From: Amphiura filiformis
Lineage: Eukaryota; Echinodermata; Ophiuroidea; Amphilepidida; Amphiuridae
Reading direction: 5' to 3'
Assembly (NCBI RefSeq): GCF_039555335.1
Contig: NC_092631.1
Coordinates: 12,647,701-12,711,700, forward strand
Length of the DNA: 64,000 bases
Below, piece by piece: positions 1 to 64,000 of this stretch. The notes under the pieces are model-generated. The model had not been told where the DNA came from, searched no databases, and worked only from the letters and a program-made list of their open reading frames with translations. Each line of letters opens with the position of its first letter. Within the stretch, counting starts at the first letter, position 1. A program made the position numbers and the translations under genes.

Positions 1-780
1 ATCCAGAAAATTTGATAGTTAAATGGTATTAGTAACATGCTTTTGTTCATTCCGTGTGAAAATTAATTTAGGTCCTGATGTGAGTGATGTCAACTTCAAA
101 CAATTTGAACGCCATGTTTTTCACATACGAGTAAAGCAAAGCAGACCTACTTAAATTCGCAAAGTTGTGATATAAAGTATGATATAATATCAAATAGTGT
201 TTTGACATTTTCAGGAAACCTGCAAATGCTAAAAAAAATATCAAATTTCATGAATTGCACACTTTCCTGAACCAGCAAGTCAAATATATATCTATCTGGA
301 CTAAAAATTTTAAATAATATGTCACTGAATAAAAGAACAACATCTATCAGCCATTTGGTAAATTTGCAGTCAAATAACTCTCGTCAGGCAAAAACGACGC
401 CACTACTTAAGGCAATGGTACAGAAATGAAATTTGATACACATAATAAAAATGCAAATTTTGTCATAAAAATGCAAATTGATTATGGAAATTAGTTAATT
501 ATATATAAGTATGTATTTATGATATTATTATGCAAATAAGGTATTTGTAATTTTCACTTTTTCAAAGTTCATTAATCTAATGTTCAGGCACCATTCATGT
601 GGGAATTTGACCCTTAAAATATCATCAATTAAAAAAACATATGAGTTATCCTTGCGTATATAGTATGGCAGAACTACTGTGCAGCCACTGTGACATGCCT
701 AATATGATACTGGAAGGTTTTTATTTGGAAGAAATTTTATTTTTATAATTTATTATGAATGATATTTTAATCTTTTCTAG
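1..780. other. AT-rich intronic sequence, no gene seen
   Basis: No coding exon, RNA gene or clear repeat is visible. The stretch ends in a pyrimidine-rich run and a TTTTCTAG acceptor just before the integrin exon at 781, so it is most simply the 3' part of an intron whose upstream exons lie off the left edge. Confidence 0.5.
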
Positions 781-912
781 GTCAACCACAAGTGATAACG
801 TTAAAAGTACGTCTTGCAAACAATTATCCATTGGATGTATACTTGCTCATGGACCTAAGTGCATCTATGAGACACGATCTCCGAAACTTGGTACGACTTG
901 GTGCTGATATAG
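781..912 (+). CDS. Integrin beta exon: start of beta-I domain with MIDAS
   Basis: The exon is bounded by TTTTCTAG and GGTAAAT and is read with two bases carried in and one carried out (43 whole codons). It encodes a strand ending in YPLDVYLLMDLSASM, followed by RHDLRNLVRLGADI. The DLSAS segment fits the DxSxS metal-ion-dependent adhesion site that opens the integrin beta-I domain. There is no lesion inside the exon. No partner exon is visible in the minus-strand copy, because that part lies beyond the right edge. Confidence 0.9.
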
Positions 913-2401
913 GTAAATAATTCGGATACCGTATTTTCCTGAGTATAAGCTACGGCTCATAATGTTTGGGTTTCACGTTGATTTAGTGTAGGTATCATGC
1001 ACATTGACGTATAAATGACGTAAACATTAACCACTTGAGGTTGCTGAACTGACTTTATATACCACTGGTATTTGAACGGGTCAAGCTTGTAAGGCTGGTT
1101 TGAGCTGCAATATTCAGTTGATATGCGCTCTCCAGATGATCTGAGAGAGGTCATTTCAATATTCCCCTTCCGAACTGAAATATATTTAGGGGGCATTAGA
1201 AAGAGTTAGATGACATCTCCCATTCACCCGTGTGTGTTGAATTAACTACGTAATAATCACACACTCGTTTAAAATTTAAAATATTAAAAACCCGACACAG
1301 GTACCTGGTGTAATACCAACCAAGCATTTCACTATTTCGTATACTGAATGTGGATGACGGTGTGCTGCCATTCATACTTCTGTTCATAAAAATATCAAAC
1401 TCACTCGATAGTATCAATCATAAGGCATATTCTAGCCAAATTTGGACACCATCCGGCTATTGTCCCTTGCAATATTCATACATATTGGTCATAGTGCCCA
1501 TATTTGGCATTTGGCAAATACACAAATATTATACAGAATTATATACGCTAGAAATTCCCACAAACGGAAAACAGTTAGCTCCTCTTTTGATGTATGGCGA
1601 GTGTGGCCTTCAGCACGTAAAATTAGGAAAGCTATTTAGCATAACAAAGGGTTAGTTCCCATTACACTGTGGAGCAAGTTAAGTAGTTATTTGCAAATAC
1701 ACTATTAAATCACGGCGAGATGATGTCATAGCTCATTAAATTTGTTGTAATTACAACATCTACGCCACAATGTCAAAAAACATTTGCAGAAAACAATAGT
1801 CAGTTCAGCCTTGGCAGCTGATAATATACGACAATACATTAAGGAGAATGGTCGGATTGCATTACATGCATATATTCATCTTGGTTGAATGACATTGGTA
1901 GACTTGAAGCTATGCATTGATTCGCTTCAAGTCGGTGACGTATAGATGCTGATTTCGCTGGTCGGAGTATCGAATCGCGTCGTGTAATCGAATCGTGTAA
2001 TGTTAATCGCGCAGAGGGTACACGTACGCGTACAAAGGCGGTTTGTGGGCACGCTTGCAACGCAACCGTTAAAACCAATGACTTTTTGAGAAAAAGACCA
2101 AATTTGATTTTCTATGCCAATTTCTTTTTCGTCTACCATAATGTTTTTTAGCAACTTACCCTAAAGTCGATGAAAACTGTATAGTTTTATTCTAAAGACA
2201 CAAAACTAGAGACAGGTTTCTCAAATTTTAGAATGTGTCTTTGTTTGAAAACAATATGGGGTTGATGTATTTCAAAAAGGAACAAAACTTGACTTTTAAT
2301 TTTTTTTTTAAAGTTTGGCAATTCGTTGTTCAAAATTTGAGCCTATATTTTAAGTATTGTTAAAATTCATTTAAACTTATTTAAAAATAATTCTAAAATT
2401 T
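913..2401. other. Intronic sequence, no exon found
   Basis: This is where the next beta-I exons of the plus-strand integrin copy would be expected, but no matching reading frame with splice borders is seen. The open frames present (for example around 1350-1655 and 1839-2154) match nothing recognised. The block at about 2070-2240 recurs in degenerate form at about 4190-4360, which marks it as dispersed or duplicated intron sequence. Confidence 0.4.
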
Positions 2402-3229
2402 GAAAACATTATATTTTGTTTTATCTTAATGTATATATAATAGAGCTCCATTATTTATATTGTTGAATTTCAAGGTAAGTTGCATCATTTCGAATTGGGT
2501 TTTATTTTGTAAAGCCCGATACTGACTCCACCTGTACATTTTAATTTCATCGCGGGATGCTGAGATGTTTAGAAAGCATCGCAGCATCGCATACCGCTGC
2601 GAAGTGGAGTCAGGATCGGGCTTAATTCGAACCACCAGCATCCATGGTTCGATGTAGAGAGTCTTTCCTATTCAGAGGAAATATTGCAATTACACACCTT
2701 ATTGCCTTTTAACAATAACCAATGACACTAGCACGTTATTCCAGTCAAGCACCAATCTTTAATCCTATTGTTGAAGAGGATAATAAGCTTATACTTATGT
2801 ATAGCATTCGTAAAAAAGCTTAAGTCTTGGTTTGCTTTGGTTAAGTCCTGTTCAAGTGGTGGATTAACCAACAATTAACAATGAGAGTACATTCCTGAAC
2901 CTCGTTCAGTTGGCGATGATTTGAAGTGACCGCCAATTATGACCATTTGATATTTAATAGGCTCTCTACATCGAACCATGGATGCTGGTGGTTCGAATTA
3001 AGCCCGATCCTGACTCCACTTCGCAGCGGTATGCGATGCTGCGATGCTTTTCAAACATCTCAGCATCCCGCGATGAAATTAAAATGTACAGGTGGAGTCA
3101 GTATCGGGCTTTAGGAATAAAAAAGTATCCCAATTCGAAATGATGCGCTTGAGAATTCAACAATATAAATAATGGTAGCTCTATTATAATACACATTAAT
3201 GATAAAATTCCAAAATATAATACGTTTTC
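2402..3229. mobile_element. Foldback element with about 260-bp inverted arms
   Basis: The left arm (2402-2661) and right arm (2962-3229) are inverted copies of each other with scattered mismatches and small indels. Both contain the landmark GCCCGAT..TGACTCCAC and a CATCGAACCATGGATGCTGG segment. The 300-bp spacer has no coding sequence. This is the structure of a non-autonomous foldback or MITE-like element; no target-site duplication could be assigned by eye, so the family is unknown. Confidence 0.7.
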
Positions 3230-3292
3230 TGTCTTTGCTTGTCACGTGGTAGCGATTATATTTTTAAATAAGTTTCAAATGAATAACAACAA

Positions 3293-3374
3293 GACTTAGT
3301 GGCCGAGTGGTCTAAGGCGCTAGGCTCATAGAGTACTAAGCGTTGCGCCGTGAGTTCGAACCCCGCCTCTGCCA
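3293..3374 (+). pseudogene. tRNA-Leu-like pseudogene or SINE head
   Basis: The stretch has a clear A-box-like D arm (GTGGCCGAGTGGTCTAAGG), typical of leucine and serine tRNAs, and a B-box-like T loop (GAGTTCGAACCCC), ending in CTCTGCCA. The 5' acceptor strand (GACTTAG) does not pair with the 3' strand (CTCTGCC), and the T stem has a mismatch, so a working tRNA is unlikely. It is best read as a degenerate tRNA copy or the head of a tRNA-derived SINE. Confidence 0.5.
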
Positions 3375-4496
3375 AACTTTAAAAGAAGTAAATTAAAATT
3401 TGACTTTTTTTAATTTCATATTTGGGAAATGTGACTGGGAGAATTTTTGTATGGTGTGGAGTGGTGTGATAGGGCATGTACTTTAACTGGCCGGCGCGGT
3501 CCGGTGACTAAGTCTTTATTGGGCGTTTTATCGGCAGTCAACGAGTAATGACGTGAATACATCAACAAATCGTTTCCTATCATCTGGATCTAATATTTTG
3601 CTATTTAATTTATCTTTCTCGATTATTAACTTTCGGTACTGAATTAATTCAAGCAATAATTATTGCCAGCAATGAATGTTCAAAAAAATGTATTTTGTGG
3701 CATTTAGACTATTTTAATTGTCGTCTGCAATCGCTATCGCTATGATAAGTATAACTATAAATGCAAAAGCGACGAGCGATGCGTCGTAAAATTCGGCGAT
3801 TGCACATCGCTTTCCAAAAGCGGTGCATCGCAATCGCTCGGCAATCGAGTATAAATTCAGCTTTACCGCTCTTACGTATCATTGGAGGTTACAAATGGTA
3901 AGGTAGACTTATCAACAAATGAACCAAATCCTAACTGCAAATCGTCTGACAAAGACTTCAATTCTCGTTCTGATAAAGATAGGGGGAGAAAAACACGAGT
4001 TGATATATTAAATTAGGAGCTTTGAATTGTTTTATTCGTTAAGTGTGCACGCAAGGTCACTCCTAACCCTAAGTGGAAATTTTAGATATTGTATTGTATC
4101 TTTAAAAGTAATGATGATAAGTACATAAAAGTATACATTTTCAGAAAGGAAATGATGCCAGAAATATGTTGCGAGAGCACGTCAGATTTCTGAACAAAAT
4201 TAAGCAGTCTTTTAAAAAAGCGCCAAATTTGTTTTTCCATGCCATTTTTTTTTCTATCTACCATAGCAACTTACCTTAAATTTCCATATTGATGGAAACT
4301 TCATAATGTTCTAAAGACACAAAACTAGGAACTGTTCTCTCAAATTTTAGAATTAGGGCCTTATACTATTTTTATACCTTAAAATATCCCAAATTTTGAA
4401 CAACGAAAATTTAATGTACATGTTTTAAGTTATTGGCTTGTAAAAGTTTGCAATGGGCCAAAATGTCCAAATTCCTGATTACACACTACCAAAATG
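3375..4496. other. Intronic sequence with duplicated block
   Basis: No exon is seen. A direct but degenerate copy of the 2070-2240 block lies at about 4190-4360, sharing the phrase TAAAGACACAAAACTAG. A run around 3720-3860 is rich in GCGATCGC-like words but shows no gene. Confidence 0.4.
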
Positions 4497-5022
4497 AATG
4501 AAGAACTGAACTTTTGTTCGCAACACATTAAGTTGCTCACCTGAAATGTTCAGTTGATAAGACTACAACCTTCTTCAGCAGAATGATCCAGTTCATTGAT
4601 CGATTTGACTTATGACGTCAGAACTGGATTGTAGACTGTTGATTAATTGTAGCGCCCCCTCCTTATTCAAAGAAGGTTAGCCCGGATGTGAATAGCCTCT
4701 TTGACTCCTTTTAATGGTTCTCTGTCGAGGATCTGTACTTTAATTAGGTCACGGTGATGTCCTGGAGACTATATGTGTGCTGAGATACCTCGGATGCCAA
4801 AGAGCCTGAGGGGATTCACATCCGGGCTAACCAACCTTCTTTGAATAAGGACGGGTGAGGGCGCTACAATTTATCTACGACTCAGTTCTGACGTCACAAG
4901 TCGCCAAATTCATCAACGTACTGGAGGATTCTGCTGTAGAAGGTTGTAGTCTTAATAACCGAAGATTTCAGGCGAGTAACTTAATGTGTGTTGCGAACAA
5001 AAGTTAAATTCTTCATTTATTT
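4497..5022. mobile_element. Foldback element, inverted arms of about 210 bp
   Basis: The left arm (about 4497-4705) and right arm (about 4800-5022) are inverted copies. Landmarks are CTTCTTCAGCAGAATGATC in the left arm, against GATTCTGCTGTAGAAGG in the right, and TTAGCCCGGATGTGAATAGC near the centre. The outer part of each arm resembles the sequence at 11725-11765, just ahead of the LINE endonuclease frame, which suggests the palindrome was built from a LINE 5' region. No coding sequence is present. Confidence 0.7.
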
Positions 5023-5628
5023 AATTACCAACACAAATGAACTTACTACCCAAATGACTTTACCAGGATTATTGTGTGTGACTGCAATGCGCGCAAAAAT
5101 CTACAATTTTAGTGCTAAAATGGCCCAAAACCAAATTTATATTAATTTTGGTATAAAGCAGACCAAAAGATTGTGCACATCACAAATGTTGGTCAATGTT
5201 GTCACAGTATTTTGACCCTTTTCGTAACATCGAATTAATGACAATAGCTGTCATTATTGCTTGTATCCATGAAGTCTGAAGGTTGCCCAATGTGTGGAAA
5301 TGCAAAAGTACTTTTTAGAGCAAATATGCAAATGTTAAATTCTATTATTATTATTTCCCCAGCGATTAGTTTCTTTCTTTCTTTTTGTCAAAGCATATTA
5401 TTTTATGTGTGAATGGGCCATCACCTGTCACGTCATTTTGCTGGTCTTATGGTGGCGCCCATGACCACATCAGAATTTATCCATGCAGAATTTATAAATT
5501 AATTGTCACTTACTGTTGCAGCCAGTGTATGTGCGTATGTCATGTATGTGGTGCGTGTTTGTTGTTGTTGCTGTTGTGGCTGTTGTTGTTGCTGCTGCTC
5601 TATCTATATATATTTGTTTGTTTTGTAG

Positions 5629-5724
5629 TTAATTTGTAACGGTTGGGGCAATTGCACATGTGAAGGTAAATGTCGATGTAATGATGACTCACCATTCACC
5701 GGAGACACATGCGAAGATTGCGCG
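5629..5724 (+). CDS. Integrin beta exon: I-EGF4 (plus copy)
   Basis: The 96-bp phase-0 exon lies between TTTTGTAG and GGTACGT. It encodes 32 residues with the cysteine pattern of a fourth integrin EGF module: LICNGWGNCTCEGKCRC, then NDDSPFTGDTCEDCA. It has the same length, phase and donor (GTACGTAT) as the minus-strand exon 46465-46560, with only a handful of residue changes. An inverted-repeat transposon starts 8 bp beyond the exon end, so the splice donor survives but is abutted. Confidence 0.93.
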
Positions 5725-5732
5725 GTACGTAT

Positions 5733-6424
5733 CCCAGCAAACACAAAAACGTTTTAAAAACGTTTTAAATGAGTTATATTTTGGCTTTTGGTTTAGGAAA
5801 AAACGTTTTAATAACATTAAAATGTCGGGTTATATAAAGGTCATGATAACGTTTTAAAACGTTTTGTATGAAAACACACTACAAAAATATTTTTAAGATG
5901 TTTTCAAAATATTATTGTAAACAATTTTTGCAAACATTTCTTACCAAATATTGTTTTCAACACTTTTAACATTATGTTAAAATATTTGCACCCAGCAAAC
6001 ACAGAAATGTTCTTTAAATGTTTTTTTCAAAACGTTTTAATAACATTTAAATGTCTGGTTATATAAAGGTCATGAAAACGTTTTTAAAACGTTATTGCAA
6101 ATATTTTGGGCAAACATTTTTCGCAAAATATTTTTTCAACCCCAAAATAACATTCTGTTTAAAATGTTTTGTATCAATTTTTCAAAAATGTTTTTTGAAT
6201 GTTATTAAAACGTTTTTATACCCTTTATATAACCCGACATTTAAACATTTTGTCTAAAACATTTTTATTTGCTGGGCAATAGATTATCAAGAAATGTTTT
6301 TTAATGTTATGAAAACGTTTTATACTCTTAATATACCCTTTATATAACCCGACATTTAAACGTTTTCTGACAACCTTTTATAACCCTTTGCGAATTATGT
6401 CGAAAACGTTTTGTGTTTGCTGGG
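5733..6424. mobile_element. CCCAGCAAACAC inverted-repeat element, copy A
   Basis: The element begins CCCAGCAAACACAAAAACG and ends with the reverse form GTTTTGTGTTTGCTGGG. The interior is built from many AACGTTTT and AAACG words in both orientations, plus phrases such as GGGTTATATAAAGG that recur in the other copies (22533-23109, 63027-63596, fragment 36740-36869). It has no coding capacity. The flanks read AT on both sides, and copy B has TT on both sides, consistent with a 2-bp target duplication, although two bases are weak evidence. It sits in the intron right after the I-EGF4 donor. Confidence 0.8.
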
Positions 6425-7074
6425 ATGACACCATCTTTCGTAATTTAATTAAACAAAATTTGTATACTTCCGTTCCGAGGATTCCAACTAAACACACCTA
6501 CACAACGAAGATCTCGTGCACGACTAAGACCTAGATACGCGTCCTCTGAAACGTCGAAAAGCGGGGTCCGATCATATACCGTTATAGATTTACACGTTTC
6601 GACCCTTGCCCGTGGTGCGAAAAGCTAATAGAACCCATTCATGTTGTATTTATTAGTTGGTGATTACAACTCTCACAAAATGGTGCACACCATGATGCAG
6701 TCATGACTACAGTAGAATTCACCACGACCTTTGCAGGACTTAAACCCCATTAAAAGTTATTAAACCAAGATAACACTCATTGAAAACAGCTCAACTGATT
6801 AAATCAGATCTTCACTGGTTAAATCCACACTACACATGTTTCTATTTTACCTGTGCAATGAGCAATGAGCTGGTATTATAGTTTCAGTTGGGTGAACGAT
6901 TATAAAGCAAACGCAAGGTAACAATACTGTGTGGGCTTTTGTTTACGAAATGAGACAATAGTCTGCTTATTGTTAACCAGCATTCTTGAAAATGAGAAGC
7001 ATAATGGTTGCAGACTTAACACGGTTTGGAAATAATTTCTTCATATTTTTTGGTGTTATCTGTCGTTTACATAT
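6425..7074. other. Intronic sequence, nothing recognised
   Basis: No exon, RNA gene or strong repeat structure was seen between the inverted-repeat element and the tandem duplication that follows. The segment around 6700-6770 resembles sequence at about 9100-9160, so part of it is probably a dispersed repeat. Confidence 0.4.
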
Positions 7075-7415
7075 CCTTCCTAAAACACAAAAGTGCGAAT
7101 ATTTCCAAACACCTAAATTAGCTAAAAATTTAGGACATGTTACAAAACTATATTTTCTAGAACTTCAGAGAATACTTTAAATATTGGCCGGTTATTTTTC
7201 ACACAGTGACGTTAACTAGGCAATGTCCTATTACCTATAACATACACTAAAACACCAAAGTGCAAATATTTCCAAACACCTAAATTAGCTAAAAATTTAG
7301 GACATGTTACAAAACTATATTTTCTAGAATTCCAGAGAATACTTTAAATATTGGCCAGTTATTTTTCACACAGTGACGTTAACTAGGCAATTGCCTATAC
7401 TTCTAACATACACTA
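7075..7415. repeat. Two-copy tandem duplication, about 167-bp unit
   Basis: Two nearly identical head-to-tail units each contain ATATTTCCAAACACCTAAAT and end with CACAGTGACGTTAACTAGGC. The units differ by only a few bases, so the duplication is recent relative to the surrounding intron. Confidence 0.85.
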
Positions 7416-7931
7416 TTTGTAGAGGTCACGCGTCAATGGTGAGAGCACTGTGTATTGTGTACGGACAGTAACTGCAGTATGCATAATATGTCATACTCAG
7501 TCCTTAAAAGTCCTGCAGAATTGTGTATTTGATCAGAAAGCACAGAAATGGGCACAGATGTAGCTCTTGATTATGTTAAACATAACGAGGTAAGGTCATC
7601 ATTATTGCTCATATTCTGTTAACAACCGCACCAGAAAAAGTATAGTTTCACCTATCTGCAACATACAGTTCTTGAGTTATAAGGGAAAGATCAAAGATCA
7701 TATTTTGACATCTACACGGATCAAATCCTTTAAAAAAACTCAGATTTTGACCAGTATGATCTCAAATTGTTCCTCTTGCACAAGAATAGTTTGCACAATC
7801 TAGGATTTTTTGTTACATAGGTAACATTGCAAATAAGACACGATCAATACAGATCAATGGTGAATTGGGGATTGCCCTCTGTTATCTAAGTTTATGACCA
7901 TTGCAACATTCTTGATGTTTACTATATACAG

Positions 7932-8047
7932 ACGTGTAAGGGACGCTGTTCATCGTTTCAAGCCTGTGTTTTGTGTGAGGTTTTTGACAAAGGACCTGTG
8001 TGATATGTGCAAGGCTCCAATAAATATCGTGGACAATCTTGTTCAAT
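7932..8047 (+). pseudogene. Integrin beta-tail exon with 14-bp frameshift deletion
   Basis: The exon starts after TATACAG and ends before GTAAGT. It opens TCKGRCSSFQACVLCEVFDK, the cysteine-rich start of the integrin beta tail domain. The minus-strand counterpart (42943-43072) is 130 bp; this one is 116 bp. The gap falls just after FDK, where the minus copy reads GPLTKDQCDMC. In this copy the frame shifts there and meets TGA three codons later. The downstream bases still align with the paralogue in the other frame, so the lesion is a simple deletion. Confidence 0.85.
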
Positions 8048-8309
8048 GTAAGTGTGAAATAAGAATTGGATCATATACTCTTGAAAGGGTGGAACTAGAC
8101 ATTATGTAAAGCATCACAATTAACGTTACTGGCTACAATTACAATTGCGTTACAATGTGATAAAGCAATGAACATGTCATCTCACATAACCTCCTTAAAT
8201 CCTTGAATTTCTTCCTCTGGAATATCTCCAGAATCCGTTTTTTATATTGATCAAAAAAACAAATTAGACAACGCTAATGCTCTTATACCGTATCTGGTTT
8301 TAGGTCTAC

Positions 8310-8560
8310 CGATATTGCTAGCCTCCAGCGCTTACAGAACAGAGCTGCTCGCATTGTATTCCAAGTCCCTCGTTGCCACTCGTCATCCGAGCTCCTTGAC
8401 TCACTCCATTGGCTACCCATCGAAAACGTATCATATTTAAAATCATCTTGTACATCTACAAGTCACTGAACGATCTGTCACCAATCTACCTGTCTGATTG
8501 TTTGAAGACCTATATCCCAGAGGGTCTAGTTGTCCCAGGAGCAGCAGATGAATTGGTGAT
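8310..8560 (+). pseudogene. 3' fragment of a LINE reverse transcriptase ORF
   Basis: The frame reads SLQRLQNRAARIV, then LLDSLHWLPI, and after a small frameshift FKIILYIYKSLNDLSPIYLS. This is the familiar C-terminal thumb region of CR1/L2/jockey-type LINE proteins. There is no reverse transcriptase core upstream and frame is lost twice, so it is a dead 5'-truncated insertion inside the integrin intron. The open frame continues to 8810 without recognisable similarity. Confidence 0.75.
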
Positions 8561-8810
8561 AGGTCTTTCAGTGTACATGGTTCCAATTGTGGAACAACAT
8601 CCTTTTAAACATCAGAGTTTCCCCCACTGTAGATATCGTTTAATATTTTCTAAACATCCCATAACCAAAATTAAATGTACAAATCCAGTTTACAAGTCCA
8701 AACAAAATGAGTTTTTCATAGCAAAGTCACAAATTAATGAATTAACTAATGAAGGTACTTGCGAATTAAACCAACGTTTCTTAAATGATTTAAAAATGAT
8801 CGAAATGTGA

Positions 8811-10169
8811 TCATTGAATTTTTTGGAATCGAAAATTACGGATAGAAGATGAAATAGAAATGTTGGATGAGCCGATGCGAATGAATCCCTTTGTTGTTTT
8901 GATCCTAGAACACCTGTACATCTGGTTTGTTACCAGTAAGTTTGACAAAATAGTTGACATCACGAATTTCAATAACAAATGATGATTCCAATTTTGTTGA
9001 TAATATTGCACAATCCGCATCTGACTTATTTTGATTAAAAGAAAGGTAAAGTTGGGTGTCGTCAGCATAAAATTGTAATTAATGTTATGGTTCATAGTGC
9101 AGTGTCGTCCACGGCAAATTCACCGTGACCTTTCCAGTCATAAACCCGCTTATTGAAGATTAAACCGATATATGCAGTACTAAACCATTATATAGTAATC
9201 TATTGTCCAATGCAAATTTATTACCACCTGATAATATTGATCCAATGAGCGACCGAATTGTCCGCTACGGACGACTAATCCAATCGATAATGACGCTATT
9301 GACATGTACGAGCGGAGCTCCACTGACCAAGTTTTGGGGTATTTTTCACTGGTTTGCAGCTGTTTGCTGTCATTTACTCATCAAGGCGGACCACCGTTAT
9401 TATAAGGACTATGCCAATTATTTAAAGATTGACATGTAGAGAATAAGCCATAATTGATTGACAGAAAGTACTAAATTTGTACCTATGACGGTTTTATGAC
9501 ACCAATATTCCAAATACGACCAAAAAATGGCTGCCCGGTGAAGCAAAATGTGCATTGGAATAACACGGCGAGTTTGGATAGATGTTAGGATTTCTTTTTA
9601 ATAAAAATGTATGTTCCCCCATTATTAAAGCTTGCACCGGGTTGAAGATTCAGATATTTGGAAAAGAATAAGTAATTGAAACATAGAGCAAGTACTAAGA
9701 TCATAGCTTTTATACTTTTTGATATATGATGCTAACTAGTTCATCCCGTATAGCTACAACACAGCGCTACCAGTAGGGTTCAATTGCCTATTGTGAGTGC
9801 CCCTGTGTTGTGTGCATACATGTAGTTAACAATAACTGCATGATGTGCATATGACAACCGGTCCAGTGTAAATGGAAAAACAAATAAGGCCAATAACCGA
9901 ACCCTGTGGTACACAATATAAAAGAGATACCGCTTGTAGCTTGTTTAATCAGTTAAATAAGATAAAAGCCACTGCAGTTCCAGCTGCTTCCAGACGTTGC
10001 ATCATGATACGGTGGCTGATCAATCGAAAGCAACGAATCAAAGTAACGATATTGCCTTTGATTCGCTCTGTAGGCAGACTGACTCATAGCTGTCAAGTAT
10101 ATGGTTATTACTGAGGTGACGTAATAGTCTAGCAAGTATGGTGCGTTCATGTGGGGAGGATCATTTAAT
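8811..10169. other. Intronic sequence, no gene recognised
   Basis: Small open frames (for example 9203-9439 and 9872-10114) lack splice context or recognisable motifs. The segment around 9100-9190 shares phrases with about 6700-6770, suggesting an old dispersed repeat. Confidence 0.4.
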
Positions 10170-10272
10170 ATTCTTAGTCAGTGGAAGTGGTCTATTACGT
10201 AGACACATAATCTGATTAGACACAGACTACAGACTAGACAATCATGATTTTGGGTGTCGTCTATCAGGCGGT
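10170..10272. repeat. Dispersed repeat, ATTCTTAGTCAGTGG family
   Basis: The copy begins ATTCTTAGTCAGTGGAAGTG and ends GTGTCGTCTATCAGGC. The same sequence occurs at 21329-21468, where its first half is duplicated in tandem. The family is not identified. Confidence 0.65.
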
Positions 10273-10515
10273 AGACGACCTCACGTCATCATGAGTGTTG
10301 ATAACGCGTAACGCGCTCATAGAGGTTCGCATTATGTATCGCGTTGTATGCGTATACGCAGTGCGGAATCGTGCTAGCAGTACGCGTATCAAAAGATGAG
10401 AAGTTGTAAACAAGTTTCGTTCATTTTAGAAAAAGGGGAGTTTTTATGACGGTAACTTAATTTTTGCTTTAAAAAATAGTTTACAGTTATTAAAATAATA
10501 TTTAACTGACTAAGA

Positions 10516-10710
10516 ATTCGCTACTTGCACGGTTCCGCCATTATGCACTATGTGCGGGGAGAGCCTCGAACTGGCAGCATACATGAATGGGAATTGAACT
10601 AGTCATAACGTTCTGTGTAAGGTTACATAATTCTTCCTTTCATGTATGCTGCCAGTTCGAGGCTCTCCCCGCACATAGTGCATAATGGCGGAACCGTGCA
10701 AGTAGCGAAT
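10516..10710. repeat. Perfect long hairpin, 72-bp arms
   Basis: The arms 10516-10587 and 10639-10710 are reverse complements with no mismatch seen by eye. They begin ATTCGCTACTTGCACGG and end in the mirrored form. The loop is about 51 bp. Perfect arms imply a recent origin or ongoing correction. The element is non-coding; a transcript through it would fold into a strong stem. Confidence 0.85.
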
Positions 10711-11270
10711 GAGAATAAACGATAGGACTTTTTATTTTGCCTATCCTCTACCTATGATAGACGACAGGCAGGTCCATTATTTTTATCGTAGTGGATGCCG
10801 GCGCACGCATCCACTACTCAAAAACTTCCTATAATTTATTCTCTAATTTGTAGGTGAATAAATTCAAATAATTACAAAAGTCACCAAAATCAAGAATCTT
10901 TATCAGTATTTGAAAAGAAATCCAAATCCCACTCCTCGCCTGTTAGGCCTTTAGTAATGTTCAAAACTGATTAAAACAAAAGAATGGTTCTGTTAATGTT
11001 ATATTATATTGTTTTATCTACTGATTTCCAAGTACAGAGTGCACTTATAATTTTTCTAGCCAGTATCTTTATACATATTAGATATAATTTTATTTCTTTT
11101 AAGGCGCAATATCCAAAGGTTAAACAACAAAAATACAGCAACAACGAGAATACAGAGCTTTAGTTTTAAATATTATTTCTTAATTTATTTGTCTTTTCAC
11201 TGACGCGGTTAACAAAACAAAATGAACAGGGATGAAGGAAAATACATTTTTTCCCTTCTGTTTCATACAG
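10711..11270. other. Intron with conserved paralogous segment
   Basis: The stretch at about 11100-11160 (AAGGCGCAATATCC and the CAACAA-rich run after it) matches the reverse complement of 40045-40105, which lies at the same distance upstream of the paralogous exon in the minus-strand integrin gene. This shared intron sequence supports a segmental duplication. No exon is present. Confidence 0.5.
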
Positions 11271-11387
11271 TCAATGGTACAGATAGCACATTATGCGAGT
11301 ACAGAGACGAAGGTAACTGCCTTATTTTGTACACCTATGTATTGCAGGAGAATGGTTCGTACACCGTACTGGTACAGAGAACAAAGG
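11271..11387 (+). CDS. Integrin beta-tail exon (plus copy)
   Basis: The 117-bp exon starts after TTTCATACAG and ends AAAGG before GTCAGT; two bases are carried in and one out. It encodes NGTDSTLCEYRDEGNCLILY, then TYVLQENGSYTVLVQRTKG, matching the second half of the integrin beta tail domain (a CxYxDExxC-like pattern). It is 117 bp in the minus copy too (39801-39917). The donor here is an ordinary GT, unlike the minus copy, which has GC. Confidence 0.9.
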
Positions 11388-11868
11388 GTCAGTAGCACTT
11401 ATTTCTGTATAACGTAAATCATAACAAAGCAAGAAAATGGAGTCCTTTTCAGTTCATTATTCAGATCCCGTGTTATTATTACTATAAACAATACCCTATT
11501 TGACATGGAACTAATTTCAACATAAATTATTTTACCTCAATGCATTTCTATGAGTTACCAATAACACCATACTTACAGACCCATTCATTGATCCCAAATT
11601 AAAATTGTTTATAAATTGCAAGTGAAAGATAAATCATTAAAATTGTCAAGTGGATATTCATACGTAGTGGTAGATAAAATGATTAAAGAGTCTAACTTCA
11701 ACACTACACTATTTTTCGCTCACCTGGAACGTTTTCACTTGTTCGACTAGCGTCTTCAGCAGATGGTGATGCTGTGATGATATCTTGTCTACGATCCTTG
11801 TAACATCCTATGACGTCATTCTGTCAATCATATGACGTCATCAGTGAAGGTTATCCCGCTCAACCATC

Positions 11869-12636
11869 TTGTCAAACAACTTCAGTTCACTGGCATCACT
11901 TAGTACTGAAGATGAAACTGACTTATTATCACCAGTCGCAGCATCATCCCCAATACAAAAATCTTATGTAGAAACCCATACAGGTGAAAGAAGGGGAAAA
12001 TGGTCTCAAAAACCAAAAAATAAGAACATCCGTAAAACTAGTCAAGTGAAGGTTATGGTTATGAATTTCCAGAGTGTCAATAACAAAATTGCTGAACTCG
12101 CCATCTGTCTTGACAACCACAAACCAGGCGTACTTATCGGTACTGAATCGTGGCTGTCATCTGGGGTCAGCAACAGTGAGATCTTATCTTCATTGCTGTC
12201 AAAATGCCTCATTGTGTCACATCGCGCTGATCTTGACACAGACTGTGAGATCCTCTGGATCCAGCTTGAGTTAGTGAACACAAAAATCATCCTGATTGGA
12301 GCCTTTTATAGGCCAACCGATTCTGGGCCTGACGTTTTAGATCTGTTACAGCAATCTTTGTCCAAAATTGACTTATCTAAAGGTCCTCAAATTTGGCTGG
12401 TAGGTGACTTTAACCTTTCCCACATTGACTGGGACAGCCAGTCCACTTTATCCAAATGCCCAAAACCAGGGTTGTGTCGACAGCTTATAGAAATCTCCAA
12501 TGATTTCGGATTAGAACAGATGGTGAAAATCCCTACCAGAGGGGACAACATTTTGGATTTACTTTTCACAACTAACCCATCTCTTGTTGTGAAAAGGCAT
12601 TGTTGTGCCCGGAGCGATCATGATGGATCATTCTGA
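11869..12636 (+). pseudogene. LINE apurinic-like endonuclease (EEP) domain
   Basis: The 255-codon open frame carries the endonuclease/exonuclease/phosphatase signature in order: MNFQSVNNK, then GTESWL, GAFYRP, GDFNLSHIDW, LDLLFT and SDHDG. Such endonucleases nick target DNA to prime reverse transcription. The Gly-rich stretch usually found between TESWL and the AFYRP strand is missing, so an internal deletion is likely. The frame is cut short by a stop at 12636, before the reverse transcriptase. Confidence 0.85.
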
Positions 12637-12871
12637 TCAATATTGACACCAAACCAAAAATCAACAAATCTAAACCTAGAAAGGGTTTTCAATTTTTTAA
12701 GGCAGACTGGTCAAACATCAAACAGGATTTGACTGAAATCAGTTCTGACTTTTCAGATATCATACCTGATCTTGTGTCAGCTGATAAGCTCTGGGTGGAT
12801 TTTAAGAACAGAATTCAATAAACCATGGAAAAGAATGTTCCATCACGTGTTGTTTCAAGTGGTAAAAATAC

Positions 12872-13570
12872 TTGAGACATAAACAAAATGCCTATAATAA
12901 AACAAGGGCAACTGATTTTTCTGAGCACTGGGAGATATTTAGATCTCTTAGAAAACATGTCAATCGTCTCACCAGAAGTAAATACAGGAGATACATCAGA
13001 GATGTTTGTGCTGAATCCAACAAAAAATTCTGGTCTCTGATAAAAAGTTTGAAAAATGATAGTTTTGGCATACCTACTTTAAAATCTGTAGGTTGTAACA
13101 TCACTGACAACAAAGATAAAGCTCAAGTGATGAATTGTCAATTCCAGTCAGTATTCACACAGGAGAATATGAACAATATACCTAGCATCACCTCAACTCA
13201 ATTCCCACCCATGCCTGACATTGACATTAGTACCGACGGTGTGACAAAGCTTTTGCTTGACCTTAACATGACCAAAGCGACTGGACCGGACGGAATACCT
13301 GCGCGTATCCTGAAGATTGGAGCGGCCGAAGTCGCACCAGCACTCACAACCATCTTCAGACGTTCTCTTGAAACAGGCATTCTGCCTGATGATTGGAGAT
13401 ATGCGAATATATCTCCAATCTTCAAGAAAGGGGACCGCACGACACCTGCAAACTATAGACCGGTTTCCCTTACATCTATAAGCATGGTCATGGAACATGT
13501 TATTTTTTCAAGTATCATGCGCCATCTTAACCAATTTAATATCTTGACCGACCAGCTTTCGCCAAAATAG
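12872..13570 (+). pseudogene. LINE reverse transcriptase, N-terminal and finger region
   Basis: The frame encodes the linker and fingers of a LINE reverse transcriptase: NKKFWSLIKSLK, KATGPDGIPARIL, DDWRYANISPIFKKGD and NYRPVSLTS are standard landmarks. It ends at a TAG within the finger/palm junction. The catalytic palm resumes in another frame at 13609. It belongs to the same insertion as the endonuclease frame at 11869-12636. Confidence 0.88.
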
Positions 13571-13608
13571 ATCGTGCGAATCCCAACTTAATCTGACAGT
13601 ACACGACT

Positions 13609-13995
13609 TTGCCCTGTCCCTCGACAGTAAGCATGGACTTCAGCAAAGCATTTGATGTTGTTCCACACAATAGGCTTATGCTGAAGCTTGACCACTATGG
13701 TATACGCGGACCTATCCACGCTTGGATCTCCGACTTCCTAATGCGAAGAAAGCAGAGGGTTGTCATTGGGGGTGAGAACTCGGACTGGGTACATGTCCAA
13801 TCAGGCGTACCGCAGGGCACTGTACTTGGTCCTTTACTTTTCCTTTTATATATAAATGACCTACCAGACAACATCGCCTCCACGGTTCGAATATTCGCCG
13901 ACGACTGTGTTATTTACCGGACCATTACGTACGACTTTGACGCTGACGAACTCCAGACAGACCTTGACCGGTTGTCCGTGTGGAAGGAAAAATGA
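13609..13995 (+). pseudogene. LINE reverse transcriptase, palm with FADD
   Basis: Landmarks are DFSKAFDVVPH (first catalytic aspartate), SGVPQGTVLGPLLFLLYIND, and RIFADDCVIY (catalytic Asp pair). A stop follows at 13993-13995. Further downstream, NSYTYLGVEITNDLKWNKHI and LEYCSPVWDPY continue the thumb in broken frames up to about 14330. The catalytic residues are intact but the polypeptide is split. Confidence 0.88.
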
Positions 13996-14398
13996 CAAAT
14001 GAAATTTAATCCTGAGAAATGTTTTGTGCTTAAAATGACTCATTCACACAATCCTAAGACCCACACATAATCACTTGCAAATATTTTCCTCCAGGAAACA
14101 AATTCTTACACATACCTTGGCGTCGAGATCACCAACGACTTAAAATGGAACAAACACATCAATAACATTGCAACAAAGGGAAATAGGGCTCTGGGTTTTG
14201 TCAAAAGAAACTTACGCTCGTGTACAGAGGATATCAAACAACAAGCGTACCAGTCTCTAGTTAGACCATCTCTGGAGTATTGCTCACCAGTATGGGACCC
14301 TTATACTGCTGAAAAAAATCTACCAACTAGAAGCAGTTCAGAGAAGGGCCATACGCTTCGTCAAGAATAACTATGACAAGAGAGCTAGTGTAACCGAA

Positions 14399-14698
14399 AT
14401 GTTAAAGACCTCAAACTGGTCGTCACTACAGCAAAGACGTAAGATAGCAAGACTGTCAACTTTCCAGAAAGCATATCAGGGTTACCTGTCCATCCCTATC
14501 CGAACATTGCTACGCCCGGTCACACGTACAACACGTCGCTCACACAGCAAAGCATTTATTGAAGTACAATCATCTAAAGACTGTTATAAGCACTCTTTTT
14601 TACCTAGAACTCTTAAGGAGTGGAACAGTTTGCCAGAGGAGATAGTAAATATAGAAGACCCCAAACAATTCAAGACACAAGTCATTAACTACCAGTAA
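14399..14698 (+). pseudogene. LINE ORF C-terminal segment (WNSLP motif)
   Basis: The frame ends the LINE protein: SNWSSLQQRRKIARL, then a basic stretch, SFLPRTLKEWNSLPEEI and a natural stop. The Trp-Asn-x-Leu-Pro motif followed within 30 residues by the end of the ORF is typical for jockey/CR1-type elements. It is separated from the palm by at least one frameshift near 14320. Confidence 0.8.
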
Positions 14699-15000
14699 CT
14701 TAGCATCTATGCGCACCTCACAACCCGGTTCGTCTTCCCCACCAGGGGTGTTGAACTGTATACAAAGAAGAAGAAGGTGCCGTAGATTTCAAATGGAATC
14801 ACCTATTCAGGTTATCCCAATTTGAAATTCACGTGTGTGAACATGTCAGGGGTTGGGTGGTTAAAGATTTACTCAATCGAAATTATTAGACAGCCTCCAA
14901 TATTTTTTGCTGTTATAAAACTCTGAATCATCTTTTGACCACCACAGTTAGAAATTACATTGCGTTTCCTCTAATCCAACTTTTTAATTATTTTGTTTAG

Positions 15001-15198
15001 TTTGTAAAAAGCCCAGATATGGCAAGCAGGAAACAACGCATGTTCCTTGGACGCCGGTCCTAATCGGGATAATAGCTGGTATCCTGTTGCTTGGGATATT
15101 TCTTATTGGCTTCATCAAATTAGGGATGTTTATACAAGAACGAAGAGAATATGCAAGGTTTGAAAAGGAAAGGAGTGAGGAACATACTTTGGATTAAG
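15001..15198 (+). CDS. Integrin beta exon: TM helix and stop-shortened tail (plus copy)
   Basis: The exon starts after TTTTGTTTAG. It encodes a short stalk (VCKKPRYGKQETTHVPW), a hydrophobic helix (TPVLIGIIAGILLLGIFLIG), then KLGMFIQERREYARFEKE and RSEEHTLD, with TAA at 15195-15197. One G follows before GGTAAAG, so the stop is the last whole codon before what looks like a retained splice donor. Integrin tails usually run on from here into NPxY motifs that bind talin and kindlin; those are absent. The minus copy stops at the same codon. Confidence 0.88.
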
Positions 15199-15227
15199 GT
15201 AAAGGTTTCCATAATTATAATCACTAT

Positions 15228-15330
15228 ACAGTGGCGTAACTAGAATTTTATTCAAGGGGCAAGTTCATTTTGAGGGGCTGCACAGACCCAACACGACAGA
15301 GCAAAAAAAAAAAAAAAAAAAAAAAAAACA
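15228..15330 (+). repeat. Dispersed repeat with poly(A), AGTGGCGTAACTAG
   Basis: The segment starts CAGTGGCGTAACTAG and ends with an uninterrupted run of about 26 A at 15303-15328. A related start (CAGTGGCGTAACTACGGGGG) lies at about 56961. The CAGTGGCG terminus looks like a hAT-type end, but no partner end was found here, so this is a fragment. Confidence 0.5.
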
Positions 15331-16974
15331 GAAACAAAAAGTCACACAATTTTATAATACAGCATGGCATGAATTCTCCATTGTACGTAAAGACTCATAA
15401 GCATGGAGGAGCGGACGCAAATGGCCAATGTTCGTTAGAGGCGGTCGTCCCCTCCCGCGGCAGTTATGCCACTGCCACTAAACGTTATCTGGATGTCTGC
15501 AGATGGAGTGGGGTGTGGGATTTTGGATGCCTGGGTATGTTTGCATTATTATAATGACAGTAATGTTTATTGCAATCAAGAAGCATTAATAAGTCCCTAT
15601 TTTTTTCTATTTCAGAATGATATTCGTCGATAAGCTATCATGAATGCCATGCCGATTGTGACGCGAGTTATACATTAATTGAAAAATAATTTTACACGCG
15701 AGATCCTCCAGCACGTTTTGTATGCCCACTTTAAATTAATTTGAGCACATGTTTGTTTGTCTGATGGTTTGTTTGCTTGTTGGTGTGGGTAATTTAAGGG
15801 TGCACACCGGTAAATAGCTCCCATTGACTTTCTGTACAAACAGGGTCCAGGAAAACGTCATTTTCTTGACTCCAGAGCGACTCAGTTCTTCAAAACTTAC
15901 CCTTTCTGCAAGTCGAAGGTCAGATGAAGTCATCCATTGTAGAAATTATATACGGAGTCCAGCATTTTTTCCCAGAAAAATGCCGACTAGATCACCCTAT
16001 AGCCCATACAACTTACACCACCTCACGAATAGCTTGGTGTTTCTGAAATGTAACACATTTTGAAAGTTTAGCCAAATCGTCATAAAAAGTCGGATCCTGC
16101 TCATTTTTCACAGACAATCTATTTCCCAGGCCTAAATGAGGATTAAATATGAATCAGGGCCTAATAGTTGGGTTTTAAGCCTTTTCTAATGTATTTAATT
16201 CAGTCGTATTGCACGTTTCCTCGTTTGAAACACTGATTTTTTTCTCCCAGAGTGTAGGAGACTTGTATTTACTGGTGTGAACTCTTAAGTGGAGACGTAC
16301 TTCCTCCTTCCTCAAAATAAGCATCTCAAAATAAATATTAAATATTGGCCATTACTCCAAAACGGGATATTGTATTATAAATCTGTAAAATGCGTTGGAA
16401 GCAGAATTTATTTCTGCGTATTTTGACATTTCATTTGATACAATAGCCCAGAAAACAATAAGACACCGCTCAATTTAATGTAGTGAGGTCCAGATTTGAA
16501 AGTTGCAACAATAGAAAAACACTCAGATAACATTACACAGATTAGTCTCGGTCCCAGCCGATTTGTGCTCCTTCGTCACTAAACAAACCGTCTGGCGACA
16601 ACCTCATAGTACGTCTTTTCTGATTGGCTGAACATCAACTCCCTATAAAATTGAGTAAAATTTTGGCTGTCAATCATCGCTGGGCTGACCCAATCGACAA
16701 CCTCATTCCCATCATCCCCATTATCACAGTAAAAAAAAGACAACGTCTGATATGTTTTTCGTTTAAATGTTGTAAACAAGAACAAGTGATTTGTGGTAAC
16801 CACACCGGATGTACTATCCATGGGGCATTATTGTTGCTTCTTATATCAAAACTACTGGAGCAATACAACTCAAATATATTGTTTAAATGGTAGGCTTCAT
16901 TCTAACAGAACATAAAAAATCGGACCATGCCTCTTTAACAATTTTGTAAAACATAATACCATAGACCTACCTTG
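15331..16974. other. Intergenic sequence, no gene recognised
   Basis: This lies beyond the integrin stop. Several open frames exist (15270-15554, 16579-16893) but show no recognisable domain or splice context. No strong repeat structure was seen. Confidence 0.4.
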
Positions 16975-17545
16975 ATACCAGTAAACCAGCTGTGTACTTT
17001 CATCGAGCTGCAACTAGTTGCAAAATTACAATTCAATTAAATGGATTGACATTTTACATGAAAAATTGTCCTAAATAAATCCAAACATTTTCTTTTTTGC
17101 GTACCCATTTTACAGAGATTGTAATTTTATGAAATTGTAGGCACTGTGTGCATTTTATGTAACCTTGCTGAGTTTTTATTCGTTTCTGCATTCTGATTAA
17201 CATTATTGTAAACAAAGAACCGTTAACTTGACATTATGGTGTAACAAGGCGAGTACTTTCATCAAGCTGTAGCTAAGTAAAAAATAATGACAAGTCAATT
17301 AAATGGATTTACATTTTAAATGAAAACATACCCTTCTGAATAATCCAACATTTTCTTTTCTGATTAACATTTAACAAAGATAATTGTAATTTTATGAAAT
17401 TGTGGGCAATGTGTGCAGTTTATGTAACTTTTGTAAAATTTGTATTCGTGTTTGCATTCTTTCTTGTTAAAACAAAAAAACCCGTAAACTTTCAGTGAAC
17501 CATGCAGGTGTACTATCATCAAGCTGTACAAAAATTGACAAAATT
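16975..17545. repeat. Degenerate tandem repeat, about 262-bp unit
   Basis: Two units and part of a third each carry TACTTTCATCxAGCTGxA, then CAATTAAATGGAT and TAATTTTATGAAATTGTxGGC. Copies differ by 10-15% with indels. The sequence is AT-rich and non-coding. Confidence 0.7.
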
Positions 17546-17654
17546 TTCAAAGTCTGTATATTAATTTTATGCAGCTATTTAGGTATGACAGAAAAAAGTT
17601 TTCATAAACATGCATAAGTCGCTATTGCAAACGACACCACCGTAGTGTGTAGAG

Positions 17655-18190
17655 CGTTACTAGGCTTCAAATAAAACAGCCTACACCATAAAATAAAATT
17701 ATACATTTAATACCTTCCAACATAAAATTAATAACCATTTTGTACCCGCCTCGCCTCCTCCCACACATGCACATTAAAACAAATAATGCATCTAATAAAA
17801 TAAACTAACATGCAACAACGGACATAAAACTGTCAGCTAGTGATTCACGCAAACAAACAAAGTAAAATATTATGGCTTCAAATTAAATAGCCTACACCAT
17901 ATAATAAACAAACTAATGCATAAAATACCTTCCAACATAAAAATTAATAACCATTATACCCGCCTAGTCTTCTCCCACACCTGCACATTAAAATAAATAA
18001 TACATCTAATAAGATAAATTAGCATGCAACAACGGACAAAACTGTCAGCTAGTGATTCGCACAAACAAACTAAACTAAAACAAAATGGATTCAAATAAAA
18101 TATATGACGAATAAAACAAAGAATACATCTATAAGAATAAACTAGCAACAACTGACATTGAAGTACCGGCTACTGATTCGCTCAATCAGA
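17655..18190. repeat. Tandem repeat, about 212-bp unit, 2.5 copies
   Basis: Units begin GGCTTCAAATxAAAxAGCCT and include ATGCAACAACGGACA and ACTGTCAGCTAGTGATTC. The second copy starts near 17873 and a partial third near 18085. Copies are close to each other, so this array is younger than the neighbouring one. Confidence 0.75.
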
Positions 18191-18288
18191 CAATCTAAAA
18201 GATAATTTGAAAATCAGATGTTTGCATTTGGTAATGGTACTTTTTTCAATTTTCATGACTTTTTCTAGAAATACTAATTATCTTAATA

Positions 18289-18710
18289 AGGGAGCGCACC
18301 ACCATTAAACGCGCCATTGAAATACACAGGGGAAGATGCACTTTTGGATTTGCGTATTTTAGCTATAAAGCTTTGTATTAAATTAAAACTGATCATGTAT
18401 AGATTTTTTTTTGCTATTTTGCCGCAAAGAAAAAATGTGCAAATTTAACCCTAAATATCACTCAATTTTAGAAACCGGGCATTGTTCAAACTTGCGCCAA
18501 AACTTCATCTCTGAAACAAAACATTCGGACTTGTTCTCAGATTTCTTCATATATACACTTGTCGGAAGCAAATGAGCTGAAAAAGGGCACATTTTTACCA
18601 TACGTTTAGAAAAATAAAGCCGCAATAAGCTCAAATAAGCGGTGGACTATTTTAACCGAACCGAACTGGTGCATAAATCGCGGAGTGATTTGGTGGTGCA
18701 CCCTCATAAA
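18289..18710. mobile_element. MITE-like element, GCACCACCA termini
   Basis: The ends are imperfect inverted repeats: GGGAGCGCACCACCA on the left and TGGTGGTGCACCC on the right. The interior is non-coding. No secure target-site duplication was found. It is reported as a candidate from end symmetry and length. Confidence 0.5.
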
Positions 18711-19480
18711 CCGATTCACTATTACAACTGCGCATACTCAGAACACCGATTTTTATGACCTGAAGAAATGGCCGGGGAGCAGGTTATTCAAAATTCACCG
18801 GCTTTCTGATAAAGTAAAATCAAGTTTCAGGAGAGCCCACTTATAGTCAATATAGAAAGGGCTAAAAAGATCCCTGGGAAAAGAAAGACATTTCGCAATA
18901 TTGAAAAAGAAAGTTAAAAAATAAACAACAAAGGAAAATCAAGAACGGCTGAGGGGCGAGGAAGTTAATAAACACAATTTAATAGATTTTTAGTACTGGG
19001 TCATTTCCTTTTTAAAAAAGGAAGATATAGATATTGTACGATGTCTGACGAATTTAGATTTGAGAGGGTTTTTTTTTCAGAAACTGATAAAATCATGAAA
19101 ATCTAGTTTTCACTATGAGAGAATTACGTTCTTTTTTAATTTTTAGAAGAAAAAAAGCTAGGCCCTCAATCATACAGCTCTTAGGTCGATTAATTCCCGG
19201 GTACCGTCGAATCCGGTATTTTTTTATTTAAAATCTCAGATTTTGCAGGGCATGTAATTTTTTTAATTGGGCGTTATAGCGATTGATGATTCCCGGGCTC
19301 TCGGTACGTAAGAGGACCCTGGATACTGCAAAAGCTTATATTAACTCGAGTTATTTCCTCAACGTGTTACAAATTCTGTATATGCGGTCCTGCAAACAAC
19401 ACATTACCAAGCAGCTCCAGCAAATTTAAACTTTTCGCATTCCTGTCGACGTTGAAGTGAGCGTAATATTAGCATGGTAA
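18711..19480. other. Intergenic sequence, nothing recognised
   Basis: There is no exon or structured repeat. The run contains several poly-T and poly-A tracts and an isolated ATTCCCGGG word repeated at about 19194 and 19290. Confidence 0.35.
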
Positions 19481-19484
19481 GTGC

Positions 19485-20250
19485 TTCAGGATATTTGATT
19501 TCTTTGTTCTTTTATTCTCTTAGGTGTTTGTTATACATGTGTTAGGGAAACTAGAAAAGGAACATTGTTGTAACAATATTCATTTTTCGTTTTTTAAATG
19601 AAACAAGAAATACAAATATTTAAATTAATCGCTTTTCAGTGACACTTTCAGTGTTCTCTTTGTTAATTGATTTATACGTATATTTAGAAAAAGAAAAAGA
19701 ACAGTGTGTGCTCTTTTCTTTTTCTTTGGTTGAGAATTGATCACGAAAAACAAATGTTTCAATTAATCGCATTTTTCGTGTTTCTCTTTGTTTGTTTTCT
19801 ATACTTGTATTAGAAAATTTGCCTATTTTTCCATGCTTCTCTCTTTTTTTACATTTGTGATAGAAAAACGAATACGTGATCATTGTTAGAGTTTTTCTTT
19901 TCTCTCTATTACATTTGTAGTAAAAACCAATTTGGTTTTCCATGTTTCTCTTTATTTATTTTTCATACTTCTGTTAGAAAAAGGAAAAACGAGCATTGTT
20001 GGCCTTTTTTCTTTTTTCTAACTTAGAAAATGGAGCAAGAAAAACAAAATTATAAATTAAAACCTTTTTCTCATTTTTCTTTTATCCGTAATTTTATACT
20101 TGTGTTCCAACCATGACAACGGAAAGCGATCATAATGAGCTTTTGTTTTGTTTTTCTTGGTTAGAATGAAAATAATAAATGATCATACCAATGGGCTTTA
20201 TTCGTTTTTCTTGGTTGTAAATGAAAAAACGAATAATATTTATGTACAAA
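19485..20250. repeat. Degenerate pyrimidine-rich TTTTTCTT repeat tract
   Basis: The tract is made of short, irregularly repeated words such as TTTTTCTTTTTC and TTAGAAAAAGGAAAAACG, with ACTTGTATTAGAAAA recurring. The minus-strand open frame at 19620-19943, rich in Lys, Arg and Glu, is a by-product. It lies directly upstream of the SRCR gene start. Confidence 0.5.
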
Positions 20251-20357
20251 TTTAATTCGTTTAGCATTTGAATTACGTTCTGGTACACCAAAACGCCCTT
20301 GAATAGTATCTGCGTTTGTGTGATACTTTTCTTTCTACTTCTATTATTAATTTATAG

Positions 20358-20502
20358 ATGGACGTTTTCAAAATGCGTAATGCTGTGTCGCTTTGCATTG
20401 CGTTTGCTTTGATCAGTGAGGTCAGCAGTTCGCCATGGTGGGGTGAAAACTCACACCCCGGCGGGAGGAACCGGGATGGGTGGAGAGGAAACAACGGTGA
20501 CG
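20358..20502 (+). CDS. SRCR gene exon 1: signal peptide and linker
   Basis: The exon begins at an ATG just after TTTATAG and ends GACG before GTAAGAA. It encodes MDVFKMRNAVSLCIAFALIS, then EVSSSPWWGENSHPGG and an Arg/Asn/Gly-rich end. Cleavage is likely around the SSS/PWW boundary. Because TATAG precedes the ATG, an upstream untranslated exon is possible. Confidence 0.8.
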
Positions 20503-23500
20503 GTAAGAATTATGGCTTTTTAAGTTTTTCTGGGTCATTTCACCAAAACTCAAATGTGATGCGATCAAGCAAAATCAGTCGGAACTCGGAAATATTGATT
20601 TTGAGATATAGCCAAACAAAGGAATTATTTCCTTTTGTTTTCTCTTGTTTTGCAAACTCTTTAGTTGCTCATATCTTTGGAGCTGGTTGTTCAATTTGAA
20701 TGTTTTTTTTCAAAATGCAGGTTTGTTAATGCTTTTCACTATCCTGTAAAAAATTGAAACTTTAATATTTCCGAATTCCGACTGATTTTGCTTGATCGCA
20801 TCACAAATGTTGACTAGCAAACTAGGGTTGAAAATTATTGATTTTCAGATTTAAATGATTGCTTTCTAAATAGACCGTATCGAATAAACTCAAGCGGAAC
20901 GGTATAACAATTGAAATGGCAGCCACGTAGGTTTTAAGTTTTAAGTGACAGAGGGACAGGTGTCTAGTCCAATTCCAAAACCATTCATACCTATCACGTT
21001 TTATTGTATTATCGTGCGAATTACCATGTGGTACCTTATGGTGGACAGAATTTTATTTAAATGAGGACGAGTGACGTAGTATTCGATAGGGTCTACGGCT
21101 TGTGCTTCGAAGTGCTTGTGCAAATGGAATATAATTTTTACTCTACATAATAGTATTAAGTCGAGTTTACACAGTCGGATATAACTGAGTTATTACCGGT
21201 AATAAGCGACTTATAACCGGTAATAGTGACTTATTACCGGTAGGGACTTAAGTCCGACCGTGTAAACACGACTTTAGATACATTGGAGACACATGTGAAT
21301 CAAATGCACAATTATTGATTTATAGGTTATTCTTAGTCAGTGGTAGTGGTCTAGTTCGTCGACACATAATCTGATTGGACATTCTTAGTCAGTGGGAGTG
21401 GTCTAGTTCGTAGACACATAGTCTGATTGCACAATCGCATTATTTCGGGTGCCGTCTATCAGGCCATATACGTCTAGCCCTCTTCTTTTGTTCCATTATC
21501 TATTGTATTTCTTTTGTTCAAAGTCTGGTCAACTGTCGATTATATCAAGTAATGTGGACAGGTCAAGATAATGTGGACAGGTCAAGATAATGTGGACAGG
21601 TCAAGATAATGTGGACAGGTCAAGATAATCTTGGTCAGGTCAAGATAATCTTGGTCAGGTCAATAAATTTTGAACAAGAGAAGTACATGTTCATATTTAG
21701 AAACACTGGCCACATTATTTGACTTTTTGGACATTTCAACAAACTTAAAATGCATCAAAGTTTAATATATTTTACACGATCAGCATAAATTATTATGCAA
21801 GTTTATGCATATTAGATTTAAATGAAGATGGTAAACAATACTTGTGTGTATTGAATGACACCAAGAACACCTATATTGAATAATGCAAATTAGTTTGTAT
21901 TATGTCTTATAGCCTGTATAATTAGGACGAGGATGTCAATCTACCTTTGTCCCCCCTCCCCCAACTAACGCAGATTCCGACAAAGTAGGTAACAAAACAA
22001 GAGCCATGAGGTCTTACAAATTAAGTTCAACCAAGGATATTTTGCACCGAAAATGCAGCACATTACAGGCCACAAGACTAGATGTAGAAAAACTACAACA
22101 ATCTGCGGCCTAACCCCAACCAAAAAAGGTCGAGGAAGGTACAGCCAGTCGTATTTGTATATCAATACCAAGGAAAGTGGTTTTGATCAGGAAGATGATA
22201 ATCTATTCTCATCTTCTCTGGTTCGATGCACCCAAGGTGATTGAATGGGTGCTTCCTATCTCTTTAGATATAGTTGTCTTAGCATAACGCCACCATGAGT
22301 TGTGTTTGGACTTGAGTTGGGTTAGTCTCGGGCCAGACTGTATGCGGCTATCACGAACATACCAGAAATGACGAGCGTTAGGGCAGACACACATTGGCTA
22401 TGTAGGAGACTAGTTTGGATGCGAACGGCATCATGACGTTCCACCGCACAATGTTGTAATACGTAAAACCGTATGACGTTAACAGCGAACGCCTCTTTGC
22501 AATCTCTCTAATATTCATATTTCAGCGGGCTTCCCAGCAAACACAAAACGTTTTCGACATCATTCGCAAAAGGTTATAAAAGGTTGTCAGAAAACGTTTA
22601 AATGTCGGGTTATATAAAGGGTATAAAAACGTTTTAATAACATTCCAAAAACATTCTTGAAAACTTGATACAAAACATTCTAAACAGAATGCTATTTTGG
22701 GGTTGAAAAAATATTTTGCGAAAAATGTTTGCCCAAAATATTTTCAATAACGTTTTAAAAACGTTTTCATGACCTTTTCATTCAAATGTTATTAAAAGGT
22801 TTTGAAAAAAACAGTTTAAGAATATTTCTGTGTTTGCTGGGTTCAAATATTTTAACATAATGTTATTTAAGTATTGACACAATATTTGGCAAAATGTTTG
22901 CAAAAATAGTTTACAATAACATTTTTTGAAAACATTTAAAAATATTGTTGTAGTGTGTTTTCATACAAAACGTTTTAAAACGTTATCATGACCTTTGTAT
23001 AACCCGACATTTTAATGTTAAAAACGTTTTAAAAAACGTTTTTACCTAAACCAAAAGCCAAAATATAACTTATTTAAAACGGTTTTTTAACGTTTTTGTG
23101 TTTGCTGGGTTGTTACGTTTACGGCCATGCATCAGTGTACGCATCACCAGATCTAGTTTTATTTAAAAAATCTTTATAATACCCTAAAAACAACTGATGC
23201 GCAGTCATTAACCTCTAATCAATAACCTCCGCGCTGGTGTGCGTATATCATCTAACAAGAAATTAGATTGGGATGCACATATGGTGCAATACGCGGTGGT
23301 TATGAAAGTAATGTATTGTACGTTTATCAATTGAATACCTGAGAATGGCCCAACTAAAACTGTTTTTGAGATATTAAGAAAAAACTTAATATTTTTGAAA
23401 AGTTTTATAGACAGAATGTTTTTATCTTCAGGGGACCTTCAATACATGAACATACAATATTACATACATTCGAAATTATATATGATGTTTTCATGGCAAC

Positions 23501-26500
23501 GGTACAGGTCTTAATACGAGCTGGAGTTGGGCCCTTCTTCCACTAATATACTGCAGGCCCATTCTCCGATAAAGTGTTCAAGTTTGGTCTCAGGAATGAC
23601 AAAATACCAACCACGAAGAATTCATGAAATACATTCAGAATCGTAAACTTAAATAGTTTGAGAACACAAAACAATACATGGGTGATTTTTCAACAATACT
23701 TCATTTTTGAGCAATATTACTTGTACGTGTTGGGGGTAACGTATCTGTGAAGCCCTTTCCCACCTTTGTCTTAATCGTGCAAGTGTAAAAACTTTCTGAC
23801 TTAATACCCATATTTGATCAGTCATCACCCAATGTACTAAAGTCTGGTATGGTATTTGGCTTCATTTATCACAGCGTTTTTTCCGAGGGGAGTAGAATTT
23901 AGGTAACATGAACGTAACGTCAGGACCTTTTGCCATTAATAGACCTGATTTTTTTAACTTTGTAACCATTGTGTTATGTTCCATATATATAATATAACTA
24001 TGGAGATTGCTTGATCCATCACATATGAGAACATTCATCTAGCCAATTATTTTCACAGATTGTTATCCATTAGAAATATGGTAACGTATCTGTGAACAAT
24101 ATTGGCGACATAGTCTCAAAGACCTGTTGGAAAAATTTAATAATCTGTGTTGTGATTTTTTATACTTTATATTGCTAATATTTTTCCAGCTTTTAGCAGT
24201 CCCTGTATCACTACCTATTTTGGCATATTTCATGTCAATTTGCAACGGTATTTCACTGTGCTTTGGTTTTAGTGATTTTTGGCTTTATCACTTTCATCCG
24301 CAGGCCTATATCTGTACATGCACTGAAATTAAATTTTATCATGCATGGACCACATGCTTTCTTACTTTCTCTGTTTTTCTACCTCCCCTTCTCTTCAGTA
24401 TGCATATTACACTTTAATATTTGAGACCTTCATTAACTTGTGTTTTATCCAGCAATTTTTGGTTTATTTTTCACTATACATGTATTGTGTAGGTCTATAA
24501 ACATTATTTGTTCTTTATTTAATATGCATTACTTTTCTCATAATATTGCAGTTTGAGTGACATTAGTCCACTTATCCTATCTATTCATTCTCTACAACCT
24601 CTATTGATTGCGACCCCACTTGACATTTACTTCCTGTCAATTAGGACAATACCCTATTGTCCTGTGGTGGTGCTTATTTACATATTGTTTCCCAGTCTAA
24701 CTTTGTAGTGAATTTGCTCACACAACTTATTTTGCTCTGAGTTTGCTGTCTTTTTTGCTACTCATTTCATGTACATATCCTTAAAACTTTTGAATCCATG
24801 CTTTATTCAAATGTTTTCAGCTTTGACAGCCAGTTGCCATGGCAATTGCCATGAGCATGAAAGTTAGTCTTAAAAACACAGTGGTCAATCTGTCATCCTA
24901 ACCAGCTGGACTTCACTTGGGTCACCATACTATAATGCCCTCTGGCAATTCCAGCCTTGAAACTCACTCCCCTGCCCAGCTGACCTCCAGAGCAACAGGA
25001 ATGTGTTGACATGCAAAAGGTCAAACATCAGCAGGTGTCGAGGTATATAAGATCAAATTATGAAATCCAATATCAGAAAATGAAACCAGTGAAACAAAAT
25101 TAATTACCCTCGCTTTTCTCTAATCGAGGGTAATTTTGCCAAAGTTCTTTAAGGACCCGTTGACGAAATGTTATTTCAATTTGAACTTGCCTTCAATTTT
25201 TGACTTGAATTTGTTTTTAAACTACAGCATGTAATTTTTGTTGTTTGCTTTATATTTTGTTGTCTGTCCCTGAAGAAGAGCAGTTTATCTGCTCGAAACG
25301 TCGGTTGTTTTTTGTCTGTTTAGTGTTTGACTGCTATGTACACAGTGATTTTCATCATTTCCAGTGTACTGTTTTCCTGACACTTTTGTGGGCTCTGGAA
25401 TTGGCAATTTTTGGCCATCGAACTTTGCCTGTTTTGTGCCTACTCTTGATGTTTGGTTAAGCGTGTCTGTTTATATGCACAGTGATTTTCATCAATTGTT
25501 CTAGTGCAGTTTTATATTACCATTGATCCTTGTTGTTTTTGCAGGTTCAGCACTTCTGTGGGCCTTGGAACTGGTAAATTTTGGCTATCAAACTTTGCCT
25601 ACTTCTTCTGCATACATTTGCTGTTTTTGTCCCCCTGCATACTGTCTAGTCTGCATTTTACTTGTTTCCCCACATCAAGTTGGTGTACCTTGCTTTTTTC
25701 TTTCCGAATGATATACAGTTAATATTAACCCTAACCGTGCCCGTGGCTATCGGAAGGGAAAGAAGAAACGAAAAAGGAGGCAAGATGAACAAAGAAGTCA
25801 CTTGGCCCCGGGATTCGAACCTCTTACCCCTCCCATGCCACCCACAAGATCACAGGCCTCGAGCCACGTGTGTTACGCTGACCCGGCCAGCGATTCTCTG
25901 GGTATAATTTGACTGAGGCTGATTGCGTCATCGCATCACTTGGAATGAATGCACGAGCAGTGAGCTTTAGTGAGCTCTGGTTGGGTTAGGGTTGATATAT
26001 TCCTTTACACACTTGGATGATACAGTTTCTACACAAAAATGTTTGATTGAAATCCCTCCTAATCGGCTAATTCTAAAAGGTATAGTCAGGCTTCCTTTGC
26101 CTGTACATTAACGTAACGTTATTTTCACTTTTAGAAACTTGTCAGAATAGTGCATCGGAATTGCGGACATGCATATGTGATGCTGGCTACTATGGAGCCT
26201 TGTGTGACCAGGTCCTGACTGAGAGTGGTGAGTATTGCAAGTATCGGCACTGAATACTACAGGAAATTTTGTTACACTTTGGAAACATGAACTCCGCTAA
26301 ACAAATACAATAATATAATAAATAACTAGCTAATATCGTATGCTGTAGTGATTATTACGAACATTTCATATACTAAATAATGAAAGTTAAACAGAATTCT
26401 TTAACAATTCAAAGCCAAAATTTGTCTAGAATGTTCAATGTTTAACCCCGCGTTAATCTCAAACCACCACATGTTTGATTCCTCTTTTTGTTTTTATTTT

Positions 26501-29500
26501 GTTTACTTCTCCGCATGATCAGAAAATGCACATTTGATTGTTAAAAGCAGTGGCGCCCATGGCGTATTGACGTATACATTAAAATGTAGAACACATTTAC
26601 CATTTCATGTTGCTGAACCGACACCCCTTATATTAAGCCTTGTGATCTCCTCTTGTGGGTCCGCTTTTTTTTCCTCAATATGTGAGTGTAAATACTGCTG
26701 TCATGCCCCCTCCCCCCCCCCCAACGACTCACGCTAAGATAGATGTAAAATAATTCACATTGATACTGAAAACATATGACTGTTCCTCTAGCAAAATGGA
26801 GGAACACGCCAATATAATTATGTAAGTGACAAAGCATTATACTAGAATTCTAGATTGTTTATGCAGACTTTTACTATTAGTCGGATAGAAATTGCTTGTC
26901 GGGTATGACTAACATTTCTTTTTTGCTTTAATATTGATATCTGAGGTGTATAGAATAGGAAAATAACGGAGCCCAATGGGCATCCTTGAGCATTCCGAGA
27001 AATCCGTGCTCAAAGTTTCCACAGTGGTCAAAATTCAAAATTGTTCCTATTTGGTAAAAACCTATTCCGAAATATTCCGCAGGTCACAAGGATTCAGAAA
27101 ATATATAGTTTGACCTACCTACGACTATTAAATCAGTCAGGAGTTATTGGCAAAAAGGTTAAAGGTCGGATTTGGAGTTCCATGGGGGTCAAACACAAAA
27201 AAGTTAAAGTAGGTAATGGCGAATCCAACGGACGAGGACACAAAACACATCAAGGATCAATAAATGATACAAGAGGATACCCAATTTTGCTCAAAATGGT
27301 CAAAGGCCTGTATGTTAGGCATCAACTTTAAACAAGAAAGTGTTAATCATACGCAACTTTACACTGAAGGAGAGAGAACAAAGGCATCTACTCGACTGTA
27401 TGAGGCCGGTCGGGTGCAGATCCATCGGAACACGCTTTTCAATACAGAATATATGCTAATCTCATCGTGTCATCATCCAAGCAGCAAGGTTCATTTCCCA
27501 TTGAAAAAGCGTTACCCGACGGATCTGCAGTCGACCATTCTGGTATAGTTTGTTATTTTCTACAAAAGATATTATTTTGTACCTCTTTCAGCCGTCCGCC
27601 TTGTCGGTAGCATGTATAGCAATTCAAATGAAGGCCGAGTGGAAGTATATCACAATGGGGAGTGGGGTACGGTGTGTGATGTTAATGGCGACAATTTCGC
27701 AATGGTAGTTTGCCGTCAGCTTGGATTTCAATCTGGTGGTGTTGCCAAGGCGGATGCTTACTTTGGACATGGAGATGACCACATATGGATACGTGATGTA
27801 CTCTGTTCAGGATCAGAAAACAGATTAGATGAATGCCAAGATGATGGATGGGGATCCGGAGACTCTGGATGTGAGCACTATGAAGATGTAGGGGTGATTT
27901 GCAACATAGGTAAGTCCAAATTACGACATGGTCATATGTTGATTATGGTTAATTGGCACTTGAGTCGTCTGGTTCTACGGCCGGGCCTACAGCGCGTCCG
28001 TCAATCCACGGGTATACTCATGCTCATCGGCGAACTTTAAAAGTACCCCCTTTTGCATCTCATTTCTCTAACTTTTCAAAGAAAAACACCGTGACCATTT
28101 TTATAGCCGATTTCGCGATTTTTTTTGCACGCATTGCCCATTTTTGGTTATAACGCGAATTATATACCTCATCTAAAGATTCTCGCCATCTGATTGGTTA
28201 AAAGAGCGGGCATAGTTTTGACTATGCCCGTAAAAGCGGGCATAGTTCTGCGTGTGCTTTGTTCCCAGCGTAAAATGATATTACGCACGCGTTAATGTTT
28301 TCGCGCGCTATAATTACGCGGACATCGTCTGTGCCGTTCGCATTGAAACTATTACTTTCTCTTTCCAAAAGCGATGCTTTTAACCAAACAGATGACAAGA
28401 ATCTTAAGATTTGGTATATAAAACAAATATTGACTGCTTTTTATCGAGGTATGGTTAAAATTATAGGCACGCGGTGATCTCAAAACCATGACTATGCCCC
28501 TCGGCTACGCCTCGGGACATAGTCATGGTTTTGAGATCACCGCGGGCCTATAATTTTAACCATGCCCCTCATAGCAGTCAATATTTGTATACTATAATTC
28601 AAAAATGCCCTATTATTGACAGCAACGCCCGGCAGCAACCTGTACGAGGCCTGAAAGTAAGTATTTGTGCATGTTTCACAAAATAAAAATATTGAATATG
28701 TACACTTAATTTACTTGGTTCATAGATGAAGAACTTTCTTTTTACAATTTTGAGAATATGTTTTGAAAAAGTACCCCTTTTTGTGTTTCGTGAATCGCGT
28801 AACTTCCAGTAAAAATCAGCCAATTTCACGAAATTTCCGACGCGCATGAGTTCCCGAAAGTCCAGGGATCGGGGGAACAAGAAATGAGGACAGAAATCCT
28901 CACTCTTTATTTATGTGATTTACATTATTTTGCGAAGAAAAGTGGAGCAAAAAATTCATCAGCACTTGTTTTTTAATTTATTATGTTTTATATTATTTTG
29001 TGAGGGGAAACGTGAGGATTTTCTTCATCATTGCAAATTAGTTTTTTCTCACATTTTATATTATTTTGTGAGGTTCATCACTGCGAATGTTTGATTTCTT
29101 GTGTCTGACATGTGACACTATTTGATCCTACTAGACCCAGTCAATTTCGAAAATTGAGTTATTATCAGCATCAATTTGCATAGTAACCAAGTGTGCTATT
29201 GCTGAAAACCTCACATCCTGCACACTTTTATGAGCCTTTACAATGCCAATTTTCCTATGTATACATATGCTTCCCTGTATCTCAATTTAACAATAACCAC
29301 CTTTGTTCTGATTGGATAAGATATAGTTTGAGCAGTTCATAATTGGCGGGTCTTATAACATCGTGGATCAATATCTTTATTTCGAGAATTGTCTTCTGAC
29401 ATTGCCAGAAGCATCACAAATTATATTCATTCCTATTTTTTTAACACGCACAATATAGACCATACCTTTTAACATATGTCTACTTTTCGGCGTAGTGTTA

Positions 29501-29906
29501 AAACCCTACTCCCGCCAATTACGACAATCAACGAAATAAATAGTTGGCAAACTTTGACAATATGTGGGAACTCTTCTTTGCTGCTCTGAGAGTTCAGTGA
29601 AATTAGTATAACTAAGTTTGATGAGAAGTACAAACCTTCCCCTTTCCCCTTTCCTTCCCCCCTTTGATTGGAGCTGCACGTTTCCCCGGTGAAATGTGGC
29701 CTTTTTGTTAAATGTTTTACCCATCCAATATAGTAATGATTTGAATGATTATTAATTGGGTATTTTTTGGTTTGACTCCATTGTTTTGTGTCCGATAGCG
29801 CCATGAGCATCTTTTTTCATGTGGATATCAGCGCTTTATAATTTTTCATTATGACATATTATTATATTGTATTTAAATTTCAGGGGATGAGTACATGTCA
29901 CGATAG
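20358..29906 (+). CDS. Secreted EGF-like/SRCR protein, complete four-exon gene
   Basis: Four exons (20358-20502, 26135-26227, 27592-27909, 29884-29906) join in phase to 579 nt, 192 residues plus stop. The product has a signal peptide (hydrophobic core near residues 10-20), a Trp/Gly/Asn-rich linker, an EGF-like C-terminal segment with CxC..GYYG..C, one scavenger-receptor cysteine-rich domain of about 105 residues, and a six-residue end. It has no transmembrane helix, so it is predicted to be secreted. SRCR domains bind microbial surfaces or host proteins in many animals and are numerous in echinoderms and amphioxus; a role in innate immunity is inference. All junctions are GT-AG and split a Gly/Glu/Ala codon after base one (class 1-1), the pattern that permits exon shuffling. 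A second ATG at 20373 would give a five-residue-shorter signal peptide. Confidence 0.88.
20554..20806. mobile_element. MITE, ATGTGATGCGATCAAGC termini, copy 1
   Basis: The left end ATGTGATGCGATCAAGCAAA and the right end TTTGCTTGATCGCATCACA are inverted repeats; the match continues through TCAGTCGGAACTCGGAAATA, giving about 45-bp TIRs. A second copy lies inverted at 34450-34703 with a matching interior (AGATATAGCCAAA, GGAGCTGGTTGTTCAATT). It lies just inside intron 1 of the SRCR gene. Confidence 0.8.
20807..21170. other. SRCR gene intron 1, no feature seen
   Basis: There is no exon or repeat structure other than the duplicated word GTTTTAAGTTTTAAG near 20935. Confidence 0.35.
21171..21274. 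mobile_element. Small MITE-like palindrome, GTTTACAC termini
   Basis: The ends are AAGTCGAGTTTACACAGTCG and its near reverse complement CCGTGTAAACACGACTT. The interior contains three TTATTACCGGTAATA-like self-complementary blocks. At about 104 bp it would fold into one stem. Confidence 0.6.
21329..21468. repeat. Dispersed repeat with internal 52-bp duplication
   Basis: The copy begins ATTCTTAGTCAGTGG; its first about 52 bp appear twice in tandem (21329-21380 and 21381-21432). The tail, GTGCCGTCTATCAGG, matches the copy at 10170-10272. Confidence 0.7.
21550..21663. repeat. 19-bp minisatellite, about six units
   Basis: The first four units repeat ATAATGTGGACAGGTCAAG exactly. The last two have CTTGGTC in place of TGTGGAC and keep the AGGTCAAGATAA frame. 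It is an intronic tandem repeat. Confidence 0.92.
21664..22532. other. SRCR gene intron 1, nothing assigned
   Basis: The open frame at 22053-22244 is short and has no recognisable domain. No exon or structured repeat is visible. Confidence 0.35.
22533..23109. mobile_element. CCCAGCAAACAC inverted-repeat element, copy B
   Basis: The element starts CCCAGCAAACACAAAACG and ends GTTTTTGTGTTTGCTGGG. An internal GTGTTTGCTGGGTTCAAA at about 22830 shows that the element contains a second terminal-like sequence, so it may be a fusion of two modules. Flanks are TT on both sides. It is about 90% like 63027-63596 over most of its length. Confidence 0.85.
23110..25269. other. SRCR gene intron 1, nothing recognised
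   Basis: This is AT-rich intron with no exon. A small hairpin, TTACCCTCG with CGAGGGTAA, lies at about 25105-25134. The 24127-24417 open frame is hydrophobic by chance composition and has no splice or domain support. Confidence 0.4.
25270..25304 (+). ncRNA. Hammerhead-ribozyme-like core, probable element relic
   Basis: The sequence CTGAAGA, A, GAGCAG-TTTAT-CTGCTC, GAAACGTC places a six-pair stem between the two conserved halves of a hammerhead core (CUGANGA and GAAA). One extra A between CUGAAGA and the stem departs from the consensus. Penelope-like elements are known to carry hammerheads of this kind. No pairing partner for the other stems was confirmed, so activity is doubtful. Confidence 0.35.
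25320..25640. repeat. Imperfect tandem duplication after hammerhead-like motif
   Basis: Two units of about 165-190 bp share CACAGTGATTTTCATCA, then TGTGGGC(T/C)T(C)TGGAA and CAAACTTTGCCT. They follow the hammerhead-like motif directly and may belong to the same element's terminal region. No protein is encoded. Confidence 0.5.
25802..25890 (-). repeat. tRNA-derived SINE-like sequence
   Basis: Read on the minus strand, a perfect B box (GGTTCGAATCC) is followed by CGGGGCCAAG. A weak A-box-like TGGCTCGAGGCC lies about 50 bp upstream. The upstream GGCCGGGTCAGCG could pair only partly with the 3' end. A degenerate tRNA-related repeat is the best reading, not a tRNA gene. Confidence 0.4.
26135..26227 (+). 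CDS. SRCR gene exon 2: EGF-like segment
   Basis: The 93-bp exon lies between CACTTTTAG and GTGAGT, class 1-1. It encodes ETCQNSASELRTCICDAGYY, then GALCDQVLTESG. The CxC, six residues, then C spacing with GYYG matches the C-terminal half of an EGF-like domain. With only four cysteines it is a shortened EGF module. Confidence 0.85.
26228..27591. other. SRCR gene intron 2, no feature assigned
   Basis: There is a C-rich run at about 26705-26722. Open frames at 26534-26737 and 27041-27548 have no domain or splice support. Confidence 0.4.
27592..27909 (+). CDS. SRCR gene exon 3: complete SRCR domain
   Basis: The 318-bp exon, flanked by CTCTTTCAG and GTAAGT, encodes one whole scavenger-receptor cysteine-rich domain: VRLVGS at the start, GRVEVYHNGEWGTVCD, VVCRQLGF, WIRDVLCSGSENRLDEC, and GCEHYEDVGVICNIG at the end. 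Six cysteines are present in group A spacing (the extra pair of group B is absent). Acidic residues near DDxxD-like positions could bind calcium. Confidence 0.93.
28206..28592. repeat. Long hairpin with about 85-bp arms
   Basis: Arms around 28415-28500 and 28508-28592 are near-perfect reverse complements, with outer ends CAAATATTGACTGC and GCAGTCAATATTTG and a core ending CCATGACTATGCCCCTCGG / CCTCGGGACATAGTCATGG, closed by a loop of only a few bases. A smaller hairpin, GCGGGCATAG / CTATGCCCG, lies at 28206-28232. It is non-coding and sits in intron 3 of the SRCR gene. Confidence 0.85.
28593..29883. other. SRCR gene intron 3, nothing recognised
   Basis: A short tandem phrase, TTTTATATTATTTTGTGAGG, occurs twice at about 28987 and 29055. 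No exon is seen before the terminal exon at 29884. Confidence 0.4.
29884..29906 (+). CDS. SRCR gene terminal exon
   Basis: After AAATTTCAG the frame continues GDEYMSR and ends at TAG (29904-29906). The phase matches exon 3 exactly. The call rests on acceptor and phase, since seven residues carry no family signal; an alternative terminal exon farther downstream cannot be excluded. Confidence 0.6.
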
Positions 29907-32190
29907 AACGACGGACTAGTCCGACCTGATTTTCTTATAGTTACTAGTTAATATTCCGACTATGATCACTAATAGTTTATCTCCGATGGCGCAAGAAACA
30001 CGAATCGCGTATAGTCTATTGACCGCGCCGCCTTTCCGGCGGGGTGGTTGGTGGAATTTCGCGATTAATCTCTGAAATGGCGTCTGAGTATACATAATCT
30101 GGTATTAAACTAAGAAACAACAGGTCCGTGGTCCTACTCGAGGCTACTCGTTGGACTACCATGGACAGCTTACTCTGAAACTACAACGCACTTGAAGTTT
30201 TATCATTAAGTCTTAAAGTAAATCAATTATTATAGTCTTCTACACCATGTACACTGACCGTGAGTATTGAAATATCCTCAAAATAGAGGTTGTCGGCTAA
30301 AAATAAGAAGTGGTGGCCGGAAGAAAACTACAGGGGAAAGACTGCAGGACTGCAAACGATTATACGAGACTGAAAATCTAAAACTGCAATGGTAAGGTCA
30401 TGTGATTCTCGCGAACAGAATGTCTTTAATCACGTCAGGAACAATAAGAACATGTTTATGACGTCATTAATATAAATTAATCCTTTTGGGCGCTTGAAGG
30501 TCATGTCTTCTTGCCTTATAGTTTTTTTTTCGGATCACCACTTCTTTGTGACTTTCTGCTGTTACCTAAAGCTATAATCAAATTCAGTAAACCTTTGACG
30601 AGCGCGTATTGTAAGTATACATCGCGTATTTACTGCGTTGGACAAGTGTGGACGCACTTGTCTCTGATTGGCTGCTGAGGCGATCTCCTGTTACTGAGTG
30701 GAAATGTATGAATGAACTGTGCGCCCTACGCGTTGTTAGCGCCGAATTTGCAACATCACGGTAGTCGCGCTCGTCAACGGTTTGCTGAATTTGACTATAC
30801 GTACCATTTTAACGAAACTTATAGAGTGTTTTCCATGCACCTGTATGTGGATATGACGCTCTTGTGATATACTTTATGTAGAACCAACTACCATTCTTGT
30901 AGGCTATATTTATCTCAATATTGAGTGCAAACACCGCAAGGTCATGCTCCGCTCCGACGCGCCTCAACAGATAACCTCTATTTTGGTGACGTTACGGCCA
31001 GAGTGCATATTATTAATAGTAAAAAGGATTTGATAAACTGGGCGTATCTCAAAAAATGTTATAATTCCAACTCAACACAATGAATTGCCTATGGCTCAAC
31101 GTATAAAAATGGAAAAGTTGGGCATGACCCAGCAAATTTTTTTTGACTTGAAATTTTTGAAATACACCCTATAATAATGACTGGATATGGGTAAAACTAA
31201 AAGGTTAATTAAGTTTGCAATTTTTGTCACTGCAGGGAGAAGTCAATACTACGATATGTATTATGTGCCACTCTCAGGGTCTCGGATTTAGTCCCGTCAT
31301 GTTAACTTTTTAAATCGGTTTGGCGCTATATAATATTGCCACGATCAGAACAACAACCACACTTTGACAGTTTTCTTCATTTTTTTAAACACCCTCTATA
31401 GCATGTGTAGTGTTCTTATGTCATTAGCATTGGTTAAAAATATGAGTTCTGGACATGCTCTCTTTTATCATTAGCAAAATCTAATTTACTTGTTTTACCG
31501 TGGGTTACAAAATGGGTATGGCACATATATACTACAATGATTTGAAGGTATTGGTACTACTGACTGCTCCCCGGCACATGTTATTGGTGTAGGGTATATC
31601 TAGTCCAGTTGCAAAGTGTACGAGTTTCATGTTTATGTCGTGCTTTTTTGATTAAGGCTTGAAACCAAGTTATAACTCTGCGGAAGACCTTGAAATATCA
31701 GAAAACCAGGCAAAATGACCTTGCTTGAAAAAGAGTTTAGAAAAAAGGAACGTTTTTTATGTTTTGACCCATGTTGAGAATAATTTGCGACCTTTGACCT
31801 TTTTGCTTATAATTCGAGAATCATACAATTCAGATTGGTCAACTTTTTTGAATCGTTATGATCAGAGTAATACTATGGCATTATAACAAGATCTGAGAAA
31901 TTTTAAAATTTGACCCCTTTGTGACCTTAAATCTTTTCTGAGCAAGGTGCATTTTTTGCCAATGTTTTCCCTACTCTTTCAGCCTCATGTCATCAGTTGA
32001 TGATACTAAAGTCGGTACTGGACCTTAATCACAAAAACACAAATCACGAAATTCTCCGTTCTTCTTGACTAATCGTTTTAAAATGAATGTATAACTTTGA
32101 TAATACCATCATGGGCGCATTCATTGTACGCGTGACAAAGAACTGACGATCAGAATGCTTTAATGGCACAAAACTTTTCATATGACAATG
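29907..32190. other. No gene recognised
   Basis: The stretch presumably begins with the SRCR gene 3' untranslated region. No exon, LINE frame or clear terminal repeats were found by eye. Confidence 0.4.
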
Positions 32191-33366
32191 CCTCATTTCA
32201 AATATATAGTTTTAGTTTTGGTTTTGGTTTTGGTCACGTGGTTTCCTATTGTCCTGCCTAACCACTTGAATCATAAGATATCGAACTCATTGTTTCTACC
32301 TTTTGTTTAAAACCGAACATTTGTGTCAGTCAGTTTCGGTTTTGGTTTCAGTTCTTATAAGTGGTGTGGATCGTAAAATTATTTGATTTGAAGTTACCTA
32401 CTCTAAGTATACAAAAGAAATGTTTAAATTTCGCAGTGCAATATTCACGAGGAGAGAAATCGAGCATGGTAATCTACATTGAAAGACGTGGTTTACAAAA
32501 CCGAATAAGTCTAGGCTAATTCACCTGTGAACAAATATAGACCATCGAAATATTTGCATTCGACATTACAAAAGGGGTCACTATTGGAATTGTATAGGTG
32601 CTATAAACAAAATCGATTCATGTCCTTAATCCCATGTACCAGAATCGATGGAAGGCCATTATATGACCTCTAATAACCTAATGACTTTTACTGAAGCAAT
32701 TTTTACTGCAAAAAGTAGAAGATAGAGGGGAAAAGAGATTGTGTGGGGGTGTGTGTGTGTGTGTGTGGGTGGGGGGTGGTTGGAGGGCAAGGGGGATATG
32801 GGCCGGGAGAGAGAGAAACAGATGAGAGAGAGAGAGCATTGGAAGTGAAAGAGAAGGGGAGGAGAGCTCGAGATGAAGATATCGAATGCAGGGGAGGAGG
32901 AGGGGGAAGGGGTAATTTAAGGAAGAGGTGGTTATATAGGGAGGGGAGCCTCCTCTTAAAGAGGTATGGGTTGTGCTTCCCGGGGATAATAAACTAATTC
33001 ATAATCAAATCATCTCCATGAATCGTTTATGTTTCATACAAACAAACAAATCCCCCCACCCCGCCCCATTCTTCAATATACGCGCATGTATATGATTTCT
33101 AGGCCTAGAACTCGTGAGTGTAATATGCCACCTACCTTCGACAGAGAGCATCAACTGTCGTCCGCGGGATAGATTTCCGATATCAATCATGATAATAATT
33201 ATGTTAGCACAATAGGCTATTGTATACTTCTGGGTATATACCCTGTACTGTGTCCTTCCAGCATAATAGTGTTATGATTGCAAACCAGATCAGCTCTACT
33301 TTTTAATCCCATGATTTTTGGTTTCTAAACAAAAGAGAAACCAAAACTAAATATTTGAAATGAGGG
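32191..33366. mobile_element. Candidate TIR element, about 1.2 kb
   Basis: The left end CCTCATTTCAAATATATAGT, followed by TTTAGTTTTGG, is mirrored at the right by CCAAAACTAAATATTTGAAATGAGG (33340-33366), about 28 bp with one or two mismatches. Between them are (GT)n and purine-rich low-complexity sequence and no transposase. No target duplication was found. Confidence 0.45.
32741..32965. repeat. (GT)n and GA-rich low-complexity tract
   Basis: A GTGTGTGTGT run is followed by about 170 bp of G/A-rich sequence (GAGAGAGAGA, GGGGAGGAGGAGGGGGAAGG). The plus-strand frame over it is compositional. Confidence 0.85.
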
Positions 33367-33661
33367 AGTGTATATGATTAGATTTTCGTCCGTGGATAAA
33401 TGAGGGGACACAATATACACGCGTCGTCTTTCCAAACAGTCGGCTGTCGTTGTTCCATGGCGGCTGTATGCGCACGCACCCCGTTTTGTTGAGGGCCCGT
33501 GCTTTTAAACTCGCGCCGAATCAGATCAATGATAATAAGGCTCTTGAACGTGATCATAAACCTGCCAGTGTGGATTCATAACCCGGTTCGCAATAAGGAA
33601 TTGGAAGCTTCATTGCCCAATAATTTCTGTGGCACATACTCTTTGGAAACATATACATTAT

Positions 33662-33697
33662 GCATATATATATATATATATATATATATAACATATA
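33662..33697. repeat. (TA)n microsatellite
   Basis: About 13 uninterrupted TA units are followed by ACATATAT. Confidence 0.95.
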
Positions 33698-33762
33698 TTA
33701 TGCCTATTGCAGGGACCCCCTTAGGGATGAAATCAAAACTCACCTTTTCCGTAATTGCCCAC

Positions 33763-33880
33763 CTATCGCCGTAGATGGGGTAAACATCGATGTCACGTGA
33801 CAAAAAATATCGAAAGCGAGGGCAGATTTCGCCGTAGATGGGGGTAAACATCAATGTCACGTGACAAAAAATATCATAAT
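33763..33880. repeat. Two-copy tandem repeat, about 62-bp unit
   Basis: Each unit reads CGCCGTAGATGGGG(G)TAAACAT, then ATGTCACGTGACAAAAAATA. The TCACGTGA palindrome (an E-box-like CACGTG) is present in both units. Confidence 0.85.
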
Positions 33881-34028
33881 TTGTTGTTCGTCACGCGTTC
33901 AAGCGCTTTATGAATAAAAGACAAGGCTTACACTCTGGTTCAGTCTTCAGGGCCGCTACAGACCACGAGTATTTGACGTATAATATTTGATGTAACATAT
34001 TTACGTTATTTAATCTAGTCCCAATCTA

Positions 34029-34156
34029 TTTCCTGTAATGTTTGAGTTATAACGAATGTTTGATGATGTAAAATCGATAATATGTTACGTATATCTATCA
34101 TATATATTATCGATTTTCGTCATCAAATATTCGTTAGAATTTTAACATTACTGGAA
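34029..34156. repeat. Hairpin with about 55-bp arms
   Basis: TTTCCTGTAATG, ATAACGAAT and AAAATCGATAATATG on the left are mirrored by ATATTATCGATTTT, ATTCGTTAGAA and CATTACTGGAA on the right, with a loop near 34090-34100. It is a short foldback without coding sequence. Confidence 0.75.
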
Positions 34157-34449
34157 AAAAGTCTGTAGGGTCACTTTGAGATTAAAACTATATGAATATG
34201 AAACCATCATGCGTCAGCATCCTGATTATTTGAATGTGTGCAGTTTGCAGCTCAAGGGGTAAAGACAAAACGATTAACGATGCCCAATTCTGCGTAACAT
34301 CAGAGATAAAAAAAAATGTTGTTTTCCCAATGTGTAACATCAGATACTAATTTGTTTTCCAATATCTGAGTGCCCCACTGTGTCTAAATCAGAGACTAAT
34401 TTTGTTTGTCAAATACTCAGTGCCCAGTTCTCAGTATATTCAGAGACAT

Positions 34450-34703
34450 ATGTGATGCGATCAAGCAAACTCAGTCGGAACTCGGAAATATTAAATTTTC
34501 AGTTTCTTATAGGATAGTAACAAGAATTTACAAAGCTGGATTTTGCAGAAAACCCAATTTTAATTGAACAACCAGTTTCAAAGATATGAGCAATTGATGA
34601 GTTTGCAAAACAAAAGGAAACAAAGGGGAATAGATCCTTTCTTTGGCTATATCTCAGAATCAATATTGCCGAGTTCCGACTGATTTTGCTTGATCGCGTC
34701 ACA
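34450..34703. mobile_element. MITE, ATGTGATGCGATCAAGC termini, copy 2
   Basis: Inverted relative to the copy at 20554-20806. Ends ATGTGATGCGATCAAGCAAA and TTTGCTTGATCGCGTCACAT. The interior shares ACAACCAGTTTCAAAGATAT and the ATCCTTTCTTTGGCTATATC region with copy 1 in reverse. Both copies are about 253 bp, so the length is the element's own. Confidence 0.8.
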
Positions 34704-34725
34704 TATGTTGTTTCTCAAAGAGCGT

Positions 34726-34900
34726 GTTTATAGTGAGCCAGATTATCCGGTATTTAGCGTATCAGTACATATTATACGGTATTGGTCACCAATATAAATA
34801 GACCAATAGCCGTTATTGCCGCACATATTATACGGAAAGGATATCCTTTGAAATCGATGGATATTGCAGTATAATTTTTCCGTATACGGTCACTATAAAC
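34726..34900. mobile_element. MITE-like element, GTTTATAGTGA termini
   Basis: The 11-bp termini GTTTATAGTGA and TCACTATAAAC are perfect inverted repeats. Inside, CATATTATACGG occurs twice and words such as CCGTATA are shared between halves. It is 175 bp long, non-coding, with no clear target duplication. Confidence 0.6.
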
Positions 34901-35308
34901 AGACAGGGCGCCACAATACCGTTACTCAAGCAAGTGGAACAGGGTTATATAACTCTCCGAGCTCAAATTTGTCACTGTAATAACACATCAACAGAGTTTA
35001 AAGGTCCGTAACCCGATCGACAAAATCATCCCCCCGATTTTTGTCACTGTTAATGAGTTTTTGGTACCACAAAATAGATTTTTCTCAGTACTATCCTGAA
35101 ATTTGACGCTCTAATTCAATGTATTTCCGGAGAAATCGGAGAATTCATGCCAAAATAGCTTCCTAGGTGGCTATCATTTTCTGGAATTCTGGGCAGGCTT
35201 ATCGTAGATAATTCACATTGTGTGAAAAGAGCGAACCAGTAACCACACTAACTGCCGTGGAGACTTCAGATCGACGATGGTAGTATAAAGATTTAAAAAT
35301 TCCAAGAT

Positions 35309-35800
35309 GTGAGTCGAATAACAAGAGTCAACCTAAGCAAGCAAGTAAGCCTGTATAGAATCAGAGAGTGGCTTTCAGCTGACAATTTAAACACACTTTA
35401 TAAAGCTCTTGTGCTTCCCATACTCAGTTATTGTGGATTGTATGGGTTAACTGCAATTATACACTCCAGAGCAGGTAGAACGTCTTCAAAATCAGGCTGG
35501 GAGAGCTATCCTCAGGGTTCCTGTTCGCACACCTTCTTCATTTATTAGGGAAAGGCTAGGCTGGAAGCTCCTAAGTGATCATAGACATGACAACTTATAT
35601 ATCTTTAAATGCCTCGCCGGGCTTGTTACTGAAGGCCTAAGTGATGTATTTACTCTTACTAGAAACAACCATGGCCATTACACAAGAAGTAGCTCAAACG
35701 GTAATATAGCTCTCAATTTGAAACCCAGAACCGAAGCTGGAAGACCTTCTTTCCTATTCAGGAGGGCCAAAGCATGAAATATGATTTGAAATGTCCAATA
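35309..35800 (+). pseudogene. LINE ORF C-terminal fragment
   Basis: Broken frames read SLYRIREWLSADNLNTLYKA, LVLPILSYC, then VERLQNQAGRAILRV-like sequence, IRERLGWKLLSDHRH and LYIFKCLAGLV. This is the thumb and C-terminal region of a jockey/CR1-type LINE, out of frame at about 35480 and lacking the polymerase core. Confidence 0.75.
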
Positions 35801-36739
35801 CCAACCAGCACTTCCATTTTCAAAAACAGGATTTTGAGTGTGTAATTAGCAATATTTAATAGTGTAAATAAGTAGCGAATATTTCAAATGTATTTAATAA
35901 TTGAAATGCTGGTGTAATTTCTTGGCTTATGGGCACGAATATAATGCCGAATCTGGTACTTCTGATACCTTAGTTATCCACGGTTGTTTGAGGTGGTCAT
36001 TTATTAAATTTTCTAACAAAACATTATATAATGTCCAATTCTAGACTTGGACAATACCAACAGCTATCACACAAACATACACATATATATTTTAGCTATT
36101 TTTAACATATATTTTCGTATCTTTATCAACTTATTCATCTTTTTGCTACTTTTTGTGGTAATTCGTATTCTATAAACTGTATTTTTGTGTGGAAAGTGAG
36201 GGCGCTAGTTACATTTAATTATTTCATGATAAAAAGGTTTTTGAAAATTTCCTAGTTATTTGTTACTCTCTGTCTGATACCATTATACCAGTGTCTACCA
36301 CTTGAACAAGATTTAAGATAAATAGCGCCCTCAGTGTTCATCTTTTCTTAAAATTACTACATTTTACATGCCATTTAACTACCGTGCCTAAGATTCAGTT
36401 TTATGATTTAGACAATGACAATAGATTATAGACATACATATCGCATTGATTTGTAACAAAAATAACAATGTGTTAAGAATAATGTATATCGCATCACTTT
36501 CTAGATTTGTATGATTTTCATTATTTGATGACACCTGATCTGCTGACACTTGATCACCCATCGGGATAAGGGTAGTCAGGTGACTGCAAACACAACGATG
36601 AATAAAGACGCCATGATGGTGTTGCAAACTTAGTTTTTGCTCAACCAAGACGACTATGAAAAGGTAATTTTTTTAAACAAATTAAATGAATAGTTATACA
36701 GCGGTAAACGTTTTAGTACTTTGAGGGGAAAATACTACA
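35801..36739. other. Intergenic sequence, nothing recognised
   Basis: No exon or structured repeat was found between the LINE fragment and the degenerate inverted-repeat element copy. Confidence 0.4.
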
Positions 36740-36869
36740 ACATCTTTTTGTCATGGAGTGTTATTAAAACGCTTATACACCCTTTATATAACCGGGTATT
36801 TAAAATTTGCTGGTAACCTTTCCTAAGCTTTTGCATAATATTTTCGAAAACGTGGTGTGTTTATTTGGG
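36740..36869. mobile_element. CCCAGCAAACAC element, degenerate 3' fragment
   Basis: The phrases TTATTAAAACGCTTATACAC, CCCTTTATATAACCGGGTA and TTTTCGAAAACGTGGTGTG follow the order found at the right end of copy A (6190-6424). The terminal GCTGGG is mutated. This is an old copy. Confidence 0.65.
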
Positions 36870-37465
36870 AGAGTCAACTGCATGAGAAAAGTACTAGGCA
36901 AAGCGTGTAATCATTAGAACATTATACTTTGATGAATTTCTGTGTATTCCTGGTAAAACAAACACCTCTATAATATCGCACCTATATATAATTCGTTGAT
37001 AGAATGTATATATATAAAGCCAGTTTTGTTTGGATTTCTTGTTGTGGTTTTGTATGTTGGATGATCTCAAGTGCAAAGTTACTTCTTATTTTTGACCATA
37101 AATTTTCTGTATTTAAAGTCACCCTCGGTATTGATACTGACTTCACTTTCATGGGGTTCATGACTGTTGACCGTATTCTGAAACAGACAAAATATAAGAA
37201 AAAAATATTAGGCCTATGTTAAACAAATTTATTCAAATATTTGCACAAAAAATTGTTGTCATTTTAATTACAAACACCAGATTCTCCGACCCCATACGCC
37301 CAGAGCACACGCCCTCACCCATATCGCCACCATGCACGAACTCCACCTCCCCACCCCACCCACACTATATACACCAACCAACTCCACCCACAGACACGTC
37401 CACCCCACACAGAGATAGCACAAACTAATCCAGTTATTAGTGGTTATGGTAGTTAAAACTTTTAC
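36870..37465. other. 3' flank of minus-strand integrin gene
   Basis: There is a C-rich, CCACC-repeat tract at about 37285-37410. On the minus strand an AATAAA lies at 37228-37233, about 235 nt after the integrin stop; it could serve as a polyadenylation signal if the last exon is terminal. No further integrin tail exon with NPxY was found here. Confidence 0.45.
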
Positions 37466-37672
37466 CTTAGTCCAAACTATGTTCCTCACTCCTTTCCTTT
37501 TCGAACCTTTCATATTCTCTCCGTTCTTGTATAATCATCCCTAATTTGACGAGGCCAATGATGAGTATCCCAAGCAACAAGATACCAGCTATAATCCCGA
37601 TTAGTACCGGCGTCCAAGGAACCTGACTTGTTACCTGTCCGCCATCTCTGTGCATGCTACTGTTTTTACAAA
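37466..37672 (-). CDS. Integrin beta exon: TM helix and stop-shortened tail (minus copy)
   Basis: After CTTTGTTTAG the exon encodes VCKNSSMHRDGGQVTSQVPW, the helix TPVLIGIIAGILLLGILIIG, then LVKLGMIIQERREYERFEKE and RSEEHSLD, with TAA at 37469-37467. One G remains before GGTAAAA. Alignment with typical integrin tails puts the stop at the codon just before the usual last junction (after the KWDT-like position), so the exon edge and donor are kept while the NPxY exon is cut off. Confidence 0.92.
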
Positions 37673-40600
37673 CTAAACAAAGCAATAATACATAGTTACA
37701 AAGTTGGATAAGAAGAAATATATACTTTTACTTTCTAACCGTGGTGGTCAAAAGATGATTCGGAGTTTTCTAATAATTTATTAAAGGAAGTCTCCGGCAA
37801 TCACAACATTATTCCTTATATGTAAGAAAATTAATTACCCAGCACGAATCACGTGGTTTTATTTAAAACAAACTCATAGTCACCATAAAAACGAATAAAA
37901 ACATCGTCTCTCAACACGCGATATTCAAAATTCCCAGGCGCCGAAATTGTCGAGCGCAATGACGTCCCAGTAATACAAATGAAGACTGACGACAAATAAC
38001 CATTACGTCATTGCACTTAGACAATTTCAGCGCGGGAATTTTGAATATCGGGTGTTGAGAGTCGACTGTGTTTATTCGTTTTTATGGTCATTATGAGTTT
38101 GTTTTAAATAAAACCATGCGATTCGTGCTTGATAATTATTCTTCTAACATATAAGGCATAATGTTATGATTGCCGGAGCACAAAAGGTGGAGTGTGTCGA
38201 ATATTTTTGATTGAGTAGCCAACCATTCCCTTGACATGTTAACACACGTCAGTATTTCCATTTTTAAGAGCATTTATGGAACAGCTTTGCCGGGATTAAC
38301 TTAAACCTCGCGGTTAGAGGAATAGGGACCACGATATATCAAACACTTCTCCAGACTCCAGCGTCTCTCAAGCTATATACGAAGCAATCTCATCTGGAAA
38401 CATGACAACCAAATTCAAAATTGATGGAGACATAGTTAATATATGCTGATGGAATAAACCTGATCAGCCCCTGATGATGGAAGTGGTCTGGAAAAGGCTA
38501 AAGCTACAGATGAACTGGGAAACCCATCTACTCAATGGGGAATGAAGATGAACCCATTCAAAGGGGAAAATTATGACCAAAAAATCTACGAGATATCACC
38601 CTTAACAGGATGACCATTGATAAAGTGAATGAATTCGACGATGTCTTAATTGGTAGAAATGAGCCATCAGTCGAAGAGGATATGAAGAACGTACAAGACT
38701 GGGCCTGGGCATTTGGTAGACTTAGGAATACCATATGACCACTTCAAGGTCAGAATATACACGTCTCTTGTTCTCCCAAATGTCACCTGTAGGCCTATAG
38801 CTGAATTGTGGGTAATACGTCAGTCGGACTGACAAAACCTGAGATGAATCCGGTCCATCCTACGAGTTAACCTTCTTGATAAAATGGGAAATGGTGAAAT
38901 TAGACATCGTCTTAACATCATAATCACACGTTTCCAGAAGGCAGCTGTAATGGCGTGGGCATACTGTCAGGTTGCCATCACAAAGACTACCATACCTATA
39001 CATTGAAGACTTAAGTGGGGGGAAATGATATGAAAAGATCCAAAAGGACACGGTCATGAATCTCCAACAGGCCGAATACCAGCAAGATATAAGGACAGAC
39101 CGAGGTTGAAGAGGAGAACCTGGTATGCAGAGGGAGGTCGTAAGCAGTTAAGACAAGTAGGTTAAGTATTAAAACATTCCATTTTTGCAACAAGGCTTTT
39201 ACCATTTTCATGGAGGAATTGCGCTGAGAGTACATATCTTAGGAAATCAGTGTTTCAAAAATGGACTGTGCAGCTGGACCCAAAAGTTGGAAAGTAAGGA
39301 GTTAATACTGATTTAACTTTTGCTAATTGAACGACTACAAATAATAAGATTTTTGAAGATTTTCAAAATGTGTTCTCATTCAGTATTATGAAACATGATT
39401 GTGAAATGAACACCAAACACGATTTATCTACCAATCGGATTTTAACGCCGCCGACTGGATGAGCCTGCTGCAAACATGATAAACATACCGGTGTCATAGG
39501 GACACATACCCCTCTCCCCAATTGAAGTAAAAAATCTTGAAGAATCCCATTGAAAATAGCTACTAAAAAAACTTTATCAGGTTCGATGCCCCATCTCCAA
39601 TCGAATGACTCACGCTAGGCTTCTAAACACATCACCGATTGAGTCGCTATCACATCTCCAGATAACACAGGCTCTAAAAACAAGCTGAAAAGGATTCTCA
39701 CATCTTATTCCTGCAGGGTGGAAAATGTCGATTTCTGTTATCTGACTGGCGTTCAAAAAACCAAAAACAATAAATTTATTCAGAAATAAGTGCTACTCGC
39801 CCTTTGTTCTCTGTACCAGTACGGTGTACGAGCCGTCCTCCTGCAATACATAGGTGTATAGAATAGTGCAGTCATCTTCGTCTCTGTACTCGCATCGTGT
39901 TATATCTGTACCATTTACTGTGTAAAACAGAATGGGAAAGCATATATATTTTTCTTGATCATTGTTAATTGTTAACGAAAAGACCATTATTAAAAAATGT
40001 AAGTGGAATGTTTGATGACTGTAAAAATTAAAGCTTTTCGGTCCTATATATTTGTATATTTTTCTTTGTTGCTGTCTTGTTGTTTCCCTTGATCATATTG
40101 CGCCTTAACTAAATATAGGCATTAGTATAGCGCCTTAGATCCAGATATCAAATCGCTTTCCATAAATTTTGCTGCCACTAGCATATATAAAACCATTTGG
40201 CAAATGTAACAGTTTCGCATTTTACACCTGGGTGGAGTGGGTCAAGCGAGATAATACACACAACTACTGCGGTCATGAGTCAAAAGTCATTAGAGACCTT
40301 GCGAAATGAAGTTAGAAACCACAAACTTTAACGTCTAAAGGATTTTAGAGGATTATGTATTCAAAACCACTCTGCCATTAAAGCCGCTTGAAGTTAAAGT
40401 TAACGCGAGAATCTATAGTGTGCCGTAAATTATGATGAAATACGTCATAATTTAGAACAATAGTTTGCCTATTTCCTCATAGACTACATAATTACCACTT
40501 ATGTATTATCCAGTTAATAGACCAATTATTGGAAATCTAATTTGGTTGGGTAAAAAACATGCTACATGTTGCTGAAAATTATTGATTGAATTAGATCAAA

Positions 40601-43600
40601 ATATTTTTTGTTCCAAACGTCACACTTGATATATACATTTGTGTGTGCTCATGGCGTACACCAAATCAGTTTGCGGAACCGAGTTTTTAGCTTGACTTCA
40701 ACGCCAAGGGGATTAAGTTCCCGTAAAATGGTTTGGTTTTACTTGAGCCAGCAGTATACGATACTTCTGGAAGAGTAAAGCAGGTGCATAACATTTATAT
40801 ATATATAACATGTCATAGGTTGTGCCTGGTAAGAGAGGGGGTAGGGAGGAGGAGAGGGAGGCCATTGGAAGTGGACAGGGAGGTGCTTTGCTGGTAGCCA
40901 AGGAGGGGGCTCCCCCGTGGGACATCTTGTCTTCCTTCTTGACCCTCCCCTTTTGGATGCTGGCCGCCGTGATATTTTACGCTTTTAGGCCTTTTTCTGC
41001 CATTTTAAGCCCATTTTTGTAAAAACGTTTCCCTTTGAGAATCGGCCCACGCCCTCCTAACAGAAAAACCCTGACAAAATCACTGGGGAGGGGGAAACAG
41101 GAGTGCGAGCGGGTAATTATAGGAGGGTCAAGTTTGAGAGAGCGAGTACAGATAGAGGGGAGAAGGAGGGGAAAATAAGTAGAAGGTAGGGAAGGGAAAC
41201 AGGAGTGGAAGGGGAGAGAGATTCAGAAGGAGGGGAAAGAAATAAAGAATATGTATTTCATTAGGCTTTGCGAAGTAAATTGGAATATGAAATTGACAAA
41301 GCTGACGAGCCTTTATTAAATAATATTATATATATATAGGCCTATAACTATCGTAAGAATATTAATTGAAACGTATAGCTAGTTTCAAAATAATAATGAT
41401 AAGGAGATTAACGCTGGGTCCCGACATAATCCATGTTGAGTGGTATCGCGAGTTCATTCATGTTTACTCAAACCAGAGACCGTGAAGAGATGGACGGTCG
41501 TCTGGATCGTAAGTCTATAGAAATTTCACATTATGCTGAGACCATGATCGTCTCGCTCGCACCTGTTGGATTAGCGTGTTTGAAAGAAGCGGCATTCAAT
41601 CGAAGTACACACGTTGTCTCTGACACAGTTACGACTGCAATGTAAACTCTGTTGTCGCAAAACAATTATAGTTACAAGAAATGAAACTGTAAAAAACCCT
41701 TATTTGCTGCAGTTTCAAGTTAATTAAATAAATACATATATTCACCGTTTCGATTTATCTAACACTACCTGTTACTCTGGCATTGAATGAGTTTCAATTT
41801 GCGTTATATAAGCCTTCGTCTCAACGTCACACTTACACGGATGCTCCGAGCACAAAATTCCATTGGTTTGCGACTGATAATGCAATTGAGTGGACGAGAA
41901 TTGTGTTATTGACCTTTTGTACGGTAAATCGATTCGATGGCAGGTTTAAAGACTATCTTGCCTTTGTGTTTGTGCGAGACGATCATAGCTTCAAAGGATA
42001 TGCCGCAGATGACCGTCCATGTCTTCACGGTCTATGCTCAAACGAAGCTCTTAAGGTAGAGTCTTCTGTCTTGAAGTGGGACTAAAAACCACTTGACTAA
42101 ACAAAAGAGAGACATTTGGATGTAGTCGGTTACAAGCTCTTACACATGCCCTTCTTTTGAACGCACATTGATACACATGTCCCGAGTTTAAGCGACAAGA
42201 CGCTGTTGTTACAGTAACCAACCATACGTTCGCGTTAGAGTAAATTTGAGCAAGAAATCCAATCGATATTTCTGAAGTTGCCGTTCCAGTTAAAGTAACT
42301 TCATTCCGCAAAGTCTCTTTTATCTTTAGGCCACCGTGCTTTTAAAAGAAATATTATGTATGGTAACTTTATGTCTGAAACCAGAAGATGAAGCACAATT
42401 ATATAAAATAAGCAGAACAGACATATCGTGTATTACTTCATACTAACCAGTTATGAATATATTGGCACATGTGATTGACACAACAATTGGGTGATAGAAA
42501 ATAGTATTTATTTAGTGATTCAGTCATGTTTCACCGTTGTTTATCACCTTTTAACAACTCGCGTCAGGCACGTTGCGTGGTTTACTTCGCTCAGGCAAAT
42601 TTAGAATGATTGTATAATACACATGATTATGCCATGAGGAATGTCAGTTGGTCATTGTCATTTAACATTACATGTTGAAACCAACAATAAAACTACAGAA
42701 TAAAACGGCAATGTTTAGCCGCTTCCTTCAAAATAATGAATTTAACATGTAAACGTATATATATACGCAAACAAATTTCTGATATGACATATTTTACGCG
42801 CTAACGCGTAATGCGTATGCTTGCTGTATACACTACTCTAAACGTGGAGATTCATAATCGATTAACAAAATAGCTCCTGTATAAAAGCATAGGAAGAGTT
42901 GTTGAATGTGTCCTTTTTAAAGAATTCTTATCTCAAACTTACGTTGAACAAGATTGTCCACACAATTTATTGGAGCCATGCACATGTCACACTGGTCCTT
43001 AGTTAGAGGCCCTTTGTCAAAAACCTTGCACAAAACACAGCCTTGAAACGATGAACATCGCCCTATACACATCTGTTTATGGTTAACATCAAAAAGTTAT
43101 GGTAAGCCATTCATCCCCATAGACGGCTTTTATTTTTAACAGCACTTTGTTTACATAAGACATTAACAAGAAATTTAAGCGAGATTTGAGCTTTTTGTCT
43201 CTAATGTTATTGTCTTTAAAAAAATAGGTCACTTACTTTTCGTGATGTATTTATGTAGATTTTTGATATCAACCCAACGACATGTAATAAATACAGACAA
43301 TTTCGGTTGAATTAATTATAAAGGATGGATACGCTGTTTACCATAAACCTCGGAAAGATCGCGGAGGAGGCATCAGTGTAATTCTTAGAAAGGGGTTTGA
43401 AGTCACTGAGAACCATAGTGATTCATTCTCTTCGTTTGAACTTATGGATTTGTCTGTGTCCTCACATGGGCAACAACCTTTCAGACTATTGTCTGTGTAC
43501 AGACCTCAACCATCGAAGCGTAACAAGCTGAAAACTTCAACATTTTTTAGCGAGTTTGCCACATTACTGGAGACAATTTCCATCGTTCAATGTCGCGTTT

Positions 43601-46600
43601 TATATGCTGGAGATTTTAATTTCCATATGGATGATGAGAGTGACCGTGATGCTCTACACATGCTTGATCTTCTTGAATCAGCGAGTCTTCGTCAGCATGT
43701 GACCGAGGCTACGCACATCAAAGGACACATTCTAGATCTCATCATTTCTCGAGATACGGAGAGTCTAGTAACACAAACATCAGTTCACCGTGGTCTTCCA
43801 TCTGACCATTATGCAGTCAAGTGTGAACTTGATGTTGCACGACCTAATGCAACGAAATGTTCTGTCCGTCACCGTCAACTAAAGGACATTCATCTTAGTG
43901 CTCTTCGTGATGATGTTGTACACTCACCACTCATATTGACACCTGCTGATGATCTTGACGAACTTTCTGAACAATATCACACCGTCTTGCGCACGATTCT
44001 TGATAAACATGCTCCCGAGAAAACGCATGAGATTACCTTAAGACCTCATGCACCTTGGTACGATGAGAGCCTTAGAAATGCCAAAAGGAAGAAGCGTTCT
44101 TGTGAAAGAAAGTGGAAAACATCTGGTTTGGAGATTCATAAGCAAATCTTCCAAGAAAGCTGCTGTGACTATAAGAAACTTCTTGATAGTGCTAAGACAA
44201 AATACCACAAGTCTGTCATATCAAACTGTGATCAGAAACAACTGTTCAGTGTCATCGACAAATTGTCTGTTGCACAAAATCCAACGGTGCTACCATCAAA
44301 TGAATCTTCTTTAGATCTTGCAAACGAATTTGTGAAGTTCTTTGATCAGAAGATTCAGAAGATAAGAACATCACTTGACAACGCTTCTGTCTCTGCTTCA
44401 TCTGTTAATGTGGCTGACAAGTGTGATTGCTCTCTCTTGCAATTCCAGGAAGTTTCCGAGGATTATGTCCGCGAAATTGTGATGCAGTCGTCCAAAGCAT
44501 CCTGCACCCTCGATCCGCTGCCAATGTCGCTATTCATGCTCTTGGTTGATGATCTTCTGCCTGCCATTACAAAGATCGTCAATAAATCTCTTTCAACTGG
44601 TTACTTCCCGGACACCTATAAGGTGGCTCGCGTCAAACCTCTTATCAAAAGCCTTCTCTCGATTGCGAGGACATGACAAACTTTCGTCCAATATCAAATC
44701 TCCGGTTTGAATCAAAGCTGGTCGAACGCGTCGCTGTGAGACAGCTTCAAGCTTACTTGAAAGATAATGGACTTCAAGGCAACAAACAATCTGCCTACCG
44801 GGAAGGCTGTAGCACAGAAACCGCACTTCTCCGTGTCTGCAATGATATTCTTCAGACTATAGATAAGGGTGATGAGGCAGTTCTGGTTCTGCTCGACTTC
44901 TCGGCCGCATTCGACACTATAGACCATCATGTGTTGATTGCGCGCCTCGAGGACCGATACGGAATCGGTGACAGAGCACTAGACTGGTTTGCATCGTATC
45001 TTAGCAATCGCAAGCAAGCCGTTGCCATTGATTCCGTCGTCTCTGATCCGCTCCCATTGGATTGTGGCGTACCCCAGGGGTCGGTTGCGGGACCCGTTAT
45101 TTTTACTTTGTATAGTGCACCGATTGAAGATGTTGCTTCCGCCAATGGAATCCAGTGTATGACATATGCAGATGATACCCAATTGCATATCTCTATGAAA
45201 CCTTCGGACAGAGATGTTTGTATAGCTAAACTTGAACAGTGTCTTGTTGATATAAAATCATGGACCATTCGTAACAAGCTCCAGTTAAACGATAGCAAAA
45301 CCGAAATCGTTCACTTTACGTCGCGGAACAAGAAGACAACAGCAATATCTTGTGTCAAAGTAGGCGATACAACCGTTAAACCTACTTCTTCAGCTCGCAA
45401 TCTTGGCGTTATCTTAGATAACAAACTCTGTATGACAGAACATGTGAATAACGTTTGTCGCAATGCCACTCATGCCATCAGAAGCATTGGGAGAATCAGA
45501 CATTATCTTGATCAAGTCACCACCGAAAAACTGGTTCACGCATATGTCACCTCGCGCTTGGATAATTGTAACTCGCTTCTCTACGGACTGCCTGACTGTG
45601 AGATCATGAAACTTCAAAGGATCCAGAATACTGCGGCAAGATTGGTAACGCGTACAAAGAAGTATGACAGCATCTCTGAAATTATGCGCGGACTCCACTG
45701 GCTTTCCATTCGCCAAAGGATCGCATTCAAGATCAACCTACTCACATTCAAGGCCCTTAATGGACTTGCTCCGCCGTACTTATCAGAACTCATCACGCCG
45801 TATGCTCCATCCCGTTCACTTCGTTCATCATCACAGAACCTTATCAAACCTCCTACTCGTCGTCCGCGCACCGCCTATGCACAGCGATCCTTCATGGAAG
45901 CCGCTCATAGAGAATGGAACAATTTACCTCAGCATGTCAGGCTTGCCTCATCAATTGACGTTTTAAAACAAAACTGAAAACCTTTCTTTTTAATCAATGA
46001 TTGCCTTTGTATATATGTATGGCATCTTTTATATCAATTTTTGTGTGTCATCGCTTCCGTGCAATTTGACAATATTTACTTAGTGTTTCACAGCTGGTTC
46101 TGTGTACGTGTCTAAATTTAATATAATGTTTTAATATGCATGCATCTCACTAGTTATTTGATTATTCCTCATTGCTTGTATGTAATATGTAATATGTATT
46201 GGGATGCTGAAGCGAGGGTTCCCGCCATTCCGTGATGCACTTTCTTTTTTCTGCGTTGGCGCTGCGGTCTGGCGAAATCAGTCCCTCCAGTATTTCTGTT
46301 TCTTTGAAATTATTTTTGTGTAGTTTTTAAGACTGTATTTTAAGTACCAGTAGTAATTTGTAGTTTTAAGATTGTATTTTTCATGGTTTGTAAAGCGCCT
46401 TGAGACCCTGTTGGGTTAAAGGCGCTTAATAAGTGCGGCTTATTATTATTATTATTATACGTACCGCGCAATCTTCGCATTTCTCTCCGGTAAATGGCGA
46501 GTCATCTTTACACCGACATTTCCCTTCACAGGTGCAACTGCCCCAGCCATTACAGATTAACTACAGCATAAATAAATTATGTAAAAATAAAAACAAGACA

Positions 46601-49600
46601 CCTTTACACATTGTATCTGTGATTATTGTTTTACAATTATGCTGTACAGTAGAGATTGTGCAAATCATCTCGTAAGATGCGAGACGTGAAAGTGACGTCA
46701 CCATACACTAAACCGCCGACAACGAAACGTCGCAGTTCTGTAGAAGCCTTTATACATGTAGGCAACAACAACTGCATGATGTATAACCAGGGTATAACCA
46801 GGGAAGTGGCACTAGGTACGTGTCACTTCCCTGGTATAACTAGTAGTGGCATACCGATCGCAAGGACAAAATTGACACATTTGCGATGTTTGTCTTTTGT
46901 TTGGCCTTTTCAGGCCACAATTATCATTATTTCGGCCCATTTCAACAATAAATTGCAATTTTTGCGCACTTCGCGCGCACATATCCCGTTAAAGTAATTT
47001 TAGCTGGAAAGTTCGAACATATTACGATTTTGCCCACCTTGTAAAAATTTCATGATAACTAGACACTACTTGCTTGCAAGCCGGACATGATATTTTTAGG
47101 AGCAGCTGCTTGTCCTGCCGGCTAGTTGCTTTTTGGCTGAATTTTACACACTGGTGTCATCAAAATAAATGTTTCTTAAATTGAATTTTGGAAAGAAGCT
47201 TCCTTGCAAATAAATTACAATCGTGATGATATTTATTATATCAGACTCATTTTTAAGATAAAAAGATCTCTGATGTGATATTGGCATTTACCCCATTCCT
47301 TGTTTCACAGTATTTTGTACTAGATATACATTCACATGCAGAACCATAATAGCCGGGCTTACAACGACATTGTTTTATCAGTGTCCTTGAGTCACAAAAG
47401 CACTCGCCTCTTTCTTTACCTGTTAAGCAGACACAAAATTAACAAACAATCAAGAAATAAGTAAACACAAACAAACAATAGCAAGAGATGACATGGCATG
47501 ATGAAGAGTAAAATCCAAGGTATTGTGTCTATTTCTCTGGCATACTGACATGACTGATGTTGATAAAAACAAAAGATGAAGATAAAGAAGGCAATGAACC
47601 AAGAAGTAATAGGATGACGATGACGACGACGACAAAAAACAATAAAGAAGACCTACCTCCACATGGCAACCCCTGAAACACATCATCACACATATTGTCA
47701 CATTCGCAATATCTTCCATATATTTGAGCATCTCCGGGTCTCTGGTATAAATCAAAAACAAATGAAAATGACTGAACTTGATTTCCAGTTAGCTTTTTCA
47801 AATTGTGTAGTCTTTGGAAATTTTTTGTTGCTGATCTATTGTGCGATAAGTGGTGATTAAAGGTACGGATTGGAAACGCTAAAAAGCTGTATCAATATAC
47901 ATCTTCATAGAATTTCTTTATCCAATTTTAACTTTTTGTCTACTATGCCTTAACACCACAGATCGGGTAAAAGCTACAAACAAATAGGGGTGTAAAGGGA
48001 CGAAAGTTGTTCAAAAGGGAAGCTGCCCCGAAAAAACTATATGTAGTTCGATTTTATTTCGAAATATTCAACATTTACATGTTTACCTTCCTTCAGCCCT
48101 GGAAAATAAACGATCAGACAATAGGAAGCAACGCATAAGTTGTTTAAATAGATTGAGAATGAGAAGTTTTGAAAATTCAATAATTCCCAATATGTCATTT
48201 CATACGTACCATTGGTTTGTCACATACACACTCACCACACATGCAATAACCTCTTCCTTGACATACTACAGGATTGTTCAAAGCTGGTCTGCAAAAACAT
48301 ATTGATATATACATGAAGAACATCTTTTCACCCCGAATATTATTTTAGCTTATCTACGGAAATTAAAAAAAAAAGATTTTTCCTCCGGGGCTCCGTACTT
48401 GTCCCATCTTGCGGTATGAGATAAATTAGTTTCAACATTCTACCCTTATAAGCCCATTGTCAGTTAATTGTATTGTATTCAAAGCGGCCTGACACCTGTA
48501 CATGTCACACTAAAAATCGGTTTAATCAAGTTCAATAATTCATGGTCATATTCATAATTTACCAGATTTGTTCCATACCACACCCTATGAATTTGACCCG
48601 TTATATGCTTATTTTAAAATCATTTGTTGGAGTAGTGAGACAAATTATTTGGTATAGAAAGTTTCTGTGTATTATCACATAGCTAGTCAGCATACCGAAT
48701 ACAGTTTGATAAATCTTCCGGATCAGTCCTGGAGTCGCCATCGCATTCACACTGGGAACCATAACGACCCTCGTCGCACTCACATTGTCCACACGTGAGT
48801 GTACCATTACCGTTTGTGCAATAAGAAGGATCTCTCACCTACAAAGCAAATAGTAAGAACATACGATCAAAAAAGGGGATGAAATGTATTCGGAATTCTG
48901 TATACATATGGTTGGAAAATGTTCAAAGATTGCACATAATTTTTCATCAACAAATACATTTATGAGAAAGGGAAAATATTTAAGTATGATGTTGAGGACG
49001 AAGGATTATCATAATTAGTCAGTTTGGCGGGAATTTTTTCTTACAACGGGTATTCAAAATACAAATTAAGGGTGTCATATAAAAGTGTTTTCTTCCGGAC
49101 AAAATTATTAGGAGTGATTTCTGTAGACTGTGTCTTGTCTAATTTAGAGAGTACCATAATGTACTGCCCCCTTGCTCAATCATATGCACTTTGTCTACTT
49201 GAGATTATTTCTAATTTCTTACCCCATTACTCTCACAAGTACACGAGCATATGACGTCAGCAGTTACTGTTAAACTTTCATCAATTCCAAAAGGTCTCAT
49301 TGTGAACCTGTACATCAATAAACCACCAAAATGACAGTATTTATACACTCAAATCAAGTTTTAAGGTTTAATAGATATCGCCATGACTTCTCCGGTTGGC
49401 AAGATGACAAGCTCGCTATTTCCCGCCACAAATTTCCTCCAAAGAGAGACAGTCGCCTTAAAGCCATATTGTAACATTTGCTGATGGAGGACTCCCTCAA
49501 TATTTTTTTTAATTCTGTTTTTTACACGATTTAATGTACTTCAGTAAACTACGATACCCTGCATAAACCAAGACTGCTGCTGAAGTTTTGTCAAATCTGA

Positions 49601-50527
49601 GCCTATGAATAATTAGTCGAACGCGTATGCGATGTTCATAACACAGTACGTACCCCGGTATACGTACATGACGTGCGGGACGGTCTTACCAGAGAATATG
49701 TAATGTAAATTCCAATTTTCTTTGACTCACCTCAGTTGTTCGGCTCAAAACTAAAAGGGGACATATCTGACAGTAAAAGCTAACATTTTTATGGAAAGAA
49801 ATACTAATCTATTTTATGGAAATGTTACAATATGGCTTTAAGCACTTCATATTGGCAATGCGGTCTTATCTATAAGGGATCTAAAGAGATTTTTTGAAAA
49901 TCCAAGGACTTTTCCGAGTACCGTACATGTTAGACTATGCCATAGTCGATTTTTGATAAATAAAAATATGTTATCAATCATGATGAACGCATTCAGTTGA
50001 ACTCGAAATTATATTGATGTTTATCACATCTAAATACTAGTTTCGCAAAAGCCCGAGTAAAATTCTACTTGGTAAGCTAACAAACAGAGGGAATACGGTG
50101 ATTGAAAAGATCAGATGTGAAAATCTATCAATTGCGCACAAATACAAATCAGAGTTTTATGCTCAAATGTAATAGCCAGAGTATATGCACAATGGGCAAA
50201 TGGACTACGGAGAAGTCTACATACATGTATGGTCAATTTCATTGAGTCTTCCATAGAGGTGATCGTTATGTACAAAATCACAAATACATACGTTTGTTTT
50301 TCGCCATTTGGAGAGCAATCGGTTGCCAACATCTCTACATCAAACTCGGCAACTCCTGTTTCTTTACATCTGGATGGAGTTGAATCCTCGTTCTGATCGG
50401 CACAGACGGATGTGTAATAGATTGCGATATTGTCTGGCGCAGTGTCCACAATGTTGACATTGGACGCAATTTGCTGTTGTATTGTGAAAAGGCAATTGGG
50501 AAAGGGTTCTTTCTTTCTTTCTTTCCT

Positions 50528-50596
<69 letters not shown>

Positions 50597-53500
50597 TTTC
50601 CTTTCCTTTCTTTCTTTCTTTCTTTCTTACTTTATTTCTTTCGTTCTTTCTTTCTTTCTTTCTTTTTCTTTTTTTCTTCTTTTTTTTTAAAGAAGACGTG
50701 GCACTCACATTATCCAATGATATACAGTTATATTTAAACATAATTTATTTTGTAAAAAGGGGGAAGAGGAGAAACGAGGAGAGAAAAGAAATTGAATGGA
50801 GAGGAAAAGCGAGGAAAGCCAACACATCACAGAATTTATAGACATTTACATTTCACATAATCTATTTCACTTACATTGTATAATATATGCGTCAATAGAT
50901 CTATTACATTGGCAGAATCGACAGACAGACGGCCCACTCGACCACCTTTGAATAACTGACTTAAATTCTGAAAGAAAGATGTAAACATAATTTGATAGGG
51001 TTTACTATTTAAATCGTGGCTTATAGCAAATAACATTTTGTTTAAGTTCATGATTTCATTTCGTGCAATACACCCTGAACGGTCTGAACGCACTTTACAA
51101 CAATTAGTATTATTTCGTCGCCATTGATATTAATAATCAGAATTTACAGATTCACTACCGTAATCCTACAACCTCTGCACTTTGAACACTAATGCCGGAA
51201 GCGCATTGCCAATTACAGTTATACGGCAAAGAAGATTTTCACTGCACCCAAGAATACACCATGTGTATATGACACTTATTTATTTAGAACTTGACCGTTT
51301 TCAGCCAGAAAATTGATGCAAAGAAGATATATTTTACAGCTTATACATATTTTTGCTTAAAAAAACATTCCTGAGATAGTCACTTTTATCTGTTTTATCA
51401 AACGATTTTAGAGGTGCAACTCGTACAATCATGGATTCAGTTTGGAGATAGAATATCCACCCCAAACCGGTGCATTTTCCACTTAATGGGACAAGAAATT
51501 TGTTATAAAGCTACAGTTTATGAGGTTATTGGGTTATTATTTTATAATAATCTTCCTGTCCATTGGCCTAACAAAAATACCATTCGTCTGTTGAAAACGT
51601 GGCATATGAACATGTAGTGCTAGTTGTTGGATCTTGATCGATCCGAGAACTAAAGCTATGCAATAAGGTACAACATTGCCAACACCGCGGTTAAGGCGCC
51701 CAAATTGTGATATTTCAGAGTGTAACATAATCGTTTACCACGACTGCACCAAAATATATGACTATTTAACTTAAGATCCCTGTTTTGTTTGTAAGTGTGT
51801 TTTCTTTACGAGTTGATGGCGCAACAAACATGGGTAAATACGCCTATTCTCGGTTACTTAAGAAACAACCCGCTCTATTTCTTGTGTAAATGATTATATA
51901 AGTTAGCTATATGGGAACGTGCATTCCACACAACACCCCGCACAGTGTCTTCCACCCTATATCTTCATGGCAGGAATCGCCATGGTAGGTTAAATCCACA
52001 GCCACGATTAGCCATTTGGTTCAAACCTTTAAAGCTCTTTTAAACTAATAATTAGTCGAGGGACATAACTAAGGCTACTCACAATAGCCGGGTAATCGAT
52101 CTTGGTTGTGCGTGATTAAGCTTGTATACCCCATTGAGGTCAATGGTCATCGACTTTTATACTGCCTACAGTGAGTGCAACTGTACTACACGCTGCACGC
52201 TGTAGTCCATAACAGGACCAACGCAATATAAAATGGTCAAATTTTGAGTTCAAAGCGCACGGCCAATTTTCAAAGCGCATTCTAGCGACTATCATATCTG
52301 TTCAACACGTATTTCCAAGTTTATGAGACCAAATCTGGTAAATTGAGAAAAAATCATGACGGGAGATATTCATCATTTTCTAACCCGGTATCAGAAGATT
52401 TTCGTCTGATATCAAAATCGTGCATAGCAATTCACGTGTATCGATCCCGTGTATTCATTTTAGTGTCCCTTCTGCACCAAATAATTATTAGCCAGGCGGT
52501 GTCGGTGTGCCCCGTTTAACATACCCTGCATGACATCTTCCATTGAACTTGTATTGGAAGTACAAGGTCAAAAGGTCAAAGTCGACGACAACGCCGCCTA
52601 TTCTCGGTCACTAAACACATATTCTCGGTCACAGTATAGTTTTTCTATACCTATTCTCGGTCATTCTCTTTTGGAAGCCTGGTTGATCGGTATGATGCGG
52701 TTTTGATAACTTAAACCCATAATAAAATACGTGTGCAGTATTATCAAAATTTTTCGTACCATCCGATCGGGGTCCGAGGTGGTCCTATTTTGTGGGAGCG
52801 CACAGCGGAATACGGTGGCACGCCCGACTAGTCCAGGAGCAAGATCACACAGGGATAAGGAGTTCGTTCACCCCCACTACATACAAGGTTTGACACCATA
52901 GTACGGTGTCTGATCTCCGCCAAACTCCCCCTTTTATAATTCATCTCCCCAAATTTTCAGTTTTCCCCCTTTTTGCGAAATGCTTTCCCCCTTTTTCAAA
53001 TATTTTCCCCTTTTAACTTTCCCCTTTTCAAATAGTTCCCCCTTTTCGACTTTCTCCTTTTCAAATAGTTCCCCTTTTCGACTTTCCCCATTTTCAAATA
53101 GTTCCCCCTTTTCGAATTTCCCCCTTTTCAAATAGTTCCCCCTTTTCGACTTTCCCCATTTTCAAATAGTTCCCCCTTTTCGCATTTCCCCCTTTCATAT
53201 AGTTTCCCCCTTTTCGAATTTCCCCCCTTTTCATATAGTTTCCCCTTTTCGAATTTCCCCTTTTCATGTTTCCCCTTTTCGAATTTCCCCCTTTTCATAT
53301 AGTTTCCCCCTTTCGAATTTCCCCTTTTCATATAGTTTCCCCTTTTCGAATTTCCCCTTTTCATAGAACCCCTTTTCGAATTTCCCCTTTTCATATAGTA
53401 TCCCTTTTTCGAATTTCCCCCTTTTCACATAGTTTCCCCCTTTTCGAATTTCCCCCTTTTCATAGAACCCCTTTTCGAATTTCCCCTTTTCATATAGTAC

Positions 53501-56500
53501 CCACCTTTTCGAATTTCCCCTTTTCATATAGTTTCCCCTTTTCGAATTTTCTTTTCACCTTTTACATAATACCATTTTAAAACAGATATCCCCCATTAAA
53601 ATAGTTTCTCCTTCTTAAATTTTTACTCCTTTTTTTATTCCCCGTTTGACGATGCGTAGGCTTTACCAGTAGGCACCGACCATCTATAGTGCCAGCCTTC
53701 ATGCTTCGATCGTGCATACATGTACTTCGATATTGAAATAGGTCCAGCCTACACGTTGAAAGCACGTGATTGTCTGATACAAATTCTTGAGCTAAATAAA
53801 ATGAATAAAATGATACTTATTATGTAATTTATGAATTCTAATTCTATAGAATATAGATCTACATTTTAAGAAAAATCATAATCTGAATTATATCATGCAA
53901 CTAAATATAGACCCAGGAAAAGGCCAGGAGATTGGAATTCGAATCAATTAGATTGCCTTATTAATCGTTATTATTATGGACTTGTCTCGACTTTTAAAAA
54001 AGACTAGGCTTAATTGCTACTTAATTCTTCATCTAACATATAGGGCCTACTAATTCTTTTGGGATTTTTGAGGCGTGCACCACTGACCGAAGTCCCTGGT
54101 TCATTTGTCTGGTCAATTGAATATATGCTATAGAGCCTTTGATTAGAAAGCACATTTTTATTGTTAACGGGATTGTTGACAAACAAAGAATAGCGAAAAT
54201 TACTCGGAACTGGCTTAAAAATAAAGTTGCATAAAATCACACAGCCACACTTGTCATAAATATGCAATGCCCATTTTGTCCAGGCCCGTTTTATAAATGT
54301 ATGCTTTTATTGTCATTTCACTGTTAAGACCGCTTGTTTTAAACTTTGGTGCTAACTTTGAAAAAAAACTTTTGAATATATAGCACAAACAATTCTTATT
54401 AGGCCTATCTAGGCTTCTGTAACAATGGCAGCCAGTTGTTTGTTGTCTCTGACATATCCCTGTTTATAGACAAGTTCTTTACATACTTTCAAACATCATT
54501 GCTATGAATTTGACCAGCATAAATATTTATGCATGCCATTTCACCCGTTTAACATTCTGAACATCATTTGGTTTATCAATCATATCGGGTTTGCTCTTTG
54601 TACAGCCCCTCTATAAACGTACATAAAAGTTGACGGATCCCTAACCCATTGAATTTAGCGGGCGCTTGCACAACAGGCTATAAATCTACCTACGTTGGTA
54701 TCCAAATGTATGTAGAACGCCTTTCCAATAATGGATGTAGCGGAATGAGCTCTAGTGAGTGCACGGTACTCTCCAGGGTCCAGGCTTACTGGTAAAGCCT
54801 ACGCACGGAGGGGGGAAACTATATGAAAAGGGGGAAAGTCGAAAAGGGGGAAACTATTTGAAAAGGGGGAAAGTCGAAAAGGGGGAAACTATTTGAAAAG
54901 GGGGTAAGTCTATTTGAAAAGGGGGGAAAGTCGAAAAGGGGGAAACTATTTGAAAACGGGGAAAGTTAAAAAGGGGGAAATATTTGAAAAAGAGGGAAAG
55001 CGTTTAGAAAAAGGGGGGCGAAGTATAAATTTGGGGATATGAATTATAAAAGGGGGAGTTTGGCGGAGATCAGACACCGTACCATAGGTAGTTAGTATGG
55101 ACCCTCTAGATCACTGCTAGGTAGGTAGTGGTCTCAAATTGTGGTAACACTTTTTTTACAGGTCATTTTATATATGGACGTATAATCACATAAAATCACA
55201 AAAAATAGGGCAAAATTAAGGGGTAGGGGAGATATAAATTCCCATAACTCAACTTTTACTTTATTAATTTATTTTAGTATGACTATGTAGCTAATTGATT
55301 GTTCTAACTTTCTAGTATTATTTGAAAGCAAACCTAGGTTTCATTAGATCATGATTGGAAGTGGCCAGTCCATACACTAGTGGAAAATCAGATTTTTCAC
55401 AACAATGCGTAGGGTGGGTGTTTTTATGGCACTGGCTTCAAATTTTACTATTGTGCCAATTTCTATTTTCAAAATTAATTAAGCTCCATTTTTTAATTTT
55501 TTTTTTAATATCAAGCATATCTAGGCAAACATTGATGTTCTGCTTCAAATATTTATATAAGTGCATGTTTGCGTGTATGTTGGTTTGTGTTGTGTAGGTT
55601 TGGGGTAGGTAGGGGGGGTGGGTGTGGGGGTGGGGGTGGGTGTGTATAGGGTTCGGGGTTGGGGTGTTTTACGTGTCTTAATATGTCACTCAGCTGAACT
55701 ATATAAGTCCCATTAACACAATTTGTTTGGTAAGTTACCATTCATGTAATATTTTGAATATTTATATGTGCGGGGTGAGATCAACCACTGCTTGTCAGGA
55801 AAATAGACTGAAAATGTAAAAAATAGTTACTTTTCCACATGTAGCAGCGTGTGTAACAATATTACGGGGTAGGGGAAATATAAACCATCATAACTCAACT
55901 TCAACTCATGATAATGAATTCATTTTGGAATTAATATGTAGCTAATTGATTGTTCAAATGTTTTAGTATTATTTTAAAGCAAAACAAACATTATTTGTCA
56001 GGTAGATAGACATAAAATGTGAGAAAAGGTTAATTTTTCATGTATAACCATGTCAAATATGGTATTATTAACTCAACCTTTACTCATAATAATGAATTCA
56101 TTTTGGTATCAACATGTAGCTAATTGATTGTTTTAACTTTCCAGTATTATTTTTAACAGAAAAACCATCAGGTCTACATGAAGTGTGAAAAAATGTTAAT
56201 TTTCCAATGTGTAACAGTGTAAAATATGACAATATTAAGGGGTAAGGGGACATACAAATCACCAACTTTCTAGCATTATTTTAAAAGCAATTAAACCATA
56301 AGTTGTCAGCTAGATAGACATAAAATATACGAAAATGTTAATATTCCATGTCTAACAGCTTAAAATATGACAATATTAAGGGATAGGGGACATTCAAATC
56401 ACCAAAACTCAAGTTTTGCGGATGAAAATGAATTCATTTTAGTATCAATATGTAGCTATTTGAATGTTCTCATTTTCTAGCATTATTTTAAAAGCATTTA

Positions 56501-59334
56501 AACCATTAGTTGTCAGGTAGTTAAACATAATATATGAGAAATATGTTAATATCAAAAATATTAAAAGCAATTAAACCATTAGTTGTCAGCTAGATAGACA
56601 TAAAATATACGAAAATGTTAATATTCCATGTCTACCAGCGTAAGATATGACAATATTAAGGGGTAGGGGACATACAAATCCCGAAAAACTGAAGTTTTGC
56701 TGATGAAAATGAATCAATTTTGGTATCAATATGTAGCTAATTGGTTGTTTTAACTTTCTAGTAATTATTTTAAAAGCAATTAAACCATTAGTTGTCAGGT
56801 AGATAGACATAAAATGTGAATAAAGGGTTAATTTCCATGTGTAGCAACATAAAATAATAACAATATTAAGGGGTAGGGGACATACAAATCACCAAAACTC
56901 ACGTTTTACTGATGAAAATGAATTCATTTTTTTGGTATCAATACCACTGCAGATCGATCAGTGGCGTAACTACGGGGGGAGCATGGGGCAACATACCTTA
57001 GGGGCGCCAAATTGACCAATTTAGCATCCAAGCGATGAAAGTCAAAATGTTTGCGCTACGGGCACCTAAACAGCGCCCTCACGAATTTCAGCCGACAATT
57101 TCGCCTCCTTACCAGTTCCGGCCTTGATATTATTCCGACAGCCTGTCGCTAATTCACAATCGATTTGAAACATTTTTGAATAGATTTTTAAAGTTGAGGT
57201 CCTACTCTGTTGTTCCCATAAAAACAAGCACGATTCACTTGAATTTAGTACCCACGAGAGGCTGATACATTTTGCTCAGGCGCTAGTTTTAACCGGAAGC
57301 GCTAATATAGCGCTAATAGCACGCTATAAGGTCTAGGTCATTTTAAGAATAGCACAATAGCGCTAATCGCACCCCTCCAAGTGTACAAGAATTCAAAAAT
57401 AACATTATTGCGATAATAACGCGCTATATGCCCCCTAAAGCCAAAACAATTTCCAGAGCACAATAGCACTAATAGCACGCTATAAGGCCTAACCATTTTA
57501 AGAATAGCCCCATAGCGCTAATAGCACACTATAAGGTCTAACCATAAGAATAGCACAGCAGCGCTAATAACACCCCTCCAAGTAATAGGAGAACTCAAAA
57601 ATAGCATAACCATGATAACTGCGCTAATTAACATTTAAAGCTATTTTTAATGTCCCTAATGGTTTTCTTCTAAGTCCTCAAAAAATAACACTGTCAATTG
57701 CACAAATAGCACACCCATGAAAATAGCGGTGCTATTTGTGCTAACATGTATATAAAGTAATGACAAAATTGCGCTAATTGCACGTGTAGGCCCGAGGAGA
57801 TAGTGTATGTTATCTGCGCAAGTCAGTTATAGCGCCTTTCTCAGTCCAGGGCAGGAACCATTTTTGCCGACAGAAATGTGACATTGTTGACCCAATTTTT
57901 CCGACCGAAAAAGCTCGAAAATACGACAGGGTAGGGGATGGGGTAAGGGGTAGAGGGGGGGAGGGGCGGGCGGTCACAAATAATTTCTCCTCGCTCATTT
58001 GTATTCGACAAATGGCTATAGGCCTAATTTAAGCCTGCAGAGCAAAATGCAACACTTCTCATGCATGATTATTTGTAGGACACATGGCAACAACAATGTC
58101 AACATCAACATAGCTCATACTAGGGAACACTGACCGAGAATAGGAATGCCAACGGAATTCGTATGCCTATTCTCGGACACCCCTGTTTCTATGGGAATTT
58201 ACATAAACACAACACCAATCATTTGCTAAGGTGTTATTTACGATGCAGATGGATCAACTTGTTAAAATTACAGCTTTAAAATGCATGTACAATTTCGCAT
58301 CACTGATTATATTACAATATCACCTTAAATGACGTCATTATTTTTTTGCCGATATTTCAGGTCACCATACAATCTCAAAATCTATCATTTGAGGTGAACT
58401 GTGCTGCCGTGATATTAAAAAGTCTCCAATACCTGCAGCACCGGTACGGCTAAATTATTCGTTCGGAAGACACGGCTGAAATTAAAGCAACGATCGTCAG
58501 CGGTTGTTCAATACGCTAACTGACCGAGAATAGGCGTGTGACCGAGAATAGGCGTATTGACCTATTGGATGTTTTTGGGCGCGAACTGGGAGGTCGATTG
58601 TTGATTCGCCACGCGTTTGTGCATTCACTGCTTATATTGGCAACACTGATTGAGATCGAGATGAGTTCAAATGAGGTTTTCTTACGAGGTCAAACAGATG
58701 TGAGGAAAGGACTAAACTGTGTTCATTCACGTGAACGTCTAGAGAGAAGCTAGGTTGATCTCCGTGTCAAAAAATGCCTGCCATTTTTCATTTGAAATTT
58801 CAAAACCCTATTTCGTCTTATTTTTAGGGCTCTTAATTTTTGATCACTTGCAATGAGTACATGAGACCCCAGTTACTCATTTATAAATACCATCCAAAAC
58901 CTAAGCGCCCATGGGAACTTGCATGCGCCGGGAACCATTTTAAGGGTAGGAAGCAATTTAACCGGAGCGCTTTCACCGGGTCAACCTGTGTCTTCAGGGT
59001 TTTAGGGTGTTTTGCAAAAGCATGGTGGTAATGTGGTGGTAATCTTCTTTGGTGATAAGGTGATTTAAACCAACCCACAACCTAGAGTTCCTCATATCAT
59101 ACGTCGAACACAAATAATCGTGATTACACCGTGATTACAAATATACCCCATAATGGTCAATAACAAAATCTACACACTGAATAAACTTGAAATTTAATTT
59201 TTATATTTTTACATCGTTATGTCCGCATTATTACTTACTTGGTACAGTTCATACATTCTACCGTCAACAACAAACAATGGTATAATATTTTTGTTATGAA
59301 GTTGAGCACTGATATGTCCAACAGATGGATAATC
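37466..59334 (-). CDS. Integrin beta gene, 3' twelve exons, short-tailed
   Basis: Twelve exons join without a frame break to 480 codons including stop: 59334-59239, 50967-50875, 50473-50292, 49307-49223, 48838-48696, 48288-48210, 47741-47657, 47419-47292, 46560-46465, 43072-42943, 39917-39801, 37672-37467. They encode the second half of the beta-I domain, the hybrid domain, four integrin EGF modules, the beta tail domain, a membrane helix and a short tail. The product would be a cell-surface beta subunit pairing with an alpha chain. All introns are GT-AG except after 39801, which shows GC. The tail keeps the juxtamembrane QERREYERFEKE region but stops before any NPxY. The 5' exons (signal peptide, PSI, MIDAS) lie beyond the right edge. 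The paralogue at 781-15198 is decayed, so this is the copy more likely to function. Confidence 0.9.
37792..38178. mobile_element. Foldback element with about 180-bp arms
   Basis: The outer ends CTCCGGCAATCACAACATTA and ATAATGTTATGATTGCCGGA are inverted. The arms continue through ACGAATC, AAATAAAACCA, ATAAAAACGAATAAA, CTCTCAACACxCGATATTCA and AAATTGTC with few mismatches, meeting in a 25-40-bp loop near 37985. It is non-coding and lies in the last intron of the minus-strand integrin gene. Confidence 0.85.
38440..39160 (+). pseudogene. Highly degenerate LINE reverse transcriptase remnant
   Basis: Scattered frames recall a reverse transcriptase in order: YADG followed by INLI at about 38440, QWGMKMNPFKGE at about 38539, SLVLPN at about 38764, then RFQKAAVMAWAYCQV and a PRLKRRTWYAE end. 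Several stops and shifts lie between. Similarity is weak and read by eye, so this is tentative. Confidence 0.4.
39161..39800. other. Last intron of minus integrin gene, no feature
   Basis: No exon or structured repeat is visible. On the minus strand this is the intron that follows exon 39917-39801 and begins with GCGAGT. Confidence 0.4.
39801..39917 (-). CDS. Integrin beta-tail exon (minus copy), GC donor
   Basis: The 117-bp exon after TTTTACACAG encodes LNGTDITRCEYRDEDDCTIL, then YTYVLQEDGSYTVLVQRTKG, ending AAAGG. The next bases are GCGAGT, not GT. The paralogous exon ends AAAGG followed by GTCAGT at the same place, and phase to the last exon is preserved only if the GC is used. GC-AG introns are a known minor class; failure to splice would add one Glu and then stop. 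Confidence 0.9.
39918..42942. other. Intron of minus integrin gene, no exon seen
   Basis: It contains a segment at about 40045-40105 conserved with 11100-11160 of the paralogue, a purine-rich tract (40815-41240), a TA run near 41327, and an unassigned plus-strand open frame at 41783-42085 (100 codons, no recognised domain). Confidence 0.45.
40815..41240. repeat. GGGAGGAGAGG purine-rich tract
   Basis: The plus strand carries long G/A runs such as GGGGGTAGGGAGGAGGAGAG and AGAGAGAT, broken by a mixed middle part. It is low-complexity; plus-strand frames over it are compositional. Confidence 0.7.
42943..43072 (-). CDS. Integrin beta-tail exon, first half (minus copy)
   Basis: The 130-bp exon between AAACAG and GTAAGT begins in phase 0 and carries out one base. 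It reads MCIGRCSSFQGCVLCKVFDK, then GPLTKDQCDMCMAPINCVDN. The CxxC..CV.C spacing fits the start of the integrin beta tail domain. It is the intact reference that reveals the 14-bp deletion in 7932-8047. Confidence 0.93.
43444..44676 (+). pseudogene. LINE endonuclease and N-terminal RT part
   Basis: The frame is in fact open from about 43321, upstream of the first ATG. Endonuclease landmarks are RGGGISVIL (43350s), LLSVYRPQPS, YAGDFNFHMD, GHILDLIIS and LPSDHYAVKC. The linker and fingers follow: PHAPWYDESLRNAKRKKR, CTLDPLPMSLFM, FPDTYKVARVKPLIK. The frame then breaks in an A-run at about 44648, apparently by one missing base; the missing first endonuclease strands reflect 5' truncation. Confidence 0.9.
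44673..45977 (+). pseudogene. LINE reverse transcriptase palm, thumb and C-terminus
   Basis: The frame starts in NFRPISNL, goes through LLDFSAAFDTIDHHVL (first catalytic Asp), CGVPQGSVAGPVIFTLYSAP, and MTYADDTQLHIS (catalytic YADD), then NLGVILDNKL, LDNCNSLLYGLPD, LQRIQNTAARLV, LHWLSIRQRIAFKI and REWNNLPQHVR. It stops at TGA 45975-45977 a few residues before the usual end, where an A-run again looks one base short. All polymerase catalytic residues are present. Confidence 0.92.
46465..46560 (-). CDS. Integrin beta exon: I-EGF4 (minus copy)
   Basis: The 96-bp phase-0 exon reads LICNGWGSCTCEGKCRCKDD, then SPFTGEKCEDCA. The acceptor is CTGTAG and the donor GTACGTAT. The LINE tail begins right at the end of this donor sequence. 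Length, phase and the donor octamer are the same as in 5629-5724. Confidence 0.93.
46780..46842. repeat. Hairpin, CCAGGGAAGTG arms
   Basis: TATAACCAGGGAAGTGGCAC and GTGTCACTTCCCTGGTATA are inverted with one mismatch, separated by about 7 bp. Phrases on both sides (AACCAGGGTATAACC) repeat. It is a short stem in the intron before the I-EGF4 exon. Confidence 0.7.
46843..47291. other. Intron of minus integrin gene, nothing seen
   Basis: This intron precedes the I-EGF4 exon on the minus strand. No structure is recognised apart from a chance open frame ending at 46997. Confidence 0.4.
47292..47419 (-). CDS. Integrin beta exon: I-EGF3
   Basis: The 128-bp exon runs from TTAACAG to GTAAAT. It reads KERGECFCDSRTLIKQCRCK, then PGYYGSACECISSTKYCETR. 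The pattern CxC...CxC..GYYG..C.C is that of integrin EGF modules. Two bases are carried in, none out. Confidence 0.92.
47657..47741 (-). CDS. Integrin beta exon: I-EGF2/3 boundary
   Basis: The 85-bp exon after ATACCAG reads RPGDAQIYGRYCECDNMCDD, then VFQGLPCG, ending with one base before GTAGGT. GRYCECDN is the usual joint where one EGF module closes and the next begins. Confidence 0.92.
48210..48288 (-). CDS. Integrin beta exon: I-EGF2
   Basis: The 79-bp exon after TTTTGCAG completes one codon and then reads PALNNPVVCQGRGYCMCGEC, then VCDKPM, before GTACGT. CQGRGxCxCGxCxC is the core of an integrin EGF module. Confidence 0.92.
48696..48838 (-). CDS. Integrin beta exon: I-EGF1
   Basis: The 143-bp exon after TTTGTAG reads VRDPSYCTNGNGTLTCGQCE, then CDEGRYGSQCECDGDS and on to LSNCI, with two bases carried out before GTATGC. 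CNGNGTxxCGxCxC..G..GxxCEC is the classic first integrin EGF module. Confidence 0.93.
49223..49307 (-). CDS. Integrin beta exon: hybrid domain end, EGF1 start
   Basis: The 85-bp exon after TGTACAG reads FTMRPFGIDESLTVTADVIC, then SCTCESNG, before GTAAGA. FTxRPxGxxExLxV followed by a CxC cluster is the conserved close of the hybrid domain. Confidence 0.92.
50292..50473 (-). CDS. Integrin beta exon: hybrid domain
   Basis: The 182-bp exon reads QIASNVNIVDTAPDNIAIYY, TSVCADQNEDSTPSRCKETG, VAEFDVEMLATDCSPNGEKQ. It has the position, length and Cys spacing (C..C..C) of the C-terminal half of the integrin hybrid domain. The acceptor (ACAACAG) is weak in pyrimidines and preceded within 40 bp by a (GAAA)n run on this strand. 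Confidence 0.9.
50507..50690. repeat. (CTTT)n microsatellite
   Basis: About 180 bp of CTTT units with a few TTCC, TTAC and poly-T interruptions at the right end. Minus-strand frames of Lys/Arg/Glu and plus-strand frames of Leu/Phe/Ser here are repeat by-products. It sits 34 bp upstream of the hybrid exon acceptor. Confidence 0.97.
50875..50967 (-). CDS. Integrin beta exon: beta-I domain end
   Basis: The 93-bp phase-0 exon after TTTCTTTCAG reads NLSQLFKGGRVGRLSVDSAN, then VIDLLTHILYN, before GTAAGT. It corresponds to the final helix of the beta-I domain (xLTxLIPGxxVGxLxxDSxNVxxLI pattern). Confidence 0.92.
50968..52895. other. Large intron of minus integrin gene, left part
   Basis: No exon is present. 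The motif CCTATTCTCGGT(C/T)AC occurs at 51842, 52602, 52620 (shorter form) and 52651, and its reverse complement recurs near 58140 and 58525-58550 (separate entry). Confidence 0.45.
52925..53580. repeat. CCCCTTTTCGAATTT minisatellite, expanded arm
   Basis: Alternating units of 15-19 bp, CCCCCTTTTCGAATTT and CCCCTTTTCATATAGTTT (variants CAAATAGTT and CGACTTT), about 37 in all. Open frames of both strands over this tract simply translate the repeat. Confidence 0.95.
53674..54783. other. Core of the minisatellite-armed element
   Basis: There is no transposase, exon or RNA gene. Short unremarkable frames occur on both strands. The core is AT-rich like the flanking intron. Confidence 0.45.
54804..55050. 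repeat. GGGGGAAAGTCGAAAA minisatellite, short arm
   Basis: About 13 units alternate GGGGGAAAGTCGAAAA and GGGGGAAACTATTTGAAAA, the reverse complement of the left-arm units, with one GGGGTAAGTC variant. Confidence 0.95.
55190..56945. repeat. Degenerate tandem array of 150-280-bp units
   Basis: About eight units share TTAAGGGGTAGGGGACATAC, then AAATCACCAAAACTCA, GATGAAAATGAATTCATTTT, ATATGTAGCTAATTGATTGT, TTTCTAG(T/C)ATTATTTTAAAA and GTTGTCAGGTAGATAGACAT. Unit starts fall near 55219, 55860, 56227, 56377, 56655 and 56865; spacing varies through internal deletions and an unrelated insertion at about 55330-55750. Confidence 0.8.
55590..55665. repeat. G-rich tract, possible quadruplex
   Basis: Runs GGGG, GGGGGGG, GGG, GGGGG, GGGGG, GGG, GGG and GGGG occur within 75 bp on the plus strand. 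The pattern meets the usual G3+N1-7 rule for a quadruplex several times over. Confidence 0.7.
56955..57030. repeat. Dispersed repeat, CAGTGGCGTAACTACGGGGG
   Basis: The start resembles 15228-15245 and continues with GGGGCGCCAAATTGACC. It is possibly one end of a hAT-like element; the other end was not located. Confidence 0.45.
57290..57790. repeat. GCGCTAATAGCAC short-repeat cluster
   Basis: At least eight imperfect copies of (A)GCGCTAATAGCAC with the linkers GCTATAAGG(T/C)CTA and TTTTAAGAATAGC recur. Spacing is irregular, suggesting decayed higher-order tandem units of about 110-140 bp. Confidence 0.7.
57791..59238. other. Intron of minus integrin gene, no exon found
   Basis: There is a G-rich run at about 57928-57972. 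The open frame at 58538-58753 has no recognised domain. The stretch ends at the donor of the exon at 59239. Confidence 0.4.
59239..59334 (-). CDS. Integrin beta exon: beta-I domain, DYPSVGH strand
   Basis: The 96-bp phase-0 exon after TATCCGCAG reads DYPSVGHISAQLHNKNIIPL, then FVVDGRMYELYQ, before GTAAGT. DYPSVGxLxxxLxxxNIxPIFAV is among the most conserved integrin beta-I stretches. It is the most upstream exon of this gene inside the window. Confidence 0.94.
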
Positions 59335-59476
59335 CTGCGGATAGAATGAATAAGTGCATGATAAAGATGTTGTATACTTTAAACCATTGTCGTCAAAAAC
59401 AATGAGATCTTACCCAATACTGATTAAGGTATTTTACCACTAAAAAACTTTTTCTTATATTTTACACCTTATCTGG

Positions 59477-61040
59477 AATGAGCGCAGGGAGGTAAATTGC
59501 CCCCCCCCCAGTAAATTATTTTGCCCACCCAGTAAATTCAACTTGCCCATTGCCCAAAAGTGCCCACCCAGTAAATTATTTTGCCCACAAAAAATTGGGC
59601 ACCATATAATAATTATCATAAAACTAGTACCATGGTGCATCTCTTGCTCAACTTGCATTTTGAAAGTGTTGTTGAATGAAAGTGATGATCTTTTCTAAAC
59701 ATATGCCAATTTATTTATTTACAACTGTTTACAGTTTCGGAGAAGGAATGAATAGCACACAGTACACAATGGTATAGGAAGCTAAAACTTAATATTATTT
59801 TGAGCAATTTCCACACAAACCTGAACGAATTCATTGAGTCCATAAATTGGGATTCTTGAATGAGGCGTATATTTGAATAAATTTGAAGCATTATTTGAAA
59901 CTTAATCCAGATATACATTGCTCTGTTCAAGTCTTTGAGCATGCACGAATAGGTAATGGTACTAATGATTATTATGAAAATAATTTCCTACAATCAATCT
60001 AAACTTTAAATGTTGAAAGAATACATATTTTTTGTTCACTTTTTACACCTTTCGACTGTGATTCTACATGGGTCTTTATTATTTTGTGCAACATTGTGGC
60101 CTATGTTGTTATTTACTTTGATATAAATAATTGGCAAAATAAACATTTATAGTTGGGAAATAGGTCATATAGCCAAATTCTAGAAAATTCATTTACCGGC
60201 TTGGGTGAAAAATACCGGGGAAAACCAACATACCGCAGAGATGAAACTTAAGTCCACTCAAAAACCCTGAAACTTTGTGAAAAACACCTGAAATAATGTA
60301 TACAGAAGTCCCAAAATGGGCAACTGAAGATAATTTAAAAGTGCGGAAATTTTGACTTTATAAATGAACAAATTTAGGCAAAAGAAGGAAAAGTGGCATC
60401 TCTGATACCGGAAATTACTAGTAAATACCTGGTCAAATACTGGTTTGGCAATATTTTATATTTTGGAAATATAGTTTTGTTCGTGTTTGTACAGATTTTC
60501 ATAATTTCTTATCAAATAATTTCAACACATTTTAAAAAATGCCACTCATCCAAAACAGGTACATGTATAATTAAATTGATATTTGTGAGTGATGGGTGTC
60601 TGTGACAAGAAGTCATACAGTAAAAGCATTATTTCACTATAATCATGATAATAGCAAATAAAAGTATTACCGTTAATCCCATAATTTTACTGGGTTTTTT
60701 TCTATAGGAGTAGCCTAATGGTGAGTGATAATTAGTATAAGATTTTATAATATCCAAAGTGAAATATTTACGGTAGGCCCATAATATATTTTTTTGAAAG
60801 TTGCTACATGAATATGCTAATATCGGCATACGATGTATTTAGGGGGATGGTAAAGTCCACTTTTTACATCAAAGTCGAATTCTACGCAAAAACAGGTCTA
60901 CATATATGCGAAAATCCAAACGCCTGGATGCAATTACTTACCGCTGCCCACCCAGTAAATTATTTCCCCTAATTTGAGGGCAAAAATAAATTAAATTGCC
61001 CACCCAGTAAATTATCCTTATTTACCTCCCTGAATGAGCG
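59477..61040. mobile_element. hAT-like non-autonomous element with 8-bp TSD
   Basis: The element proper is 59485-61032. Its 13-bp terminal inverted repeats CAGGGAGGTAAAT and ATTTACCTCCCTG are perfect and flanked by direct repeats AATGAGCG (59477-59484 and 61033-61040). Eight-base duplications and CA..TG ends are hallmarks of the hAT superfamily. Subterminal GCCCACCCAGTAAATTATTT is repeated near both ends. The 1548-bp interior shows no transposase, so movement would need an enzyme from elsewhere. It interrupts a foldback element that continues at 61041. Confidence 0.88.
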
Positions 61041-61775
61041 TTTTGAGCATTTTGACAGTATTTTTTGTGGGACATAATGGGTCTGAATACGAAGAATGTG
61101 TTTCTGATATCAAATAATTTTCATTTTTTGAAATTCACGATATAATACAAATTTTATGACAAATTATTAAAATTATTAATTTTTGATATTTTATAAATCT
61201 AATGATATATTCTAAAGTGTATGTAGCTGGGAGGAAAAGCCGACGATCAATTGAAAATTTTGACCTTTCATATTGAAGATTTTTTTCCCAAAAGACCTAA
61301 AATTTTTTTTGTGTGAAAAAAATCCATATCTTCAATACGAAAGGTCAAAATTTTCAATTGATCGTTGGCTTTTCATCCCACTTACATACACTCTAAGTAT
61401 AAATCGTCAGATTTATAACGTTTACTTCGAGTACTGTTAAACATCAAAAATATCAATTTTTAATCATTTGCTATAAAATGTGTATTAAACTTGTTTTCAG
61501 ATTTCCTTTTACAAATTAAGCGTACTGCAAGCCGTCCAGCGGGTATTATTTGCACAAGGTCCAATGCACACGCTTGACGTCGCGCGCGTATACGCGATGG
61601 TTAAGCCGTCAAAGGAAATCTGAATACAACTTTACATTGCGAATTTCAAAAAATCATAATTATTTGATATCAGAAGGACATTCTTCGTATTCAGAATGCA
61701 ATTCGATATGTCTAATGTGCTCTAATGTCCCACAATAAATACTGTTCAAACGTTCATACCCCACCCCTTAAGGTT
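61041..61775. mobile_element. Foldback element interrupted by the hAT copy
   Basis: The left arm resumes at 61041 (CAGTATTTTTTGTGGGACAT, GAATACGAAGAATGTG, GATATCAAATAATT) and is mirrored at 61620-61760 (AATTATTTGATATCAGAAGG, CATTCTTCGTATTC, ATGTCCCACAATAAATACTG). Within it a second palindrome is centred at about 61300 (TCAATTGAAAATTTTGACCT on the left, AGGTCAAAATTTTCAATTGA on the right). Removing the hAT insert extends the left arm outward to about 59465. No protein is encoded. Confidence 0.8.
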
Positions 61776-61934
61776 TATCTTCAGGCATAATATGAAATTA
61801 TTTTAAAAATTATACGCAAAAAAGTAATTTGTGCATAAATTATGCAAATTGGGTAGGGAATATAGCCGCCAATGGCGACCATTTTGAATATTTTAAGAAC
61901 ACTCTCCTGACCTAAGGTGCTTCAAACCTTAAAT

Positions 61935-62310
61935 TGGAACACTTTTGAGTATACGTTTATGTGCTTTTCACAAAATAATTCATGGTGGATTTGAGCTTGA
62001 ATTGAATAAATACACCACCAAGAAAGTTGACAGACCAAGACGGACGCACAATCAACAATACCAGAGCAACTCTAGTTTCATCACAACAAGCCAGTTCGCT
62101 ACATCATTTTTCCCCCTTACAATTTCGTCTTGGAACCAATCGACTGTAGACATCAAACAACTGAACCCTTTATTAAAACAAGCTATTTCAGAAGTGGACC
62201 AGACCTCAACGACGACGACCAGAAGTAAACATTAGCGTCCCACACTCTCGTCAGCCCTGTGTTACATTTCCACGAGGAGGTCTACGGGGAGAATTTCTAC
62301 AAGGTACAAG
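61935..62310 (+). pseudogene. LINE ORF C-terminal fragment
   Basis: The frame 61945-62235 reads FHKIIHGGFELELNKYTTKK, RPRRTHNQQYQ, TSQFATSFFPLTISSWNQST, then a stop. The RxHNxQY...SFFPxTIxxWN pattern is the C-terminal end of jockey/CR1-type LINE proteins. A tail-like GGTACAAGGTACC follows near 62305. It is 5'-truncated; the element is dead. Confidence 0.75.
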
Positions 62311-62745
62311 GTACCTAACCATTTCACCTATTATCACGAAAATATGTGTGAAATACATGAGTCGCCTTGTACCTTTAAATTTAGAATTTTACATTAGTCC
62401 AAATATTTTCATTTAGAACCACATGAAGACATAGCAGGGAACATTTTGAAAGTTGTATTGGTTCTTATAGCCCACTGGTACTTAAATATAAGAAGTCGAT
62501 TGGAAAAATCATACTTGAATGTACTGTAAATATGCAATAAACTATCTTCTAACTGTTGATAAAGAACTTCAATTGTTGATAAAGAACTTCAATTTTGACC
62601 AAATTGAAGTAACTTACTCATATTATTTGGCGAATTTAAATTTAAAATCTATGTAAATAGTGCCCTCAATTTGCATACAATATACAATTTATATAATAAA
62701 AATTACCACAAAAAGCATAAAAGGATGAATAATTTGATATAATAT
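62311..62745. other. AT-rich sequence, nothing recognised
   Basis: It contains one 20-bp tandem duplication (TTGTTGATAAAGAACTTCAA, twice at about 62552-62593). No gene is seen. Confidence 0.4.
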
Positions 62746-62872
62746 GGTTATGATCAGTAAAGGGAATTTGATATATCTGGGCATCCTTGATCATCTGTAT
62801 ATAATCAGAAAAGTGGATTTGATGTATCTGGGCATCATTGATCATCTGGATATGATCAGTAAAGAGAATTTG
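62746..62872. repeat. Tandem repeat, about 56-bp unit, 2.3 copies
   Basis: Units read ATGATCAGTAAAGxGAATTTG, then AT(A/G)TATCTGGGCATC and TTGATCATCTG. The third copy is cut off by the tRNA-derived sequence at 62873. Confidence 0.85.
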
Positions 62873-63026
62873 ACCGGCGTGGTGGCCTAGTGGTTAGAGT
62901 GTCCGCCTCACGTTCGGGAGGTCGTGGGTTCGAATCCCGGCCGGGCCATACCAAAGGCTTTAAAAATGGTACCTAGTGCCTTCTTGCCAGGCGTTCGGCA
63001 TTGAAAGAATGGAGTAGGGAAAGTTA
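62873..63026 (+). mobile_element. tRNA-Val-like SINE
   Basis: The 5' part (62873-62948) is a tRNA-like head: A box TGGCCTAGTGGTTAGAG, anticodon-loop-like CTCACGT (CAC), B box GGGTTCGAATCCC, then GCCGGGCCA. The acceptor 5' strand pairs only partly. A non-tRNA body follows: ATACCAAAGGCTTTAAAAAT, GGTACCTAGTGCC, CTTGCCAGGCGTTCGGCATT. The body ends where an inverted-repeat element starts. It resembles a widespread animal SINE layout; the superfamily (possibly MetaSINE) is a guess from memory. Confidence 0.7.
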
Positions 63027-63596
63027 CCCAGCAAACACAAAACGTTTTCGACATCATTCGCAAAAGGTTATCAGAAAACGTTTAAATGTCGGGTTATATA
63101 AAGGGCATATTGAGAGTATAAAACGTTTTAATAACCTTAAAAAACATTTTTTGATAATCCACTGCTCAGCAAACAAAAATGTCTTACAGAAAACGTTTAA
63201 TTGTCGGGTTATATAAAGGGTATAAAAACGTTTTAATAACATTCCAAAAACATTCTTTAAAACTTGATACAAAACATTCTAAACAGAATGTTATTTTGGG
63301 GTTGAAAAAATATTTTGCGAAAAATGTTTGCCCAAAATATTTTCAATAACGTTTTAAAAACGTTTTCATGACCTTTGTATAACCCGACATTTAAATGTTA
63401 TTAAAAGGTTTTGAAAAAAACATTTTAAGAATATTTCTGTGTTTGCTGGGTTCAAACATTTTAACATAATGTTATTTAAGTATTGACACAATATTTGGGG
63501 AAAATGTTTGTAAAAATAGTTTACAATAACATTTTTTGAAAACATTTAAAAATATTGTTGTAGTGTGTTTTCATACAAAACGTTTTAAAACGTTAT
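63027..63596. mobile_element. CCCAGCAAACAC inverted-repeat element, copy C, truncated
   Basis: It starts CCCAGCAAACACAAAACG and follows copy B closely (shared phrases GGTTATATAAAGGGTATAA, AATGTTTGCCCAAAATATT, GTGTTTGCTGGGTTCAAA). It stops near 63596, about 130 bp before the expected right end, where Penelope-like sequence takes over. Relative to copy B it has an extra block at 63110-63200. Confidence 0.85.
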
Positions 63597-64000
63597 TTGA
63601 ATTGTTCTAAAACAAATCCAGTAAAATAGGTGATGTTGACATACCTCTCAATGACGTTTCGTGCTGTGTCACAGCACTTTCTCAAATTGAATGACCAGCT
63701 TTGACCTTAGACGTCTGTTGCTTCCTGTTGGTAGCTGACGTAGGTGGCGCTGTTAGTAGCTGATCATAGATGTGCGGAAGGAAGTAGTTTCCACAATCCC
63801 TGTTGAGAGTGTTAGCCTGCCCCTCTTTCGTATCCAAATTGATTCCTTTATATGCCTTCTTTTCTGTTGGTTTCAATGTCTTTTATCTTGGCTTCGTCCC
63901 AACCGATCACGTGATTGTCTTCAGCGACATGGTCCGTGAGAGCGGATTTTCTAGGGGCGCTTTCAACCGATGTTTTCCTTTGTGCCCTGGTGTAGGGTTT
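63597..64000 (-). pseudogene. Penelope-like element, 3' end of ORF
   Basis: Read on the minus strand, broken frames give RKSALTDHVAEDNHVIGWDE and AKIKDIETNRKE, then after a frameshift NTLNRDCGNYFLPHIYDQLL. This set (SALTDHV..NH.I.WD, ETxRKxRxxKEA, LNRDxGxYxLPHIYD) is the region near the GIY-YIG endonuclease at the C-terminus of Penelope-like retroelements. The frame ends at 63682. A hammerhead-like motif follows at 63653-63685. The rest of the element lies beyond the right edge. Confidence 0.75.
63653..63685 (-). ncRNA. Hammerhead-like motif of Penelope-like element
   Basis: On the minus strand: TTGAGAA, AGTGCTGTGACACAGCAC (a stem), GAAACGTC. The stem-GAAACGTC half is shared with 25270-25304. 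The first core half is TTGAGAA where a hammerhead needs CUGANGA, so it is probably inactive. Its place right after the Penelope-like ORF end agrees with known positions of hammerheads in these elements. Confidence 0.4.

Follow-up and report, generated by a model that had tools for sequence, protein, structure and literature searches.

Binding of NPxY motifs by talin and kindlin is regarded as a requirement of integrin signalling, and the membrane-proximal helix of known integrins pairs with the alpha chain and touches talin. Two cnidarian beta subunits are described as keeping two NPxY/F motifs (PMC2397394). In zebrafish, the truncated beta1 paralogues beta1tr-1 to -3 were found as cDNA and are thought to be recent tandem duplicates (PMC1538996). 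In the oyster, Cg-beta3 is described as having a transmembrane domain, and nine further beta candidates as having none (PMC7390872). The human tail variant beta1B is reported not to enter focal adhesions and to be dominant negative (PMC3412830). Tail-poor beta subunits are already known, and the gene described here is a variant of that sort, membrane-anchored and stopped at the last splice junction.

The window, a stretch of 64,000 nucleotides from the brittle star Amphiura filiformis, holds two copies of an integrin beta gene, copy A on the minus strand and copy B on the plus strand. We favour, with a probability of about 0.57, the reading that copy A is an apparently functional integrin beta gene and that its protein would end 26 residues inside the membrane, at a stop codon that predates the duplication and came about by loss of the G of a splice donor.

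Copy A comprises 12 integrin beta exons, from 59334 to 37466, which run from the C-terminal part of the beta-I domain to the stop. These are two C-terminal parts of beta-I (VWA), at 59239-59334 (Pfam PF00362; AG/GT ends, phase 0) and 50875-50967 (phase 0; found by tblastn with a human beta3 query, and matched by Pfam together with the first part); the hybrid domain at 50292-50473, in phase with both neighbours and matching the hybrid region of integrin beta-1/beta-3; the end of the hybrid region at 49223-49307; I-EGF1 at 48696-48838 (PF18372); the first part of I-EGF2 at 48210-48288 (PF23105); I-EGF2/3 at 47657-47741; I-EGF3 at 47292-47419; I-EGF4 at 46465-46560; the beta-tail domain in two parts at 42943-43072 and 39801-39917 (both PF07965); and the transmembrane exon. 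Joined by their splice sites, the exons are all in phase as one frame of 1441 bases, with 479 codons, a single TAA at the end and a trailing G. Eleven of the 12 donors are GT. The remaining one, after 39801, is the GC donor GCGAGT (39795-39800, minus), accepted because the copy A frame needs it; its counterpart in copy B is GTCAGT. A version of copy A without a hybrid exon, which would argue for a dead gene, was ruled out by the exon at 50473-50292.

The VWA, I-EGF1, integrin EGF and beta-tail families of Pfam all scored above their cut-offs on copy A, with PF18372, PF23105 and PF07965 marking the I-EGF repeats and the beta-tail domain. For beta-I, the C-terminal part alone lies inside the window (E 3.1e-13), and the cytoplasmic domain family was matched at positions 1-21 of 44 only, below its cut-off. 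The best PDB match of a 355-aa part, from the end of the hybrid domain onward, was integrin beta-1 (E 1e-58), in an alignment that extends through FEKE. The transmembrane helix was called from this alignment and is followed by a motif of the HDRRE..FEKE type, IIQERREYERFEKE being aligned to IIHDRREFAKFEKE with the D of HDR replaced by E. Searches with the 51-aa transmembrane and stub peptide against viral contigs and with a 271-aa part against prokaryote contigs returned no relatives, as expected for an animal gene. The openness of copy A refers to the 3' half within the window, most of beta-I, PSI and the start lying outside; when the minus strand from 64000 to 58000 was scanned with Pfam in three frames, no copy A exon was found upstream of that at 59334. 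LINE-type retrotransposon frames (endonuclease, reverse transcriptase) occur within the introns of the two copies, at 43291-45974 (+) and 11848-14695 (+).

The transmembrane exon of copy A (37466-37672, minus; 207 nt) encodes the helix and a 26-residue stub (KLGMIIQERREYERFEKERSEEHSLD), followed by TAA at 37469-37467, one G and the donor GTAAAA. That of copy B (15001-15198, plus; 198 nt) ends in RSEEHTLD, TAA, G and the donor GTAAAG. Written as codons, the exon ends are GAA CAT AGT TTG GAC TAA G/GTAAAA in copy A and GAA CAT ACT TTG GAT TAA G/GTAAAG in copy B; the two exons share 174 of 198 aligned bases, and the frame from the helix through the stub is open in both. Sequence and positions alike agree with the original prediction that both exons end RSEEH(S/T)LD, TAA and G before a donor-like sequence; in both, FEKE stands directly before RSEEH and the donor is a GT. 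A sequencing error behind the stop is unlikely, as the same error would have had to occur at two diverged loci. Two further points of the prediction have to be revised. Splice phase was said to have been kept; TAA followed by one base places the donor in phase 1, which is not the ordinary phase. The TAA was also thought simply to take the place of the codon before the ordinary junction; instead, the exon seems to be longer by four bases, TAAG.

In copy B, counterparts were found for 4 of the 12 copy A exons, namely I-EGF4 (5629-5724, plus), the two parts of the beta-tail domain (7932-8047 and 11271-11387, both plus) and the transmembrane exon. A 14-nt deletion shifts the frame in the first beta-tail exon, and copy B is dead. 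Within the window, then, one copy is decayed and the other, with its 479 open codons, is not, as had been claimed. A beta-I (VWA) exon with the MIDAS motif DLSAS (781-912, plus; PF00362) was seen, within the window, in copy B only. The four coding exons are collinear between the copies at 87-88% identity, which bears out the view that the stop is common by descent and older than the duplication. Another VWA (beta-I) exon stands in reverse orientation within the copy B region (3869-3967, minus), either a third integrin fragment or the product of an inversion at this place. Copies of a dispersed repeat, about 500-700 bases long and some 90-95% identical to one another, occur at 5733-6425, 22532-23109 and 63027-63596, one of them beginning directly after the donor of the copy B EGF4 exon.

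The position of the stop relative to the ordinary tail junction points to a possible origin. In human beta genes this junction seems to be in phase 0, to judge from the retained-intron tails of beta1B and beta3B, and the intron retained in beta1B lies at the same border. In beta1A, beta1D and beta3, the T that ends KWDT lies eight residues beyond the E of FxxE, and beta1A and beta1D diverge directly after KWDT, in keeping with a splice junction at the end of that codon. RSEEHSLD in copy A is exactly eight residues past FxxE and is followed by TAAG and then by GTAAAA. The TAAG looks like an old GTAAG donor minus its G, a single reconstructed step. On the simplest reading, an ancestral phase-0 donor, SLD/GTAAGG, would have lost its first G before the duplication; splicing would have slid four bases to the next GT, and the leftover TAAG would have joined the exon, supplying the in-frame stop TAA and changing the phase to 1. 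The former last exon would then have become 3' UTR and decayed. By base composition, the probability of TRAG at this place is about 0.009, a figure for a pattern that was picked after being seen. Were the stop due not to captured intron but to the insertion of one base into the former last codon, this too would account for the phase-1 donor and would leave the donor site unchanged. Such an insertion would also make the old exon nine codons long past FxxE, against eight in beta1 and beta3, and we consider it the rather unlikely alternative to the loss of the donor G.

A history as protein is indicated by the pattern of differences between the copies. Over the four shared exons, dN/dS is 0.254 (dS 0.344, dN 0.087), with a bootstrap range of 0.15-0.43, and in none of 2000 resamples did it reach 1; this was computed on 171 codon pairs, excluding codons with gaps and the TAA pair that the copies share, with copy B read in the frame of copy A past its deletion. 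Exon by exon, the ratio ranges from 0.08 (EGF4) to 0.38 (transmembrane). Differences fall on 15 of 173 first, 17 of 173 second and 31 of 174 third codon positions. The ratio implies selection on the protein in one lineage or both since the duplication, which already carried the stop. Because the last 37 exon bases, TAAG included, contain 2 mismatches against 17 of 40 at intron positions +7 to +46 (Fisher p 1.5e-4), the edge of conservation coincides with the donor after the stop. On the other side of the exon, the 88 aligned intron bases before it are 86% identical, as well conserved as the exon itself, so that the sparing extends beyond coding sequence; four other intron flanks that were measured show 61-80% identity.

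Beyond the donor, a putative last exon, apparently non-coding, begins in copy A at the acceptor TTTCAG/AATACGG (37055-37177, minus). A homologous acceptor opens its decayed counterpart in copy B (15616-15713, plus); the far ends of both are the ends of the alignment between the copies. The intron after the transmembrane exon thus measures 288 bases in copy A (next exon from 37177) and 417 in copy B (from 15616). Local alignment at this acceptor scores 59, the maximum in 300 shuffles being 53. In the putative last exon the copies show 28 mismatches over 96 bases and 8 gap events (71% identity), compared with 65 mismatches over 527 bases and 2 gap events in the four coding exons (p 7.5e-5 and 1.4e-5), suggesting that the sequence behind the acceptor evolves like non-coding DNA, as a 3' UTR would. 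Its codon-usage scores in the three frames are -0.3, -15.3 and 0.85 bits, and five coding exons of copy A reach 2.9-21.1 bits; these exons also trained the score, which is weak, the null 95% point for 33-codon intron segments (7.3 bits) lying above the weakest true exon (2.9 bits). When its three frames were aligned with the beta1A, beta1D and beta3 tails, no NPxY remnant stood clearly above shuffles, the best of the nine alignments having a score reached by 161 of 1000 shuffles. The putative last exon may therefore not be the former tail exon. An NPMK...NTEN string was considered as a vestigial tail and dropped, because the alignments are no better than shuffles and the score of its frame is negative.

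These comparisons also bear on the proposal that both copies are pseudogenes, copy A being open in its 3' half and nevertheless dead through a broken 5' half and a weak GC donor, with the shared stop as an early disabling mutation. Copy B is clearly dead, the 5' exons of copy A lie outside the window, and copy A itself has one GC donor and, by eye, an extra Cys in its beta-tail that is absent from copy B, all of which would suit such a history. It is hard to reconcile, however, with 479 stop-free codons over 12 exons that keep 11 GT donors and one GC, with a dN/dS of 0.25, or with the much closer agreement of the four shared exons (87-88%) than of the putative last exon, and we regard it as unlikely.

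Copy A as a tail-less gene also requires that no ordinary tail be reached by splicing. In line with what had been predicted, the encoded tail contains neither the NPxY nor the second NxxY/NPxY of signalling beta integrins: the frame stops before the tail. No NPxY tail exon turned up in the stretches scanned. A two-motif scan (AG, NPx[YF] within 8 residues, plus a second Nxx[YF]) gave no hit in 22 kb of the minus strand after copy A (37470-15300) or in 21 kb of the plus strand after copy B (15199-36000). A single NPx[YF] after any AG was matched twice after copy A and twice after copy B, and twice on each of the opposite strands; both matches after copy A are one 10-residue fragment that ends in a stop right after NPFYY. 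Pfam matched no family in 9.5 kb after either copy (minus 37500-28000; plus 15180-24700). An alternative transcript could still leave the exon at an internal donor, for instance GGA/GTGAGG after 37490, a fair donor that is identical in copy B, and join a distant or motif-less tail exon. The suggestion that the stop might be skipped in this way found no support, in that NPxY results from none of the joins between the two acceptors tried and the four GT/GC sites within the final 85 bases of the exon; nor does it result from any of the six sites obtained by adding the main donor and one just beyond. Joined at 37177, GGA/GTGAGG gives KYGQQS and then a stop. With the motif scan and Pfam both negative over 22 and 9.5 kb after copy A, an ordinary tail made by alternative splicing appears very improbable.

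Equally doubtful is a transcript that stays unspliced past the transmembrane exon and ends at the AATAAA that had been pointed out near 37228, which is present at 37233-37228 (minus) within the intron, about 230 bases past the stop, and which has no counterpart in copy B, while both copies retain the donor and the acceptor; the force of this objection is reduced by the AATAAA beyond the putative last exon in copy A (36865-36860, minus), equally absent from copy B, where about 1 kb after the stop exon contains no AATAAA at all. Whether spliced or unspliced at its 3' end, the transcript would encode the same tail-less protein.

A stop near the last junction spares an mRNA from nonsense-mediated decay under the usual distance rule; with the stop one base before that junction, decay is not expected for copy A. 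The predicted protein would retain the leg of the ectodomain, the transmembrane helix and, next to the membrane, the ERRE..FEKE helix, with no NPxY. Such a subunit might pair with an alpha chain and bind ligand and, having no NPxY for the usual binding of talin and kindlin, would be neither activated nor tied to actin by that route. By analogy, it would most likely be a competing (dominant-negative-like) or ligand-binding receptor, much as human beta1B, the closest parallel to have been tested, and a decoy or ligand-binding-only function is plausible on the same grounds. More tentatively, it is possible that copy A represents a tail-less, membrane-anchored beta lineage in which a stop made from a lost donor G was kept by selection through the duplication, as a fixed counterpart of beta1B and perhaps as a competing or ligand-binding-only receptor.

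Between the integrin copies, an open frame at 27549-28037 (+) encodes a complete scavenger receptor cysteine-rich (SRCR) domain (Pfam E 2.3e-25), which possibly marks an immune-type gene neighbourhood. The window further contains two minisatellite arrays whose CCCCCTTTT-type units are similar and run in opposite orientation (52961-53549 and 54811-55017) and a tRNA-Val (cac) gene or tRNA-derived element at 62876-62948 (+).

If the favoured reading is true, a beta subunit kept by evolution without NPxY would be a natural test of what ectodomain, transmembrane segment and membrane-proximal helix do alone, and the gene would illustrate how the loss of a splice donor can create a stop codon. Among the matches listed, in which few subscription journals are covered, there was no report of a beta integrin with its stop at the last splice junction. 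The NPxY-less and truncated beta subunits that have been reported make such a gene less surprising. Like the zebrafish beta1tr paralogues, the two copies are separate genes that share one stop at the same position and have lost the cytoplasmic tail; in the zebrafish genes, as described, the stop falls just after EGF-4, with loss of the beta-tail domain and the anchor, whereas here the transmembrane segment and a 26-residue stub are kept (PMC1538996). The oyster Crassostrea gigas Cg-beta3 is likewise an invertebrate subunit with a transmembrane domain and no C-terminal NPXY/F motif; the part of its description that bears on the tail names neither a stop at the last junction nor a mechanism, so that the likeness is one of description only (PMC7390872). 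In C. elegans pat-3(sp), by the account given, a splice change at the tail intron removes the NPxY motifs, although there, unlike here, the acceptor mutation was engineered, the intron is translated and the normal form is also made (PMC3412830). The same account describes human beta1B as a tail variant arising from kept intron sequence, which the captured TAAG would resemble; beta1B, however, is an alternative isoform beside the normal form, whereas both copies in the brittle star have the stop fixed within the exon (PMC3412830).
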